From assembly GCF_019312595.1 (NCBI RefSeq), contig NZ_JAHWDQ010000001.1, positions 1,412,788 through 1,476,787 of the forward strand: a stretch of DNA of 64,000 nucleotides, in the 5' to 3' direction. The position numbers were made by a program, and so were the translations under genes. Below the pieces are notes generated by a model. It made no database searches. It saw only the letters and a list, made by a program, of their open reading frames with translations, and was not told where the DNA came from. Positions 1 to 64,000 of this stretch are shown piece after piece (the stretch's first letter is position 1; each line of letters opens with the position of its first letter). Source of the DNA: Zhongshania aquimaris. GTDB lineage: Bacteria > Pseudomonadota > Gammaproteobacteria > Pseudomonadales > Spongiibacteraceae.

Positions 1-618
1 CAGGACGCCTTAAATACCCAGCAATGGAGTCGCCGCCGCCTTGGTGAGGTACTTGTCCAACGCGACATACTCAGCCGCTTAGAGAAACAAACACTGCTTG
101 AACTCCAAAAGAAGTTAGCAACTCACGCAAAAGCACTTAGGCCTGACGGCAGCCTGACGCAGACCTTACAGCTTAGCTTAGGGCAGTTACTGCTTAATAG
201 TGGCGAAATTACAGCTCAACAGCTGGAGTCGGCATTAGCTGAGCACAGTCTTAAGAATCGTCGACTCGGCGAAGTCCTCGTCGAACAAAAATCACTAACA
301 CCTATCCGCCTCGCGCAGTGGTTAAAACTGCAGAAGAAGTTAGTCAGTGCCGCAGCTGTAGCGACCTGGATGATGGCCGGCAGCTGCAATGTTGCCGCCG
401 ATGAGCGCGAACAGACTCTTTGGAAAAAATTTATTTCAGGGAAATTTCATCAGGAAAAAACGAGAGACTCTCATCTTGCCTGGGGGCAGCTGGGCGCGAA
501 AAATCTTGGCAATATGAATATTCAAAATCGCGACCTCAGCGAATTGCGCCGCAGCCGCGATGGCACTCTGACACTCAGGTTTGGCGAAAAAGGCTTGAAT
601 ATTACCAAGCGATTCTAG
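1..618 (+). CDS. C-terminal part of a protein with MshEN-like repeats (5' end outside window)
   Basis: The frame is open from the first base of the window to a TAG at 616-618, so only the last 205 residues are seen. Two copies of a short helical pattern are visible: RRRLGEVLVQRDILS near the start and RRLGEVLVEQKSLT about 80 residues later, with LGQLLLNSGEITAQQLESA between them. This LGExLv...lt..qL.eAL pattern is the signature of the MshEN / GspE N-terminal domain, which in several proteins binds cyclic-di-GMP or mediates protein contacts. The remaining C-terminal stretch (about 85 residues) matches nothing I recognise. It converges on the RIO kinase gene with a 29-base gap. The domain call is moderate; the function of the whole protein is unknown because the N-terminus is missing. 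Confidence 0.6.
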   Translation, partial: QDALNTQQWSRRRLGEVLVQRDILSRLEKQTLLELQKKLATHAKALRPDGSLTQTLQLSLGQLLLNSGEITAQQLESALAEHSLKNRRLGEVLVEQKSLTPIRLAQWLKLQKKLVSAAAVATWMMAGSCNVAADEREQTLWKKFISGKFHQEKTRDSHLAWGQLGAKNLGNMNIQNRDLSELRRSRDGTLTLRFGEKGLNITKRF

Positions 619-647
619 GGCTTCTCCACACTACTTGGATTTCAGGC

Positions 648-1505
648 TTAATCTTCTTCATTCGCTTCGCGGATTCGCTCGCGACGCTCGGCCTCTTCTT
701 CCATAACCGCCTTAATTTCCAGTAGCACGGCATCCACGTCTGCCGCTTCACCACTATCTTCAAACTCGCCACTGAGTGGGGTATCTTCGTTTAATTCGCC
801 GTCCTCATACAACGCCCACATCTCGTCAGCATAACGCGTCGCTAACAATTCAGGAGCATACTGACCGTAGTATTCGGTCATATTATTGATATCGCGACCC
901 AACATACTTCGGGCGTTATTATTGCCCGCGGCGTCGACCGCTTGCGGCAGATCAATGATGACCGGGCCGTATTCATCGACTAAGACATTAAATTCTGACA
1001 AGTCACCGTGAACCAGGCCGGCAACCAACATCAGTTTCACGTAATGCATCACAAGGGCATGGTCTTCGATTGCCTGTTCAGCCGACATCGACACATCGTT
1101 CAAGCGCGGCGCAACGCCACCCTCTTCATCGGTAACCAACTCCATCAGCAATACGCCATCGAAACAGCCATAGGGTGTTGGCACCCGCACGCCGGCCTTA
1201 GCTAGTCGATACAGCGCGTCTACCTCGGCGTTATGCCACGCATCTTCCTGTTGCTTGCGACCAAACTTCGAGCCTTTTTCCATCGCGCGTGCGCGGCGAC
1301 TATTGCGCACTTTGCGGCCTTCTTGGTACAAAACGGCCTGCTTAAAGCTACGTTGTGCCGCTTCTTTATACACCTTTGCGCAGCGAATTTCGTCGCCACA
1401 GCGCACCACATACACAGAGGCTTCCTTACCACTCATCAATGGCCGAAGTACTTCATCCACTATGCCATCTTCAATCAGCGGTTGTATGCGTTTAGGGGTT
1501 TTCAT
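648..1505 (-). CDS. RIO1-family serine protein kinase
   Basis: Predicted atypical serine kinase of the bacterial RIO1-like family (the Pseudomonas PA4780 type). Visible parts, numbered from the chosen start: nucleotide-binding loop SGKEASVYVV (25-34), ATP lysine in RCAKVYKE (K44), catalytic loop HGDLSEFNVL with D168 and N173, and metal-binding IIDLPQAVD with D185. The C-terminal 50 residues are acidic and then charged-helical (EEEAERRERIREANEED). A longer frame exists to 1547, but the ATG at 1505 has a good Shine-Dalgarno (GAAGGA) 5-6 bases upstream and family proteins begin with M-K-T-P-K-R-like sequence, so the 285-residue form is preferred. The physiological substrate of these kinases in bacteria is not established. 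It stands alone, convergent with the preceding partial gene. Confidence 0.9.
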   Translation of the reverse strand: MKTPKRIQPLIEDGIVDEVLRPLMSGKEASVYVVRCGDEIRCAKVYKEAAQRSFKQAVLYQEGRKVRNSRRARAMEKGSKFGRKQQEDAWHNAEVDALYRLAKAGVRVPTPYGCFDGVLLMELVTDEEGGVAPRLNDVSMSAEQAIEDHALVMHYVKLMLVAGLVHGDLSEFNVLVDEYGPVIIDLPQAVDAAGNNNARSMLGRDINNMTEYYGQYAPELLATRYADEMWALYEDGELNEDTPLSGEFEDSGEAADVDAVLLEIKAVMEEEAERRERIREANEED

Positions 1506-1664
1506 TATGTCCTTCACGTTATTCCGGCACAGACCGGAGAATTCCACACGATATTAATAAAGCCAATGTCATTGTAAAGCGTTGCCTATCTTTAGGCGAC
1601 CACCCCGCACAAAACCTACGTCAAAGTTGACACCTGACTGAGCAATACCGAATCTTAGCGTATT

Positions 1665-2240
1665 CTAATTAGATTTTTTGACATACGCGCTAATTATCAC
1701 AATTCGCGTACCATTAACTCGGCCTTCGATATGTTCGGGATTATTCGTCAAAGAGATGCCGCGCACCGCGGTGCCGCGCTTAGCGACGAAGCTCGTGCCT
1801 TTGACGTCCAAATCCTTGATCAATACCACCGTGTCGCCGGCCATTAACTGAACGCCATTGCTGTCCAAAGTGGGCTCGACATCGTCTACGGCCGCTGGAT
1901 TCAGGGCATCGGCCCAAGCTTGGGTTTCTTCATCTAAATATACAGTATCCAGCAGATCCTGCGCCCAAGGCTCGCTTGCGAGACGCTTGAGCAAACGGTA
2001 AGACAAAACCTGTATCGCCGGCTCTGCACTCCAAACCGTGTCTTTCAAACTATGCCAGCGCTTAGTATCAAGCTCACTAGTTACAAGCAGCTGCTCACTG
2101 CAAAGCGCGCAAGCCATAATACAATGACTGGGATTGCTCTGATCGTAGGGAGGCACAGCGAACACCGTCAAATGTTCAGAGGACGCACACAATTCGCAGC
2201 GAGAATCGCTACGCTGAATTAAGGCTTGCTCGGTATTCAT
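1665..2240 (-). CDS. yjdM: PhnA/YjdM family zinc-ribbon protein
   Basis: A 191-residue protein of the YjdM family, historically named PhnA or 'alkylphosphonate utilization operon protein'; it is not phosphonoacetate hydrolase. The N-terminal zinc-ribbon-like region shows C15-x2-C18 and C44-x2-C47 (plus C40). The C-terminal half contains the conserved SH3-like core, including LDSNGVQLMAGDTVVLIKDLDVKG (broken here by natural variation) and KRGTAVRGI. Length fits the longer members of the family. No phosphonate genes lie nearby, so a role in phosphonate use cannot be inferred. The gene is preceded by about 150 bases of non-coding sequence up to the bactofilin gene and is probably transcribed on its own. 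Confidence 0.85.
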   Translation of the reverse strand: MNTEQALIQRSDSRCELCASSEHLTVFAVPPYDQSNPSHCIMACALCSEQLLVTSELDTKRWHSLKDTVWSAEPAIQVLSYRLLKRLASEPWAQDLLDTVYLDEETQAWADALNPAAVDDVEPTLDSNGVQLMAGDTVVLIKDLDVKGTSFVAKRGTAVRGISLTNNPEHIEGRVNGTRIVIISAYVKKSN

Positions 2241-2386
2241 AAGGTGTCCGCTAGCAAAACGCCGTATTTTACGGCCTAGCGACTGCAGAAACGACTTAAA
2301 AGAAACCGAAATGAAAAAAACTTATCCGTTGCCGGGACTTGGGGAGTAAGACGCCGCAAATAACAGCGCCTTAAACGTAGACTAAT

Positions 2387-2830
2387 TTAGCTAGCACGAT
2401 TCTCATTGGTTGACGACGTTGATGCTTCCTGGGCTTTTGCCGCGTCGTCATTTACAAAGGTTAAACGCGGGGTGTCATGCTTCTTTACTTGGCTAGCGCC
2501 GACAAATTGACCGCCAGACTCAATCACCAGCTCGCGAACTTTAATCTCACCACTCACTTGTCCAGAGGCGACAATTTCTAAGCGGTCGGCATCGACTTTG
2601 CCATCTAAGATCCCACTCACCAATACGCGCTTGGCTTTTACATCGCCAGTAAAACGGCCACTTGTGCTTACTATCAGGTCATTTTTCGAAATCAGATTTC
2701 CTTTCATTATGCCATCGAGATGAAAATCGTCGTTTAGCTCGACGTCACCGGTAAGCGTGGTGCCAGCTGCGACCACCGTCGTTCGGGCACCACCATCTGT
2801 TTTCTTAGAGTTTTTGCCAGGGAATCCCAT
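2387..2830 (-). CDS. Bactofilin (polymer-forming cytoskeletal protein)
   Basis: Bactofilins form nucleotide-free beta-helical filaments that localise cell-wall enzymes, often an M23 peptidase encoded next door, as here. The 147-residue product has the expected short charged N-terminus (MGFPGKNSKKTDGG), a core of right-handed beta-helix rungs from TTVVAAGTTLTGDVEL through SGEIKVRELVIESGGQF, and a disordered Ser/Thr/Asn-rich tail. The frame stays open upstream to 2881, but the ATG at 2830 has a strong GAGGAG site 10 bases upstream and fits the family N-terminus. With this start it overlaps the 3' end of the peptidase gene by 97 bases in another frame, which implies translational coupling. Confidence 0.92.
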   Translation of the reverse strand: MGFPGKNSKKTDGGARTTVVAAGTTLTGDVELNDDFHLDGIMKGNLISKNDLIVSTSGRFTGDVKAKRVLVSGILDGKVDADRLEIVASGQVSGEIKVRELVIESGGQFVGASQVKKHDTPRLTFVNDDAAKAQEASTSSTNENRAS

Positions 2831-3684
2831 TTTATTTGCTCCTCGCGAGTAAAGAGAACATCGTAATTTTCCCAGGACCATTCCATAAATGGACCCGGAG
2901 CCAAGCGTCGATGTAAGTATCGTACTTCGTAGTGAAGATGCGGCGCACTGGATAAGCCAGTATTGCCGGTGTAGCCAATCAAATCGCCCTGGCGAACATA
3001 GTCGCCCACCGCCACCGAGGATTTACTCAAATGGCCAAATACCGTCACAAACCCAAAGTTATGGCTTAATTTGATCATATTGCCAAAGCCACTTGAGTTC
3101 ATACCCGCCCACTCAACCACGCCATCGGCAGTCGCATAAACCGGGGTACCAACCGCAGCGCGTAAATCCGCTCCGCCGTGTAAGGCCATTTTGCCCAGCA
3201 CGGGGTGATTACGCATACCATAGCGACTGGTCACAAAAGCATTAGATAGAGGGTAACCACTGGGAATAGCATTTAGCATGTGATGCTTTTCAGACGCAGT
3301 TTGACTAGCCGTATCCAGCCGTTGATAAAGGGCTATATCGGGGTCGGGGGTCAATCCGATCATGGTTTCAATAGAGCCAAGCTCGTCGGTCATGGTCGAC
3401 AGCGCCGCTACCTTTTCGTCAACGGTTTGCTGCAAGCGCCGCTGCTCCGCCATCAAAACGCTGTTTTCGATCTTGATCTTGGCCTGATATTGCTGCAATT
3501 CCGCCACTTCGGTATTCAACATACCTAAGCGCGTACTCATAAACAAAATCGCCAAAAAACCGCCAAGAAAGCACGTTCCGAGCAATATACCAAAGCCGGC
3601 CATATAGCGGCGCATGAGCTGGGTAACGGTGTAGTGCTTGGCACCACTGTAATTTGTTATTGTTATTCTGTAATGATCACGCAT
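2734..3684 (-). CDS. M23 family zinc metallopeptidase (membrane-anchored, LytM-like)
   Basis: A 316-residue inner-membrane protein: short cytoplasmic N-terminus, one membrane span at about 28-50, a coiled coil at about 55-110 (LQQYQAKIKIENSVLMAEQ) and a periplasmic M23 domain at about 145-260. Zinc ligands are visible as H169 and D173 in HGGADL and H251 in the HLHYEV motif. Such enzymes cleave peptidoglycan cross-links or act as spatially controlled regulators; pairing with a bactofilin suggests control of local wall growth or cell shape (inference from known bactofilin-M23 pairs). The last 97 bases also encode the start of the bactofilin. The ATG at 3684 is preceded by AGAGAG. Confidence 0.92.
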   Translation of the reverse strand: MRDHYRITITNYSGAKHYTVTQLMRRYMAGFGILLGTCFLGGFLAILFMSTRLGMLNTEVAELQQYQAKIKIENSVLMAEQRRLQQTVDEKVAALSTMTDELGSIETMIGLTPDPDIALYQRLDTASQTASEKHHMLNAIPSGYPLSNAFVTSRYGMRNHPVLGKMALHGGADLRAAVGTPVYATADGVVEWAGMNSSGFGNMIKLSHNFGFVTVFGHLSKSSVAVGDYVRQGDLIGYTGNTGLSSAPHLHYEVRYLHRRLAPGPFMEWSWENYDVLFTREEQIKWDSLAKTLRKQMVVPERRWSQLAPRLPVTSS

Positions 3685-4130
3685 CTTAACTCTCTAGTTT
3701 GCCTTCATCGCATTCGGAGTTGAGCAAGCCGTAAGGACAAAATAAAACCAAAATCATCAAACTACTGCTCGAAAAATTCTCAAAAATGATGGAACTTTTT
3801 CCACCCCGCGAGACGCAAAACCATCTCGGGCGGCTCGATTATGTTATTACTGCGCAAAGTATGCAAATTGTGTAGCAATTTAAGCTGCCAGATTCGACCA
3901 GTTACATGCGCTTATAAAGAAGGTTGAATGTCACCTGACAGTTCAATAGTGGCGACACTTAACTATGGATTTACCCTAGAGCGTGGCAGCGACTTTGTTT
4001 GCACGACCCTCAAGGAGTAAGCAAAGCAAAAAGTACAGGAAAGCGGTAAGCAGGAAGAATTTGTAGCACAGACAAGGACATACCGCGCAACACCAGTAAA
4101 AATTGCCGCGATATAAAACCGATAAACGCA
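3685..4130. other. Non-coding gap between the M23 peptidase and the glycine-rich lipoprotein
   Basis: About 450 bases lie between the start of the peptidase gene and the terminator of the lipoprotein gene. The part next to 3684 must hold the peptidase promoter on the minus strand. An imperfect inverted repeat (CCCGcGAGA...TCTCGGG) spans about 3815-3838 without a T-run. A 30-codon frame with an AAGAAGG site 4 bases ahead of its ATG runs 3928-4020 on the plus strand (starts M-S-P-D-S-S); it could be a small protein but has no other support. I see nothing else recognisable. Confidence 0.5.
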
Positions 4131-4154
4131 AAAAAGCGGCCAAAAGGCCGCTTT
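4131..4154 (-). terminator. Rho-independent terminator of the glycine-rich lipoprotein gene
   Basis: Read on the minus strand, AAAGCGGCC and GGCCGCTTT form a perfect 9-base stem around a TTTT loop, followed by a run of T (TTTTTT). It begins 27 bases after the lipoprotein stop codon, the right place and orientation. Confidence 0.9.
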
Positions 4155-4180
4155 AAATCTATCTAAAACAGGTTTGTGGC

Positions 4181-5542
4181 TTAAGGAGCTAGGCCACCAA
4201 ACAAGGTCGTCAGAGCACCCTGCAGCACAGTAAGTAAATCCGCACCACCACCGCCACCGATTGCATCAGTTAAGGTTGATGCGACATCACACAGGGCGCT
4301 AAGAGGCGTCGCTGCCAGCGGGCAAGATCCCGCACCGCCATCTAATGCAGTCACTAAAGGCGTTAGCAACAAGTCTAAAGGCGTACCTGTTAAGCCATCA
4401 CCTGTGCCACTACCACCGCCAGCAGACAATAATGCTTGCAGCGGAGCGAGTGCTTCTAACAGAGCATCAAACCCACCCACATTAGAGCCACCGCCGCCGC
4501 CAGCTAAACCGTCAGTTAGCGCACTTTGTAGCCCCGCCAGGAACGTATCGCTAAGCGGACCAAATAGCGCATCGGCTGGATTTTCAAAACCGCCGCCAGG
4601 TAGCTCGCCAAAATTACCACCCAATAAGCCTGCTAGCGCTGCGGTCGCGGCTTGAATTTGGCTACTCACAACGGGGCCTTGATCAGCCTGCTCTTCGATA
4701 AAGCCGATAGGCACCACATCAATTAACAAGCCGTTCAGCAAGTTTTCAAGCGTGACGCTCAATGCTGCCGATGCTGCATCGGTATCCATATCGTCAAATG
4801 CAAGTCCAGCTGCAGCTAGGTCGCTTAAGGCGGTATCCAGTGTTGTCAACAAGCCACCTAATACAGGTGCACCGCCAATTTGGCCTGACGGATCTTGATC
4901 GCGAATGGTTTGAATACCTTCGCTAAACGCGTCGCTCAACATCGTCAACAACACTGACGGTGATGGTGCTTCGCCGCTGCCGCCGCCATTGGCCATCTCT
5001 AGAACTGGTGCCAAAGCATCTGCCAAAGGTGCTAAAGGCGTACCTGCTAAGGCCGCTAGTGGGTCAGATGAATCACCACCAGCGCCGCCACCCGTGCAAC
5101 TCTCACCAGCCAATGACGCCAATGCTACCGGTAAGTCAGCCGCTAGCTCAGTCACTGTTGCCTGGAAGTTCGCCGCTGAGTCAGTAAACAAAGCAGCCGG
5201 ATCACTTTGCAGCGTAGCCGGATCAACATTCACTAGGATTGAATCTAAGATATCCAGGACGTCGGTAACAATAAACGACGTCACGCAGCTCACCGGACCT
5301 TCCAATGGTGTACCCGCAGCACCCGCAACAATCGGTGCCAAAACCTGTTCAGACAGAGGCTGCTGTACCGCATCCAGCGGGCCTTCAACCTCAGAAAAAC
5401 CATTGGTTATAGGCTGTTCCGCGCCACCGCCACCGCTAGGGCCACCTCGGTTGCCGCTACTGCCGCCGCCACAACCGGTCAACACCAAGCCGGCGCTGAG
5501 GGTTAAGGCCAGAAGCCCCTTGTTAAAAAACACTTTATTCAT
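4181..5542 (-). CDS. Glycine-rich lipoprotein of unknown function
   Basis: A 453-residue predicted lipoprotein: signal peptide of about 23 residues with lipobox LTGC (lipidated C24), then a Gly/Ser-rich linker. The mature chain is dominated by Leu, Ala, Gly and Asp with many GGGG spacers and no aromatic-rich domain. A degenerate unit around (G/A)TPL recurs at about 77, 167, 386 and 411, each followed by a hydrophobic helix-like stretch such as APLADALAPVL or DLLLTPLVTAL. Four cysteines besides the lipid cysteine (86, 149, 407, 418) could form disulfides. The frame extends to 5623, but the ATG at 5542 has GGAG at proper distance and starts the signal peptide. I do not recognise the family; automated pipelines may call it collagen-like because of its Gly content. 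It is monocistronic, with its own terminator. Confidence 0.75.
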   Translation of the reverse strand: MNKVFFNKGLLALTLSAGLVLTGCGGGSSGNRGGPSGGGGAEQPITNGFSEVEGPLDAVQQPLSEQVLAPIVAGAAGTPLEGPVSCVTSFIVTDVLDILDSILVNVDPATLQSDPAALFTDSAANFQATVTELAADLPVALASLAGESCTGGGAGGDSSDPLAALAGTPLAPLADALAPVLEMANGGGSGEAPSPSVLLTMLSDAFSEGIQTIRDQDPSGQIGGAPVLGGLLTTLDTALSDLAAAGLAFDDMDTDAASAALSVTLENLLNGLLIDVVPIGFIEEQADQGPVVSSQIQAATAALAGLLGGNFGELPGGGFENPADALFGPLSDTFLAGLQSALTDGLAGGGGGSNVGGFDALLEALAPLQALLSAGGGSGTGDGLTGTPLDLLLTPLVTALDGGAGSCPLAATPLSALCDVASTLTDAIGGGGGADLLTVLQGALTTLFGGLAP

Positions 5543-5853
5543 ACTAAGTACTCCGTTAATTAGCGTAACAATCGCTGATACATCTACCCAAAATGACGCG
5601 CTTTGTAACAAGGCTAAAACCACTCCACCATCTTACATTTGCTGCTGTGCGTGCTGAGGACAGTAGAACAAATATGAGAAGTAGTTGAAGTAAGGGAAAA
5701 CCGAGGAGCATCACTAAGCGACACACCAAACCGAGAACTGCATCACATTTTTATTAAGTCGCCGATCCAGACACATATACGCATCATCACGCTGCGCTAG
5801 ATCGCGGTTTATATCTAATTAGTGAATAATGTCGAATTTGATGGAAACTAGCT
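5543..5853. other. Divergent intergenic region
   Basis: About 310 bases between the divergent lipoprotein (minus) and thioesterase (plus) genes. It must hold both promoters. The part near 5800-5850 is A/T-rich (TTTATATCTAATTAGTGAATAAT), fitting a plus-strand promoter, but I cannot assign -35/-10 elements with confidence. No RNA gene or conserved small frame was seen. Confidence 0.5.
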
Positions 5854-6309
5854 ATGCAGAGTACGCCCTTCAATTGGGACTATGAGAACCCGTTCACACA
5901 AGAATTTCGTGTTCAGGACCAACACATCGATTTTATCGGTCATGTAAATAACGCAGTGTATGTCGGCTGGTGCCAAGACGCTGGTTGGCAGCACTCGCTA
6001 GACCTCGGATTAGGTCTAGAAGAATACAAATCCCTGGACGCAGCAATGATAATTCGGCGCGCTGACTACGACTATATCCTCTCGGCCTATACCGGCGACG
6101 AGTGCATCATGGGGACATGGCTAAGTGCCAACGACCACAAGCTCACGATGGAAAGGCAATTCCAACTACTTCGCAAAGTAGACGGCAAAACATTGCTGCG
6201 CGGCCACTGGCAACTAGTGTGTATTCGCATGAGTAACGGCAAACCGCGGCGCATGCCAGTGGAGTTTGATACACGTTACGGTGCTGTGGTCATCCCCCCT
6301 CCGGTCTAG
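5854..6309 (+). CDS. Acyl-CoA thioesterase, 4-hydroxybenzoyl-CoA thioesterase (4HBT) fold
   Basis: A 151-residue hotdog-fold protein. The diagnostic segment is QDQHIDFIGHVNNAVYVGW (about 23-41), the 4HBT/YbgC active-site pattern in which the usual catalytic Asp precedes G-H-x-N-N-x-x-Y. The second conserved half (RRADYDYILSAYTGDE) is the usual central strand and turn. Members hydrolyse acyl-CoA or acyl-ACP thioesters, with substrate not predictable from sequence. GGAAA precedes the ATG by about 9 bases. It heads a plus-strand run with three membrane proteins and an ABC exporter; the 67-base gap to the next gene permits co-transcription. Confidence 0.88.
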   Translation: MQSTPFNWDYENPFTQEFRVQDQHIDFIGHVNNAVYVGWCQDAGWQHSLDLGLGLEEYKSLDAAMIIRRADYDYILSAYTGDECIMGTWLSANDHKLTMERQFQLLRKVDGKTLLRGHWQLVCIRMSNGKPRRMPVEFDTRYGAVVIPPPV

Positions 6310-6376
6310 TCGAGTGCACCGCACCATAATCCGTGTAGAATACGACGATAACTTCAAATCAAGAGAGAGTGATACG

Positions 6377-6757
6377 GTGACAAGCCAATACGCTGAACAC
6401 CCCGCCATGTTTCGCAACAATCCGCTGGGGTTTATCCTCGCCGTCATTCTAATTCCGGCGGCCATTGGCATCATAATATTGATGGTCTGGTATTTGCGCT
6501 GCAAATCTACGCGCTTAGAGATCAACGATAATGAAATAGTTCTTGAGCAGGGCCTACTCAGCAAAGAACGCACCGAGCTGAACGTGTCGGGTATTCGCAC
6601 GGTAAAAATCAAACAGTCTTTTTTCAATCGTTTGTTTGGCGTGGGCACCCTGTCGGTTTACACCGCCGGTGACAATCCCGAAATACAAGCGCATGGCATG
6701 CCCAAGCCAGAAGTATTCCGCGACCTCGTTAAATCGCGCCAATCCAACGCGAGCTGA
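6377..6757 (+). CDS. Bacterial PH-domain (bPH2/DUF304-like) membrane protein
   Basis: A 126-residue protein with one long hydrophobic segment (PLGFILAVILIPAAIGIIILMVWYL, split naturally by Pro) followed by a PH-like beta domain: STRLEINDNEIVLEQGLLSKE, TELNVSGIRTVKIKQSFFNRLFGVGTLSVYT. This R-L-x-v-x-d-x-x-i-x-x-x-x-G and v-x-v-x-q...fG.G.l order is the YdbT/bPH2 family pattern. The open frame runs back into the thioesterase gene, but a GTG at 6377 with AGAGAGAG 6-13 bases upstream is a better start; an ATG at about 6407 is an alternative. Function of bPH2 proteins is not settled. The next gene starts 13 bases later. Confidence 0.75.
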   Translation: MTSQYAEHPAMFRNNPLGFILAVILIPAAIGIIILMVWYLRCKSTRLEINDNEIVLEQGLLSKERTELNVSGIRTVKIKQSFFNRLFGVGTLSVYTAGDNPEIQAHGMPKPEVFRDLVKSRQSNAS

Positions 6758-6770
6758 GCCCATTAACAAA

Positions 6771-7082
6771 ATGAACAACGCGAGCGATAAAGACAGCAAA
6801 CGCGCCTTGAAAATAGCGATCATATCTCTGGTGTTGATTGTCTTACTCGGCTTGGCCGTCGCCATGTTCATCCCGTTGGCGTCGGTCTTTATCGACCAAC
6901 ATTTCAGTCCCGGTCTCGGCCTGAAAGACGCCGCGGTAGCAGCCTTTTTCGTCACGGTCGTGACCTTGGTTATTTTTGCAGTTGCCGCCGGCGACGGTCT
7001 ACTCGGCGAGCTACAATTCATACTGAGCGGCTTTTTTAGTTTTTTTCTGGTGCTGTGGCTTTTAATTGCATGGATTTTCTAA
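6771..7082 (+). CDS. Small integral membrane protein of unknown function
   Basis: A 103-residue protein with three predicted membrane spans: about 15-35 (IAIISLVLIVLLGLAVAMF), 48-66 and 78-102 (FILSGFFSFFLVLWLLIAW), and a short charged N-terminus (MNNASDKDSKRALK). The frame is open further upstream across the PH-domain gene, but the ATG at 6771, 13 bases after that gene's stop, gives a sensible membrane protein. The ribosome site is weak, so coupling to the previous gene is likely. No family recognised. Confidence 0.6.
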   Translation: MNNASDKDSKRALKIAIISLVLIVLLGLAVAMFIPLASVFIDQHFSPGLGLKDAAVAAFFVTVVTLVIFAVAAGDGLLGELQFILSGFFSFFLVLWLLIAWIF

Positions 7083-7118
7083 ACAGCAACCCAGCTCGAT
7101 GTCAGCGGAACCTCATTC

Positions 7119-7451
7119 ATGCTTGACCTTTTCGACGTTACCGCGCTGTTTGGCTTTTTTGCCCTCCTCGCTTATTTTTGGCGGGCACAGGGCACACGAG
7201 AAATCGCCTTGCGCGCGACTCGTAAACACTTAGAGCTTCAGCAACTTGCATTGCTCGACGACCACGTCGCCCTTCGCGCCATCTGGTTTAAACGCAGTTC
7301 CAAAGGCGAGTTTAGTCTGTGGCGACGCTATATCTTTGAATTCACCGCGACCGGTCACGAGCGCTACAAAGGCTGCGTAATCACCCTCGGCAATAAAATT
7401 GAAAGCTATGAGCTAGAACCGCATCGTTTTCCAAATGACATAATTCACTAG
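7119..7451 (+). CDS. DUF3301 family protein
   Basis: A 110-residue protein with an N-terminal membrane anchor (about 5-23) and a cytoplasmic domain with the DUF3301 pattern: YFWRAQGTREIALRATRKH, then LQQLALLDDHVALRAIW and LWRRYIFEFTATGHERYKG. Length matches the family, found across gammaproteobacteria and without known function. GCGGA lies about 10 bases before the ATG. It is the third of three small membrane proteins between a thioesterase and an ABC exporter. Confidence 0.85.
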   Translation: MLDLFDVTALFGFFALLAYFWRAQGTREIALRATRKHLELQQLALLDDHVALRAIWFKRSSKGEFSLWRRYIFEFTATGHERYKGCVITLGNKIESYELEPHRFPNDIIH

Positions 7452-7491
7452 CAACACCAATAACACTCAAACTAAACAAGCGATCCCCGAC

Positions 7492-9285
7492 ATGCGCCAC
7501 GGCACCAACTATCCCCAGAACCAAGATGTTAGTTGGGCTACTCTGCGCGAACTAATACCTTACTTAATGGCATTCCGATCTCGAATCGGCATTGCGCTGC
7601 TGTGTTTGATTGCCGCCAAAGTCGCCAGCGTTGGCCTGCCATTTATACTCAAACATATTGTCGATCAACTCGACAAAGACGGCCAAGCCGCCATTTTAAT
7701 ATTGCCTCTCGCGCTACTCCTTGCTTACGGTGTATTACGATTTGCCAATGTACTGTTTGGCGAGCTGCGCGACACCATCTTTGGCCGCGTTACCGAGCGC
7801 GCCATGCGCCAAGTTGGCCTCACCGTATTCAAACATCTGCATGCCCTGGATCTCGAATTTCACCTCAACCGCCGCACCGGAGGATTGTCTAGAGACATAG
7901 AACGGGGCACCAACGGCATCAACTTTCTGCTGCGGTTCATGGTGTTTAATATCGTCCCGACGTTTATCGAAATTGGCTTGGTCATCGGCTTATTGGGTTG
8001 GCAATACAGCATGTGGTTTGCGGCCATCGTATTGCTCGCGGTGATCTGCTATGTAGGATTTTCGATCTTCGCTACGGAGTGGCGCACGGGCTTTATCCGC
8101 CGCGCGAACGAGGCGGAATCTCGCAGCAGCACCCGCGCAGTAGACAGCCTGTTAAACTTTGAAACCGTAAAATACTTCGGTAATGAACAACACGAAGCCA
8201 ATCACTACGACAATGAACTCGAAGGCTGGGAAATCGCTCGCCGGCAGAACCGCCTCAGTCTCTTTGCGCTCAATGCCGGTCAGGCCTTAATTATTGCCGC
8301 CGCCATGACCGCAGCGATGGTCTTGGCCGCCAGCGAAGTCGTCGCCAAAGAAATGACCCTCGGCGACTTTGTTCTCATCAATGCCTTTATGATGCAGATT
8401 TTTGTACCGCTTAACTTCCTCGGTTTTGTATACCGTGAAATGAAAGGCTCAATGGCAAATATAGAGGCAATGTTCGCCCTGCTGCGCCAAAAAGCCACCA
8501 TCACTGACATCGAAAATGCGCCAGACTTGCAATTAAGCGAAGGCCGCATCGAGCTTGAAAACATCAGTTTTCACTATCAAAGCGAGCGCCCTATTCTCAA
8601 CAATATCAGCTTTAAGGTCGGCGCTAATCAGAAGGTCGCTATCGTCGGCAGTAGCGGCGCCGGCAAGTCGACCTTGTTGAAATTACTGTTTCGCTTTTAC
8701 GATGCTAGCTCAGGTCGAATTCTTATCGACGGACAAGATATTAAACACGTCAATCAGTCATCGCTGCGACGCGCACTCGGTATCGTGCCCCAAGACACCG
8801 TATTATTTAATCAGTCCATTCTCGAAAACATTCGCTATGGTCGAATTGACGCCAGCGACGATGATGTTTATAAGGCCATCCGCATGGCCCATCTTGAAGA
8901 CTTTATTGCACGCCTTCCCAAAGGGGTAGACACACTGGTCGGTGAGCGTGGCCTAAAATTATCTGGGGGCGAAAAACAGCGCGTTGCCATCGCCCGCGCG
9001 CTCCTAAAACAATCGCCCATTATGATTTTTGACGAAGCCACGTCCTCCCTCGACAGCGCCTCGGAGCGCTTGATTCTAGAGGCGATCCGCGACATCGCCC
9101 GCGAACACACTATGCTGGTGATCGCACATCGCTTGTCGACGGTAGTCGATGCCGATCATATCCTGGTATTGGAGCAAGGCGAGATTATCGAGCAAGGCAC
9201 TCACACCAAACTACTCGAACTCAATGGCCAATACGCCCACCTTTGGTCTTTACAACAACGTGAGCGGGCTTTAACAAGCGATTAG
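7492..9285 (+). CDS. Atm1/HMT1-type ABC exporter (fused permease and ATPase)
   Basis: A 597-residue half-transporter that acts as a homodimer in the inner membrane. The N-terminal 320 residues hold six membrane spans (first: IGIALLCLIAAKVASVGLPF); the C-terminal ATPase has Walker A GSSGAGKST at about 386, signature LSGGEKQR near 489, Walker B IMIFDEATSSLD near 510 and the switch His in AHRLS. The transmembrane part (RSSTRAVDSLLNFETVKYFGNE; MMQIFVPLNFLGFVYREMKGS) is typical of Atm1/ABCB7/HMT1 proteins, which export glutathione-linked or metal-linked substrates and support iron-sulfur metabolism or heavy-metal tolerance. Substrate here is inferred from family only. The 40-base gap to the DUF3301 gene suggests an operon; the ribosome site is weak. 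Confidence 0.88.
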   Translation: MRHGTNYPQNQDVSWATLRELIPYLMAFRSRIGIALLCLIAAKVASVGLPFILKHIVDQLDKDGQAAILILPLALLLAYGVLRFANVLFGELRDTIFGRVTERAMRQVGLTVFKHLHALDLEFHLNRRTGGLSRDIERGTNGINFLLRFMVFNIVPTFIEIGLVIGLLGWQYSMWFAAIVLLAVICYVGFSIFATEWRTGFIRRANEAESRSSTRAVDSLLNFETVKYFGNEQHEANHYDNELEGWEIARRQNRLSLFALNAGQALIIAAAMTAAMVLAASEVVAKEMTLGDFVLINAFMMQIFVPLNFLGFVYREMKGSMANIEAMFALLRQKATITDIENAPDLQLSEGRIELENISFHYQSERPILNNISFKVGANQKVAIVGSSGAGKSTLLKLLFRFYDASSGRILIDGQDIKHVNQSSLRRALGIVPQDTVLFNQSILENIRYGRIDASDDDVYKAIRMAHLEDFIARLPKGVDTLVGERGLKLSGGEKQRVAIARALLKQSPIMIFDEATSSLDSASERLILEAIRDIAREHTMLVIAHRLSTVVDADHILVLEQGEIIEQGTHTKLLELNGQYAHLWSLQQRERALTSD

Positions 9286-9366
9286 ACAACTCTTCACCTT
9301 ATCTGTGATTGCCAGCCTCCCCAGACTCTTATAGGCTGACGCAGTAAAACACAATAAGGAAAAAAC

Positions 9367-10812
9367 ATGCAGCAGCTATCCGGCCAAGACGCCATGTTCA
9401 TTCATACCGAGACCGCGGGAATGCCGCAGCATATCGGAATCATGAGCATTTATGATCAGTCCACCGCGCCTGACGGCATAGTCCGCTTCAAACAAATTCT
9501 GCAATTGCTGGAAAGCCGCTCACACCTGTCGCCGATATTTAATAGGCGACTTCGCAAAGTGCCAATGGGACTAGATCAACCCTACTGGGAAGACATAGAG
9601 CACTCCGACATTGAGGCTCATGTTCACCACATGGCTCTACCTAAACCAGGTGACTGGCGACAGCTCTGTATTCTCGCTTCACGTATTCATGCGCGCCCAT
9701 TAGATTTGAGCAAACCCCTTTGGGAAATGTACGTCATCGAAGGACTAGACAGCGTCCGCAACCTCCCCAAAGGCTGCTTCGCAGTCATAAGTAAAGTTCA
9801 TCACGCCGCGATGGACGGCGCCACCGGTGCGCGTTTTATTCCGCTGCTACATGACCTCAGCCCGGATATTGCTGACCCCGGCTATGCGTCGACCAAAGTT
9901 ATACAAAAATACACCGACGGCCAAATGTTGAGCAAAGCCCTATTCAATAACCTTAAGAAGCCAATGCAAGCGGTTAACCTAATTGGCAGCGCCTTTCCTA
10001 CCTGGCGCCGAATTCGACGTGGCAAGAAAGAGCAGGACTTCGCCACACTAGAAGACAAACAAAAAACCATTTTCCAAGGCAAAATTTCACCCCATCGCGT
10101 GTGTGACGCCGTGCCCTTCGCCTTTGAAGATATTCGCGCCATAAAGAATACCGTTGCCGGTGCCACTATTAACGACGCCATGCTCTGCATCGTGTCTGGC
10201 GGTTTGCGCAAATACCTCGCTGCCAAAAATGCGCTGCCGGAAAAAACCTTGGTCAGCGGTTGCCCCATCGATGTTCGCAATGACAAAGAGCACAGCAGCG
10301 GGGGAAATATGGTCGGCTTTATGACGGTGTCGCTGCATTCCAACATAGACGACCCCAAGCTCAGACTAAAAGCGATTCACGACGCCTCGATGAGCAGCAA
10401 AGCCTATGCAGACGCGCTAGGACCGCGCATGGCAGTCGACGTAACCAATGTGCTTCCCGGCGGCATGCTGTCACTCGCGCTGCGGGCGGCATCGGCAACC
10501 GGCCTCACCGAGGCGGCGGTTATCTTCAACACCGTGGTCACCAACGTTCCTGGGCCCACCCAACAGCTGTATTTCTGCGGCGCCAAAATGGTCGATGGTA
10601 TGAATTTCGGCCCGCTGCTCCCCAACGTCGGCTTGTTCCAAATTATCTACAGCTCGGTGCTCAACAAGGTTGGCACTATCTCTATTTCATTTACCGCCTG
10701 TCGCAAAATGCTGCCGGACCCCGAGTTTTACTCTGAGTGTTTGCAAGCGTCTTTCGACGAATTAAAAGCTGCCTGCCTTGGCGAAGCAAGGCAAAGTAAC
10801 ACCGCAAGCTAA
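9367..10812 (+). CDS. Wax ester synthase / diacylglycerol acyltransferase (WS/DGAT)
   Basis: Predicted bifunctional O-acyltransferase of 481 residues that joins acyl-CoA to fatty alcohols or diacylglycerol, making wax ester or triacylglycerol storage lipid at the inner membrane. The catalytic motif HHAAMDG is at 145-151, preceded by RPLDLSKPLWEMYVIEGL and followed by the conserved TINDAMLCIVSGGLRKYL helix; NVPGP near the C-terminus is also a family mark. Length fits (450-500). AAGGA lies 8 bases before the ATG. Storage-lipid synthesis of this kind is common in marine hydrocarbon-using gammaproteobacteria. It sits alone between the ABC exporter and the AAA ATPase, 80-90 bases from each. Confidence 0.95.
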   Translation: MQQLSGQDAMFIHTETAGMPQHIGIMSIYDQSTAPDGIVRFKQILQLLESRSHLSPIFNRRLRKVPMGLDQPYWEDIEHSDIEAHVHHMALPKPGDWRQLCILASRIHARPLDLSKPLWEMYVIEGLDSVRNLPKGCFAVISKVHHAAMDGATGARFIPLLHDLSPDIADPGYASTKVIQKYTDGQMLSKALFNNLKKPMQAVNLIGSAFPTWRRIRRGKKEQDFATLEDKQKTIFQGKISPHRVCDAVPFAFEDIRAIKNTVAGATINDAMLCIVSGGLRKYLAAKNALPEKTLVSGCPIDVRNDKEHSSGGNMVGFMTVSLHSNIDDPKLRLKAIHDASMSSKAYADALGPRMAVDVTNVLPGGMLSLALRAASATGLTEAAVIFNTVVTNVPGPTQQLYFCGAKMVDGMNFGPLLPNVGLFQIIYSSVLNKVGTISISFTACRKMLPDPEFYSECLQASFDELKAACLGEARQSNTAS

Positions 10813-10902
10813 GGAAAACGCGCTTGCGACAATGGGAAAGGCTGAATAAGCTGGTGGGCGTCGCAAACACACTCACCCACCCAGGAAGGGATTTCGCCGA
10901 CC

Positions 10903-12372
10903 ATGAACGATAGCCACGACCTGCGCCTGATAATTGAGTCTCGCATTCCCGTCATCGTCATTGAAACCTGGGAAGAAAAACGCGCCTTAACGCTGCTCTC
11001 TAAACTCGGTATGCAACTGGGATTACCGGTGTTTGCATGGTCGATTACCGAAGGCCTGCGCCGCAGTGATTACGACCAGGCCGCTAATCAGCCCCTAACA
11101 GCCGAACCCGAAGCGGCGCTCAAACATATTCGCAGCGGCAAGCTCGCGGGCATGTATGCGCTCTGTGATATCCATCCTTTTTTAAATGATGAACCGCGTA
11201 TCATCCGCCTCATAAAAGACATCGCATTAGACGCCGAGGAAACCGGCCAAACGCTAATCTTAGTAAGCCATGCCATCGACATTCCCAGCGAATTCAAACG
11301 GCATAGCGCGCGCTTTAACTTATCGATGCCAGAAGACCACAAATTGCGCGCCGCAGTTTACAAAGAAGCGCAGGAGTTCACCGCCAGCAAAGGCCGCAAA
11401 GTCAAAACTGACCGCGACGCGCTAGACAAACTCATTAACAATTTGCGCGGTCTTCCACTGGAAGACGCAAGAAAATTGGCACGTGGCGCTATTTTTCAAG
11501 ACGGCGCCATCACCCATTCCGACATCGCGGCGGTGAACAAAGCCAAATTCGAATTGCTCGATATGGACGGTGTTTTAAGCTTTGAATACGACACCGCCGA
11601 CTTCGCCCATGTCGGCGGCCTATCTAAATTAAAGGACTGGCTGAGCAAACGAGAACAGGCATTTAACCGGCACGGCGACGACGCCCCCAAAGGCATTATG
11701 CTAGTAGGCGTGCAAGGTGGAGGTAAAAGTTTGGCGGCAAAAGCGGTCGCGGGACTCTGGGGTTTACCCCTGTTACGCATGGATATGGGCGCGCTCTACA
11801 ATAAGTTTTTTGGTGAATCGGAACGCAATGTGCGCGAGGCCCTAGCCTTGGCAGAAACCATGTCACCCTGTGTGTTGTGGATCGACGAAATTGAGAAAGG
11901 CATCGGCAGTGATACCCACGACGGCGGCACCTCGCGCCGCATACTCGCTACATTATTAACGTGGATGGCAGAGCACAAGCAGGCGGTATTCGTTGTCGCC
12001 ACCGCCAACGACATTCAACGTCTGCCACCTGAACTCATCCGCAAAGGCAGACTCGACGAAATATTTTTTGTGGATTTGCCAAGCGAGAAAGTCCGTCAGG
12101 ACATCTTTGCTATCCATCTTAAAAAACGCAATTTTGCACTTCAGGATTTTCGTTGCGCCGAACTCAGCGCCGCCAGCGACGGCTTTACCGGTGCAGAGAT
12201 TGAACAGGCCATCGTCGCCGCGCGCTACTCTGCCAGCGCCCGCAATGAAAACCTAACCACCGCACACATACTTCACGAAATCTCCAGCACCGTGCCGCTG
12301 TCAGTCACAATGAGTGAACATATAGAAGCATTGCGCCACTGGTGTCAGAGTCGTGCCGTGGCGAGCGACTAA
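10903..12372 (+). CDS. Ycf46-like AAA ATPase
   Basis: A 489-residue protein of the Ycf46 family, named from a plastid gene and widespread in cyanobacteria and some proteobacteria. The N-terminal 230 residues are the family-specific region (LRLIIESRIPVIVIET, then ILVSHAIDIP), a degenerate NTPase-like domain. The C-terminal AAA module has Walker A GVQGGGKS at about 269-276, Walker B VLWIDEIEK near 325, sensor 1 at FVVATAN and the second region of homology ELIRKGRLDEIFFVDLP. The substrate is unknown; in cyanobacteria a role in CO2 utilisation was reported. No partner gene is apparent here. AAGGGA lies rather far (about 14 bases) from the ATG. Confidence 0.88.
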   Translation: MNDSHDLRLIIESRIPVIVIETWEEKRALTLLSKLGMQLGLPVFAWSITEGLRRSDYDQAANQPLTAEPEAALKHIRSGKLAGMYALCDIHPFLNDEPRIIRLIKDIALDAEETGQTLILVSHAIDIPSEFKRHSARFNLSMPEDHKLRAAVYKEAQEFTASKGRKVKTDRDALDKLINNLRGLPLEDARKLARGAIFQDGAITHSDIAAVNKAKFELLDMDGVLSFEYDTADFAHVGGLSKLKDWLSKREQAFNRHGDDAPKGIMLVGVQGGGKSLAAKAVAGLWGLPLLRMDMGALYNKFFGESERNVREALALAETMSPCVLWIDEIEKGIGSDTHDGGTSRRILATLLTWMAEHKQAVFVVATANDIQRLPPELIRKGRLDEIFFVDLPSEKVRQDIFAIHLKKRNFALQDFRCAELSAASDGFTGAEIEQAIVAARYSASARNENLTTAHILHEISSTVPLSVTMSEHIEALRHWCQSRAVASD

Positions 12373-12447
12373 TACATAAGCAAGCCATCGAACTCGAATT
12401 ACGGCATACTAGCGTCTTCAAAAATTTGCACTTTACACGGATTACTC

Positions 12448-13302
12448 ATGCCATTATTGCCCCTCGCCCACTTGCTCTGTCCCATCGACCAGAGCGAGTT
12501 ACAGCAAGACGGCAATACCTGGCGCTGCCAGAATAATCACTGTTTCGACATTGCCAAACAAGGTTATGTAAACCTGCTACCAGTGCAAAATAAGAAATCA
12601 CTCGACCCTGGCGACAGCAAAGAAATGATTGCCGCGCGCCGCGATTTTTTAAATAGCGGGGTGTACCAGCCAATTGCCATCGCGTTGGCTAATACCGTCG
12701 CGACACTCTGCCAAGGGCGTAAGCAGCTCGGGGTATTAGATGCAGGCTGCGGCGAGGGTTACTACCTAAACGCTGTGAGTGAATCCTTAATACAAAATGA
12801 GGTAGCACTGTGCGCAACGGGATTGGATATTTCGAAATGGGCAGTGCGCAGCTGTAAAATTCGCAACCCCAAGCTCAACGGACTTGTAGCGAGCAACCGG
12901 CAAATACCACTGCCAGATCACAGCCAAGACATTGTGTTATGCACTTTCGGATTTCCGGTATTCGAGGAGTTTAAACGGGTATTAAAACCCGGCGGCCACA
13001 TTGTGATGGCCGACCCCGGCCCCGAACATTTAATAGAATTGCGCAGCCAAATTTACGACACCGTGCGCCGCAATCCGCCGGCCGACATTAGCGCCGCACT
13101 CGGCGAGGGCTGGCAACTTAGCGATAGCATTAATGTGCAATTTACCAGCGCGCCCCTCAGCGCTGAACAGTTCGAACATTTACTGGTGATGACACCGCAC
13201 CTTTATCGCGCCAGCCGTGAAGGTCGCGAACGCGCAGCGAAATTACAAAATATTGCTATTAGCGGCGACGTGCTCATTCGCGTAATTAGCAACAGTCACT
13301 AA
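12448..13302 (+). CDS. rlmA: 23S rRNA (guanine745-N1)-methyltransferase RlmA
   Basis: Transfers methyl from S-adenosylmethionine to guanine 745 of 23S rRNA. The 284-residue product has the RlmA zinc-finger region (C11, C27, H31, C32), then the family hallmark DIAKQGYVNLLPVQ and DPGDS, and a Rossmann methyltransferase with GVLDAGCGEGYY as motif I. In E. coli the finger begins C-P-L-C; here it is C-P-I-D, so the second zinc cysteine is replaced by Asp14, with C32 possibly compensating. Weak ribosome site; 75 bases after the AAA gene. Function is confident by overall similarity. Confidence 0.93.
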   Translation: MPLLPLAHLLCPIDQSELQQDGNTWRCQNNHCFDIAKQGYVNLLPVQNKKSLDPGDSKEMIAARRDFLNSGVYQPIAIALANTVATLCQGRKQLGVLDAGCGEGYYLNAVSESLIQNEVALCATGLDISKWAVRSCKIRNPKLNGLVASNRQIPLPDHSQDIVLCTFGFPVFEEFKRVLKPGGHIVMADPGPEHLIELRSQIYDTVRRNPPADISAALGEGWQLSDSINVQFTSAPLSAEQFEHLLVMTPHLYRASREGRERAAKLQNIAISGDVLIRVISNSH

Positions 13303-13388
13303 ACTGACAATGCAGTTTCAATGATTGAGGTGTCGAAGAGAACGTCGGTGCGGATATCTGAAGGGCGTTATTTAAACTAATATAAAAT

Positions 13389-13420
13389 GCAGCCAATGCT
13401 ATCGAACTAGCTTTGGCTGC
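13389..13420 (-). terminator. Probable terminator of the acyl-CoA catabolic operon
   Basis: An almost perfect hairpin: GCAGCCAA and TTGGCTGC, continued after one mismatch by GCTA/TAGC around a 6-base loop. On the minus strand it is followed by ATTTTATATT, and it lies 10 bases after the acyl-CoA dehydrogenase stop codon. Orientation and position fit a terminator for the minus-strand operon. Confidence 0.75.
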
Positions 13421-13430
13421 AAAACGTAAA

Positions 13431-14576
13431 CTAGATTACGTTGCGTGCAATGATCATGCGCTGAATTTCACTAGTACCTTCGTAAATACTGGTAATACGC
13501 ACATCACGCGCCAAACGCTCGAGTGGGTATTCGCGGTTATAACCATTGCCACCCAGTATCTGCAAACCGGTGTAACAGGCGCGGTTCGCGGCCTCAGTGG
13601 CAAACAATTTCGCCATCGATGCCTGCTTGCCAAAATCGCCACCGCTCTCTTTGGTAAACGCAGCCTGCATTAACAGCAAACGCGCCGCTTCCATTTCGGT
13701 ATAGGCATCTGCCAACATCCACTGCAAACCCTGGAAATTAGAAATAGCCTGACCAAACTGCTGGCGCTCTCTAGCGTAGTCCCGCGCGTAGTCCAGGGCG
13801 GCCTCACCCAAACCCAGCGCCAGCGAACCGACGCCGATGCGCCCACCAGCAAGTTCGCCCAAGGCAACTTGATAGCCGCGATTTACGGTGCCCATAAGCG
13901 CCGAAGCGGGAATGCGACAGTCATCAAAGTACACAGGGTTGGTGGCAGAGCCTTTCTGACCCATTTTTTCTTCAGCGGGACCGACACTCAGACCAGCCGT
14001 TTCACGCTCAACCAGGAAGCACGATATGCCTTTGCCGCGCGGGGCGTCTTTGTCCGTCACCGCCCATACCACAAAAACACCAGCGTACTCGGCACTGGTA
14101 ATATAGGCTTTTGAGCCATTCAGAACCCAGCTATCGCCATCGCGCACTGCAGTGGTTTTCATACCTGAAGGATCGGAGCCTGCACCAGATTCTGTTAAGC
14201 AAAAACCGGCAGCCAGATATTCGCCGGAGCAAATTTTTGGCAAGTAGGTGCTCTTTTGCTCCTCACTGGCAACCGCTTGAATGACTTCGGCGACCATATT
14301 GGTTACCGAAACCGTCACGGCCGTAGAAGCACATCCGCGCGCCAAACCGGTAATAGCAAGACTGAAGGCAATAGTGCCCGCCTCAGTGCCGCCATAGTCC
14401 GCACCGACGTTTAGTCCCATAAATCCGAGATCGGCAAGCTTTTTAAGATTAGCTAAGAATTCGTCCTTGCCTTTGCCTTCATCCAATTTAGCGGCGTTTG
14501 GCACTAGCTCTTTGGCCGCAAAGTCAGCTGCGGTTTGCTGAATAAACTGCTGCTCTTCAGTAAGGTTTAAATTCAT
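13431..14576 (-). CDS. Acyl-CoA dehydrogenase
   Basis: FAD-dependent alpha,beta-dehydrogenation of acyl-CoA thioesters, passing electrons to ETF. The 381-residue chain carries the family signatures LTESGAGSDPSGMKTTA (flavin region) and the C-terminal RITSIYEGTSEIQRMIIAR, where E366 aligns with the catalytic base of short-chain and short/branched-chain enzymes. It is the last gene of a minus-strand operon with SDR, a CaiB-like racemase/transferase and a thiolase; the 92-base gap to the thiolase is the largest in the operon. The operon content suggests branched 2-methylacyl-CoA as substrate (inference). Confidence 0.95.
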   Translation of the reverse strand: MNLNLTEEQQFIQQTAADFAAKELVPNAAKLDEGKGKDEFLANLKKLADLGFMGLNVGADYGGTEAGTIAFSLAITGLARGCASTAVTVSVTNMVAEVIQAVASEEQKSTYLPKICSGEYLAAGFCLTESGAGSDPSGMKTTAVRDGDSWVLNGSKAYITSAEYAGVFVVWAVTDKDAPRGKGISCFLVERETAGLSVGPAEEKMGQKGSATNPVYFDDCRIPASALMGTVNRGYQVALGELAGGRIGVGSLALGLGEAALDYARDYARERQQFGQAISNFQGLQWMLADAYTEMEAARLLLMQAAFTKESGGDFGKQASMAKLFATEAANRACYTGLQILGGNGYNREYPLERLARDVRITSIYEGTSEIQRMIIARNVI

Positions 14577-14668
14577 TACACTTGGCCCTGCTAATTGAAA
14601 AGTGAAGACAAAATAATAAAAATCAGAATCTTGGAAGCGCTCGGCGCTTCCAAGTATTGAGCGCTAAA

Positions 14669-15901
14669 TCACATACGCTCAATAATGATGGCTGGCGCCA
14701 TGCCGCCGGCAGTACACATGGTAATTAGACCGCGCTTTAAATTGCGACGCTCCAATTCATCCAATACTGTGCCGATCAGAATAGAGCCAGTGGCACCAAT
14801 CGGGTGACCTAGCGCCATTGAACCGCCGTTAACATTGATCTTGTCGCGGTCAATATTTAACTTGCGGATAAAGCGCTCAAGTACCACAGCAAACGCCTCG
14901 TTCACTTCGAACAGGTCGATGTCGTCAACCGTCAAACCGGCTTTCTTCAGTGCTTTTTCAGCGGCGGCAACCGGCGCGTTTAGCATTAGGGTTGGGCAAT
15001 CGCCCATATTCGCCATGGCCAAAACTTTCGCACGCGGCTTCCATCCCTGCTTGGTCGCGTACTCTGGTGAGGCTAATAAAATCGCCGCCGCGCCATCGAC
15101 GACACCCGATGAATTGCCGGCATGGTGAACATGATTTATTTCGATACCGGGATATTTTTTCTGCATTAACTTGCGGTAAGTTAAGCCATTTTCGTCCAGC
15201 TCTTTATCCGCCAGTGCAGGGAAAGAAGGCTTGAGTTGCGACAAGGACTCAAACGTGGTGCCTGGACGGGGAAACTCTTCTTTATCTAAGGCCAAGCTGC
15301 CATCTTCATGATAGACAGGTACAACGCTTTTCTCGAAGTAGCCATTCTCGATAGCGTGGGCAGCGCGCTGTTGGCTCACTACCGCCAGCCTATCCAAGGC
15401 TTCACGATCAATGCCTTCCAGCGTTGCAATGGTGTCTGCACAGACACCCTGGTGACTCTGTGGATGACTTTCACGCAAACGCAAATTGCCACTGTCCATA
15501 ATCTCCGGCAAGCCATTGTCGTGGCCGTAGCTCGACATCATCTCGGCACCGCCAGCAATCACCACGTCTTCCATGCCAGACATGATCGACGCCGCTGCGA
15601 TGTTCACGCTGGTAATACCGGAACCACAAAAGCGGTCTAGGGTGACGCCGCTAGAGCGAATATCAAAGCCGGCATCCAATGCCGACATACGTCCCATGTC
15701 GCCAGCGTGACGACCGCGCTGACAGCTAGTGCCCCACACCACGTCATCGACGTCGGCGGTATTTAAATTATTGCGTTCAACAATCGCTTTAAGCACACAG
15801 GCGCCCAACTGCTGGGGGTGAATTTCGGCCAATGCACCCTTGCCTAATTTACCGATGCCACGCGGGGTACGGCAGGCGTCTATAATCCATGCTTCACTCA
15901 T
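14669..15901 (-). CDS. Acetyl-CoA C-acyltransferase (thiolase)
   Basis: Degradative-type thiolase of 410 residues that cleaves 3-ketoacyl-CoA with CoA. Nucleophile C92 is in LDRFCGSGITSVN, the second signature is NGGSMALGHPIGATGS with the active His, and the C-terminal acid/base cysteine is in MCTAGGMAPAII (about 396). Together with the neighbouring 3-hydroxyacyl-CoA-dehydrogenase-like SDR and the acyl-CoA dehydrogenase it supplies three of the four beta-oxidation steps; no enoyl-CoA hydratase is encoded in the operon. Confidence 0.95.
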   Translation of the reverse strand: MSEAWIIDACRTPRGIGKLGKGALAEIHPQQLGACVLKAIVERNNLNTADVDDVVWGTSCQRGRHAGDMGRMSALDAGFDIRSSGVTLDRFCGSGITSVNIAAASIMSGMEDVVIAGGAEMMSSYGHDNGLPEIMDSGNLRLRESHPQSHQGVCADTIATLEGIDREALDRLAVVSQQRAAHAIENGYFEKSVVPVYHEDGSLALDKEEFPRPGTTFESLSQLKPSFPALADKELDENGLTYRKLMQKKYPGIEINHVHHAGNSSGVVDGAAAILLASPEYATKQGWKPRAKVLAMANMGDCPTLMLNAPVAAAEKALKKAGLTVDDIDLFEVNEAFAVVLERFIRKLNIDRDKINVNGGSMALGHPIGATGSILIGTVLDELERRNLKRGLITMCTAGGMAPAIIIERM

Positions 15902-15955
15902 TTTAAAATCCTCTGTTTTAGCGGCCTAGTATTTACATCAGCCAGTATTTTCGAT

Positions 15956-17083
15956 TTACGGTAAAACACCTTGCTCGGCAAGCTGCACTATTTGTTCACT
16001 GCTGTATCCCAAACCGCTTAATACAGCGCTGGTATTACTTCCCGACGCTGGCGGCGAAGCCGGTACCGACGGTGCGGTACGGCTGAATTTTGGTGTTGGC
16101 GCTGCCTGCAAGATACCGTCAGTGTGAAGGTAGCTTTGACGGAATTTATTATGCGGGTGCTCTGGCGCCTCGCTCATAGAAAGGATTGGTGCAAAGCACA
16201 CATCGCTGCCCTCCATGATCGCGCACCACTCATCGCGGGTTTTATTTTTCATTACCGCACTGAGTTTTGCCTTTAATTCCGGCCACTTTGATTCATCGCT
16301 TTGTGAGCTAAACTCACTGGCATCCAGCTCGGCTTTTTCCAGTAGTATTTGAAAAAATTGCGGCTCTAAAGAACCAATCGACACGTATTTGCCGTCGGCG
16401 GTTTCGTAGCTGTCGTAAAAATACGACGCGCCATCGAGCAAATTCACCCCGCGCTCATCACGCCAGCGGTCACTCGCCATCCAGGCATACATCATGTGCA
16501 TTAAGGCAGCAGAGCCTTCAACCATCGACACGTCCACGACCTGGCCTTGACCGGAGCGCGACGATTCAAAAATAGCGCACATCAAGCCAAAGGCGAGGAA
16601 CATGCCGCCGCCGCCAAAATCACCGACCAAATTTAGCGGCGGCACCGGCTTTTCACCCGCTCGACCAATGCTGTGCAAGGCGCCAGACAGCGAAATATAA
16701 TTGATGTCGTGGCCTGCAGCTTGCGACAGAGGCCCAGTTTGACCCCAGCCGGTCATGCGCCCGTAAACAAGCTTTGGGTTTCGCGCCATGCAGTCTTCTG
16801 GGCCAATACCCAAACGCTCGGCAACACCTGGGCGAAACCCTTCAATAAGCGCATCTGCTGTCGCACAGAGCTTTAACACAATCTCCACGCCCTCAGCCGA
16901 CTTCAAGTTGACCGCGATGGATTTCTTACCGCGCTCACTGACCTCTGCAGGCCGCGCTTTAGAGGAGGATTTGCGGGTAATAGAAATCACTTCCGCGCCC
17001 ATATCCGCCAGCATCATGCCGCAAAATGGCGCGGGGCCGAGGCCTTCAATTTCTATTACACGCAAGCCAGTCAAGGGGCCCAT
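15956..17083 (-). CDS. CaiB/BaiF family protein, alpha-methylacyl-CoA racemase-like
   Basis: A 375-residue class III CoA-transferase fold protein. The segment GHDINYISLSGALHSIGR (124-141) followed by PPLNLVGDFGGGGM is the alpha-methylacyl-CoA racemase (AMACR/MCR) pattern, with H125 and D155 matching the two catalytic bases (H126 and D156 in the mycobacterial enzyme). Racemisation of 2-methylacyl-CoA lets (2R)-branched acyl groups enter (2S)-specific beta-oxidation. The sequence differs from oxalate/formyl-CoA transferases, which lack this His region. It lies between the SDR (41-base gap) and the thiolase (54-base gap) in one operon. Confidence 0.9.
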   Translation of the reverse strand: MGPLTGLRVIEIEGLGPAPFCGMMLADMGAEVISITRKSSSKARPAEVSERGKKSIAVNLKSAEGVEIVLKLCATADALIEGFRPGVAERLGIGPEDCMARNPKLVYGRMTGWGQTGPLSQAAGHDINYISLSGALHSIGRAGEKPVPPLNLVGDFGGGGMFLAFGLMCAIFESSRSGQGQVVDVSMVEGSAALMHMMYAWMASDRWRDERGVNLLDGASYFYDSYETADGKYVSIGSLEPQFFQILLEKAELDASEFSSQSDESKWPELKAKLSAVMKNKTRDEWCAIMEGSDVCFAPILSMSEAPEHPHNKFRQSYLHTDGILQAAPTPKFSRTAPSVPASPPASGSNTSAVLSGLGYSSEQIVQLAEQGVLP

Positions 17084-17124
17084 ATTTACTCTCCTGCTAA
17101 TCCATCAATTCGACAAGCAAAGAC

Positions 17125-17895
17125 TTATTTAGGCTGCATACGCAGACCAGCGTCCATACGAATGCACTCGCCATTGATGTAATCGTTCTCGATGATGCTG
17201 GTGACCATATGCGCAATTTCAGCCGCGCGGCCAAGACGCTTAGGAAATAATGGCGTGCTGCTAAGGGCTTGATAAACAGGCGCTGGCAATGACTCAAACA
17301 TCGGGGTGTTGATCAGACCCGGGGCAATGGTGTTCACCCGAATACCGACGCTTGATAAGTCCCGTGCGATGGGCAGAGTCATACCCACAATACCGCCTTT
17401 ACTCGCGCTGTATGCAGCTTGGCCAACCTGGCCTTCAAAGGCGGCAACAGAGGCCGTATTCACGATCGCACCGCGAACGCCGTCTTCATTGTCTGGCGTA
17501 TTCTTAGCCATTTGCTCGGCGCATAAACGCAACACGTTAAAGGTGCCGGTTAAATTTACCGCCAAGGTTTTTTGCCACAAATCCAAGGGGAATGGGCCGT
17601 CTTTACCCAAAGTCTTGCTGCCTGTTGCGATACCCGCGCAGTTCACACAAATATGAATGGCGCCAAATGCGGCCATAGTGGCGTTCACACCGGCTTGAAC
17701 CGACTCTTCGCTGGTCACGTTCACGTCGGCAAACATAACCGCCTCGCCCAACTCGGCAACGACCGCCTCGCCCGCCGCTGAGTTCATATCGAATATCGCC
17801 GCCTTAGCGCCAAGACTCACTAGACGCTTAACAATCTCTAAACCCATGCCCGACGCACCACCGCTGACCACCGCGACTTTTCCTTTGATATCCAT
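17125..17895 (-). CDS. Short-chain dehydrogenase, HSD10-like 3-hydroxyacyl-CoA dehydrogenase
   Basis: A 256-residue NAD-dependent SDR. Cofactor loop GGASGMG (12-18), NCAGIA, catalytic Ser in NTASVA and YSASKGG with the active Tyr/Lys. The overall sequence (e.g. PFPLDLWQKTLAVNLTGTF; FPKRLGRAAEIAHMV) resembles 3-hydroxyacyl-CoA dehydrogenase type 2 / 17beta-HSD10, which oxidises 2-methyl-3-hydroxyacyl-CoA. The frame is open to 18033, but the ATG at 17895 has GGAG 8 bases upstream and begins the Rossmann domain properly. First gene of the operon; divergent from the AraC regulator at 18054. Confidence 0.92.
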   Translation of the reverse strand: MDIKGKVAVVSGGASGMGLEIVKRLVSLGAKAAIFDMNSAAGEAVVAELGEAVMFADVNVTSEESVQAGVNATMAAFGAIHICVNCAGIATGSKTLGKDGPFPLDLWQKTLAVNLTGTFNVLRLCAEQMAKNTPDNEDGVRGAIVNTASVAAFEGQVGQAAYSASKGGIVGMTLPIARDLSSVGIRVNTIAPGLINTPMFESLPAPVYQALSSTPLFPKRLGRAAEIAHMVTSIIENDYINGECIRMDAGLRMQPK

Positions 17896-17937
17896 TACTT
17901 TCTCCAAATGAGGGTAGGGACCGCACACTGCGGCAAC

Positions 17938-18012
17938 AAAATAGACTTGTGCGCAATACTCCACCTCTATTGCAAGCATTACAATGACGTAAAGGAAGAC
18001 AAAAATAGACAT
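17938..18012. repeat. Pair of direct repeats, possible AraC-type operator
   Basis: The 11-mer AAAATAGAC(T/A)T occurs at 17938-17948 and 18002-18012, 64 bases apart (about six helical turns), within the 158-base region between the SDR operon and its divergent AraC regulator. AraC proteins usually bind direct half-sites and can loop DNA between them. The downstream copy lies directly before the regulator's -10 element, so autorepression is plausible. The assignment is inference from position. Confidence 0.4.
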
Positions 18013-18014
18013 AT

Positions 18015-18023
18015 TGTTATAAT
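18015..18023 (+). promoter_or_regulatory. Extended -10 promoter of the AraC regulator gene
   Basis: TGTTATAAT is a perfect extended -10 element (TGnTATAAT) 30 bases before the GTG start at 18054. No good -35 is present at 17 bases upstream (GAAGAC), which is typical for extended -10 promoters. Confidence 0.65.
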
Positions 18024-18053
18024 GCGGCTTCACGCTAACTTGAGCTTAATACG

Positions 18054-19067
18054 GTGCGATCCCCGACTATCTCAATCTACTTTATTCAGGCCTGCCTAAA
18101 GAACCTAGAGCACAGGCCCGAAATGCAGCGGGAGCTGCTGGCCAAAAATCATATTTCACCGCAAATTTTGCAATCGACTACCGCGCGTGTACCCGCAGAA
18201 AACTACGCAAACCTGCTCCGCGACACCATGCAGGAAATGGACGATGAGCTAATGGGCTACGGTAGCCTGCCCCAAAAATTAGGTTGCTGGACTACGATGG
18301 TGGAGCTAGCGGCCAACTCCAACACCCTCGGCGAGGCCTTAAAAAAACTGACGCGATTTTATCGCCTGATAACGTGGGGCCTAGAAACTAGGCTTAGCAG
18401 AGACGACAGTGGCAATGCATTCCTGTCGCTAAATCACAGCAATCAACAAGATCACCCGGCACAGTTTGATCCCTATTTGTATGAATCCTTTTTGTTCTAC
18501 ATCCATCGCACCGCCAACTGGCTAATCGGACGCCAGATTCCACTACACGCGGTAGATTTTTGCTTTGCGGAAACAACGCACCGCTCGGTGTATTGGGATA
18601 TGTATTTTTGCAAAGATATTTATTTTCAGCAGCCGGTATCGCAGCTGCGCTTCTCAGCAAGCATGTTAGATTTACCCGTGACAAAGTCGGCACAGGCAAT
18701 TAACGCCTTTCTCAACCACGTTAACCAAGCCATGATCACCCAAGTCTACGCTCAAAAAAGCTGGCACTATAGAGTGAGCACACAACTGGAGTCACGACTC
18801 CAAAGCAATCCCTCGTTCAGCGAATTCGCCAAAGGTTTTAATCTACACCCACACACATTGCGCAGCTATCTGCGCGACGAAGGCTTTCAATATCAGGAAA
18901 TAAAAGACCGCGTTCGCCGCGACAGCGCTATTTTCCACCTGAGTTCACAGGGTAAAAGTGTCGAAGAAACCGCCACCCTCACCGGCTTCTCTGAAGCGAG
19001 CGCCTTTATTCGCGCCTTCAAAAAATGGACGGGGAATACGCCGATTCACTATAAACGCACATCGTAA
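18054..19067 (+). CDS. AraC-family transcriptional regulator with AraC arabinose-binding-like N-terminal domain (PF12625 type)
   Basis: A 337-residue regulator. The N-terminal 220 residues follow the OruR/ArgR-like sensor pattern (LLAKNHISPQILQSTTARVPAENYANLLRDTM ... FYRLITWGLETRLSRDD); the C-terminal 100 residues hold two helix-turn-helix units (EFAKGFNLHPHTLRSYLRDEG and VEETATLTGFSEASAFIRAFKKWTG). The start is GTG; a stop-free alternative upstream is not available. Being divergent from the SDR-racemase-thiolase-dehydrogenase operon, it most likely controls that operon in response to its substrate (inference). Confidence 0.9.
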   Translation: MRSPTISIYFIQACLKNLEHRPEMQRELLAKNHISPQILQSTTARVPAENYANLLRDTMQEMDDELMGYGSLPQKLGCWTTMVELAANSNTLGEALKKLTRFYRLITWGLETRLSRDDSGNAFLSLNHSNQQDHPAQFDPYLYESFLFYIHRTANWLIGRQIPLHAVDFCFAETTHRSVYWDMYFCKDIYFQQPVSQLRFSASMLDLPVTKSAQAINAFLNHVNQAMITQVYAQKSWHYRVSTQLESRLQSNPSFSEFAKGFNLHPHTLRSYLRDEGFQYQEIKDRVRRDSAIFHLSSQGKSVEETATLTGFSEASAFIRAFKKWTGNTPIHYKRTS

Positions 19068-19118
19068 TTAGTAAACAAGCCCAGCCGGTTTTTTATAGCC
19101 GGCCTTTATATACAGTAT

Positions 19119-20102
19119 TTAATGACTGAATTTCTGCCGATATGACCGTGGCGTCAGACCCGTTTTACGCTGAAATAAACGATTAAACGAACTGATATCG
19201 GCATATCCGATACGACGCATTATTTGCTCAGACGACATACCGGTGCTTTCCAATAGTTTTTTAGCCGCTTCAATACGCAAATTTTGCAAATAGCTATTGG
19301 GTGTATCACCCACTGCTTCTTTAAAACGTCGCATCAATGTTCTGGAGCTGACATGGCATTGCGTGGCAAGGGCATCCAAGGAAAACGGAGACGTGAGATT
19401 TTTCTCAAGATGATCCTGCGCCGACAGTACCAGAGCATCACTGTGCTCCTTTTGCCTTGGCAATATTAAATACGGCGTTTGCTGGGTTAAATTGGTATCG
19501 ACCAATAATGTTTTGGCGCATAAAGACGCCACGGCTTTACCCATGTAGCGCTCAACTAAAATTAAAGCTGTGACCATTTCAGCGCCATTTGCACCGCCAG
19601 TTATTAGACGTTTTTCATCGACCACTAACTCGCCCGCGCGCAATTCAATATCGGGGTAACGCTGCCCAAACTGTTCCGCCAACCACCAGCTCGTGGTGGC
19701 AGCCAAACCACTCAACAAACCGGTTTCTGCCAATACGAAACTACTCGTGCAATGGGCGCAAATAATACAACCATTGGCGTACTGGCGACTGAGCCAGCTC
19801 ACAATAGCGCTCATCGCCAACAATTTGTGACTGAAGGCTTTGCCGCCTGGATAATTCATCGCAGGTAGAACAATTATACTTCCTTCGTCGAGATCTACTA
19901 AGGCGCCGTCGACGGCAACCCGCAACCCCGAAGCGGTTCTAACCGGCGCACCGTCCTCGGATAAGACTTGCCACTCAAAAACACCGTCCTGCCGTTTGTA
20001 CTGCTCACGCCAATGGGAGTTTGCGACTAAATATAAATCCTGAGGGTTGGCCAAGCTTCCCGCATAGCAATCTTCGTACGCTAGCACATAGACCTTAGGC
20101 AT
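19119..20102 (-). CDS. GlxA-type transcriptional regulator (DJ-1/PfpI-like domain plus AraC HTH)
   Basis: A 327-residue regulator. Residues 1-210 form a DJ-1/PfpI-like sensor (PKVYVLAYEDCYAGSL; SIIVLPAMNYPGGKAF; IICAHCTSSFVLAETGLLSG with the nucleophile-elbow cysteine in CAHC); residues 225-327 are an AraC DNA-binding domain (LATQCHVSSRTLMRRFKEAVG; MRRIGYADISSFNRLFQRKTGLTPRSYR). It is divergent from the nitronate monooxygenase-like gene (145-base gap), which is its likely target. It converges with the AraC gene at 19067; between them GCCGG and CCGGC flank a T-rich loop, too weak to call a terminator. Confidence 0.9.
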   Translation of the reverse strand: MPKVYVLAYEDCYAGSLANPQDLYLVANSHWREQYKRQDGVFEWQVLSEDGAPVRTASGLRVAVDGALVDLDEGSIIVLPAMNYPGGKAFSHKLLAMSAIVSWLSRQYANGCIICAHCTSSFVLAETGLLSGLAATTSWWLAEQFGQRYPDIELRAGELVVDEKRLITGGANGAEMVTALILVERYMGKAVASLCAKTLLVDTNLTQQTPYLILPRQKEHSDALVLSAQDHLEKNLTSPFSLDALATQCHVSSRTLMRRFKEAVGDTPNSYLQNLRIEAAKKLLESTGMSSEQIMRRIGYADISSFNRLFQRKTGLTPRSYRQKFSH

Positions 20103-20246
20103 TTTTCACTCCACTATGCTCAACGCCATCTCAAGCCCAAGTGTCACTATCAACGTATTTAATGTCAATACAGACACTACCCGGCGCTGGCGCAAGCCTA
20201 TAAAGTACGCTTTCCAAAAAGGCCTTCCAAGAAGAGTATTACGACT

Positions 20247-21233
20247 ATGTCCCTCCCCGAACTGCTCAAAAATCGACTGCAATTGCCCGCGGTTGCCGCC
20301 CCCATGTTCCTGGCATCTGGCCCAGAGCTGGTCATCGAAACCTGCAAGTCCGGTATGGTTGGCTCTTTTCCCGCATTGAATCAGCGCAGCAGTGATGGGT
20401 TTGAAGAGTGGCTCAACACCATAAATACAGCGCTTGCAAAATTTGAACAGGACACGGGCAAAAGAGCGGCACCGTTTGCGGTAAATCTGATCGTCCACAA
20501 AACCAATCCTCGTCTAGAAGCAGACCTCGCCTTATGCGTAAAACATAAAGTACCGATGATTATTACCTCACTCGGTGCAGTTAAATCAGTTATTGATGCA
20601 ATCCACGGGTATGGCGGTTTGGTATTCCACGACGTCATCAATGCTCGTCACGCTCGCAAAGCCGCAGACGCGGGCGTAGACGGCTTGATCGCCGTTTGCG
20701 CAGGTGCAGGTGGCCATGCGGGCAGCACCAATCCCTTTGCACTGGTCGCCGAGATACGTGAATTCTTCGATAAGACGCTTTTGCTAGCGGGTGCTATTTC
20801 AAAGGGTAGTGATATTGCCGCTGCACGCATGATGGGCGCCGACCTCGCCTATATGGGCACACGGTTTATCAATACCCAAGAAAGCTTGGTACAGCCTGAA
20901 TACAAGCAGATGATCGTAGATTCCATGTCCAGTGACATCGTCTACACGCCAAATATCTCCGGGGTATTCGCCAATTTCCTCAAACCCAGCATTGTGAACG
21001 CGGGACTAGATCCTAGCAATCTGGAAGCTAAAACAGATATTGATTTTGGTGAAGAGTTAGAGGTAGATGCCGACCACAAAGACGGAGACAAAGCGGGCGG
21101 CGCATGGAAGCAAATTTGGTCTGCGGGCCAGGGCGTTGGCGCGATACACAATATTCCAACTACAGCCGAACTGGTGTCAACGCTGATAGAAGAATATCAA
21201 AGCGCAGCAGCATCATTTAATAAGCCAAACTAA
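20247..21233 (+). CDS. Nitronate monooxygenase-like FMN oxidoreductase
   Basis: A 328-residue TIM-barrel flavoprotein of the 2-nitropropane dioxygenase/nitronate monooxygenase family. Visible: N-terminal PAVAAPMFLASGPELVIETCKSGMVGSFPALN, the active-site stretch GAGGHAGSTNPFALV with the catalytic His, and the phosphate-binding loop LLLAGAISKGSDIAAARMMGADLAYMGTRF. Such enzymes oxidise nitronates such as the toxin propionate-3-nitronate, or in some cases reduce enones. AAGAAGAG precedes the ATG. Regulated probably by the divergent GlxA-type gene. Confidence 0.9.
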   Translation: MSLPELLKNRLQLPAVAAPMFLASGPELVIETCKSGMVGSFPALNQRSSDGFEEWLNTINTALAKFEQDTGKRAAPFAVNLIVHKTNPRLEADLALCVKHKVPMIITSLGAVKSVIDAIHGYGGLVFHDVINARHARKAADAGVDGLIAVCAGAGGHAGSTNPFALVAEIREFFDKTLLLAGAISKGSDIAAARMMGADLAYMGTRFINTQESLVQPEYKQMIVDSMSSDIVYTPNISGVFANFLKPSIVNAGLDPSNLEAKTDIDFGEELEVDADHKDGDKAGGAWKQIWSAGQGVGAIHNIPTTAELVSTLIEEYQSAAASFNKPN

Positions 21234-21246
21234 CATGTAGCTTAAC

Positions 21247-21280
21247 AACGCGCGGTCCCGCTATCGAGGCACCGCGCGTT
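21247..21280 (+). terminator. Probable terminator after the nitronate monooxygenase-like gene
   Basis: AACGCGCGGT (21247-21256) and ACCGCGCGTT (21271-21280) form a perfect 10-base GC-rich stem with a 14-base loop, 13 bases after the stop codon. The following T-run is short (TTTC including the stem end), so efficiency is uncertain. Confidence 0.6.
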
Positions 21281-21413
21281 TCAACCCAGCCCCACAAACT
21301 GTAATGTGATGGTTACGGCTATTTCTTCAATCACTTAGCTTCAGGCGCGCATCTTCTAAACAACTCACAAACGCAACTCACAGCCTTACTGCCTAATACG
21401 TTAAATCAGTGAT

Positions 21414-21851
21414 CTATTGCTTAACAATAAGCTCAATTTCCAGCCGCTTTTGCGCAGTGAGTGAATTGCTGACAATACAAATTTTCTCCGCTTTAGCCAG
21501 CAGTGTTTCTGCTTTCTGGCGCGAGGCCTCTGAATCTAAGGTCAGCGCGACTTTAGTAACAATCTCGGTAAATTGCATTGCCCGCTCGACCTTATCGAGT
21601 ACGCCGTCTGTCGTGCAACGGATGGCCTGCCATTCCAGCTTCGCGATAGAGGCAACCGTTCGAAATGATAAAACAAAGCAATTCGCCGCCGCAGCCAATA
21701 ATAGTTCCTCCGGCGACCATTTATCGCCCGGACCACCAAATTGGCTCGGTGCATCAACGTCTAATGTAGGTAAATGATCGGCAGAGACCTGCAAATGGTT
21801 GTCTGGCTTCGCGTTGACTACAACTGAATAGTGATGGGGCAAATTTTCCAT
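21414..21851 (-). CDS. OsmC/Ohr family protein
   Basis: A 145-residue OsmC-fold protein, a family of thiol peroxidases active on organic hydroperoxides. The two conserved cysteines are visible in AAANCFVLSFRTVA and AEKICIVSNSLT, and FGGPGDKWSPEELLLAAAA is the family N-terminal signature. Length is typical. A T-rich strip and AAGGAATGACCC lie before the start. Transcribed alone. Substrate unknown; a role in peroxide defence is inferred from family. Confidence 0.88.
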   Translation of the reverse strand: MENLPHHYSVVVNAKPDNHLQVSADHLPTLDVDAPSQFGGPGDKWSPEELLLAAAANCFVLSFRTVASIAKLEWQAIRCTTDGVLDKVERAMQFTEIVTKVALTLDSEASRQKAETLLAKAEKICIVSNSLTAQKRLEIELIVKQ

Positions 21852-22194
21852 TGGGTCATTCCTTTTTCAGTAATATGGCTAGATTGAAAATAGTGCCGGT
21901 ATACCAGCGCCCTGCCTCTGACACCACATTGTATGATGCCAAGTAAGAAAGACACAGTGATTCCTGCAGGTCACCACCGCATGTATTTCTCAAACGATGC
22001 TCATCGACAGTGAGGGGTACACAATCGCTATAAACCACAGCAGCTGAAAAAGGTTTATATTTACATAAAATAAAGTATTTTCCAGCACATGCAGGCTTTC
22101 TGGTCGCGATTCAGTCTATAGTTAGCAATGCAGATACTGGTGCTTGAGAACAACGTGACGCACCATTTTAAAAGATGAGACGCAGATACAAGCG
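21852..22194. other. Divergent intergenic region
   Basis: About 340 bases between the OsmC (minus) and TPR lipoprotein (plus) genes. A 60-codon minus-strand frame (21856-22038) occurs but has no clear ribosome site or family features and I do not call it. The part 22050-22085 is A/T-rich (TTTATATTTACATAAAATAAAG, split in this description only by context) and may contain the plus-strand promoter. Nothing else recognised. Confidence 0.5.
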
Positions 22195-23322
22195 ATGCCA
22201 ACATTCTCAAAAAATTTACTCGCCGCCGCGATCATGAGCAGTTTACTGGCCTGCTCCAACACCGGCACCCACGACGCTACTCAACTTGATATCCAGCCCC
22301 CCAGCGCTGAAGAAGTTACCGCGCTATTACATCTCAAGAACGGCGGTGAAAACGTTGATGTTAGTGTATATCCCGAAGACAACATACTCGCGCTCAATGC
22401 CGAAATGCGCTACTTCGTAGAAGAGAATGTACCGGCCGCGCTGTCGCCACGCGCCCGCTTAAGCTATCTGCTAGACAGTATGATCAGACCCTCACAGCTA
22501 GGCCTGAAATATGACCCCGGCATTACCCTCAACGCAACTGAAACATTTCAACAGCGCACCGGAAACTGCCTATCACTAACGTCACTATTTATTGCCCTTG
22601 CGAGAGAGGCAAAGCTAAATGCCTATTACAATGAAGTCACTATTCCGCCAAGCTGGGATATGGTTAGCGACAACAGCATGGTGTTCTACAAGCACATCAA
22701 TGCCATCGTTGACTTTGGCAATGGCGACAAAGAAGTAGTCGACCTCAGTGTCGACAATTATGAATACCACTACCCCCAACATCAGGTGAATGAGCAGCAG
22801 GCCGCCGCACAGCATTACAATAATCGCGGCGCAGAGTTTCTCAACAGCGGCGAAAATGACAAAGCACATCTGTATTTTAGACGCGCGCTCTTTCTCGACC
22901 CGAAAGCGGGGCATATCTGGGGGAATTTAGGTACCTTACTTCGCCGACAAGGCCGCACTCACGATGCAGAAATTGCCTATCGGCATGCGCTAACCCTCAA
23001 TGCCAACGACCAAGTAGCTATTAGCAACCTCGGACGTCTTTATAGTGAGCAAGGTCAACACGCAGAAGCACGAAAACTGGAGATAATTGCTGAGAACTTT
23101 CGAAAACAAAATCCCTTTTTACTTTATAGCTATGCAAAGGCTGAGTATGAAAAGGGAGCTTACGAAGAAGCACTAGATTTAATCCAGCAGGCTATTAAGC
23201 TGCGGAAAGATGAATATCGATTTTATAGATTTGCATCTCTAATCTATTTTCGCCAAGGAAATTTAATTCGTGCCCAGCAGTTTTCTGATAAAGCCAGCAG
23301 ACTTAAGCTGAGCTCAGAATAA
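22195..23322 (+). CDS. Lipoprotein with transglutaminase-like domain and TPR repeats
   Basis: A 375-residue predicted lipoprotein: signal peptide with lipobox LLAC (C20). Residues about 70-190 resemble the transglutaminase-like/SirB1 fold: the Cys in QRTGNCLSLTSLFIALARE and the His/Asp region YKHINAIVDFG...EVVDLS are arranged as in a Cys-His-Asp triad. Residues 200-370 contain at least three to four TPR units (YNNRGAEFLNSGENDKAHLYFRRAL; WGNLGTLLRRQGRTHDAEIAYRHAL; YSYAKAEYEKGAYEEALDLIQQAI). Whether it is an active protease or a scaffold is not known. Codon use becomes more A/T-rich near the 3' end. The ribosome site is weak. Confidence 0.8.
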   Translation: MPTFSKNLLAAAIMSSLLACSNTGTHDATQLDIQPPSAEEVTALLHLKNGGENVDVSVYPEDNILALNAEMRYFVEENVPAALSPRARLSYLLDSMIRPSQLGLKYDPGITLNATETFQQRTGNCLSLTSLFIALAREAKLNAYYNEVTIPPSWDMVSDNSMVFYKHINAIVDFGNGDKEVVDLSVDNYEYHYPQHQVNEQQAAAQHYNNRGAEFLNSGENDKAHLYFRRALFLDPKAGHIWGNLGTLLRRQGRTHDAEIAYRHALTLNANDQVAISNLGRLYSEQGQHAEARKLEIIAENFRKQNPFLLYSYAKAEYEKGAYEEALDLIQQAIKLRKDEYRFYRFASLIYFRQGNLIRAQQFSDKASRLKLSSE

Positions 23323-23337
23323 GATATTAACAGACAC

Positions 23338-23360
23338 AAAAAAGGCGCCAACCGGCGCCT
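23338..23360 (-). terminator. Rho-independent terminator of the TonB receptor operon
   Basis: On the minus strand AGGCGCC and GGCGCCT form a 7-base GC stem around GGTT and are followed by six T. It lies 40 bases after the receptor stop codon. The plus-strand TPR gene ends 15 bases away but lacks a T-run in its direction. Confidence 0.85.
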
Positions 23361-23399
23361 GATTTAGCAAATCCTTTGCTAAAAACGTTTAAGAATTTA

Positions 23400-26039
23400 T
23401 TAGTATTTCCAGCTCAGGCTTAAACCCACGCTAGTACCGACTTCTTGCTCAAGAATTTTGACGTTAGTACCGCTGCTATTCTTTTGCTCAAACTCGCGGC
23501 TTGAATCCAATAGATTCGTTACCTTGACTTTAAGTGAAAGATTTTCAGTTGGGTAGTAATTGTAAATTACATCCAGCGAGCCAAACGGCTGCTCAAACGC
23601 ATCGTCATTACCCGAAGTACCAGCAAAGAAAATACGCTCACTAGATATGTTGTACAGTATAGATGCACTGTGACGTTCATCTGGCGAATCGTATCCCAAT
23701 GACGCGTTAACAACATATTTAGAGTGCCCGGTTAGGCGACGATCCGTATTAGTCACTTCATTGTTACTAGTGATGGCAATTTCCGAATCACTCAATGTTA
23801 CGTTACCCGAAAGGAACAAGCCCGCCGGTAATGTTTTAAGGCCCTCAAATTCAACGCCGTACACTTCACCCGAATCGCCGTTGATGTAACGCAATACCGT
23901 GTCATCATCTGAACCAGCGCCCTCAACCTGCTCAATCGGCCGTTCTAGATCTTTGTAAAACAGCGATACCGTGAAGTTATCACCGCCGTCATAATAGAAC
24001 TCACCACGCAAATCGAAGTTACTAATATCCGTTGTTTGTAACCCTGGGTTACCAAAAACCCGGACATTTAGCTCGGGATCAATATATGCGACATCCGCTA
24101 ACTCACGAAGATCAGGACGAACTACCGTCTCACTCGCACTAAAGCGAATTTGAAACTCATTGGCACCCAGCAAGCTCATACCCGAATAAGTCACGGCAAA
24201 ACTTGAGTAGATATCATCATTCTGAACAGCAAACTTCTGATTGGGATCTTGCAACTGCTCAATTAACTGCTGATTAAACACACCGGTAAAATCGAGAAGG
24301 TTCACCGGCAACACAGCCTGCTGATACTCCTCCCAACGGGCGCCCAATGTAATGCGCCACTCTTCAGTCATCCGAAAATCTAAACCGCCGTATACCGCCC
24401 CTATCTTCTGAGCTGCAACGTAACTTTCATTACCGAATCCAGATCCCATCGCAAGATCAAAAACATTATTTAAGTCATTGATTCGCTCATCGGTGAATAC
24501 CGTTTGCGGGGTACCGACCGTGGCATTCGTACCGATGTTCGCGGTATAGCCGTAGTACTCTCGAGTTTTTTCTGAGTTCCACCAACCACCAGAAACGATA
24601 AGTTCGCGACCGTCAATATCGATTGGTAATTCAGCACGCCCACCCCAGCTCTCCACATTATCTTCCAATGCCAGAAACTCAAACTGGCCAGCGGTAGACG
24701 ACTGTGAAATGAAAGGGGTTTCTGGCGATGTGTTTCTATCGATAGAACCGGAAAAACTCGTCGCATTGGGAACATTTGTTGTGGCTTGAGCATCCGAGTA
24801 AAACCATTCAAAGCTCAACATTTCAAGCACTGGCACTGGCGAGAATTCGCCCAAACGATGGCTACCCGAAACTTGCGTCAGCTCGAGCTCACGCTCTTCT
24901 AAGCGAGTATCATAATTAACTCTGGGACGGTTTTCTGATGCGGGATTATTGCTAGAAAATCCAGAGGTAATACTCGCCTCGTCAGCGTCGTTTTGGATAA
25001 CATAATGACTCAGCTGTATTGTATTATCTTCGGCGTACTCCGCGCCCAATACAATTGCCAAGGTTTTTCGCAGTTCGTAAACAGTCCGCTGAGACTCAGA
25101 GAAGTTATCGCTCGGATTACCGATACTACGTTTAATCTGATTTTTATTACGATATTCTTCATCGTAACCCCAATTTAAGGACGCGCCGAGTACTAAGTCG
25201 TCACTCACATCCCACGCGTTGCCAAGATCAATTTTGATATCACGATCAGGATCTAGCTTGCCTTGGTTTAATGCCACATTGCGATTTAAAGATAGAATTA
25301 AATCGCGCTGCACTTGCTCCGCTTCTAAACGACTAATAGCGTTACCAGCGGCATTCTCAATATCAAAGATGTTGCTTTGCGACAAATCGCCTTTATATCG
25401 ACTAATTGCGTTTGTTAACGCCTGCGGCATTGATCCCGAATTATCGGAATAGGTTAATCCGTCATCACTTTCGGTATTAAATCCTGTACCAATGCTAAGT
25501 GCTGCAACAGGCCCGCTTGGCACACTTCGAGTCCGAATATCAATCGCACCACCGCCAAAGTTAGCTGGCAGTTCCGGTCCCCACGATTTTTGAACCTTCA
25601 GAGATTCAACAATGCTTGAAGGGAACAGATCCAAAGGAATAACGCTACGCGCCAAATCAGGCGACGGCACGGCCGCACCATTAACTGTTACGTTGCTATA
25701 GCGCTCACCAAGACCACGTATATAAATAAATTTACTGTCTACTAAAGTAACACCGGTTACTCGACGCAAAGCAGCTCCAATGGTTGAATCACCAGCACGT
25801 GCGATGGCTTCAAAACCCAGAAAATCAGCCGAATAAGGTAATTCCAGACGCTCATCAGTCAAAGAGGCAGCAACACTCTGTAATCGACCGACCACGACCA
25901 CTTCCTCTAGCGAAGCCGGCGAGAATTGCTCGCTGGTATCTACGGCGACGCTCTGAGCCAAAGCCGAGCTGATCAGTCCGCTGCTTGCCACTGCTACAGC
26001 TACAGAGAGCTGCTTTCGCGCAAATCGTTTAATTAGCAT
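23400..26039 (-). CDS. TonB-dependent outer-membrane receptor
   Basis: An 879-residue receptor that imports a ligand across the outer membrane using TonB energy. Signal peptide ends around residue 28 (SALA-Q); a TonB-box-like EEVVVVG is at 45-51; the plug has YIRGLGERYSNVTVNG and PSSIVESLKVQKSW...PANFGGGAIDIRTR; the barrel follows and ends in a terminal aromatic (SWKY). The R-G-L-G-E-R-Y form of the plug is found in receptors for carbohydrates, peptides or unknown ligands rather than in classic siderophore receptors. ATG at 26039 (SD AGGA) is preferred over an in-frame TTG two codons earlier. Downstream of a lipoprotein gene with a 113-base hairpin-rich gap; probably one operon under the Pho-box promoter at 27.9 kb. 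Confidence 0.92.
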   Translation of the reverse strand: MLIKRFARKQLSVAVAVASSGLISSALAQSVAVDTSEQFSPASLEEVVVVGRLQSVAASLTDERLELPYSADFLGFEAIARAGDSTIGAALRRVTGVTLVDSKFIYIRGLGERYSNVTVNGAAVPSPDLARSVIPLDLFPSSIVESLKVQKSWGPELPANFGGGAIDIRTRSVPSGPVAALSIGTGFNTESDDGLTYSDNSGSMPQALTNAISRYKGDLSQSNIFDIENAAGNAISRLEAEQVQRDLILSLNRNVALNQGKLDPDRDIKIDLGNAWDVSDDLVLGASLNWGYDEEYRNKNQIKRSIGNPSDNFSESQRTVYELRKTLAIVLGAEYAEDNTIQLSHYVIQNDADEASITSGFSSNNPASENRPRVNYDTRLEERELELTQVSGSHRLGEFSPVPVLEMLSFEWFYSDAQATTNVPNATSFSGSIDRNTSPETPFISQSSTAGQFEFLALEDNVESWGGRAELPIDIDGRELIVSGGWWNSEKTREYYGYTANIGTNATVGTPQTVFTDERINDLNNVFDLAMGSGFGNESYVAAQKIGAVYGGLDFRMTEEWRITLGARWEEYQQAVLPVNLLDFTGVFNQQLIEQLQDPNQKFAVQNDDIYSSFAVTYSGMSLLGANEFQIRFSASETVVRPDLRELADVAYIDPELNVRVFGNPGLQTTDISNFDLRGEFYYDGGDNFTVSLFYKDLERPIEQVEGAGSDDDTVLRYINGDSGEVYGVEFEGLKTLPAGLFLSGNVTLSDSEIAITSNNEVTNTDRRLTGHSKYVVNASLGYDSPDERHSASILYNISSERIFFAGTSGNDDAFEQPFGSLDVIYNYYPTENLSLKVKVTNLLDSSREFEQKNSSGTNVKILEQEVGTSVGLSLSWKY

Positions 26040-26067
26040 AATCAAAATCCTAAGTGCTCAGGAAAAT

Positions 26068-26136
26068 GCCCTCACAAGCGGAGGGCGTTCTAGCGCTGTA
26101 CTTGCGGGCCGCAACCCGCATTTCCTGTGAAACAGG
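26068..26136 (-). promoter_or_regulatory. Three consecutive hairpins between the lipoprotein and receptor genes
   Basis: In transcript order (minus strand): CCTGT/ACAGG with a 3-base loop (26124-26136), TGCGGG/CCCGCA (26103-26120) and GCCCTC/GAGGGC (26068-26086), the last followed by ATTTTCC. They could be a leaky terminator or mRNA-stabilising structures that give more lipoprotein than receptor. Interpretation is inference. Confidence 0.45.
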
Positions 26137-26152
26137 TACTACTTTTTAATAC

Positions 26153-27838
26153 TTAGGGATTAAGAGGAGCGCTTAAACCTACAGTCCAGCCAGCCAACCA
26201 GTCGTCGCCGGCATTTGCGCCACCAAGGTAGGTTGGTGTTTCGAAGTAAGCGTCAACCGCAGCCACATCGGTAAGTTGGGTTGCTTGGTCGAACACTGCG
26301 GTGCCATCAGCTTTAGTCAAAGTTGCAGCCGTTTTGTAACCGCGGCTACCAACACCACCAACAATCAAACTTTGCGCTGGAATATCGGCGCCACTTATAA
26401 CCACGTTATTAACGTTGCTGTTTGCAGGTGTATCCGCATTACCACCACCAGCCAACCAATTGTTAATATCGAACGTATCAACTCTGTTGCTTGCCTTCGT
26501 AGGCTCGCTACAAGCTATAAGGTTACTGCTTGCCTTACTTACACCGTCCTGCGCCGCTTTAATCGTTTGTGGACCTTCCGTGTTATCTAACTCAAAGCAC
26601 TCGTTACTTGCCATGTTTACTGCGTTAGAGGTAACAATAGAGTTGTACATTTGGAAGAAAACGCCTTCGCGAAACAACGGCCCTTCGGAATCACCCTTAG
26701 AGGTAGCATTGACACCACCGTTTTCATCGATACTTGATGTAATACAAGTCATGTTAGAGATGATCATATTAGTTGTTGGCGTAATCGCGTCACTACGTCC
26801 GCCACCGGTATTATCACCTTCGATACAGCGATTAGCCCCTGAGGTGTGAACAACAACAGCGTACTGAATCATGCCGTTGTAGCCCTCAGAGTAATCGATT
26901 GAATCATCCCCGACGTTAACCGCAACGATGTGATCTGCATTAACAGCGCCACCGAAGAATTCAAAACCGTCATCTTGCGAGGTATAGGCTTGCAGGTAGC
27001 TTAGGGTCGTTCCACTACCAACACCGTTAAATGTAAATGCGTTAAGCTCGTTACCGTCGACAACCTCGAAACCTGCGTGCTTCACAACCACATATTTCAT
27101 TACACCAGAGCTCTCAGCGTTGTTGTTACCACCGTAGGTCGCTGGCTGCCCCTCTGCTTCTTGGTTACAGTTATGCGGGTTATTCGCAGTGGCAGTGAAA
27201 TCACTAACTGCACCTGTACCTGAACCAGTTGCAGTACCGTCATGACACTTGTTAGTCATACCGTTACCGTTGATTTGAATACCGCCCCACAGACCGCGAT
27301 CATCTTCAGTCGCAACGCCATCAATATCTTCGTCGGCAGTGAACGTGATTGGTGCGCCCTCAGTACCGTTAGCAAAAATTTGCGAACCGCGGGTAATACG
27401 CACATAGCTATCTGGACGTTTAAACACCATGGTGACGCCAGCTTCAATATTTAACTTTGTGCCTTCGCCTTCTTGCAGAATTGGCGTACCTGATGCGGCC
27501 GCTTGGCTATCTACGTCCTCACCAATAAAGAGGCTGTCGGCAAATTCATGCACGCCTGAGATCGCAGAGAAAGTCACTTCGTCAGCAGTGATCGGATTTG
27601 TAGAGCTAACAAAGCTGGCAGAATAAAAGCAATCTGCACCCACTACCTGACCTTGGAATGTGTTGCCATTCTTAACATAAGACGCACACGGATTATTGTT
27701 GTTGCCACCGCCGTTATTCGTGCTGTTATCTTGACTATTATCAATGTTAGTAGGGCTTAAATTAATATCGCCGCCACCGCCACAAGCAACAAGCAGTAGG
27801 GCTGATGACATTGCTGTCAGTGCAAAAAGCTTTTTCAT
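26153..27838 (-). CDS. Large lipoprotein with beta-helix-like repeats, partner of the TonB receptor
   Basis: A 561-residue predicted outer-membrane lipoprotein: signal peptide with lipobox LVAC (C19), then a low-complexity linker (CGGGGD, NNGGGNNNNP). The mature part is rich in Gly, Asn, Asp, Thr and has short beta-strand/turn alternation resembling a parallel beta-helix (RGLWGGIQINGNG; GVMKYVVVKHAGFEVVDGN; SYLQAYTSQDDGFEFFGGAVN; SIDYSEGYNGMIQYAVVVH). Paired cysteines (e.g. PCASYV/ADCFYS, RCIEGD/MTCITS) suggest disulfides. ATG at 27838 has GGAG 9-12 bases upstream; the frame extends seven codons further. It is the first gene of an operon with a TonB receptor and is preceded by a tandem Pho box. 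I do not recognise a characterised family; it probably captures substrate for the receptor. Confidence 0.8.
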   Translation of the reverse strand: MKKLFALTAMSSALLLVACGGGGDINLSPTNIDNSQDNSTNNGGGNNNNPCASYVKNGNTFQGQVVGADCFYSASFVSSTNPITADEVTFSAISGVHEFADSLFIGEDVDSQAAASGTPILQEGEGTKLNIEAGVTMVFKRPDSYVRITRGSQIFANGTEGAPITFTADEDIDGVATEDDRGLWGGIQINGNGMTNKCHDGTATGSGTGAVSDFTATANNPHNCNQEAEGQPATYGGNNNAESSGVMKYVVVKHAGFEVVDGNELNAFTFNGVGSGTTLSYLQAYTSQDDGFEFFGGAVNADHIVAVNVGDDSIDYSEGYNGMIQYAVVVHTSGANRCIEGDNTGGGRSDAITPTTNMIISNMTCITSSIDENGGVNATSKGDSEGPLFREGVFFQMYNSIVTSNAVNMASNECFELDNTEGPQTIKAAQDGVSKASSNLIACSEPTKASNRVDTFDINNWLAGGGNADTPANSNVNNVVISGADIPAQSLIVGGVGSRGYKTAATLTKADGTAVFDQATQLTDVAAVDAYFETPTYLGGANAGDDWLAGWTVGLSAPLNP

Positions 27839-27895
27839 ATTTACTATCTCCGAAACCAACTCTAAGGATTTTCTAGGATTGAATTTATGTAGCGT

Positions 27896-27951
27896 ATGGT
27901 AGGGAGACTTGGTGACAGATATGTGAATAGTATGTTGCAGTTATGTGACAC
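27896..27951 (-). promoter_or_regulatory. Tandem Pho box with -10 element (PhoB-type promoter)
   Basis: Read on the minus strand, four 7-base units follow each other with exact 11-base spacing: GTGTCAC (27951-27945), CTGCAAC (27940-27934), TATTCAC (27929-27923) and CTGTCAC (27918-27912), separated by the A/T-rich 4-mers ATAA, ATAC, ATAT. This is the PhoB box layout (CTGTCAT plus 4 A/T bases, repeated), present twice. Ten bases after the last unit comes TACCAT (27901-27896), a 4/6 match to the -10, the standard distance in PhoB-activated promoters where the Pho box replaces the -35. The lipoprotein ATG follows 57 bases later. Confidence 0.75.
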
Positions 27952-28058
27952 GTTGTGAACGGAAACACTTTGTTCATTTTTACGTAGAGACTAATGCGCA
28001 CAGAGAATTAAATAGCGCTATAAAAACCGCCTGGCTAGGAATGCGGAGTACACAAACA

Positions 28059-28086
28059 AAAATGCCGCTGTAAACAGCGGCATTTT
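28059..28086 (-). terminator. Rho-independent terminator of the hfq-purA gene cluster
   Basis: AAAATGCCGCTG (28059-28070) and CAGCGGCATTTT (28075-28086) form a perfect 12-base stem with a 4-base loop. On the minus strand it ends in TTTTTGTTTG, 25 bases after the purA stop. Confidence 0.92.
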
Positions 28087-28111
28087 AACTTTCTAACATC
28101 AGCTAAATTGC

Positions 28112-29425
<1,314 letters not shown>

Positions 29426-29457
29426 TTAATACACTGACTCACAACCACCGAGCCCAA

Positions 29458-30627
29458 TTAATTCAGCGATACAACACACCACTGTTCTTGCTCTTTGCGA
29501 ACTACTCGGTCACATGCCGCGTCGGCATCTTGTCCTGGCAGGCCGCAAATTACCTTTTCACCCGACTCGCGCAAGGACTGCACAAACTGCCACTGCGTAG
29601 GACTCGGATCGTAAGGTGCAAATATCGCCGCCGGCTCAGTCACCGGAGACAACAAGCCCAATAGAGCTTTTAAATCGATACTAAAACCAGTAGCCGGACG
29701 TGCGCGCCCGAATACTTCGCCGATGTCGTCATAACGACCGCCCGACGCCAGCGCCTGACCGTGTTCGCGAACCAGTGCAGAAAACACAACGCCCGTGTGG
29801 TAGTGGTAACCACGCAGCTCGGCCAGATCAAAATAGAACTGCAAGTCTGGAATACGCAGCGCCAAGGTTTCGGTTAGCTGCTCTAAACTGGCAATCGCCT
29901 CAATGGCTTCCGGAATATCAGCAAAAACCTGCCGACCTTTGGCCAATACATCTTTGCCGCCGTGCAATTCATTTAATGCCAACAGGTGCCCAGCGACACC
30001 GTCGCTCACCGGTAAATTCGCCACAAAAGCGCGCAATTCAGTCTTGGCTTTGCGCTGCAATATATCGAAATAACTCGCTTCTTGTTCAGCGTTTAGCGCT
30101 GCTGCATTGATCACCGCACGGTATACACCCACGTGACCGGTATCTAAGGTAATGCCATCAAGTCCGGCAACCCGCAGGGTTTCCAGCATCAGGCAAATAA
30201 TTTCTAAATCACTGGCGGGGCTGTTATCGCCGTACAATTCAGCGCCCAACTGAATGGGAGAGCGCGAGGCCAATGGCTTTTTAGGTTTGCTATGCAGCAC
30301 ACTGCCGGCGTAACAAAGCCGGACCGGGCCTTCTCGACCCAAACTGTGCGCATCAATACGTGCAGCTTGCGGAGTGATATCGGCACGCAAGCCCATCATT
30401 CTACCAGTGAGCTGGTCGGTTACCCGAAAGGTCAACAAATCAATGTCGCTACCCAAGCCCACCAATAATGATTCGGTGTATTCCAACATAGGTGGAATCA
30501 CCAACTCATAGCCCCAGCGTTTATAGAGGTCTAAAAGTTGCCGACGCAGTGCTTCAACCTGTGCCGCTTGTGCGGGCAACAGTTCCTCAACACCGTCCGG
30601 GAGTAGCCAACGATCTACCGAAGTCAT
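29458..30627 (-). CDS. hisZ: ATP phosphoribosyltransferase regulatory subunit HisZ
   Basis: A 389-residue paralogue of histidyl-tRNA synthetase that lacks aminoacylation and activates the short form of HisG in histidine synthesis. Class II synthetase core features: RWLLPDGVEELLPAQA at the N-terminus, MLEYTESLLVGLGSD, motif 2-like MMGLRADITPQAARI and YYHTG in the C-terminal part. The anticodon-binding domain of HisRS is absent or shortened, as expected. The presence of HisZ implies a short HisG elsewhere in the genome. Located between the DUF2065 gene (35-base gap) and purA. Confidence 0.95.
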   Translation of the reverse strand: MTSVDRWLLPDGVEELLPAQAAQVEALRRQLLDLYKRWGYELVIPPMLEYTESLLVGLGSDIDLLTFRVTDQLTGRMMGLRADITPQAARIDAHSLGREGPVRLCYAGSVLHSKPKKPLASRSPIQLGAELYGDNSPASDLEIICLMLETLRVAGLDGITLDTGHVGVYRAVINAAALNAEQEASYFDILQRKAKTELRAFVANLPVSDGVAGHLLALNELHGGKDVLAKGRQVFADIPEAIEAIASLEQLTETLALRIPDLQFYFDLAELRGYHYHTGVVFSALVREHGQALASGGRYDDIGEVFGRARPATGFSIDLKALLGLLSPVTEPAAIFAPYDPSPTQWQFVQSLRESGEKVICGLPGQDADAACDRVVRKEQEQWCVVSLN

Positions 30628-30662
30628 ACGCGATTTTTGCTCTCTTGATCAGCCATCAGACT

Positions 30663-30848
30663 TTATCGCAGCACACTCAATAAAATGAGGCCCGATAACA
30701 TACTTATTAAACCGACAATGCGAACAGTTTTAGTGTCCATATCTGCCATCCGGTATGCTAGTAACCGCCATCTTTCTGGACTCAGAAACGGCAGCAAACC
30801 TTCAATAATAAGTACCAGACTGAGAGCCACTGACAGTTCCTGCCACAT
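30663..30848 (-). CDS. DUF2065 small membrane protein
   Basis: A 61-residue protein with two hydrophobic helices: LSVALSLVLIIEGLLPFLSP and IVGLISMLSGLILLSVL, split by a charged loop (ERWRLLAYRMADMDTKTVR). This is the DUF2065 pattern normally found between hflC and hisZ/purA. Family members begin M-W-Q-E-L, so the ATG at 30848 is chosen over the longer frame to 30890. Function unknown. Confidence 0.9.
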   Translation of the reverse strand: MWQELSVALSLVLIIEGLLPFLSPERWRLLAYRMADMDTKTVRIVGLISMLSGLILLSVLR

Positions 30849-30934
30849 GCGCTTTGCCTGCCACAAACATAAAAAATCCGCGCTGCCCAAAGACGTTTCG
30901 GTCTCGGATCAGCCCGGATGTGTGAATGATACCA

Positions 30935-30958
30935 CACTCCCCGCTATAGCGAGGAGTG
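30935..30958 (-). terminator. Hairpin after hflC, possible weak terminator
   Basis: CACTCC/GGAGTG continued after one mismatch by CGC/GCG closes a TATA loop. It starts 10 bases after the hflC stop on the minus strand. The downstream sequence (TGGTATCATT) is only mildly T-rich, so partial termination or mRNA protection are both possible. Confidence 0.45.
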
Positions 30959-30968
30959 AAAGGGTAAC

Positions 30969-31844
30969 TTATCGCTTATCCGCACCCTGCTTCAGGTAGC
31001 GGAAGAACTCGCTTTTGCTGTCGACGACCAAGAGGTCACCTTTATTACTAAATGACGCCCGATACGCTTCCAAGCTGCGAACAAAAGCATAAAACTCGGG
31101 GTCGGCACTATAAGCCGCCGCGTAGGTGCGGGCTGCTAATGCGTCGCCCTCACCGCGCAACACCTGCGCGTCACGGTAGGCATTTGCACCGATAACAGTG
31201 CGCTGACGATCAGCCGTCGCACGAATTTTCTCAGCCAATTCGCGACCAGTAGAGCGATGCTCGCGCGCTTCGCGCTCACGCTCAGACTTCATCCGGTCAA
31301 ACACCGACTGGCTAACCTGCGATGGCAGATCGATACGTTTAACTCGGACATCAACTAACTGGATACCAAATTCGCTAGTAGTGATCTCGTTGAGGTCGCG
31401 AGTTAAATCGGTCATCAACAGATCGCGCTCACCCGACACCACTTCGTGGAAGGTACGCTCGCCGAACTTATTTCGCAGACCAGTATTAATACGCTGAGCT
31501 AACAAACCCTCGGCGCGAACTTCCTCACCGTTGGTCGCGGTATAGTACTTTTGGGTATCGATAACACGCCATTTAGCATAGAAATCCACGTCTAGCGGCT
31601 TTTTCTCAATGGTTAAAAAACGCTGCGTCGGCGCATCCAAGGTCAAAATACGACGCTCGAATTTACGCACCATATGCACAAACGGTGTTTTAATATGCAG
31701 ACCCACTGCGATATCGGGGTCGACGATTTCACCAAACTTGAGCAGTACGGCCCGTTCAGTCTCACGCACGATATACAAAGAATTGAACGCCAGCACCAAC
31801 GCGCCCAACAATAAAATGACAACGGTAAAAGAACGATTACCCAT
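30969..31844 (-). CDS. hflC: HflC, SPFH-domain regulator of FtsH protease
   Basis: Inner-membrane SPFH (band 7) protein that forms a large cage with HflK around FtsH. The chosen 291-residue form starts MGNRSFTVVILLLGALVLAF, an N-terminal membrane anchor, then VRETERAVLLKFGEIV and the band 7 core, and a long helix (MKSEREREAREHRSTGRELAEKI, natural). The frame is open further upstream, but the ATG at 31844 comes one base after the hflK stop, the usual arrangement for this pair. C-terminal residues SEFFRYLKQ are conserved. Confidence 0.97.
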   Translation of the reverse strand: MGNRSFTVVILLLGALVLAFNSLYIVRETERAVLLKFGEIVDPDIAVGLHIKTPFVHMVRKFERRILTLDAPTQRFLTIEKKPLDVDFYAKWRVIDTQKYYTATNGEEVRAEGLLAQRINTGLRNKFGERTFHEVVSGERDLLMTDLTRDLNEITTSEFGIQLVDVRVKRIDLPSQVSQSVFDRMKSEREREAREHRSTGRELAEKIRATADRQRTVIGANAYRDAQVLRGEGDALAARTYAAAYSADPEFYAFVRSLEAYRASFSNKGDLLVVDSKSEFFRYLKQGADKR

Positions 31845-31845
31845 G

Positions 31846-32985
31846 TTAGCGACCCTCTCTGCGAGTGGTTTGCGTATCGCGGCGTAACTGCTCAACCACC
31901 TTATCTGTCAACGCACGTATATCGACTTCTTCTTGAGAACCCTTGCGAACAGTCGCAGATTTATCCATTAATTTATCGATAGGCAGATACATCATATTGT
32001 TGCCGCCATCGACGTCGACCATCACTTTAGTCGCGTCACTGTATAAGGTTTCTAAGGCATCAATATACAGACGCTCGCGAGTCACCTGAGGTGCCTTGCG
32101 ATACTCAGTAAATAAGTTTGCGAATCGCTGCGCCTCACCCTCTGCCCTTGCCACAACCTGCTCTTTATACGCCTGCGCTTCTTCTAGTTGGCGCTGAGCC
32201 GCACCGCGCGCTTCAGGAATAATGCCATTTGCATACGCTTCGGCTTCGTTCTTTAAACGTTCGCGATCCTCTTTGGCTCGTGTTACGTCATCAAAAGCGT
32301 CCTGCACTTGCGACGGCGCTTGGGCATCTTCAATATTAACCTTGGCTACCAAAATACCGCTTTGGTAAGTATCCAAATACGCCTGCAGGCGCTGCTGAGT
32401 ATCAACCGCAATCTGTTCGCGGCCTTCCGTAATAACCTGATCCATTTTTGAACTGCCCACCACATGACGCAGCGCACTTTCCAGCGCGTGCTCCAAGCTG
32501 AGCTCAGGACTTTTTACTTTGAGAAGAAAGTTGGCTGGGTCAGCGACGGTGTATTGAACCGACAAGGCGACATCAACAATATTTTCATCTTCAGTCAACA
32601 TTTGACCGCGGCTAGCCACTCCGCGCACTTTGGTCACATTTATTTTGTTCACTTCATCAATCAGCGGTGGATTCCAGCGCAGACCTGGCATTACCGTTTG
32701 GTGATACACGCCCAGACGCAAGACCACTGCCCGCTCCTGCTGGTCGACCTGATAAAAGCCGAACAAGCCCCAGACAATAACCGCTAGTACGCCAAAGATA
32801 GCAAACGTACTCGCGCCTATTTTGACGTCCCCACCATTACCTCCACCGGGCTTTTTACCCCCGCCAAAAATACCGTTGAGCTTTTCCTGAAGCTTTTTTA
32901 GCGCCTCATCTAAATCCGGCGGCCCTTGGTTTTTACCACCCCAAGGATCGTTGTCTTTGCCACCACCCGGCTCATTCCAAGCCAT
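31846..32985 (-). CDS. hflK: HflK, SPFH-domain regulator of FtsH protease
   Basis: A 379-residue partner of HflC. The N-terminus has the typical Gly/Asn/Pro-rich cytoplasmic part (MAWNEPGGGKDNDPWGG; GIFGGGKKPGGGNGGD), one membrane span (FAIFGVLAVIVWGLFGFY), then FYQVDQQERAVVLRLGVY and the SPFH domain with NIEDAQAP and the charged coiled-coil region ending in a basic tail. Follows hflX (103-base gap) and precedes hflC (1-base gap). Confidence 0.97.
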   Translation of the reverse strand: MAWNEPGGGKDNDPWGGKNQGPPDLDEALKKLQEKLNGIFGGGKKPGGGNGGDVKIGASTFAIFGVLAVIVWGLFGFYQVDQQERAVVLRLGVYHQTVMPGLRWNPPLIDEVNKINVTKVRGVASRGQMLTEDENIVDVALSVQYTVADPANFLLKVKSPELSLEHALESALRHVVGSSKMDQVITEGREQIAVDTQQRLQAYLDTYQSGILVAKVNIEDAQAPSQVQDAFDDVTRAKEDRERLKNEAEAYANGIIPEARGAAQRQLEEAQAYKEQVVARAEGEAQRFANLFTEYRKAPQVTRERLYIDALETLYSDATKVMVDVDGGNNMMYLPIDKLMDKSATVRKGSQEEVDIRALTDKVVEQLRRDTQTTRREGR

Positions 32986-33088
32986 AGCCCTCTCCTATGT
33001 TATCGTATTGTTCGCTATTAAATTATCACGACCGTATTGGCCTTCGCATAGAATCAGCGATCCAACGACTTAATGTCCGGCGGGCAGT

Positions 33089-34405
33089 CTAGCAGAATTC
33101 TTCCTGCGTGCTAACCGGACGCGTCGAGTGCAAAAGCGCTTCGCTTACCGACTCGTTCGACAAAAATCGTTGCCAATCCGACTCCAGCAAGCGCAGCTGT
33201 AAATTCTGCGAGCCATCGTCATTGAGTTTTTCATCAAGCACTGCGCCGAGCCCGTATAGTAAGGCCCGCAATCGGCCTTGACCCGCAGTCAGGGTAATAG
33301 TTGTTTCACAAATTTCATTACCGAGAATGTCACTTAAGGCCTCATAAAACAGCGCCAAGCCCTTCGAGTCCCGCGCTGAAAGCCAAACTCGCACCGGCCT
33401 GCCGGTATCGTCACGCTCTATACGCGGTTCGACATCAACCAGGTCAGTTTTGTTATACACCTCAAGCAGCGGAATATCCCCCGCGCCGATTTCCGCTAAC
33501 ACACCAACCACTTGCTTTATATTATCGTTGCGCTCAGGGTCCGCGCAGTCAACAACGTGGATCAGCAAATCCGCCATCGCGGCCTCTTCCAGCGTTGCTC
33601 GGAATGCCTCGACCAGTTTATGGGGGAGATGACGGATAAAACCAACCGTATCAGCCAAAATAACGGGGCCGACGTCACCTACCTGAATACGCCTAACCGT
33701 CGGGTCAAGCGTCGCAAACAACTGGTCAGCAGCGTAGACATCTGAGGTTGTCAGCACATTAAAGAGCGTCGACTTCCCCGCGTTGGTATAACCCACTAAA
33801 GATAAGGCGGGGATCTCAGCACGACGCCGCGCCCGTCTGGCCTGTTCGCGCTGCTTGCGAACCTTTTGCAGCCGCGCCTGAATACTCGTAATACGCGCAC
33901 GCAATAGTCGGCGGTCCGTTTCAAGCTGAGACTCACCCGGCCCTCGCAAACCGATACCGCCCTTTTGCCGCTCAAGATGCGTCCAGCCCCGCACGAGACG
34001 TGTGGACATGTGCTGAAGCTGAGCAAGCTCAACCTGCAATTTACCCTCATGGGTATTCGCACGCTGAGCAAAAATATCGAGAATCAAACCAGTACGATCA
34101 AGCACGCGACACTGCAGCTCGCGCTCGATGTTGCGTTCTTGACTGGGAGAAAGGGCGTGATTAAACAGCACGATCTCGCCTTCATTGGCGATTAGCGCTT
34201 CGCGAATTTCTTCGAGCTTACCGGTACCGACGAATAGTCGAGCATCCGGCCGCTGACGCGAGCCGGTGATGAACGCAACTGGGTCTCCCCCTGCGGAGGT
34301 GACCAGCTGCACAAATTCGTTGGAATCTTCTCGCTCGTTCTCACTGTGAAAATCCAGATGGACGAGAATTGCACGCTCACCGGAATTAGGTCTTTCAAAT
34401 AGCAA
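33089..34405 (-). CDS. hflX: HflX, ribosome-associated GTPase
   Basis: Binds 50S subunits and splits stalled ribosomes, e.g. after heat shock. The 438-residue product has the HflX N-terminal domain (ERAILVHLDFH; FVGTGKLEEIREAL; FNHALSPSQERNIER), the linker GGIGLRGPGESQLETDRR and the G domain with G1 GYTNAGKS, G3 DTVGFI and G4 NKTD. The start appears to be TTG at 34405: Pseudomonas HflX begins similarly (x-x-F-E-R), GAGG lies 8 bases upstream, and no ATG gives a full N-terminus. Lies 28 bases after hfq, as in most gammaproteobacteria. Confidence 0.95.
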   Translation of the reverse strand: MLFERPNSGERAILVHLDFHSENEREDSNEFVQLVTSAGGDPVAFITGSRQRPDARLFVGTGKLEEIREALIANEGEIVLFNHALSPSQERNIERELQCRVLDRTGLILDIFAQRANTHEGKLQVELAQLQHMSTRLVRGWTHLERQKGGIGLRGPGESQLETDRRLLRARITSIQARLQKVRKQREQARRARRRAEIPALSLVGYTNAGKSTLFNVLTTSDVYAADQLFATLDPTVRRIQVGDVGPVILADTVGFIRHLPHKLVEAFRATLEEAAMADLLIHVVDCADPERNDNIKQVVGVLAEIGAGDIPLLEVYNKTDLVDVEPRIERDDTGRPVRVWLSARDSKGLALFYEALSDILGNEICETTITLTAGQGRLRALLYGLGAVLDEKLNDDGSQNLQLRLLESDWQRFLSNESVSEALLHSTRPVSTQEEFC

Positions 34406-34433
34406 GGACGAACCTCAATTCAAAGAATTGCCG

Positions 34434-34694
34434 TTATTCAGCGTCTTCTTGTTCTTCGTCATCTTCTGGCGGGTGCGCCATCGGCAAACGAACAACACGA
34501 GACGGTACAACGGTAGAAATGGCGTGCTTGTACACCATTTGGCTAACCGTGTTTTTCAACAGCACAACAAATTGGTCGAAGGACTCAATTTGGCCCTGAA
34601 GCTTGATACCGTTAACCAGATAAATCGATACCGGAATACGCTCCTTGCGAAGAATATTCAGATAAGGGTCTTGTAAGCTATGCCCTTTTGACAT
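34434..34694 (-). CDS. hfq: Hfq RNA chaperone
   Basis: Hexameric Sm-like protein that pairs small RNAs with mRNAs. The 86-residue product has Sm1 ([21 protein letters not shown]) and Sm2 ([12 protein letters not shown]) and an acidic tail ([11 protein letters not shown]) instead of the long E. coli extension. The ATG at 34694 has a strong GGAGG 7 bases upstream; the open frame to 34742 is not used. The 124-base space to miaA probably holds a promoter. Confidence 0.98.
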
Positions 34695-34818
34695 GGTGTA
34701 GCCTCCTGTATGCCCAAACCGGGCGTTGATAAAACCTATCAATAAAAAGCAGCAATATGGATCACAAACCTGCGAATTAGTTCGTAATCAGACTGGGTAA
34801 TTTGCAGTATACCGTAAG

Positions 34819-35790
34819 TTAATGTCCTACGGCAGCGCCATATCGCATCAAGACCTTATTTAGCTGGGATTCCGTATTTTCGCCAGAATCTAACCACATC
34901 AAATCTGACCAACCCCGCAACCACGTTAATTGGCGCTTAGCTAACTGACGGGTGGCAATTAAGGCTCTCTCAAACGCCTCGTTCTTGTCATAATCACCCC
35001 GCAAATGCTCCCAGACCTGGCGATAACCCACCGCCCTAATCGATGGCAAGTCGGGATGGAGGTCCCCACGCGCCATTAAGCCCGCAACCTCATCAATAAA
35101 ACCGCTATCAAACATTTGTCGCAAGCGCTGTTCAATACGACGGTGCAATACCGCGCGATCAGGTGGCGCAATCGCAAATTGATGTACTTGATAGGGCAAT
35201 GTCTGCGCCAACTGTCTAGCCTGCCATTGGGTCATCGTAACGCCGCTGATTTGGTAAACCTCCAGCGCTCTCGATAGTCGCTGGGAGTGGTTGGGGTGGA
35301 TACGCGCCGCCGATTCCGGATCTACAGCAGCCAATTCCGCATGCACCGCCGGCCAGCCATTTTCCGCCGCCAACGCACTAATTTTGGCCCGAACCGCGGG
35401 ATCGGCACTGGGCATGTCGGCCAAGCCTTCCATTAAGGCCTTGAAGTACAGCATGGTACCACCCACCAACAGCGGTATACGTCCCGCTGACGCACTAGCC
35501 GCCATCGCCGCGAGCGCATCGCGACGAAATTGCGCCGCCGAGTAGGGTTCTGATGGGTCGCAAATATCAATCAACTGATGGGGGTAGCGCGCCAACGTAT
35601 CTGCATCAGGCTTTGCACTGCCAATATTTAATCCGCGATAAACTAGGGCTGAATCCACACTAATAAGATCGCAGGGCAAATGGTCGCTTAACGCTAAGGC
35701 CAAATCGGTTTTACCCGCTGCGGTCGGCCCCATTAAAAATATGGCCGGCGGTAAATCACTTTCGGTATCTAAGGATGAGCTAGCGACCAC
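34819..35790 (-). CDS. miaA: tRNA dimethylallyltransferase MiaA
   Basis: Adds a dimethylallyl group to A37 of tRNAs reading UNN codons. P-loop GPTAAGKT at 21-28, substrate region [16 protein letters not shown], and C-terminal [14 protein letters not shown] are the family marks; 323 residues is the usual size. Start is GTG at 35790, which overlaps the mutL end by 11 bases, implying coupling. Confidence 0.97.
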
Positions 35791-37645
35791 GTAAAAACCA
35801 TTTATCCAACTCAGCCATTCCGACCTGCACCCAGGTTGGACGTCCGTGATTGCACTGGCCGCTGCGCTCAGTCGCTTCCATATCTCGCAGTAAACTGTTC
35901 ATTTCGGGCAGCGTTAAGCGCCGATTAGCCCGCACCGAACCGTGACAGGCCATGGTCGATAGAATTTCATTTATGTGAGCGCGAATACGATCACTGCTGC
36001 CGAATTCCAGCAAGTCAGATAGCACATCGCGAACCAACTGCTCGACCGAGGTGTCCGCCAATATGGTTGGCAATTCGCGAACAATGACAGACTCTGAAGC
36101 AGCGCGTTCTACCCGCATACCCAACTCAGCAAATACATCGCTGTGCTGTTCGGCACAGTCCGCCTCGCGCTCGCTGACCGCCAAGTTCATCGGTACAAGC
36201 AATGGCTGGCTGCGGATACCCTCGCCATCGCGGGCGTTTTTCATACGCTCGTAGGTAATACGCTCGTGAGCCGCATGCATATCGACCAGCACTAAGCCCT
36301 GCTGGTTTTCAGCCAGAATATACACACCTTTTAATTGCGCCAAGGCGTAGCCCAGCGGCGGTGTAACACTGCTATTCGCCGCGTTATTAACCGGCTCCTG
36401 AGCCTGTAGACGCTGGTAAGCGGCCTGTTGATCAGCAACACCCGACGTATTCGAGAACGCCGCACTAGACCGATACTGAGGCTGATAGCCATCCACCGAG
36501 TTAAAGCTCGGCGCGACATCAAGCGCTGCGCTAGAGCCCGCGCCGCTGTCGGCCAGTGCCATCGCCGCCTGGGTTTCCGGCATCGCCAGCATTGGCTCGC
36601 CAGAGAGCTGAGGCACCGACGCATTTTGCGGCACAGTGTCGGGACGCACATCCGCCAGCACTTTGTGCAAGGTGCGGAAGATAAAATCGTGCACTGTGCG
36701 GCCATCTCGAAAGCGCACTTCGTGCTTAGTCGGGTGGACATTGACGTCAACCGACGCCGGCGCTAACTCTAAATACAAAACAAACGCGGGATGACGTCCG
36801 TGAAACAGGACATCGCGATAGGCCTGACGCACTGCGTGCACCACCAAGCGGTCACGCACATAGCGGCCATTGACATAAAAATGCTGCAAGTCTGCCTGAC
36901 TGCGAGAAAAGCTCGGCAGCGCCACCCAACCCCACAATCGCAAGCCCATGGCTTCGCGATCTATATAGAGCGCCTGCTCCATAAAAGCGGGGCCACACAC
37001 CGCGGCCAAACGACGCTCTTGCTCTAGCTGATTATCTGCGGGTTTGAGGCTGTGAATGGCACGACCGTTGTGACGCAGAGAAAAACCCACGTCGTAACGA
37101 CTCAAAGCCTGGCGCTTTACCACCTCGTCCAGGTGATTAAATTCAGTTTTTTCGGTACGCAGAAATTTACGGCGGGCCGGGGTGTTAAAAAATAAATCTC
37201 GCACCTCAACCGTCGTGCCACGTGGATGGGCAACGGGGGCCAACACCGCTTCCATATCGCGACCTTCGCTTCGCGCAGACCAACCAGAGTCACTGCCTTC
37301 GCGGGCCGTACTTAAACTCAAGCGCGATACCGAGCTAATACTAGCCAAAGCCTCACCGCGAAAACCTAAACTCGCCACTGACTCCAAGTCTTCAAGGACC
37401 GAAATTTTACTGGTGGCGTGACGACTAAGTGCTAAAGGCAAATCGTCATGGGCGATGCCTTCACCATCATCGCGCACGCGAATTAACTTCACGCCGCCAT
37501 CTTCAATCTCTAACTCGATTCGGCGAGCGCCGGCATCGAGACTGTTTTCAAGTAACTCTTTGACAACTGAGGCAGGGCGCTCAACAACCTCACCGGCTGC
37601 AATTTGGTTCGCCAAGCGCGGATCTAGTAAACGGATTTTTGTCAT
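35780..37645 (-). CDS. mutL: DNA mismatch repair protein MutL (endonuclease type)
   Basis: A 621-residue MutL with GHKL ATPase at the N-terminus ([30 protein letters not shown], natural run; [19 protein letters not shown]), a transducer domain to about 330, a variable linker rich in Ala/Ser/Gln, and a C-terminal dimerisation domain. The C-terminal domain contains [12 protein letters not shown], matching the DxHA-x2-E-x4-E endonuclease motif of MutL from organisms without MutH. So this species probably nicks DNA with MutL rather than MutH. Its ATG overlaps the amiB stop (TAATG), and miaA follows with 11-base overlap. Confidence 0.97.
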
Positions 37646-39027
37646 TAGGAAGCGGGAATCTTTATTTTTTGACCGACGCGGATATCACTACCCGACAATT
37701 GATTATGGCGCTGTAAATCACGCAATGGCACATTGTAGCGATGCGCTATACCAGACAGGGTATCGCCATTTGCAATAACGTACTCTCGCACACTCGACCC
37801 AGGCGTAGAACGCCCACCTGCCGGTGTGATATCACCGCGTTTTACCGCTGCAAAATAGGTATCTGGTGGCGGACTTTCACGGAAATAGCGATCAATACCT
37901 TCATATATTGCCTGTGCCATTTTGCCTTGATAGCTCGAGGTTTTTAATTTACTCGACTCATGCGGATTTGAAATAAAACCCGTCTCTACCAATAAGGAGG
38001 GAATATCGGGCGATTTCAGTACGGCGAAGCCCGCTTGCTCAACACGTTTGCTGTGCAGTCGCGATATTTTCCCCATCTCGCCCAACAACTGGCCACCCAC
38101 ACTTAAACTTGCGTCCAGGGTTGCCGTCATCGATAGATCTGTAAGCACGCCCGCAAGTACCTGGTCTTTATCAGACAAACTTACGCCGCCAACCAAATCT
38201 GCCTCGTTTTCACGCTGTGCCAAGATCCGCGCCGAGGCACTGGTCGCTCCGCTCTTAGAGAGCGCGTATACCGAACTACCATTCGCACTGGGATTGGTAA
38301 ACGCATCGGCGTGAATAGATACGAAGAAGTCGGCCTGAGCTTTTCGCGCCAAATCGCGACGCTTAGCTAAACCTACATAGTAATCACCATCGCGGATCAT
38401 CACCACGCGGTATCCTTTCTTGCCTTCAAATCGCTCTTTTAAACGCAGTGCAATTTTGTAGACAACCTCTTTCTCTTTAACCCGACCTGGGCCGATGGCG
38501 CCAGGATCTTCTCCACCGTGACCGGCATCAATGGCGATCACGACATCGCGATGAGAGCTATTCTGTAAACTTTTAGTGACCCTTGGCGCGCTCTTGGTCG
38601 CACTGGCCGCCGTGGGCGTTCCACCACCGGAGCTCTCAACTTTATCTAAAAAGTCGACGACTAAGCGATCACGTAACTCGCCACTTGCGGTGAGCAAAAA
38701 GCTTCTTACCTGAACGTCGTCGCTAAGATCAAAAACAATACGCAGCGCGCCACCCGGCTTTTCCGCATGACGTAAGCGCGTAATGGGACTATTGGTAAAT
38801 TCGAGCTTGCTGGTATCAGAGGTAAGATTGGCGCCTTTTATATCAATAACAAGGCGTCGGGGATTGTCGAGCGTGATCAGTTCATGCTCTACCGGCCCGC
38901 TTAAGTCAAACACCACCCGACTGTGATCAGGTGCCCGCCAAAAGCGAACGTCGCGGACTTCTGCAGCCTGCGCAGTGGCCGCAATAAATAGTAAACCGCA
39001 CAATAATGCACTGCTAATCCGTTTCAT
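37645..39027 (-). CDS. amiB: N-acetylmuramoyl-L-alanine amidase AmiB
   Basis: Periplasmic zinc amidase that splits septal peptidoglycan. The 460-residue protein has a signal peptide (about 1-21), an AMIN domain (about 25-130) that targets the septum, a linker, an Amidase_3 domain with [27 protein letters not shown] and [13 protein letters not shown] (zinc His/Glu residues and catalytic Glu), and a C-terminal LysM ([18 protein letters not shown]). The LysM makes it the AmiB type of Pseudomonas. Overlaps tsaE by 14 bases and mutL by one base. Confidence 0.96.
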
Positions 39028-39508
39028 ATTCGCTCAACTGCGCCAGAATTTGCTGCCCGCGTAAGGTATTGCCACGCGCGGCAAGAAGGCGGCCCACTCC
39101 CTGCGGTTCAATGCTAACCATTATGTCGGCAGATGGCAAAAAACCGCTGCCACGCTGGGGCCACTCAATTAAACATATTGTATCTTGCTCGAAATAATCA
39201 CGGATGCCCATATACTCCAGCTCTTCCGGATCACCGAGACGATAAAGATCAAAATGATACACAGTGACCGCCTTAGACTTAGCCGGTTCCGCGCCAAAAA
39301 CTAAATCTTCGTAGGCTTCGACCAAGGTGTAGGTAGGGCTTTTCACTGGCCCGATATAGCCAAATGCACGCAAAACACCTCGACAAAATGTGGTTTTACC
39401 GGCACCAAGCTGTCCATCCAAATAGACTACCGCGCCACGGTGCATTGCAGCGCCGAACAGTTCTCCCGCCGCAACGGTTTCGGTTTCGCCGTCAAGATAG
39501 CGCTGCAT
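39014..39508 (-). CDS. tsaE: TsaE, ATPase of the tRNA t6A synthesis complex
   Basis: A 164-residue P-loop protein (GQLGAGKTTFCRGVL) that works with TsaB and TsaD to make N6-threonylcarbamoyladenosine at tRNA A37. Also visible: KSPTYTLVEAY (switch region), FDLYRL and LIEWPQRG. Overlaps nnr by 17 bases upstream and amiB by 14 bases downstream, so the block is translationally coupled. Confidence 0.96.
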   Translation of the reverse strand: MQRYLDGETETVAAGELFGAAMHRGAVVYLDGQLGAGKTTFCRGVLRAFGYIGPVKSPTYTLVEAYEDLVFGAEPAKSKAVTVYHFDLYRLGDPEELEYMGIRDYFEQDTICLIEWPQRGSGFLPSADIMVSIEPQGVGRLLAARGNTLRGQQILAQLSEYETD

Positions 39509-41036
39509 ACCCGTTGATCACACCTCGTAAATTATCAATAACATCACTTGCCAGCATACCGCGCTCACCATGCTCGGCAGCGCAATCCGCCGCAGCGGAA
39601 TGCACTGCTGCCGCCAAGCAGGTCGCCAAAGTGGGCTCGCAACCTTGGGCGACAAACGCGGCAATAACGCCTGCGAGCACATCTCCCATGCCGCCAGTCG
39701 CCATTCCGGCATTGCCGCCGCTATTTAAATACATCGACGACTCAGGCGACGCGGCGGCAATAAGCGTACCTGCACCTTTCAATAACACCGTCGCTTGATA
39801 TTTATCCCGAATGGCCAAGGCGCTAGCAAAACGGTCTTTTTGCAACTCGGTGGTACTGCAAGCTAATAGTCTCGCCGCCTCGCCCGGATGTGGCGTGAGT
39901 ATACGTGGCCCGCGATGAGATTGCAGGAGCTTAGGCTCTGCGGCAATCATATTAAGCGCATCAGCATCAAGCACCACTGGCTTATCACTGTTTAATGCCG
40001 CATTTAACAAGTCATAGCCCCAGGCGCTCTGCCCCAAACCTGGCCCCAGCACTAGCACACTCGCTTTTGCCAATAAGGGCAGGATATCCGCGACGACGTT
40101 AACACCGTGCACCATGATTTCGGGCCTAGCGCTTATAAAAGCGGCGACATGCTCTGTCCGAGTTGCGCATGAAATCAAACCGGCGCCACTGCGCGCTGCC
40201 GCTGTCGCGGCCAACAATGCCGCTCCAGCCATTCCCGTATCGCCACCAATTACCAACACATGGCCAAACATACCTTTATGACTATTGCGTGGACGCACGC
40301 CCCACCGCGCCAGCATCGATGTGCAATTCAATTGCTCGATCTTTGCGGCACCGCTTTGCTTGAGCTGACTGTATACGTCGCGTGGTATCGACAGGGAATC
40401 GAACACCTTAACACCGCCGCAGTCGACACCATCGAGGGTGTATAAACCGCGCTTTCGGCCAATAAAACTAACCGTTAGTGAAGCGCGAATAGCAACGCCA
40501 AGCCGATTGCCGGTATCACTGCACAAGCCCGATGGTACATCTATCGCCAGCACCGGCGCGCCACTGTCATTAATAGCGGCAATCGCCTGAGCATATTTTT
40601 CACGCACCGCACCCGTCAAACCAGTTCCCAGCATCGCGTCGACCACAATTGCTTGGGGATCAGGACTTGCCCCCGTCCACGCTTGCACCGTCACGCCGAC
40701 ATCTACCGCAGCTTGCATTGCCAGCGCCGCATCGCCACTCAGCGCCATAGGGTCGGCCAAGGCCCAGACATGAACAGGCAAACCATGCTCCGCCGCCAGT
40801 ACCGCAATCAGATAGCCATCCCCGCCGTTATTACCACCTCCGCAAAATATTTCTATCGGCGAGCAGTCTGGCCAGCGCTGCTGCAGTTCACGGAAAGCAG
40901 CCAATGCAGCTCTGTGCATAAGGTCAAAACCACTGATACCACCGGCAATCGCGAGTCGGTCCAGCTCCCGCACCTGCGACGCGGTATATAGTAGTTGCTC
41001 AGCGATCATGGACTCACTAGGTGTGGTAAGTGACAT
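39492..41036 (-). CDS. nnr: Bifunctional NAD(P)H-hydrate epimerase / ADP-dependent dehydratase
   Basis: Repairs hydrated NADH/NADPH. The 514-residue fusion has an N-terminal YjeF-N epimerase domain (about 1-215; IEIFCGGGNNGGDGYLIA and AIDVPSGLCSDTG) and a C-terminal YjeF-C/ribokinase-like dehydratase (about 230-510; GHVLVIGGDTGMAGAALL, LVLGPGLG, GMATGGMGDVLAGVIAAF). First gene of the nnr-tsaE-amiB-mutL-miaA string. The ATG at 41036 is used; an ATG nine codons downstream is possible. Confidence 0.95.
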   Translation of the reverse strand: MSLTTPSESMIAEQLLYTASQVRELDRLAIAGGISGFDLMHRAALAAFRELQQRWPDCSPIEIFCGGGNNGGDGYLIAVLAAEHGLPVHVWALADPMALSGDAALAMQAAVDVGVTVQAWTGASPDPQAIVVDAMLGTGLTGAVREKYAQAIAAINDSGAPVLAIDVPSGLCSDTGNRLGVAIRASLTVSFIGRKRGLYTLDGVDCGGVKVFDSLSIPRDVYSQLKQSGAAKIEQLNCTSMLARWGVRPRNSHKGMFGHVLVIGGDTGMAGAALLAATAAARSGAGLISCATRTEHVAAFISARPEIMVHGVNVVADILPLLAKASVLVLGPGLGQSAWGYDLLNAALNSDKPVVLDADALNMIAAEPKLLQSHRGPRILTPHPGEAARLLACSTTELQKDRFASALAIRDKYQATVLLKGAGTLIAAASPESSMYLNSGGNAGMATGGMGDVLAGVIAAFVAQGCEPTLATCLAAAVHSAAADCAAEHGERGMLASDVIDNLRGVINGYAALS

Positions 41037-41135
41037 ACAGCGCTTCTCGATTATGCGTTACACATTCCTATCATAGCGCCCAAAGCAGTGCTGGCAAACT
41101 TAGCTCAGAGGAACTTGGGTAACACGACACCAAAA

Positions 41136-41852
41136 CTAATATGCTGACGCAGCGATTACACTATCAAGCGAATCTCGAATAAGCCGCTCTTTCGCGGCCA
41201 CCTTTTTAAATAGCGTACCAGCAGCCTGCTCTACCACGTACTGAGCCAAGCGATCTGGCGAAACCGACTCGGCGGGAACACCCGCATCAACATCGCCATC
41301 AGCCTCTGCGCTGACGATGCTTTTCTCCTCTTCACTCAGCAAATCCTCATACAATTTGATGGCACCGTCAGCCTCAAGGCTCTGACGCACAACCGGCAAC
41401 ATCGCCGACTGCACAAGCCCAGCCCCTTCAGCTACCAACAATTCAGTCGCTGCACTGCGAGGCGAGTGCAGCAATTTTTGCAAAGTACCGGGCTCCATAT
41501 TGGCCACGATATCTTTCAGGATTGGCCCCGCCACCGGAATGGCATTTTCAGCGGCGCGGTTAATCATAATTTCCAGCAAGGCCGCCTCGGGCTTGTCATT
41601 TAAATCCCGGGCCACATCAATCACTAAGCCAAGTGGCGGTGGCAGTAGAACCCGCACTAGCCGATCATCCAAAAAACCGCCCTTTGCCGCTAACTGATCA
41701 ACCACCAAATCAATACCGGATTTGAGCTTTTGGGCAAAGGTATTAGCTAGTACTTGTTGAAATTTGGCTTGGGCAGCCAGGGACATACCATCGAACATCG
41801 ATGCACAACCAGACGTCAACAGCGTCATAAACACGAAGGCAATTACACGCAA
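41136..41852 (-). CDS. DUF4197-like lipoprotein
   Basis: A 238-residue probable lipoprotein: LTSGC lipobox at C16, preceded by a very short signal sequence. The middle (FLDDRLVRVLLPPPL; EIMINRAAENAIPVAGPILKDIVANM; LQKLLHSPRSAATELL; MLPVVRQSL) follows the DUF4197 order: leucine/proline-rich segment, then a helix bundle with N-R-A-A-E. The start appears to be TTG at 41852 because a stop lies two codons upstream; an ATG eight codons later would shorten the signal peptide too much. Function unknown. It lies between nnr and queG, which are usually direct neighbours. Confidence 0.72.
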   Translation of the reverse strand: MRVIAFVFMTLLTSGCASMFDGMSLAAQAKFQQVLANTFAQKLKSGIDLVVDQLAAKGGFLDDRLVRVLLPPPLGLVIDVARDLNDKPEAALLEIMINRAAENAIPVAGPILKDIVANMEPGTLQKLLHSPRSAATELLVAEGAGLVQSAMLPVVRQSLEADGAIKLYEDLLSEEEKSIVSAEADGDVDAGVPAESVSPDRLAQYVVEQAAGTLFKKVAAKERLIRDSLDSVIAASAY

Positions 41853-42130
41853 TTTTTAAATACCAGCGAGAGAAAACTCAGAGGGAAGTGCCGAAATGGC
41901 GGCGCATTCTAGCAGAACGGCAAAAGAACGGTAGTGGCGCCGCAAACAACAACTACAAAAAATATTCTAGGAGATCTACTGCCACTAAAAAGAACAAAAA
42001 CTGACTCGTAGTAACACGCGTCAGAATAGACCTAGGACTCACTAAACGCGAAATCCAAGGCGACATACAGACGCGCCCCAAGGGTGTAAAATGCCCAATA
42101 CGACCACGCTCATTAGGCAACGGCAACTTG

Positions 42131-43201
42131 ATGTCCATCACCTCGACCAATCTTGACGAACTGGCCCAGCAGATTAAAGACTGGGGCAGAGAGCTTGGCT
42201 TCGCACACATTGGCATTAGCCCCGCCACTAATGCTGTCCACGCAGAGCATTTGCGCAACTGGTTGGCAAAGCAATATCACGGCGACATGAACTATATGGC
42301 CGAGCGCGAAGGCCTCCGCGCTGCGCCAGCAGAACTACTGCCAGGCACCGTCCGTGTTATAAGTGCGCGCTTAGATTACTTACCCGACGGCGAAAACTGT
42401 GAAGAAATCTTAAATTCACCCTCTAAGGCCTATATTTCTCGATATGCACTGGGGCGTGACTATCACAAACTCATCCGCAAACGCCTGAGTCAATTGGCGG
42501 AGAAAATTAGCGCCGTCGCCGGTGGCAGTCACCGCGCCTTTGTCGATAGCGCACCGGTACTTGAGCGGGGCTTTGCTGAACAAGCTGGCTTGGGCTGGAT
42601 AGGCAAAAATAGCATGCTGATCAACAGCAAAGCGGGTTCCTGGTTTTTCTTAGGTGAGATTTATACAGACCTGCCCCTGCCTACCGACCCGCCGCAAGAA
42701 ACAGGTCATTGTGGGAGTTGCCGCGCCTGCTTAGACGACTGCCCAACAGGCGCCATTGTTGCGCCATATCAAGTGGACGCCCGCCGCTGTATTTCTTATT
42801 TGACCATTGAGCTAAAAGACAGCATTCCAGAAGACTTGCGCCCACTAATGGGAAATCGCGTTTTCGGTTGCGATGACTGTCAGCTTGTATGCCCTTGGAA
42901 TAAATTTGCACAAACAACGACAGAAACTGATTTTTCTCCCCGCCACCAACTCGATAACAGCGAACTAGTCTCCCTATTTTTATGGACCGAACAGGAGTTC
43001 CTCGACAATACCGCTGGCTCTGCCATTCGGCGTATTGGCTACCAACGCTGGCTGCGAAATCTCGCCGTGGGAATTGGCAATGCGCCGGCAAATGACGACG
43101 CGATTCGCGCTCTTCACACCCAATATGCCGTAGCGGATGAGATGGCTAGAGAACACATTACGTGGGCGCTAAACCGACTGCAAAAGATGTCATCGAAATA
43201 A
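42131..43201 (+). CDS. queG: Epoxyqueuosine reductase QueG
   Basis: Cobalamin and iron-sulfur enzyme that makes queuosine from epoxyqueuosine in tRNA. The 356-residue protein has the QueG N-terminal part (LGFAHIGISPA; MNYMAEREGLRAAP) and two ferredoxin motifs, CGSCRACLDDCPTGAI and CDDCQLVCPWN, carrying the two [4Fe-4S] clusters; a HEAT-like tail follows. ATG at 42131 is chosen; a TTG one codon earlier is also in frame. Divergent from the nnr block, as is usual. Confidence 0.96.
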   Translation: MSITSTNLDELAQQIKDWGRELGFAHIGISPATNAVHAEHLRNWLAKQYHGDMNYMAEREGLRAAPAELLPGTVRVISARLDYLPDGENCEEILNSPSKAYISRYALGRDYHKLIRKRLSQLAEKISAVAGGSHRAFVDSAPVLERGFAEQAGLGWIGKNSMLINSKAGSWFFLGEIYTDLPLPTDPPQETGHCGSCRACLDDCPTGAIVAPYQVDARRCISYLTIELKDSIPEDLRPLMGNRVFGCDDCQLVCPWNKFAQTTTETDFSPRHQLDNSELVSLFLWTEQEFLDNTAGSAIRRIGYQRWLRNLAVGIGNAPANDDAIRALHTQYAVADEMAREHITWALNRLQKMSSK

Positions 43202-43212
43202 AAAACGTCAAT

Positions 43213-43236
43213 AAAAAAGCCCCTGCGAAAGGGGCT
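43213..43236 (-). terminator. Terminator between queG and the autotransporter esterase gene
   Basis: AGCCCC and GGGGCT form a 6-base stem with a 7-base loop. On the minus strand it is followed by TTTTTTATTG, the proper direction for the esterase gene ending at 43258. On the plus strand the tail CTATATTT could give weaker termination of queG. Confidence 0.82.
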
Positions 43237-43257
43237 CTATATTTCGAAAATAACGCC

Positions 43258-45108
43258 TTAAAAAGGTAGTGAATAATTCAACATCACGCTTTCGCGCCCC
43301 TCACCCTCGTCGCTGTAATTTACGTTTAGCGCCAGGCGAGATTTGTCGAAAAGCACCGCCGCACCGATACTGGCATCGACAAAGTTGTCTCCGTCTGCGC
43401 GATAGCTCGGCATGCGGTAACTTGCATAGCCTAAATTGGTATTGGTGACTTCAATAGTTTCATCCGCATCCTCAAGCTCTGACACAGAGAACACTTCAGC
43501 ATAAAGATTAATACCGCCATTCACGCTTAAATTTGCCAATAGCCCTGCACGAAGCTGACGACTCTGACGGCTTTGCTCGCCCCATTGGTAATTAGAAACC
43601 GCACCGCCAGACTCGGTGTAACCATCTACTGCACCGGCCAAAAAACGCGCCCCCAGAGCCGGCGCAATACTGATATTTTTAGATGAGGAAAGTTCGTATG
43701 CCACTTGACCGTCAAGATGCCAGCCGTAGCCGTCGCTGCCACCTGACGCCGTTAAGGCGCGATCACCCAAATTAAAGTGCCTGTCCAAATCACTGTAATC
43801 AATCACACTCAGACCGGCACTACCCTCCGCCAACCATTGGCCATCGCGGTAATTAAGCAAGCCACTCAGACCAACACTGCTGGCAGAAAAATCTCCGCCA
43901 TCGGTGTCAGTTTCGTGCTTTGACATACTGAGCGCCGCGCCCAAGCTCATCGCCGGTGATACCGCACTATTGTAGCCAAGGGTTAAATGGCTGGTTTTCT
44001 GATCGCCACCGCTTGGCGTATCTTCGTTTGCACCACTGGCATTAATAAATAATCTATCGGTATTTTCAAACCAGCGATTTTCCCTGAGCATTTGCGAGAG
44101 GCTGTCGTGCTGCGTGCGCGCAATACCGAGTGCAATACCTGACAGGCGACCGACCAACTGCGGGGCCATCACGACATCAATAAGATAATCGCCGGTAATC
44201 TCACCCACTTTGGCGGTTGGATGAACGCCGTCGTTAAACAATAATTTACTGGGGTCAGGGTTTGCGCCGTCGATACCAAATACCGGATGCTCAATACAGT
44301 CGCCGCCGCTGTCGTCGAAACACATATAGCGCTGATCAAATGTACCCAGCGGGCCAAACGCAATATTAGCGCCGTTGGCGAATCCATAATCCTCCGCATT
44401 GGCGGCTATATAGGTGATCACCCCAGCTAAATCCACTGGAATAATATTAGCCGAACTAAAATTCGCGAAGGTCATTAAGGCCTGATTGTAACCCGCGGCC
44501 CCCGCCGATATTGCCGCCGCCGAACCTGGAACGACAAAGTTTTGTGCCTGCGCCGCTGCGGTATTACCCAAATCAGGTAAATTGCTAAGCATGATATAAC
44601 GTCCGCCGGCCGCACTGATGGCTGATACACCAGCGATCAGTGTCTGGGCAGAATTTACGATACTAGTCTGGTCAAATGCGGTGCCGTTAAGGAAATCATT
44701 GCCGCCACCGTCTATCAAAATTAAAGCATTCGAATCAATAGTATTGTGCTCTGTTAAATAGGCAGGCCTAGCAACTGCACCACCCGCGGGCAGGGCGAGA
44801 CCGGTGCCGTTTATCGAGTTTAAGATATCTGCCGTTTCGTAGCCGCCAACAGCGTAGTTCGTACCCCCACTTACAGCAGGATCAGTCGGCAAGCCTAGCG
44901 CCATACCCAAATATTGCGGGGCAATATTGGCATAGTCGCCCACGGTAAAATCACCGCTCCCATCACCGACCCGATTGGTAAACCGGCGGCCTAAATTACC
45001 GCTGTCTAATAAGCTATCGCCAAAGATAAGCAGCTGACTAAAATAGCTCTGCGCAGACACAGGCGAGCACATTAGGGTAGCCACACACAGTGCGGTCAGT
45101 TTTCTCAT
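43258..45108 (-). CDS. Autotransporter GDSL/SGNH esterase (EstA-like)
   Basis: A 616-residue outer-membrane protein with a signal peptide (MRKLTALCVATLMCSPVSA-Q), an SGNH hydrolase passenger (about 25-335) and a C-terminal 12-strand autotransporter barrel (about 350-616) ending in MLNYSLPF. GDSL blocks: I FGDSLLDSGN with the Ser nucleophile, III GGNDFL, V DGVHPT with the Asp-His pair. The family includes Pseudomonas EstA, a surface-bound esterase affecting rhamnolipids and motility. Two ATGs are possible: 45114 and 45108; AAGAAGG is 3 bases from the first and 9 from the second, so 45108 is preferred. Monocistronic with its own terminator. Confidence 0.93.
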   Translation of the reverse strand: MRKLTALCVATLMCSPVSAQSYFSQLLIFGDSLLDSGNLGRRFTNRVGDGSGDFTVGDYANIAPQYLGMALGLPTDPAVSGGTNYAVGGYETADILNSINGTGLALPAGGAVARPAYLTEHNTIDSNALILIDGGGNDFLNGTAFDQTSIVNSAQTLIAGVSAISAAGGRYIMLSNLPDLGNTAAAQAQNFVVPGSAAAISAGAAGYNQALMTFANFSSANIIPVDLAGVITYIAANAEDYGFANGANIAFGPLGTFDQRYMCFDDSGGDCIEHPVFGIDGANPDPSKLLFNDGVHPTAKVGEITGDYLIDVVMAPQLVGRLSGIALGIARTQHDSLSQMLRENRWFENTDRLFINASGANEDTPSGGDQKTSHLTLGYNSAVSPAMSLGAALSMSKHETDTDGGDFSASSVGLSGLLNYRDGQWLAEGSAGLSVIDYSDLDRHFNLGDRALTASGGSDGYGWHLDGQVAYELSSSKNISIAPALGARFLAGAVDGYTESGGAVSNYQWGEQSRQSRQLRAGLLANLSVNGGINLYAEVFSVSELEDADETIEVTNTNLGYASYRMPSYRADGDNFVDASIGAAVLFDKSRLALNVNYSDEGEGRESVMLNYSLPF

Positions 45109-45398
45109 AGCCATATACCTTCTTATTATTTAATTGTTTTAGCCGTCAATTTATCCAGCAACGGCGCTAAATCGAAACAATAGCTTCACCGCAAGTATTC
45201 ATCGACAACATAGGGCACTACGAGACCTGTTTTAGCGGTAAACAACAATACGGGTAAATACAGATAGCCTAGGGCCGACTCACACTAATGAACATAGAAG
45301 ACAATCCGCACTAAAGCAAAGCGGCGGCCGTAGGGAAGGGAATTAAGATGGACAGGCCCGCGTCACGCAAGCGGTGACAACGAGCAGCCAAGGAGGAT
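45109..45398. other. Non-coding gap upstream of the esterase gene
   Basis: About 290 bases between the end of orn and the start of the esterase gene, both on the minus strand. It must hold the esterase promoter. GTCAC/GTGAC (45362-45378) could form a short hairpin after orn but has no T-run. No further feature recognised. Confidence 0.45.
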
Positions 45399-45944
45399 TT
45401 AAGAAAGGCGTAAAAAATGCTCGCGGTAATAACTCAACTCAGCAATAGAGTCGTAAATATCATTAAGCGCCAAATGGCTCCCACTTTTTTTCAGGCCGCC
45501 GCTTAGATCTGGGCGCCAGCGTTTCGCCAATTCCTTTACACTGCTCACGTCCAAATTGCGGTAGTGAAAAAAGGCTTCCAGAGTCGGCATTTCGCGGGCC
45601 ATAAAACGGCGGTCTTGGCAAATGCTATTGCCACACATCGGCGACGCACCCTTTTCGACATGCTTGTCTAAAAATGCCAAGGTTAAGCGCTCGGCCTCTT
45701 CCGCCGTAATGCAGGTATCTTGCACACGCTTGGTTAAGCCAGACTGCCCATGCTGACGGGTATTCCACTCATCCATGCCTGCCAAGACCTCGTCCGGCTG
45801 ATGAATAGCCAGTACCGGGCCTTCTGCCAGCACATTTAAATTGGCGTCGGTCACCACCGTGGCAATCTCAATAATGTGGTCGTTGATGGTATCTAAACCG
45901 GTCATTTCAAGATCGATCCAAATCAAATTTTGAGTCTTGTCCAT
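45399..45944 (-). CDS. orn: Oligoribonuclease
   Basis: DEDDh 3'-5' exoribonuclease that degrades 2-5-mers, including the pGpG produced from cyclic-di-GMP. The 181-residue product begins [18 protein letters not shown] with D11 and E13 of the active site; [19 protein letters not shown] and the C-terminal HLALNDI complete the DEDDh set. The frame extends to 45992; the ATG at 45944 has GAAGG upstream and fits the family. Divergent from rsgA. Functionally relevant to the FimW/FimX c-di-GMP receptors 6-8 kb away. Confidence 0.97.
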
Positions 45945-46110
45945 AAACTTGCCTTCACGGTGAATAATCATTTGATACTGCTGTGATCTCAAACAGTAAT
46001 TGCAAACTAGCTACTTTTTCAGCCTGCCTAGAACACGAGCTAGTTAACGCAGATTGTCGATTGTAGCAGTACATAGGTTAAGATGGCGCTTCTTAGGCGA
46101 ATGAACCTTC

Positions 46111-47121
46111 ATGACAAAACGTAAACTCAGCCGCCAGCAACGTTGGCGCATAGAAAAAGTACAGGCCGAACGCAGTGATCGCGCGAGCAAACGCGACTCA
46201 AAGCTCGACCAAGCGCTGAGCGAAGGCGAGCTCGGCGCCGAGCAAAACGGCCTTATTGTAAGCCATTTTGGCCAACAGGTTGAAGTTGAAGGCGAAGGCG
46301 GTCTAAGGCAGCGCTGTCATGTCCGCGCCCACATCGACGGCCTGGTCACCGGCGACAGCGTCACGTGGCGAGAAGGCAAACCAACGGGGGTAGTAGTCGC
46401 CTGCAACACCCGCGAATCGCTATTATCTCGCCCCGACAATCACGGCAAGTTAAAGCCCGTAGCCGCCAATATCGACCATATTGTCATCGTCATTGCCCCT
46501 GAACCCCGCGCCCACGCCAATTTAATAGACCGATATTTAGTTGCCGCCGAGGCCATCGGTATTCGGCCGATATTGCTACTGAATAAAACCGATCTTATTA
46601 ACGACGACAACCGAGAGTATCTGGACAGTATGCTGACGCGCTACCAGGAAATTGGCTACCCAGTCACCCGCGCGTCCACCGCTGCTGAACACGGTCTCGA
46701 CGAATTAAAACAAACTCTATGCGGGCACATCAGTGTTTTTGTCGGACAATCCGGGGTAGGAAAATCCTCCCTGGTCAATAGCCTGCTACCCGGCACAGAC
46801 ACCCGCATCGGCGCACTGTCTGAAGCCACCGCAAAAGGCAAACACACTACCACCACCGCCCGTCTCTTTCATTTTCCCGACGGCGGCAGTCTGATCGACT
46901 CCCCCGGCATCCGCGAATTTGCGCTCTGGAATATGGATCGAGAAAAAGTGCTAGCCGGTTTTATTGAATTTCGCCCATTCCTTGGCATGTGCCGCTTCCG
47001 AGACTGTAAGCACGAACACGAACCGCGCTGTGCCTTGCTAGATGCAGAGGCAGAAAACAAAATTCGTCCCGAGCGCATGGCCAGCTACCGACAAATCATC
47101 CAAAGCCTAAACGAAGAGTGA
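46111..47121 (+). CDS. rsgA: RsgA, small-subunit ribosome maturation GTPase
   Basis: Circularly permuted GTPase that checks late 30S assembly. The 336-residue protein has an N-terminal OB fold, then G4 LLNKTDLI before G1 [12 protein letters not shown] and G3 DSPGIREF, and a C-terminal zinc finger [14 protein letters not shown]. This order is diagnostic. Divergent to orn, a conserved arrangement. Confidence 0.97.
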
Positions 47122-47291
47122 GCTGAATCGTCATCTCACTTTGCTAGAATGGATTCACTGACGAGTGAGAAAACCCCGAGATCCATTGTCTCAATTTATA
47201 AGCGTGCAATTAATCCGTTACATTATGACGTCGCCTCGCTAGCACAGCTCCTGTTACAATCCGGCGTCACCTAAAGTACAAGTTGTTTATT

Positions 47292-48137
47292 ATGAAAAAC
47301 TGGCCACTATTAATTGAAACAAACTACCTCGCTGAATCACTGCACGATCCGAAATTATTGATTTTGGATACCAGCAGCGCCGCTAATTACGCCGAACACC
47401 ATATCCCTGGCGCGGTGCATATAGCGCCTGCAGAACTACAAAGTGGCGTCAAACCCGCTGTTGGAAAGCTACCCAGCATTGAGGCCTTAAACGCGCTATT
47501 TACAAAAGTTGGCCTGACGCCAGACAAACATGTTATCGCTTACGACGACGAAGGCGGTGGCTGGGCTGGCCGCCTAATATGGACTTTGGACGTAATTGGT
47601 CACCACAATTATTCTTACCTCGACGGCGGCTTGCACGCGTGGCTACACGCAGGACACCCTACTGAGAAAGTCGCAAATCATCCCGCGCCCACAAAGCAAG
47701 ACATCACCATTGATAGTCTGCCGATTGCCGAGATTGAAGATTTCATCAGCCTGCTCGACAACAGCCAGCTCGCAATTTGGGATGCGCGCTCACCAGAAGA
47801 ATACCGCGGCGAAAAAGTATTGGCGCAGCGCGGTGGCCATATTCCCGGCGCGGTCAATTTAGATTGGTTAGAATTAATTGATCGCGACAATCAAATGCGC
47901 CTGAAAGATTTGACCGAGTTACAAACTCGCTTAAACGAATTGGGGATCACCGCCGACAAAACCGTCATCACTCACTGCCAGACTCACCATCGCTCTGGCC
48001 TCAGCTACTTGCTGATGAAAATTCTTGGCTACCCGCATATCAAGGGCTATCACGGCTCTTGGGGTGAATGGGGGAACAGCGAGACGACGCCTATTGAAAT
48101 CGGTGACCAAGCACAGTCAAGCGCGAACACGCCCTGA
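47292..48137 (+). CDS. Tandem-rhodanese sulfurtransferase
   Basis: A 281-residue protein with two rhodanese domains. The first (about 1-125) has DDEGGGWAGR where a catalytic loop would be and no Cys, so it is structural; the second (about 145-275) has the active loop HCQTHHRSG with the persulfide Cys. Resembles thiosulfate:cyanide or 3-mercaptopyruvate sulfurtransferases; the substrate is not resolved. ATG at 47292 is used rather than the in-frame TTG at 47283. Followed 58 bases later by psd, as in Pseudomonas. Confidence 0.9.
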   Translation: MKNWPLLIETNYLAESLHDPKLLILDTSSAANYAEHHIPGAVHIAPAELQSGVKPAVGKLPSIEALNALFTKVGLTPDKHVIAYDDEGGGWAGRLIWTLDVIGHHNYSYLDGGLHAWLHAGHPTEKVANHPAPTKQDITIDSLPIAEIEDFISLLDNSQLAIWDARSPEEYRGEKVLAQRGGHIPGAVNLDWLELIDRDNQMRLKDLTELQTRLNELGITADKTVITHCQTHHRSGLSYLLMKILGYPHIKGYHGSWGEWGNSETTPIEIGDQAQSSANTP

Positions 48138-48195
48138 TTTCGAGCCACCGTTTCAGTCATAACAACCACATCGAGCATCGGCAAAAGGACAGCTT

Positions 48196-49056
48196 GTGAA
48201 AATTGCGTTTATTATTTTGCAGTATCTGCTACCCCAGCACCTTTTATCGCGACTGGTAGGCAAACTCGCGGAAACTGAAATTCCGTGGCTCAAAGACCTC
48301 CTAATCGAGCGCTTTATCAAACAATACCACGTTGATATGAGCGAAGCTGCCGATTCTGACTACCGCAATTACGCCAATTTCAACGCCTTTTTCACCCGTG
48401 AATTAAAGGCCGGGGCGCGCCCCATCTGCGACGCAGAAGGCGATATTGCCTGCCCAGCCGACGGCGCGATCAGTCAAATAGGCAAGATCACCGGCGGCCG
48501 AATTTTCCAAGCCAAAGGCCAAGACTATAGCTTGCTAGCACTGCTAGGCGGCGACCGCGAGATGACCGCTCAGTTTGAGAATGGCAGTTTCGCCACCGTG
48601 TATTTGTCACCACGCGACTACCACCGCGTCCACATGCCTATCGCCGGAACACTGCAAAGTATGAGCTATATTCCAGGCGCACTATTCTCGGTAAACACCA
48701 CCACCGCAGAAAATGTCCAAGGTTTATTCGCTAGAAACGAGCGCGCAGTGTGCTTGTTTGACACCGAAGCCGGCCCAATGGCCGTTATTTTAGTGGGCGC
48801 CATGATTGTCGCAGGCATTGAGACGGTGTGGGACGGACAAGTTGCACCGCCGCCAAAGGGCATTAAAACAACCGATTACCGTCAAGCGGCAAGGGAAATT
48901 CACTTAGAAAAAGGCGCCGAAATGGGTCGATTCAAGCTTGGCTCGACTGCCATCGTGCTTTTTGCAAAAGATCGCGCCGAGTGGCTTGAGACTTTTCAAG
49001 CGACCACCGCAACGCGCCTTGGCGAGACCTTAGGGCAACTCAAACAAAACCCTTAA
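48196..49056 (+). CDS. psd: Phosphatidylserine decarboxylase proenzyme
   Basis: Converts phosphatidylserine to phosphatidylethanolamine at the inner membrane after self-cleavage. The self-processing site LGST is at 248-251 (pyruvoyl from S250); D89 in PADGAIS and H143/H146 in [10 protein letters not shown] complete the processing triad. Starts with GTG at 48196, AAGGA 7 bases upstream. The 286-residue length is typical. Converges with epmA (9-base gap). Confidence 0.97.
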
Positions 49057-49065
49057 CTTACGCTG

Positions 49066-50019
49066 TCACGCGCGCTCGAGCGGAAACGCGATGACCTCAT
49101 CGATGCGCTCCGCCTTGCACGCGAGCATCGACAGACGATCAAAGCCCACCGCAACCCCCACACAAGCAGGCAAGCTCGCCATCGCCTTTAGCAGATGACG
49201 ATCAATCGGGGGCAGCACCTGATCATTGTCTGTCCGGCGGCTGTGATCTTGCCTAATTCGCCTAACTAACTCAGCCGCATCTGTTAGCTCGTTGTAGCCA
49301 TTAGCAAGCTCCATGCCCGCGTAAAACGCTTCGAAACGAGCCGCCAGCTCAACGCCGCCCGGATTGACAAACGTCTTTGCCAAAGCAGCCTGCTCGCTAG
49401 GGAAGTCGCAGACAAAACTCAGGGATTCGCGATCTAAGGCCGGCTCAATCACAGACGACATAAGTAGCTGCAGCCAGGTGTCGCGATCATCGGTATCAAA
49501 ATGGATATCCATATGCGAATGCGCGCAGGCTTTTAGTTCGTCTAGCGATGCACTATGCGGATTTAGACCGCAGTGCAGCTCAAAAACGTGCTGGTAAGTG
49601 TGATGTTTTACGCTAAGCGGGCCAACCGCCAAGCCCACAATCGCGGCGACCTCATCCATTAACTCAGCCATCGACAAGCCCGGACGGTACCACTCAAGCA
49701 TTGTAAACTCTGGATTGTGCCGCCTGCCCCGCTCTCCGCGCCGAAACGCCTTGCAGATTTGGTAGATTGGGCCACTACCCGCCGCCAGCAGACGCTTCAT
49801 CGCAAACTCAGGTGACGTCTGCAAATACATGAGCGCGTCACCATCGGGGGCAACCGTGGTAATAGCTTCGATATTGGGATCCGTGACTGGCGCAGAGGCT
49901 AGTAGAGGTGTTTCCACCTCTAAGACCCCGCGAGTCGCAAACAAGGCGCGCACAGAAGAAAGTAATTGTGCGCGGCGACGCAGAGCCGAAAATTCAGCTG
50001 TGGGCCGCCAATCTGACAT
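49066..50019 (-). CDS. epmA: EpmA, EF-P lysine ligase (PoxA/GenX)
   Basis: A truncated lysyl-tRNA-synthetase-like enzyme without anticodon domain that attaches (R)-beta-lysine to EF-P. Class II motifs: motif 2 YQICKAFRRGERGRRHNPEF and TMLEWY, motif 3 GVAVGFDRLSML. 317 residues fits. It follows efp with no gap (stop TAA directly before ATG) and faces epmB divergently, so the whole EF-P modification module except EpmC is here. Confidence 0.96.
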   Translation of the reverse strand: MSDWRPTAEFSALRRRAQLLSSVRALFATRGVLEVETPLLASAPVTDPNIEAITTVAPDGDALMYLQTSPEFAMKRLLAAGSGPIYQICKAFRRGERGRRHNPEFTMLEWYRPGLSMAELMDEVAAIVGLAVGPLSVKHHTYQHVFELHCGLNPHSASLDELKACAHSHMDIHFDTDDRDTWLQLLMSSVIEPALDRESLSFVCDFPSEQAALAKTFVNPGGVELAARFEAFYAGMELANGYNELTDAAELVRRIRQDHSRRTDNDQVLPPIDRHLLKAMASLPACVGVAVGFDRLSMLACKAERIDEVIAFPLERA

Positions 50020-50589
50020 TTAAGATTTTACTCGGTTCTGATACTCGCCGGTGCGAGTATCTACCTTTATCACTTCGCCTACGCTTAAAAACAAGGGCAC
50101 TTTAACAACCGCTCCGGTGCTCAAATAGGCGGGTTTAGTTCCACCTTGGGCGGTATCGCCTTTTACACCGGGGTCTGTTTCTACAATTTCCAACTCAACA
50201 AAATTTGGTGGTGTCACCGACAGCGGCGCGCCGTTATAAAGCGTTACGGTGCACACATCCTGCTCTTTGAGCCAATTCGACGCATCGCCAACCGCTTTGA
50301 GATCAGCCTGGAACTGCTCAAAGGAATCGGGATCCATAAAGTGGTAAAACTCGCCATCGTTATACAGGTATTCCATATTTTGATCGATAACGTCGGCGCC
50401 TTCCAAAGACTCGCCAGACTTAAAAGTACGCTCCCAAACCCGACCTGAGTTAAGATTACGCAAGCGCACCCGGTTAAAGGCTTGGCCTTTACCTGGCTTA
50501 ACAAATTCATTGTCTAAAATAGAACAAGGCTCGCCATCGAGCATCACCTTCAGTCCGTTGCGAAACTCATTGGTAGAATAATTAGCCAT
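50020..50589 (-). CDS. efp: Elongation factor P
   Basis: Relieves ribosome stalling at polyproline. The 189-residue product has the KOW-like N-terminal domain with the modification loop [11 protein letters not shown]34 is the beta-lysylation site as in E. coli, in line with adjacent epmA and epmB. The C-terminal signature [18 protein letters not shown] is present. ATG at 50589 has GAGGAAAA upstream; the longer frame to 50697 runs into the divergent epmB. Confidence 0.98.
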
Positions 50590-50635
50590 GATTTTCCTCA
50601 GCGACGGTGTAAAACCGTTAATTAAAAAGGCGTCA

Positions 50636-51661
50636 ATGATACCCTTAAACGACACAGTTTGGCAGACCGAAAGCTGGCAGCAACAAATGCGCGGCATGAT
50701 CCGCGATCCCGAGCAGTTATTTCAGCGGCTGCAACTAGACCCTTCAGAACAGCCCGACATCGCGGCGGCAATGCGACAATTCCCACTTCGCGTACCCGAA
50801 GCCTTTGTCGCAAAAATGGCCATTGGCGACTGGCGAGATCCGCTGCTATTACAGGTATTGCCACTGGCAAAAGAGAGTCAAGAGCAGCCCGGCTTTGTTA
50901 ACGACCCTCTCGATGAAATCAACGCCAACCCGGCGCCGGGCTTAATTCACAAATACCACGGACGGGTATTACTCATTACCAGCCCAAGCTGCGCCATTCA
51001 CTGCCGCTATTGTTTTCGCCGCAACTTTCCCTATGACGATAACAATCCAAGCCAGCGAGACTGGCAAAAAACCCTGGGGTATATCCAGGAGCGACCGGAT
51101 ATTAGCGAGGTGATACTCAGCGGCGGCGACCCGCTATCAGCCCCAGACGATTACCTAGAGAAGCTGATCCACAAAATTGCCGCAATTCCCCACGTTAAAA
51201 CCCTGCGTATCCACACTCGCCTGCCACTGGTGCTCCCAGCGCGAATTACCCCGGAGCTTACTAAAGTTCTGAGCAATCACCGCCTGAAAACCGTCATGGT
51301 AATTCACTGCAATCACGCCAACGAAATTGATACTCATACCGCCGACGCCCTAGACACATTACAGAAAGCAGATATTACTCTGTTAAATCAAAGTGTTTTG
51401 CTTAAAGAAATTAATGATAATGTCGATACATTGGTCAATCTCAGTGAGCGCCTTTTCGACGCCAAGGTCATACCCTACTACCTACACTTGCTCGACAAAG
51501 TGAGAGGCGCAGCGCATTTTGACGTAACAGAAGTAGAGGCGCAGGCATTAATGGAAGGTATACTTACAAAGTTGCCGGGCTATTTAGTACCACGCCTAGT
51601 ATTGGAAGACCCGAAAGCAAGCAGCAAACGGCCACTTGCACTACAATGGATTGACGCGTAA
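50636..51661 (+). CDS. epmB: EpmB, EF-P (R)-beta-lysine synthase (radical SAM lysine 2,3-aminomutase)
   Basis: A 341-residue radical SAM/PLP enzyme converting (S)-alpha-lysine to (R)-beta-lysine for EF-P. The cluster motif is C-x3-C-x2-C in [21 protein letters not shown] and [15 protein letters not shown] follow; the PLP lysine is in YYLHLLDKV. The ATG at 50636 has AAGG 6 bases upstream; the open frame back to 50588 overlaps efp and is not used. Only 46 bases separate its start from that of efp on the other strand. Confidence 0.96.
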
Positions 51662-51724
51662 AAACATAGACTTAAAACACAAAGTAAGTGCCACGCGACA
51701 TTACAAAGCCAGAAATAGGACTTT

Positions 51725-53530
51725 ATGAAAAATAACTCAAGCCTTGCTGTCGCGACGCCTGACATAACGCGCGACTCGCACAGCCAGTTCGCGCTAAATG
51801 GCGGCGCAGTCAAGACTTGGCTTAGCCATCTGCCCTTGACCAACCTCGGCGAGTCCACCCGCCTGCTCTTTCAGGCCCTGTCAGAGCTAAGTCACACTGC
51901 GTGTAAACCCAAAGATCGCTACGAGATTCTAGAAATTATTCGCCCGCAAGTGCATCACATCGTCAAAGGTCTGTCTCAGCATTATCTGAATAAGCCAGTG
52001 GTGCTGGCGGACAAGACACAAAAGATTGTACTGCTCGCTAACACCCTTAATACCCAGCTGGCAACAGGTTACTGCCAAGCATTTAAAGGTCTGGAGGGTG
52101 AAAACCGCCTGCTGCGCTCTAAAGATGCCATGGCCACATGCTTGCATCGCGCTCTTATCGAACACTGCCGAATTCTACTGCGTACTTATCAACTTTATCG
52201 CTCATCACACGCAGGCTTCTGGCTTATCGCTCATGAAGTTTACCGATGCGCGCAAACCCAAAAACTGCACAAAACAAAGGTCAGCGACAACCTGTATGGC
52301 GATGCCAGCGTACGGCAAGCCTACGTCCGCTTGCTCATGCTAGGCTGCAGCAAAACCCATCAGCTCCCCCAGCGCCATATTGAAGAAGTCTTTAATGAAC
52401 TCAACCAATGGTCATCGCTTATTGATTTGCGTAGCGATAGGCTAGAAAGTTGTGTGTTCTTATTTAATCCGGCCGAAGATGCATCTCCGGCGTATCGCGA
52501 GCTTATTCAGCGCGCACCATCTCTTGGCTGGCTGGGTATTGATACTAGAACCCTACTAGCACAAAGCGGCGGTCTATCTAGTTCGCCATCACCGCGAAAA
52601 AGCAATGCCCCCAAACCAAGTAAAACCGTGCTCGACCATCTCAGTATTGCTTGGAGTTCGGCAACGTCACGGGCGGCGGAACGTATTCCCTGTAACGACC
52701 CCATTTTAATTACCGTGGGTATGAATACCACCCACTTCTACGTTGCCAATCAAACTGATTTTAGTAGCTACCAATTTGAGAACGACCAAAACGACGACAC
52801 CGAGTTATTTCGCGAGCGCCGTAAAGATCAAAATGACGTATGGAGCCAAAATGGTGGCGTAGACGCGCGCAGCCGCGATGACGAAAGCGACCGCAAGGCA
52901 GCGATGTCACCCATCCCATACCGGAGCGCTGAAAGCCAGATAGAAACCATTAGTTATAGCCTTCCACAAAACGCGCCAGCTGCCAACGCGCCGGAAAATA
53001 AATACGAGTATTTGCGTTCACGCATGCTGGACACCAGCAGTTCGGGCTGTCGTATTGAGTGGCCAGAAGATACCCAACTCCGCATTCGCACCGGAGAGCT
53101 TGTCGGTTTAAAAACCGACGATTACGAGGGATGGCGCGTAGGCGTTGTTCGCTGGTTACGCAGTGACAACACACATCAAATAGGTATCGAAGCACTGGCA
53201 TCAACGGCAACGCCATATAGTGCCCGCCTCGTGCAATCAGGCTTGGCGGTAAATGAGTACCAGCGGGCCATGCTCTTGCCGGGCAGCCAAATTGCAGAGG
53301 GCCCACTATTACTGCTATCAGGCGTCGTTGGTATTTCCGAGGGGCACACCGTCGAGCTCTTGCGTCCAGGGCATGCAATGCGTATAAAATTAGGCAAGAT
53401 CGTAGAGCAATCTAATGCCTTCAAACTATTTAACTTTCAAGACATTGCCCGCTCATCAATTAAAATTGATGTACCTGACGCCGACGCGGTTAATAAAAAC
53501 GACTTCAACCAACTTTGGGATATTTTGTAA
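51725..53530 (+). CDS. fimW: FimW-like PilZ-domain c-di-GMP effector
   Basis: A 601-residue cytoplasmic protein directly upstream of fimX. The N-terminal 290 residues are helical and unlike common domains; a low-complexity hydrophilic linker follows; about 450-590 looks like a PilZ barrel with DTSSSGCRIEW (D-x-S-x-x-G pattern), LRIRTGELVGL and WRVGVVRWLR. The usual R-x-x-x-R segment just before is not clear (YLRSR), so c-di-GMP binding is not certain. In P. aeruginosa the equivalent gene PA4958 (FimW) next to fimX is a polar c-di-GMP receptor needed for type IV pilus-based surface attachment. The name here rests on synteny and the PilZ-like end. AGGA precedes the ATG. Confidence 0.7.
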   Translation: MKNNSSLAVATPDITRDSHSQFALNGGAVKTWLSHLPLTNLGESTRLLFQALSELSHTACKPKDRYEILEIIRPQVHHIVKGLSQHYLNKPVVLADKTQKIVLLANTLNTQLATGYCQAFKGLEGENRLLRSKDAMATCLHRALIEHCRILLRTYQLYRSSHAGFWLIAHEVYRCAQTQKLHKTKVSDNLYGDASVRQAYVRLLMLGCSKTHQLPQRHIEEVFNELNQWSSLIDLRSDRLESCVFLFNPAEDASPAYRELIQRAPSLGWLGIDTRTLLAQSGGLSSSPSPRKSNAPKPSKTVLDHLSIAWSSATSRAAERIPCNDPILITVGMNTTHFYVANQTDFSSYQFENDQNDDTELFRERRKDQNDVWSQNGGVDARSRDDESDRKAAMSPIPYRSAESQIETISYSLPQNAPAANAPENKYEYLRSRMLDTSSSGCRIEWPEDTQLRIRTGELVGLKTDDYEGWRVGVVRWLRSDNTHQIGIEALASTATPYSARLVQSGLAVNEYQRAMLLPGSQIAEGPLLLLSGVVGISEGHTVELLRPGHAMRIKLGKIVEQSNAFKLFNFQDIARSSIKIDVPDADAVNKNDFNQLWDIL

Positions 53531-53583
53531 TTCGAGCCCAGAAATCAGGTTTTTAACCCAACTTCTATTACCGTAGAGCACTT

Positions 53584-55593
53584 ATGAGCAGCAGTAACAC
53601 TGCCATCAATATTCTTTTGTTTTGCCTCGCGGACAGCGACGCCGAACAACTCGTAACACACTGCCGCCGCGGCGGTCGCATCGCCCATACCTTTGGTATT
53701 GATACTGGCGAAAAACTCGCTGCAGCTATTTGTGATAGCGATTGGGACGTGCTTATTTTTGATGCCGAGCAATCTCAGCTCGACATCCAACGCTGCTGCC
53801 ACATTCTGCGCAAATACCACAAAGACATTCCGGTAATTTATGTCGGCGAAGGCGATGCCCTGCAGCCGCCAGACCCCGACGTCGTCGACATGATCAACAA
53901 ATACAATATGGCCCAGATCGTTAACGCGGCGTTCAAAGCTCAGGCCGCTTTGGGCGTACGCCGCGAACTAGCCGCAACAAAAACCGCATTGTCTGAGGCC
54001 GAAGAGCGCAATCAATTACTGCTGAATGATCATCAGGACCCGATTGCCTATATCACCGATGGCATGGTTATTTACGCGAACACGCCGTTTTGTGAGCAGA
54101 TGGGCTACGACGACCTCGACGGCTTCCCTATCGTCGACCTCATCACCAATAAAGACCAAGAACGCTTTAAAAACGTCCTTAAAAAACAGCAGCAACACAA
54201 CGAACATCAGCAATTTGAAATTAGCTTTTTTCTGTCTAACCGCAGTGAATTCAAAACCCATATAGTCTGTGATAGCGCCCATTACGAAGGCGAAGACTGC
54301 ATACAAATTTCAATTGTTAAACCCAGCGACAAAGATAAGTCCAACGGTGTAGATAACACCACGCGCATGAGTAGCAAGCACCAGTTTTTAACTCAGCTAC
54401 AAGAGTTTATTGAAAACGAGCGCAACAGTAATTCCTCACTAATTTTGATGTCAGTGGACCATTTCAGCAAACTGCGGCACAGCACTAGCCTAATTGACAT
54501 TGAACTTCTTATTGAAGCGCTTAGTAATCGCGTTCGCGCCAACTTTCCTGCACAGCATTACGGTCGCGTCGCCGACGATATGATCGCCGCCATCGCGCAC
54601 CACGTCTCCAGTGACACAGCGCTAGAAATGGCGATGGAATTAGTAAAGGCCATCGAGTCTGAAATTTTTGAAGTGCGCAAGCAGTCATTGCAATGCACCG
54701 CTAGCATTGCCGTTATGCCAATCAATCACTTAACGCCGCCCAAGGCGTCCCTGCTACTAGATACCGCTTTTGACGGGGCGGAAAAGATCTATCACACAGG
54801 TGGCAACAATGCAGAGATTTGTCGCCGAGATCGTCAACAACTCGACCGCAACTCAAGCCCGGACGATGTCATCGCGGAGTCGATGAACAATAACCGCCTG
54901 AGCTTACTGTTCCAGCCACTGGTAAACCTTGGCGCATCCAGCGGCGATCATTACGAAGCGACTCTCAATATTAAAGACTGGGTGGAAGGTGAAATTACGG
55001 CTGGAGAAATGCTCCGGGCTATTGAGCGTGAACCAGAAAATACCCAGCTAGATCATTGGATCGTGGTTGAGGCCACCAAGCAATTAGCAAAAGAACGGCT
55101 CGCTGGCCAAGATCTGAAACTTATCATCAACCTTAGCGGCAACGTTTTCCACGATTCAGAATTTTGCTCGTGGTTAACTGTGGCATTCAAAGCCGCCGGC
55201 CTGCCACCCTCGTCGGTAATTTTACAGTTTAGCGAGGAAAGTATTGCGGATGCCTTAAAGCCTGCTTTAGATTTCGCCACCCACTTACAAAAACTAGGCT
55301 CCTCTCTGGCGGTAAGAAATTTTGGCCGCGCCAAAAAAGGCAATAAATTCCTGAGCCACATTCGCCCGGCCTTAGTAAAACCTGGCTACCGGGCGGCGGA
55401 CATGCCCACTGACGAACAGATTCGCGAGATGGTTCACCATGCGAAAACGCTCAACAGCCAGATTGTTATACCGAATGTAAGCAGTGCAGCGACCCTCGCC
55501 ATGCTTTGGCAATTGGGACCCGACTTCATTCAGGGCAGCTATGTCAATGAGCCCATGCCCAGCATGAACTATGAATTTGCCGCCTTTGGCTAG
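53584..55593 (+). CDS. fimX: FimX-like degenerate GGDEF-EAL polarity protein
   Basis: A 669-residue protein with REC-like (about 1-120), PAS (about 145-245), GGDEF-like (about 285-415) and EAL-like (about 430-665) domains. The GGDEF position reads V-A-D-D-M (329-333), so no cyclase. The EAL motif is E-A-T (458-460); the loop corresponding to DDFG is V-R-N-F-G (577-581), VKID is V-K-P-G and the later A-E-G-V-E is I-P-N-V-S, so phosphodiesterase activity is not expected. That is the FimX state: a c-di-GMP receptor for polar type IV pilus assembly. It sits 53 bases after fimW and before serB, the P. aeruginosa PA4958-PA4960 order. Confidence 0.88.
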   Translation: MSSSNTAINILLFCLADSDAEQLVTHCRRGGRIAHTFGIDTGEKLAAAICDSDWDVLIFDAEQSQLDIQRCCHILRKYHKDIPVIYVGEGDALQPPDPDVVDMINKYNMAQIVNAAFKAQAALGVRRELAATKTALSEAEERNQLLLNDHQDPIAYITDGMVIYANTPFCEQMGYDDLDGFPIVDLITNKDQERFKNVLKKQQQHNEHQQFEISFFLSNRSEFKTHIVCDSAHYEGEDCIQISIVKPSDKDKSNGVDNTTRMSSKHQFLTQLQEFIENERNSNSSLILMSVDHFSKLRHSTSLIDIELLIEALSNRVRANFPAQHYGRVADDMIAAIAHHVSSDTALEMAMELVKAIESEIFEVRKQSLQCTASIAVMPINHLTPPKASLLLDTAFDGAEKIYHTGGNNAEICRRDRQQLDRNSSPDDVIAESMNNNRLSLLFQPLVNLGASSGDHYEATLNIKDWVEGEITAGEMLRAIEREPENTQLDHWIVVEATKQLAKERLAGQDLKLIINLSGNVFHDSEFCSWLTVAFKAAGLPPSSVILQFSEESIADALKPALDFATHLQKLGSSLAVRNFGRAKKGNKFLSHIRPALVKPGYRAADMPTDEQIREMVHHAKTLNSQIVIPNVSSAATLAMLWQLGPDFIQGSYVNEPMPSMNYEFAAFG

Positions 55594-55598
55594 CGCTG

Positions 55599-55620
55599 CG
55601 GCCCTCTTTTAAGAAGGCCG
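55599..55620. terminator. Hairpin between convergent fimX and serB
   Basis: CGGCC/GGCCG with a further TCTT/AAGA extension after one mismatch, 5 bases after the fimX stop. Neither strand has a good T-run after the stem, so a Rho-independent function is doubtful. Confidence 0.3.
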
Positions 55621-55643
55621 GAAAAAAGAGTGCAACAGAAACC

Positions 55644-56858
55644 TTATTTTCCGGTTAAGCGGTCGCTAATTCCGAGCAAATACAAAATCCCGTCCAGGCC
55701 AAGAGTAGAAATTGACTGCTTGGCATTTTCGCGAACAATCGGTTTAGCTCTAAAAGCGATCCCCAACCCCGCGATACTGAGCATTGGCAAATCATTTGCG
55801 CCATCGCCAACCGCAATAACCTGCTCCATATCCAAGCCTTCGCGCTTGGCTATCTCGCGCAGCAACTCTGCCTTGCGCTTGCCGTCCACCACAATACCCT
55901 CTACCTCGCCCGTGACACGACCATCACGTATAACGAGCTCATTGGCATGAACATAATCTATACCCAACTTGCGCTGCAGATAGTGGCCAAAATAGGTAAA
56001 GCCGCCGGATAAAATAGCGGTTTTATAGCCGAGCAACTTTAACGTTGAGACCAGATTCTCTGCACCTTCGGTAATTCGCAAGCTCTCTGCAATACCAGCC
56101 AGCACTGATTCATCCAGGCCTTTTAACAAGGCCACCCGCGCCTTAAAGCTCTCAGTAAAATCAATTTCGCCACGCATTGCACGCTCGGTAATTTCCGCAA
56201 CCTGCTCTCCAACACCAGCAGCGATGGCGAGCTCGTCAATCACCTCGGCTTCAATCAGTGTTGAATCCATATCGAAGGCAACCAAGCGGCGGGTGCGGCG
56301 AAACATATTGTCTTCTTGATAGGCAATATCGATATCCATCTCGCTGGCTAAATGTAAAAGCTCACGGCGGAAGTCGGTGGCATCGGGTAAGTTACCGCGA
56401 ACCGACAGCTCGACCGACGCCTTGGATTGCTGGGCAACCCCTTCAAGCGGCACCCGACCCGACAGGCGATCGATCCTATCAATATTTAACGCGTAGCGAG
56501 ACACGACATCGGTAACACCGGCGATATGTCTTGCCGTAATCTTGCGCGCCAACAGAGTCACAATATGACGCTGCTTGCCCTGACCAGATACCCACTGATT
56601 GTAACTCTCTGGGCTAACGGGTAAAAAGCGCACCTGCATCCCCATTTCGTGGGTGCGAAATAATATATCTTTCAAAATACTGGCCGCTTCCGCACCCGCA
56701 GGTACTTCCACCAATAAGCCTAAAGACAAGTTATCGTGAATCACAGCCTGGCCGATATCTAAGATATTCACCTGATGATCTGCCAAAATACTGGTTATTG
56801 TACTTGTCACGCCGGGCCGATCATCGCCCGCTATGTTGATCAATATAATTTCGTTCAC
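55644..56858 (-). CDS. serB: Phosphoserine phosphatase SerB
   Basis: Last step of serine synthesis. The 404-residue form has N-terminal ACT-like domains (about 1-170; LINIAGDDRPGVTSTITSILADH) and a HAD phosphatase: motif I DMDSTLIEAEVIDELA with the nucleophile Asp, motif II SGGFTYF, motif III GDGANDLPML. Start is GTG at 56858 with AGGGGG upstream. Divergent from the YtjB-like gene, the same arrangement as in E. coli (serB/ytjB) and Pseudomonas. Confidence 0.97.
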   Translation of the reverse strand: MNEIILINIAGDDRPGVTSTITSILADHQVNILDIGQAVIHDNLSLGLLVEVPAGAEAASILKDILFRTHEMGMQVRFLPVSPESYNQWVSGQGKQRHIVTLLARKITARHIAGVTDVVSRYALNIDRIDRLSGRVPLEGVAQQSKASVELSVRGNLPDATDFRRELLHLASEMDIDIAYQEDNMFRRTRRLVAFDMDSTLIEAEVIDELAIAAGVGEQVAEITERAMRGEIDFTESFKARVALLKGLDESVLAGIAESLRITEGAENLVSTLKLLGYKTAILSGGFTYFGHYLQRKLGIDYVHANELVIRDGRVTGEVEGIVVDGKRKAELLREIAKREGLDMEQVIAVGDGANDLPMLSIAGLGIAFRAKPIVRENAKQSISTLGLDGILYLLGISDRLTGK

Positions 56859-57119
56859 ACCACCCCCTGCAGCAATCGGCGTATTGTAGCGGTAGACGTG
56901 ATTTCACCCAAGCACCACTGCATTAGAATGCACTTATAATTAAAATGTGCGAAAACAACGTACTGATCGCCGGCGCGAAAAGGTCGCGATGATACGACGT
57001 ACATACGCAATTTAAGCAACGCCAACACCCAAGATGCCGAGCCCAGTAATTAATCCGCGCTTTCCTTGATATACTCCCCCAAATAATAGAAGCCCCGCCT
57101 TCCAGATGGACAGTACAAC

Positions 57120-58337
57120 ATGCTTAAGCAGCTCCTTAAATTACCACTCTCGGCGAAATGCGGACTGATTACCGCACTGATATGCGCAATTGCAGGTATG
57201 ACACTGCTACTCACCAGCATGACCGCGAGTAAACAAATCCTTCTTGAAACAACCCATTTAATAGGTCAGCAGTGGACCAATCAGCTGGCCTCGCAAAGCC
57301 AACAAGCCCTGCTGCGCAACGACAAAGTGAGTCTGCAAGCCATTTTACAGGACTATATTAATAGCCCCCTCATTGTCTATGGCAGTATCGCCAACTCCCG
57401 CGACGAAACCGTGGCAGAAACGGGGCACTGGCGCACAGAAAACCTAAACTACGAAGCGCCGGTTGCCGCCGACGGTCGGCTTGGACTCGTCAAACTGTCC
57501 CTTAGCCGCGAACTCATTGGCGATGAGATCCGCGATCTCGGCAAAACGCTGCTTATCCTCACCGGCTTGCTCGCCTGTTTTAGCTACGCCATCATTGCGG
57601 TGCCAATGCGCCGTATTGAAGGGTTTTTAGAACTTGCCCGCGCGCGAATGGCGCAACCTCTGCGCAATGATCACAGCGGCTACCCCGGCACCGACAGCCT
57701 AGGTAAATTACTAGAAGAAATTCACAACCCACAGATTCGACTTAGCAAGCTCGGTAAAACCCGTTACAAAGATTATTATATTTTGCACTGCCACTGGCAG
57801 GCGTTTAGCGCCCTGCAAACACAAATGGCGCCCGCTAGCTTCCGCGAGCATCTGCGCACGAGCTACGCCCGCGGTGAGGCGATTGCCAAGCTATACCACG
57901 CCGATATTGTGGTACATCGTCACAACGCGATCAGCCTGCGCTTTTTTGAAGTGGAGGGTACCGATCATCCCCTGTTTCGCGCGCTGTGCTGCGCCGACTT
58001 ATTTCAAAGCTTAGACAAAGTGTTGCGAAGCCGGGCGGGGATCGCGCATATCCACGGCGAGGGCGACCACTGGGAATGTGCCGCCAAAGAATGCGCTGCC
58101 ATTGATCAAATGCACACAGCGACAGCAGAGGGCAAGGGCACTTGGCTAGACGACGGTAGTCGCGACAATGAACGCCTAGATGCCTGGGTAGATATTCGCG
58201 GCAATCACATTAGCGCAATGAAATCGCCTTACAGTGATTTATTAGAAAGACAGCAAACCCAGCTGAAGAAATTAACCCTGGATGCCTTCAAACAAGATGC
58301 CGCCAGAGCGCAGTCCGAAGCGAATCACACTAGCTAA
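57120..58337 (+). CDS. AhpA/YtjB (Smp)-like membrane protein
   Basis: A 405-residue protein with membrane spans at about 15-35 (GLITALICAIAGMTLLL) and 145-165 (LLILTGLLACFSYAIIAV) enclosing a periplasmic domain (ASKQILLETTHLIGQQW ... VYGSIANSRDETVAETG, Cache/PAS-like), then a 230-residue cytoplasmic part that I do not recognise. Topology and the position divergent to serB match the YtjB/Smp family, whose function is unknown. In P. aeruginosa a similar gene lies between serB and parC. Confidence 0.72.
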   Translation: MLKQLLKLPLSAKCGLITALICAIAGMTLLLTSMTASKQILLETTHLIGQQWTNQLASQSQQALLRNDKVSLQAILQDYINSPLIVYGSIANSRDETVAETGHWRTENLNYEAPVAADGRLGLVKLSLSRELIGDEIRDLGKTLLILTGLLACFSYAIIAVPMRRIEGFLELARARMAQPLRNDHSGYPGTDSLGKLLEEIHNPQIRLSKLGKTRYKDYYILHCHWQAFSALQTQMAPASFREHLRTSYARGEAIAKLYHADIVVHRHNAISLRFFEVEGTDHPLFRALCCADLFQSLDKVLRSRAGIAHIHGEGDHWECAAKECAAIDQMHTATAEGKGTWLDDGSRDNERLDAWVDIRGNHISAMKSPYSDLLERQQTQLKKLTLDAFKQDAARAQSEANHTS

Positions 58338-58373
58338 AAAAAACGCGGAGCCAAACTTGGAACCGCGTTTTTT
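58338..58373. terminator. Bidirectional terminator between the YtjB-like gene and parC
   Basis: AAAAAACGCGG (58338-58348) and CCGCGTTTTTT (58363-58373) make an 11-base stem that ends in a T-run on both strands. Both flanking genes are convergent and end within 25 bases, so one hairpin serves both. Confidence 0.9.
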
Positions 58374-58396
58374 AGCGAACTATGTTTTAACTCAGC

Positions 58397-60655
58397 TCAG
58401 CCCGCAACAATTGTTTGCAGTGCATCCACCTTCTGGAAACCGCGTGGCAACTTGTGTCCACGTCGGCCACGCTCACCTAAATAGTGTTCCAGCTCGGCAA
58501 ACTTCAAGCTTAAATGACGCTTCCCGGAAATCACTTTTAAGGTATCGCGCTCAGAGAAGATTGCGATGGCGCTCACATACTCCTCGCGATTTGCCACCCG
58601 CGCCGACGGGATGCCAATCATTTTATTGCCCTTACCGCGCGGCATAAGCGGCAAATCACCAACGGGGAATATCAGCATACGACCTTCGGTTGTGACCGCC
58701 ACTACGTGACTAGTCTCCATATCAGCAATCGCAACCGGCGGCAAAACCAATGCACCTTTTGGCAAAATCAGCGCTGCTTTACCGGCTTTGTTTTTACTCT
58801 GCAGATCCGACAGTTTTGCGATAAATCCATAGCCCGCGTCAGAAGCCAATAAATAATGCCCCTCGTCACTGCCCATCATCATGCCGGTAAAATTAACACC
58901 CGACGGTGGATTAATTCGCCCGGTCAACGGCTCACCCTGACCACGCGCCGACGGCAGGCCGTGAGCGGCCACCGTATAGGTTCTACCGGTACTATCGAGG
59001 ATAATGACCGGTTGATTAGTTTTGCCCTTAGCGGCTAATTTAAAGCGGTCGCCGGCCTTGTAACTCAAGCTAAGCGGATCAATATCGTGGCCTTTGCCCG
59101 ATCGAATCCAGCCCATTTCCGACAGCACAACGGTGACGGGTTCGGCTGAGACAATCTCTTCTTCAGAGAAAGCGCGTGCCTCACTGCGTGTAACCAACGG
59201 CGAGCGGCGCTCGTCGCCAAACTCCTCGGCAACCGCCAGTAATTCCTTGCGTACCAAACTCTTCATCCGACGTGGAGAGCCCAGGGTCAACTCCAAGCTA
59301 TCGCGCTCAGTGGCAAGCTCATCCTGCTCACCGCGAATTTTCATTTCTTCAAGTTTTGCCAAGTGGCGTAATTTTAACTCCAGTACCGCCTCGGCCTGCG
59401 TATCGGTAATACCGAAGCGCTCCATAAGCACAGGCTTGGGCTGATCCTCTTCGCGAATAATGGCGATCACTTCGTCAATATTTAAAAACGCAATTAACAA
59501 GGCATCTAATATATGCAGGCGCTTAAGTACCTTATCCAAACGGTACTCTAAACGTCGACGGGTGGTTGAGGTGCGAATTTCCAACCACTCACCGATGATT
59601 TTATCGAGCCCCTTAACCTGCGGTCGGCCGTCCAGGCCGATGACGTTCATATTGACACGATAACTGCGTTCCAAATCGGTGGTCGCAAATAAATGGTTCA
59701 TCACCGCCTGCTTGTCGACCCGGTTTGATCTGGGAATAACCACCAGACGAGTCGGGTTTTCGTGATCTGATTCATCCCGCAAATCCACCACCATTGGCAG
59801 CTTCTTGGCCTGCATCTGCTGGGCAATCTGCTCGAGCACTTTCGATCCAGAGGTCTGATGAGGCAGTGCCGTAATGACGATATCCTCGCCCTCGTCTTGC
59901 CACAGCGCCCGCATACGCAGTGAGCCGCGACCACTTTCATACATTTTTCGTAAATCTTCTGGCGGCGTAATAATTTCAGCGTCGGTTGGAAAGTCAGGCC
60001 CTTTTACATGCTCACATAACTCGGCAACGCTGGCGTTGGGTGCGTCCAGCAAATGAATACAAGCACTCACTACCTCGCGCAAATTATGCGGCGGAATGTC
60101 AGTGGCCATACCGACAGCAATACCAGTGGTGCCATTTAGCAATATATTGGGCACCCGCGCCGGTAAGGTCGCGGGCTCGTCCATTTGACCGTCAAAATTC
60201 GGCACCCAGTCAACCGTGCCCTGCCCCAGTTCACTGAGCAAAACCTCTGCGTACTTGGTTAATTTAGACTCGGTATAGCGCATTGCCGCGAAGGATTTAG
60301 GATCGTCCGGCGAACCCCAGTTTCCCTGACCGTCGATAAGCGGGTAACGATAGGAGAAGTTCTGCGACATCAACACCATCGCTTCGTACACGGCGCTATC
60401 GCCGTGTGGATGGAACTTACCGATAACGTCACCGACGGTGCGCGCAGATTTCTTGTGCTTGGCATTCGATTTAAGCCCAAGTTCGCTCATCGCGTAAATA
60501 ATACGGCGCTGCACCGGCTTCAGGCCGTCTGCAATATTGGGTAGCGCCCGATCGAGAATGACATACATGGAATAGTCCAAATAAGCCTTCTCGGTATAAC
60601 TTTTTAAGGGCATTTGCTCGACGCCATCAGCGCCAATCACAATAGTTTCCGACAT
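58397..60655 (-). CDS. parC: DNA topoisomerase IV subunit A
   Basis: Decatenates chromosomes with ParE. The 752-residue protein has the type IIA DNA-cleavage core: catalytic Tyr127 in AAMRYTES, the region [13 protein letters not shown] with S87 and E91 (equivalent to E. coli S80/E84, both wild type, so no quinolone-resistance change) and a C-terminal beta-pinwheel. No GyrA box, supporting ParC over GyrA. parE is not in the window. Confidence 0.97.
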
Positions 60656-60813
60656 ATTCTCTTATTCAATCCTTATTCATTGCCACTGATCACTTGAGGG
60701 AATGGCTACGTACAAGCCACTACGGAACATATAGCACTCTACGGGTAATTACGAAGATTCAATCCTGCTGTGCCGCCCTATACTGACTCCACGTTGATCA
60801 GAGGAGATCCGAC

Positions 60814-61068
60814 ATGACTGCTCAAAAAGTAGTAAGCCTATCAGAATATCGTCAAGATACGCAGCAAATGCATATAGACGACGTTAGCGCTCAGGCCTTC
60901 TTGTTTCTACAAGAGCAAGCTCAAGAACTTGATCTCCCCATGCGCAAATTGCTGAAAGAGCATTTACTAGGCATTGCCTGCGTTGTCAAAGCCGTTGAAG
61001 GTGTCGACGAAGCGCAAAACTGGCTCGCACTGATTAGCGACGAAATCAGCACTGGCGAACGCCACTAA
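60814..61068 (+). CDS. Small hypothetical protein
   Basis: An 84-residue acidic, mostly helical protein (QAFLFLQEQAQELDLPMRKLLKEHLLGIACVVKAVEGVDEAQNWL region) with no membrane span or cysteine pair. GAGGAG 8 bases before the ATG and a distinct codon pattern support real translation. Divergent from parC and convergent with a 60-residue gene 7 bases away. No family recognised. Confidence 0.65.
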   Translation: MTAQKVVSLSEYRQDTQQMHIDDVSAQAFLFLQEQAQELDLPMRKLLKEHLLGIACVVKAVEGVDEAQNWLALISDEISTGERH

Positions 61069-61075
61069 GCTCCCC

Positions 61076-61258
61076 CTAATGTGCGGTGATCTTCTTTTCA
61101 CCGCAGCGCTCACACACATACACTGTAACTAGCTTTCCCAGCTTCACATCAAACTGCTTAGCCTTATCGACCCGCCACTTGTGAAAGCCTTCGCGACACA
61201 GCGTATTAGGCGTTTTACCCTGCGGCAACTTACGTTTAAAGGGCAATACATCGCCCAT
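61076..61258 (-). CDS. Small protein with partial zinc-ribbon-like motif
   Basis: A 60-residue basic protein (GDVLPFKRKLPQGKTPNTLC...) with an isolated Cys near 21 and a CERCGEKK pair near the C-terminus; C-x-E-G-F-H-K-W may add a His. Such a layout could hold one zinc ion. The ATG at 61258 is chosen because AGGGAG is 7 bases away, whereas the GTG at 61264 is too close. Similar short proteins occur as hypotheticals in related genomes (recollection, unchecked). Function unknown. Confidence 0.65.
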   Translation of the reverse strand: MGDVLPFKRKLPQGKTPNTLCREGFHKWRVDKAKQFDVKLGKLVTVYVCERCGEKKITAH

Positions 61259-61368
61259 AGCCACTCTCCCTTAGATTCACTACAACGCTCTACCACTGCG
61301 TGGATTTCGCGATTACTATACGCGCCTTGAGATAGCTGCGCGATAACTGAACGCAACGAGGGAGCATC

Positions 61369-61851
61369 ATGGAAATTAGCCGCAATAAAGTCGTGTCATT
61401 TCACTATGAATTACGCAACGGTGACGGCACCGTATTGGAAGATAACTTTAATGACACGCCGTCGCTGTATATGCACGGAGCCGACAACATCATAAGTGGC
61501 CTAGAAAAAGCCATGGCCGGCCACACGGTAGGAGATGAGTTTGAAGTCTTACTCGCGGCTAAAGATGCCTACGGTGAAATTGAACCCAATAAATCCGAAC
61601 GTATTCCCGCCAAGTATTTGAAGCACGAAGGTAAAATTAAAGTTGGTCAGGCCGTGCGCTTTAACACCGACAAGGGTATGCGCAATGCCACGGTGCTAAA
61701 AGTCGGTAAGTTTTCAGTCGACGTTGACCTCAACCACCCCTTGGCAGGCCAAAGCTTGAGCTTCAAAATTCGTATCAAAGATATTCGCGACGCCACCGAC
61801 GAAGAAATTCGCCATCGTCACGCCCACGGTGAAGGTGGCCACCAACACTAA
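61369..61851 (+). CDS. slyD: FKBP-type peptidyl-prolyl isomerase, SlyD family
   Basis: A 160-residue FKBP/SlyD protein that speeds proline isomerisation and acts as a chaperone. N-terminal FKBP strand (VVSFHYELRNGDGTVLEDN), GADNIISGLEKAMAGHTVGDEF and LLAAKDAYGEIEPN, the insert-in-flap region at about 70-130, and a short His-rich tail (RHRHAHGEGGHQH), shorter than in E. coli, where a long tail binds nickel. GAGGGAG precedes the ATG. Confidence 0.93.
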   Translation: MEISRNKVVSFHYELRNGDGTVLEDNFNDTPSLYMHGADNIISGLEKAMAGHTVGDEFEVLLAAKDAYGEIEPNKSERIPAKYLKHEGKIKVGQAVRFNTDKGMRNATVLKVGKFSVDVDLNHPLAGQSLSFKIRIKDIRDATDEEIRHRHAHGEGGHQH

Positions 61852-61866
61852 TAAGCAAAGTGTTTA

Positions 61867-62742
61867 TTACTGTTTTCGCGACGCTCGCCATCGTTCGGCG
61901 GCATCGCGAATAAATCCCGCTACCAGATCGCGATTCTCGGTCCGAGAAAAGGTTTGGATATGGCCACCCTCATAGCTAATTAGCGTTTTCGGCTGCCTTG
62001 CAGCGGCAAGCAATCTTTCAGCGTGGCGATACGGCACCACCGGATCGTCCCGGCCGTGAATCAGCAACAGTGGCAGCGGTGAAATAGCAGAAATTTCGTC
62101 GAGTAAATTCTCTCCTTCGGGCATCGCCCATGCGGCGAGACACTGGAAAGGCCAGGTAAGCCAATTCGACGCCGCAACTTTCTTAGCGATATCAGCGTAG
62201 CCGGTAAAACCCGCATCCAGAATTACCCCCGCTAGCGCGGGATACTGTCGCCCGTTACGTGCCACCGCAACACCGGCGAGACTCGCACCAATACTCTGCC
62301 CCAATACCACAATTGGCGTATCTGCCAGCGCTTGCTGCGCAGAGAGGTGTTGCAGCGCAGCAAGAATATCCATCTGCGCACCTCGAACACTGGCTTCGCC
62401 AGAAGACTGACCATAGCCGCGGTAGTCTATAAGCAACACATTAATACCTCGCGCGGGCAACCAATAGACACTGGCTAAATGAGTACTTATATTTTCAGCA
62501 TTGCCGTGGGCAAATAAAACGGTGGCCTCAACTTTACCTTCCGCGGGCAACCACCAGGCACTCACCGTGCCGCCGTCGGCTGTTGTAATTCTGACATCCA
62601 CATACGCCAAGCCAACATCGGCTGGGCTGCGAACAAGTTGTTGCTGCGGGAAAAATAGCAAGCTCTCGCACGCGCTAAGCATGAATACAAAAATTAAAAC
62701 GAGCACTCGCAAAAAGGACATTCCACGCGCAACTGAGGCCAT
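61867..62742 (-). CDS. Alpha/beta-hydrolase lipoprotein
   Basis: A predicted lipoprotein (lipobox LSAC, C25 from this start) with an alpha/beta-hydrolase fold: oxyanion region FAHGNAENIS, nucleophile elbow LGQSIGAS, catalytic Asp in HGRDDPVVP and His in EGGHIQTF. Resembles the BEM46/YfhR-like group; substrate unknown. The ATG at 62742 overlaps the stop of the preceding DUF4105 gene (TAATG), suggesting coupling. The frame is open to 62760; an ATG at 62721 would give a signal peptide of 17 residues and is also possible. Confidence 0.85.
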   Translation of the reverse strand: MASVARGMSFLRVLVLIFVFMLSACESLLFFPQQQLVRSPADVGLAYVDVRITTADGGTVSAWWLPAEGKVEATVLFAHGNAENISTHLASVYWLPARGINVLLIDYRGYGQSSGEASVRGAQMDILAALQHLSAQQALADTPIVVLGQSIGASLAGVAVARNGRQYPALAGVILDAGFTGYADIAKKVAASNWLTWPFQCLAAWAMPEGENLLDEISAISPLPLLLIHGRDDPVVPYRHAERLLAAARQPKTLISYEGGHIQTFSRTENRDLVAGFIRDAAERWRASRKQ

Positions 62743-64000
62743 TAAAAATACCGCCGCCATGACAATTCCAATGCCGCGGATTCGCCCGCAAATTCTTTGC
62801 GATAATCCACGCTAGCCCGTATCGCCTGATTAGTGCTCAAAGCCAGGTTAGTGCTTAGCGACATACTCTGACGCACGCCTTTGCCAACATCTCGGCCACC
62901 ACCAAAGTCCAAATATTGGACACTCAATTCACTTGCCCAGCGATCGCCCTGCCAAAGTAGTCCCGCGCTGACTTTGGGTGCTATACGCAAACGGGTTTCG
63001 GCATCGTCATTGTGTTCCAGGCGTGCGCCGGGAATCACATACGCTATACCGCTCAAAAATTGGCGACTGACGCCCGCACCACCACTCACTCTAGCGACCA
63101 GGCTTTGTTCTGGTGACCCGTCCAAGCGCTCAAGTCCCGCCGCCACCTGCCAGCTAAGCGGCGCAAAAAATTCGTTGCGAGGGGCAAGAGAACGGATCGC
63201 CACTGGGTCGAAACGCTGAAGTCGCAGTGTATCTTCCTGCCAACGGACTTTTAATTGCCCCATCATCAGCGTCGCACCTGGAGGGTATCCGGAAACCACA
63301 TCTAATGCATCGTGATAACTAATTCGCCACTCCATATCGGCATATTGCTGATGTTTGCGCGTCCCGCCAGCCACACCGAACATTGACGTCGAATGACCTA
63401 AGTCTGGCCGCCTAGGTGTGCTCGGCTGCGGTGCTGACTGCACACCATAAGACTGAATTTGACTTAGCAATTTAAGGCTGCGACGTGCCTGCTCTGGCGT
63501 GCGCTGCTCGCGATTGCTGCTGTAGCGCAAATATCGGTAGGCCGCCACTACGAGCTGTTGACGCACAGCTACGCTAAAATTTAAAAAAGCGGGCTGCTCC
63601 AGCACCTGCTCATTGGCAGCCAACTGCAATACCAGTTTGCGCTGCTCCCCATCCAAACCGGCCAATACCGCTTCTAACTCTCTGCGCTTTGACGGCCGAT
63701 AATTTGGCGCTTCCGTCAAGCCACTTTCCACCACCGCTCTCACGGTATCTACTGGCATCGCGGCGTAAGCGAATTGTGATGTTAGATCCAAACCGGGTAG
63801 GGCAACTTCTAGCAGCTCAAGCAAACGGAAAGAACAATTCTCATCGAAGAAATAGTAATCAAAATTAATATTGCGCAGCTCCCAAGTATGAGCCAACAAC
63901 AAATCTATTTGAGCGGCACTCAAAGACAGCGGGTATTCCCAGATATCCCTGTTTTCTAAACGACTGTATTCTTGAATTTTTTCGTAATAGGGCTGCATGC
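62742..64000 (-). CDS. DUF4105 outer-membrane protein, C-terminal part (5' end outside window)
   Basis: The frame runs to the end of the window, so the N-terminus is missing; the visible 418 residues begin within the DUF4105 domain (LRNINFDYYFFDENCSFRLLELLEVALPG, its best-conserved segment with the single Cys near N-C-S). A helical linker follows, then a C-terminal beta-barrel-like region (about 200-418) with alternating strands (GVSRQFLSGIAYVIPGARLEH; SWRRYF end, terminal aromatic). DUF4105 proteins are of unknown function; some are linked to outer-membrane or lipid processes. The hydrolase gene follows with a 1-base overlap, so the two probably act together. Confidence 0.85.
   Translation of the reverse strand, partial: MQPYYEKIQEYSRLENRDIWEYPLSLSAAQIDLLLAHTWELRNINFDYYFFDENCSFRLLELLEVALPGLDLTSQFAYAAMPVDTVRAVVESGLTEAPNYRPSKRRELEAVLAGLDGEQRKLVLQLAANEQVLEQPAFLNFSVAVRQQLVVAAYRYLRYSSNREQRTPEQARRSLKLLSQIQSYGVQSAPQPSTPRRPDLGHSTSMFGVAGGTRKHQQYADMEWRISYHDALDVVSGYPPGATLMMGQLKVRWQEDTLRLQRFDPVAIRSLAPRNEFFAPLSWQVAAGLERLDGSPEQSLVARVSGGAGVSRQFLSGIAYVIPGARLEHNDDAETRLRIAPKVSAGLLWQGDRWASELSVQYLDFGGGRDVGKGVRQSMSLSTNLALSTNQAIRASVDYRKEFAGESAALELSWRRYF

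Follow-up and report, generated by a model that had tools for sequence, protein, structure and literature searches.

The window, by which we mean the whole 64,000-nucleotide stretch of Zhongshania aquimaris DNA that was analysed, carries a lipoprotein gene and a TonB-dependent receptor gene side by side on the minus strand. A purA-like gene and a gene for a TPR protein flank the pair. The lipoprotein gene (positions 26153–27838) encodes 561 amino acids with the lipobox LVAC (assigned by eye), and it is of the ElpS type by gene order. The ATG at 27836–27838 was taken as its start. The TTG at 27859, where the listed open reading frame (ORF) begins, is the less likely start because the genus loci share the ATG. 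The receptor gene (23400–26045) encodes 881 amino acids from a TTG, with an ATG two codons in. The intercistronic region (26046–26152) contains a GC-rich hairpin that is found in the predicted folds of all 17 genus loci (the window, L010–L018 and L022–L028). The whole-region fold energies, calculated without a shuffle control, are −26 to −50 kcal mol−1, and the hairpin may perhaps be a partial terminator or an mRNA stabiliser.

Two terminator-like hairpins on the minus strand, both resting on a consensus match only, follow the receptor gene (23343–23360) and the upstream gene (28059–28086). The scan gave nine such hairpins, compared with 4.8 in shuffled sequences. The upstream gene is an ORF at 28112–29404, recognized as purA by inspection. 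At the other end, the TPR protein is encoded on the plus strand (22195–23322) and faces the receptor gene; its start is lipoprotein-like and its transglutaminase-like match weak. A similar ORF is seen by eye in the equivalent position in L039–L041. We examined the ORFs between 20000 and 36000 of the window, and for this stretch the statement of the first-pass annotation that no phosphate gene lies nearby holds. No gsp (type II secretion) gene was recognized by eye among the same ORFs.

The region between the hairpin of the upstream gene (28086–28059) and the lipoprotein gene holds the feature of main interest. When the letters were re-read from the window, the minus strand from 27951 to 27896 showed four 7-base units in 11-base steps, separated by the 4-base spacers ATAA, ATAC, and ATAT. 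The units are GTGTCAC (unit 1, 27945–27951), CTGCAAC (unit 2, 27934–27940), TATTCAC (unit 3, 27923–27929), and CTGTCAC (unit 4, 27912–27918). Unit 4 is the full consensus, and unit 3 is the weakest. A gap of 10 bases (27902–27911) leads to a −10 hexamer, TACCAT (27896–27901), and 57 bases (27839–27895) separate the hexamer from the ATG. The first-pass annotation had described this layout as a tandem Pho box, and its description is exact to the base. In promoters activated by PhoB, the boxes take the place of the −35 element, and about 10 bases separate the box from the −10 element. The consensus scan that also gave the hairpins found no sigma-70-type promoter on the minus strand, as would be expected if PhoB replaces the −35 element. 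The E. coli PhoB promoters are likewise described as 7-base direct repeats with 4-base spacers (PMC10294691, PMC4415409), and their spacing is stated to be strict (PMC10294691). The window differs from them in having four tandem units, of which unit 3 is degenerate.

The array matches CTGTCA[CT] at 22 of 28 positions and is the unique top place on both strands of the window, the runners-up reaching 18. In a Markov simulation of 60 windows, one place scored at least 22, which corresponds to 0.017 per window. A matrix for E. coli PhoB was built from the 58 ChIP-seq sites in the table of PMC10294691. With this matrix, the 18-mers of units 1–2 and units 3–4 rank first and second of 127,966 window positions, at 17.7 and 17.3 bits. 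Both exceed the upper quartile of 16.8 bits that the E. coli sites themselves give (median 15.3). Scored as a pair 22 bases apart, the two 18-mers give 34.9 bits; the next pair, an overlapping one, gives 7.4, and the next elsewhere 7.0. Across the genus loci, the same matrix gives 9.6–18.7 bits for the first site and 10.9–18.5 bits for the second.

A second matrix was derived from the genus itself, using the phoB, pstS, and pstC promoters of 17 loci each (51 places). Four places below 11/14 were dropped (L135 for pstS; L126, L132, and L140 for pstC), leaving 47 sites, 31 of them distinct. Three pstS and three phoB promoters of the sister genus were left out, as was L169, a divergent phoB locus of the genus. 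At L154, the distance of the phoB site is not the usual one. This matrix is not blind because its sites were chosen by their resemblance to the consensus. With four units, the window array scores 21.8 bits and the next place 2.6; with three units, the array is again the top place of the window. With two units, a plus-strand place at 28297, inside the purA-like ORF, beats the array (17.0 versus 12.6 bits). Unit 3 is poor by this measure (−1.5), yet the 18-mer of units 3–4 is the one ranked second of 127,966 by the E. coli matrix. Scoring with a PhoB matrix had been named as a check in the first-pass annotation, and it places the array first in the window with the E. coli matrix and with the four-unit genus matrix. 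The pattern CTGTCACN4CTGTCAC, searched genome-wide with three mismatches, gave 242 matches against 332 for the reversed control. These numbers carry no evidential weight, and the pattern was used solely for locating the phoB and pstS boxes.

PhoB is not the only regulator of its kind, and regulators of the OmpR family often use direct repeats of about 10–11 bases. Another member of that family could therefore sit on these repeats, and the 32–60 candidate stretches per genome in a first PhoB look presumably include many that belong to such regulators. However, the sequence of the units, beyond their spacing, is the best fit to E. coli PhoB sites in the window, and the four units fit the phoB and pst promoters of the genus. 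We regard control by a different OmpR-family protein as very improbable, and control of the operon by PhoB, as judged from the promoter sequence, as very likely. Confirmed PhoB boxes are reported to occur also at genes without obvious phosphate regulation (PMC4415409).

We searched 21 genomes of the family Spongiibacteraceae for the lipoprotein. The main type is found in 20 of them, comprising 17 of 18 Zhongshania genomes and all three of a sister genus; the single Zhongshania genome without it is 84 % complete. The receptor adjoins the lipoprotein at each of these 20 loci. Ten of the 17 genus lipoproteins, the window's own included, are 73–100 % identical to the window's protein. The other seven are 38–45 % identical and were taken as orthologues because a receptor adjoins each of them. 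All 17 genus loci have a top four-unit score of 20–23 of 28, and the 56 columns from unit 1 through the −10 hexamer align without a gap, with unit 4 always 10 bases from the hexamer. Positions 2, 3, and 6 of unit 1 (T, G, and A), TCA of unit 3, GTCA of unit 4, and TAnnAT of the −10 hexamer are invariant. Pairwise identity over the 17 loci, calculated without gaps, averages 0.74 for the units and 0.80 for the −10 hexamer. Lower means are seen for the spacers (0.59), the 10-base gap (0.54), and the 45 bases downstream (0.52), and the 60 bases upstream show only the chance level (0.27). The alignment of orthologous upstream regions that the first-pass annotation called for has thus borne out its reading, with the units and the −10 hexamer conserved at every one of the 17 genus loci. 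The arrays of the three sister-genus loci (20–22 of 28) stand farther from the start and are probable counterparts. In one genus genome (G014; L028 and L169), the search gave no match to PstS and PhoB is divergent (65 % identity), and a 23/28 array nevertheless precedes the lipoprotein.

The array was picked out by eye from 64 kb and one of its units is poor, which speaks for a functionless chance arrangement. Against this stand the 0.017 places expected per window and the register kept in every genus locus amid variable flanks, and we give an origin by chance almost no weight.

We also asked whether a paralogous lipoprotein might be a second Pho gene. This was rejected, as all ten loci counted (L029–L038) lack both a receptor and an array. 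Their four-unit scores are only 15–19, and none has a receptor match within the 1.5 kb flanks. The count covers these ten loci, and eight further genomes with paralogue matches fall outside it. A two-unit match of 12/14 is present at L038. The paralogue loci are a useful negative control. In the Z. aquimaris genome itself, the paralogue (L035, C5:411739) has neither receptor nor Pho array, and the gene after it encodes a LytS-like histidine kinase (by eye).

The host has the regulatory system that PhoB control would need. Its genome carries phoB, phoR, pstS, pstC, pstA, pstB, and phoU in this order, with boxes at phoB, pstS, and pstC. PhoB scores 341.7 bits against TIGR02154 (cutoff 296.2) and PstS 291.2 bits against its family model (cutoff 206.6); the other names were given by inspection. 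The pst–phoBR locus lies at approximately 141–150 kb of the same contig, on which the window begins at 1,412,788.

The 17 lipoprotein promoters were also turned into a sequence-only model, in a 56-base and a 40-base version, and run against the Z. aquimaris genome; scores were obtained for 150 of 947 and 150 of 1071 candidates. Among the scored candidates, the 56-base model returned the lipoprotein promoter itself (61.4 bits) and then four weak matches. The best of these, at 13.2 bits, has urease- and HupE-like genes as neighbours. The other three precede pstC by approximately 26 bases (12.9 bits), the ATG of a Porin_O_P gene by approximately 81 bases (12.5 bits), and the gene of a lipoprotein that has a choice-of-anchor I domain by approximately 77 bases (11.1 bits), the distances being measured by hand. 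The 40-base model gave the pstC, Porin_O_P, and choice-of-anchor I matches again, plus one inside an unidentified ORF. The non-self matches have E-values of 0.18–8.5. Because these values are weak and the scoring covered 150 of about 1000 candidates, a shared regulon is suggested by the matches, which are not proof of it. The Porin_O_P gene (L067, C1:533366) has PhoB-like repeats upstream and is likely a phosphate porin of the Pho regulon. The choice-of-anchor I gene (L068, C1:1147859) is lipoprotein-like, also has a DUF7151 domain, and has PhoB-like repeats at the same approximately 77 bases upstream.

The receptor has the plug (PF07715) and the barrel (PF00593), both above cutoff. Its nearest NCBIfam model, TIGR01782, falls under its cutoff, and a PDB sequence search with the receptor gave no match at E 0.01. 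The lipoprotein has no match among Pfam families at E 0.1, nor any above cutoff among NCBIfam families, and a profile of it found nothing in the PDB sequences at E 1. Eight acidic residues are invariant in 34 aligned proteins (D289, D290, E293, D311, D312, D315, E340, and D342), and their conservation suggests a metal-binding or catalytic site. A surface lipoprotein paired with a TonB-dependent transporter is also the arrangement of the SusCD/PusCD systems of Bacteroidota (PMC8115612). The window lipoprotein differs in that no SusD domain was detected in it with Pfam at E 0.1, and we do not place it in the SusD family.

The closest parallel by gene order is in Caulobacter crescentus. ElpS (CC0170) is described as a surface lipoprotein produced under phosphate scarcity, and elpS adjoins cc0171, a TonB receptor gene; the gsp genes lie downstream of both (PMC2996285). 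The same report names homologues of ElpS in Shewanella, Bacteroides, Xanthomonas, Sphingomonas, and Hyphomonas. The Caulobacter phosphate response is described as including type II secretion and various TonB-dependent receptors (PMC11208175). The window pair is likened to ElpS/CC0171 as a lipoprotein gene and a TonB-dependent receptor gene that adjoin. It differs in having no gsp gene in 20000–36000 and in its promoter with tandem PhoB-type boxes. The cc0171 gene is reported to be constitutive and not induced along with elpS (as data not shown in PMC2996285), whereas the layout in the window suggests that both genes may be transcribed together. From the gene order and this published link, the pair probably belongs to the ElpS/CC0171 type, and its lipoprotein probably to a family already linked to phosphate starvation. 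The proposal of an undescribed member of the Pho regulon was therefore too strong, because ElpS is described as induced by phosphate starvation (PMC2996285) and the pair is of its type by gene order; the reading of the promoter as a PhoB promoter stands. Phosphate depletion is reported to induce four lipoproteins of Flavobacterium as well, two of them downstream of TonB-dependent transporters (PMC8115612). This report describes the F. johnsoniae lipoproteins FI, FII, and FIII, with the neighbouring transporters (Fjoh_3856/3857 and Fjoh_0545/0546), and places FII in a phoBR gene cluster. FI–FIII are given as 31–36 % identical to a low-phosphate-inducible Caulobacter lipoprotein. Likened by description, these pairs and the window pair both consist of a lipoprotein and a transporter; Flavobacterium belongs to another phylum. 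What is new is the conserved tandem PhoB promoter of the pair and the linkage of the pair to phosphate genes across phyla. In the accessible text of the open-licence PMC literature, we found no report of a tandem promoter of this pair and, going by titles, no paper on phosphate regulation in Zhongshania.

The linkage was seen when more distant homologues were compared. With a profile of 34 lipoproteins, relatives were detected at E 1e−20 in 51 of the 398 Pseudomonadota genomes searched, and 20 regions from 19 of these genomes were then taken. In seven of the 20 regions (L110–L115 and L123), gspD or gspE follows the pair. Distant pairs stand directly before gspC-gspD-gspE-gspF, the same order as at CC0170–CC0171. 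The gsp calls come from BLAST clusters and were checked with Pfam for GspC, D, E, and F in L110 and for GspD in L112 and L123. Two of the 20 regions have phoBR at the pair, directly adjoining in L107 and one ORF off, with pstS in addition, in L109. Boxes were scored in 14 of the 20 regions, the lipoprotein ORF being unlabelled in L113, L114, L115, L117, L118, and L119. Eight of the 14 distant lipoprotein promoters score at least 20/28, and the other six score 14–19. The 237 control ORFs of these regions have a 95th percentile of 17, a 99th percentile of 20, and a maximum of 22. In a scan of named genomes, a receptor homologue adjoins the lipoprotein in 18 of 25 loci, and none is seen in the other seven. 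In Verrucomicrobiota, phosphate genes (PstC, PstS-like and/or Porin_O_P) follow the pair in four of six loci. PstC is found in L046, L048, and L053 and PstS in L053 (NCBIfam); a PstS-like binding protein is found in L047 and Porin_O_P in L047 and L053 (Pfam). Of the other two loci, L056 has a type I phosphodiesterase in place of the phosphate genes, and L063 is a contig of 3.3 kb.

We hold with high confidence that the Zhongshania operon is a lipoprotein/receptor pair of the ElpS type under PhoB control. The mechanism we propose begins with phosphate scarcity, when PhoR would phosphorylate PhoB. Dimers of PhoB would bind units 1–2 and units 3–4, standing where a −35 element would be, and the bound protein would recruit RNA polymerase to TACCAT. 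Transcription would then run through both genes as a two-gene operon, first the lipoprotein and then the TonB-dependent receptor, and the GC-rich hairpin between them could set the level of the lipoprotein above that of the receptor. In Zhongshania, the products would correspond to Caulobacter ElpS and CC0171. The lipoprotein may bind a phosphorus-containing substrate at the cell surface, and the receptor may draw on TonB energy to import it, a step that would precede an OprO/P-type porin and PstSCAB.

The import of a phosphorus compound by the receptor is, in our estimate, about evenly poised. Two other functions would keep the PhoB part of this explanation. In the first, the lipoprotein acts outside the cell, and the receptor serves its release or signalling rather than phosphorus import. 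This agrees with the report that overproduction of ElpS raised alkaline phosphatase activity in the supernatant, that purified ElpS had none, and that its release needs type II secretion (PMC2996285), and also with the gsp genes by the pair in seven of 20 regions. The window, however, has no gsp gene among its ORFs in 20000–36000 (by eye), and the pst and Porin_O_P neighbours in four of six Verrucomicrobiota loci point to uptake. TonB receptors that have both plug and barrel are, as a rule, transporters. We consider a role outside the cell rather unlikely, though it carries more weight than the other alternatives.

The second function concerns carbon. Here the substrate would be a glycan or another carbon compound, with PhoB control arising from life on algal surfaces or from phosphate–carbon cross-talk. 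In its favour, modelling gave the Flavobacterium lipoproteins a polygalacturonase-like structure (PMC8115612), and the nearest NCBIfam model of the window receptor is TIGR01782, below cutoff. We find this improbable, as the window lipoprotein has no carbohydrate-enzyme domain by Pfam and NCBIfam and several distant pairs adjoin phosphate genes.

Returning to the import of phosphorus, its broadest form would make the pair a cross-phylum, PhoB-controlled outer-membrane importer of phosphorus-containing molecules. A single family would then include ElpS/CC0171, Flavobacterium FII and its transporter, the pst-linked pairs of Opitutaceae, and the Zhongshania operon, and it would supply a high-affinity, TonB-energised step beside the passive OprO/P porins. 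We put this forward tentatively, at slightly less than an even chance. A clean, conserved PhoB-type promoter is now assigned to a kind of pair that, as far as we found, only the Caulobacter and Flavobacterium studies tie to phosphate scavenging, and these scattered reports are suggested to concern one family that extends from Gammaproteobacteria to Verrucomicrobiota. If import is true, it bears on the competition of bacteria for dissolved organic phosphorus in low-phosphate waters.

At most of the homologous loci L077–L088, L091–L093, L097, L099, and L100, two matches to the lipoprotein domain follow each other within a single open frame of approximately 910–980 amino acids.
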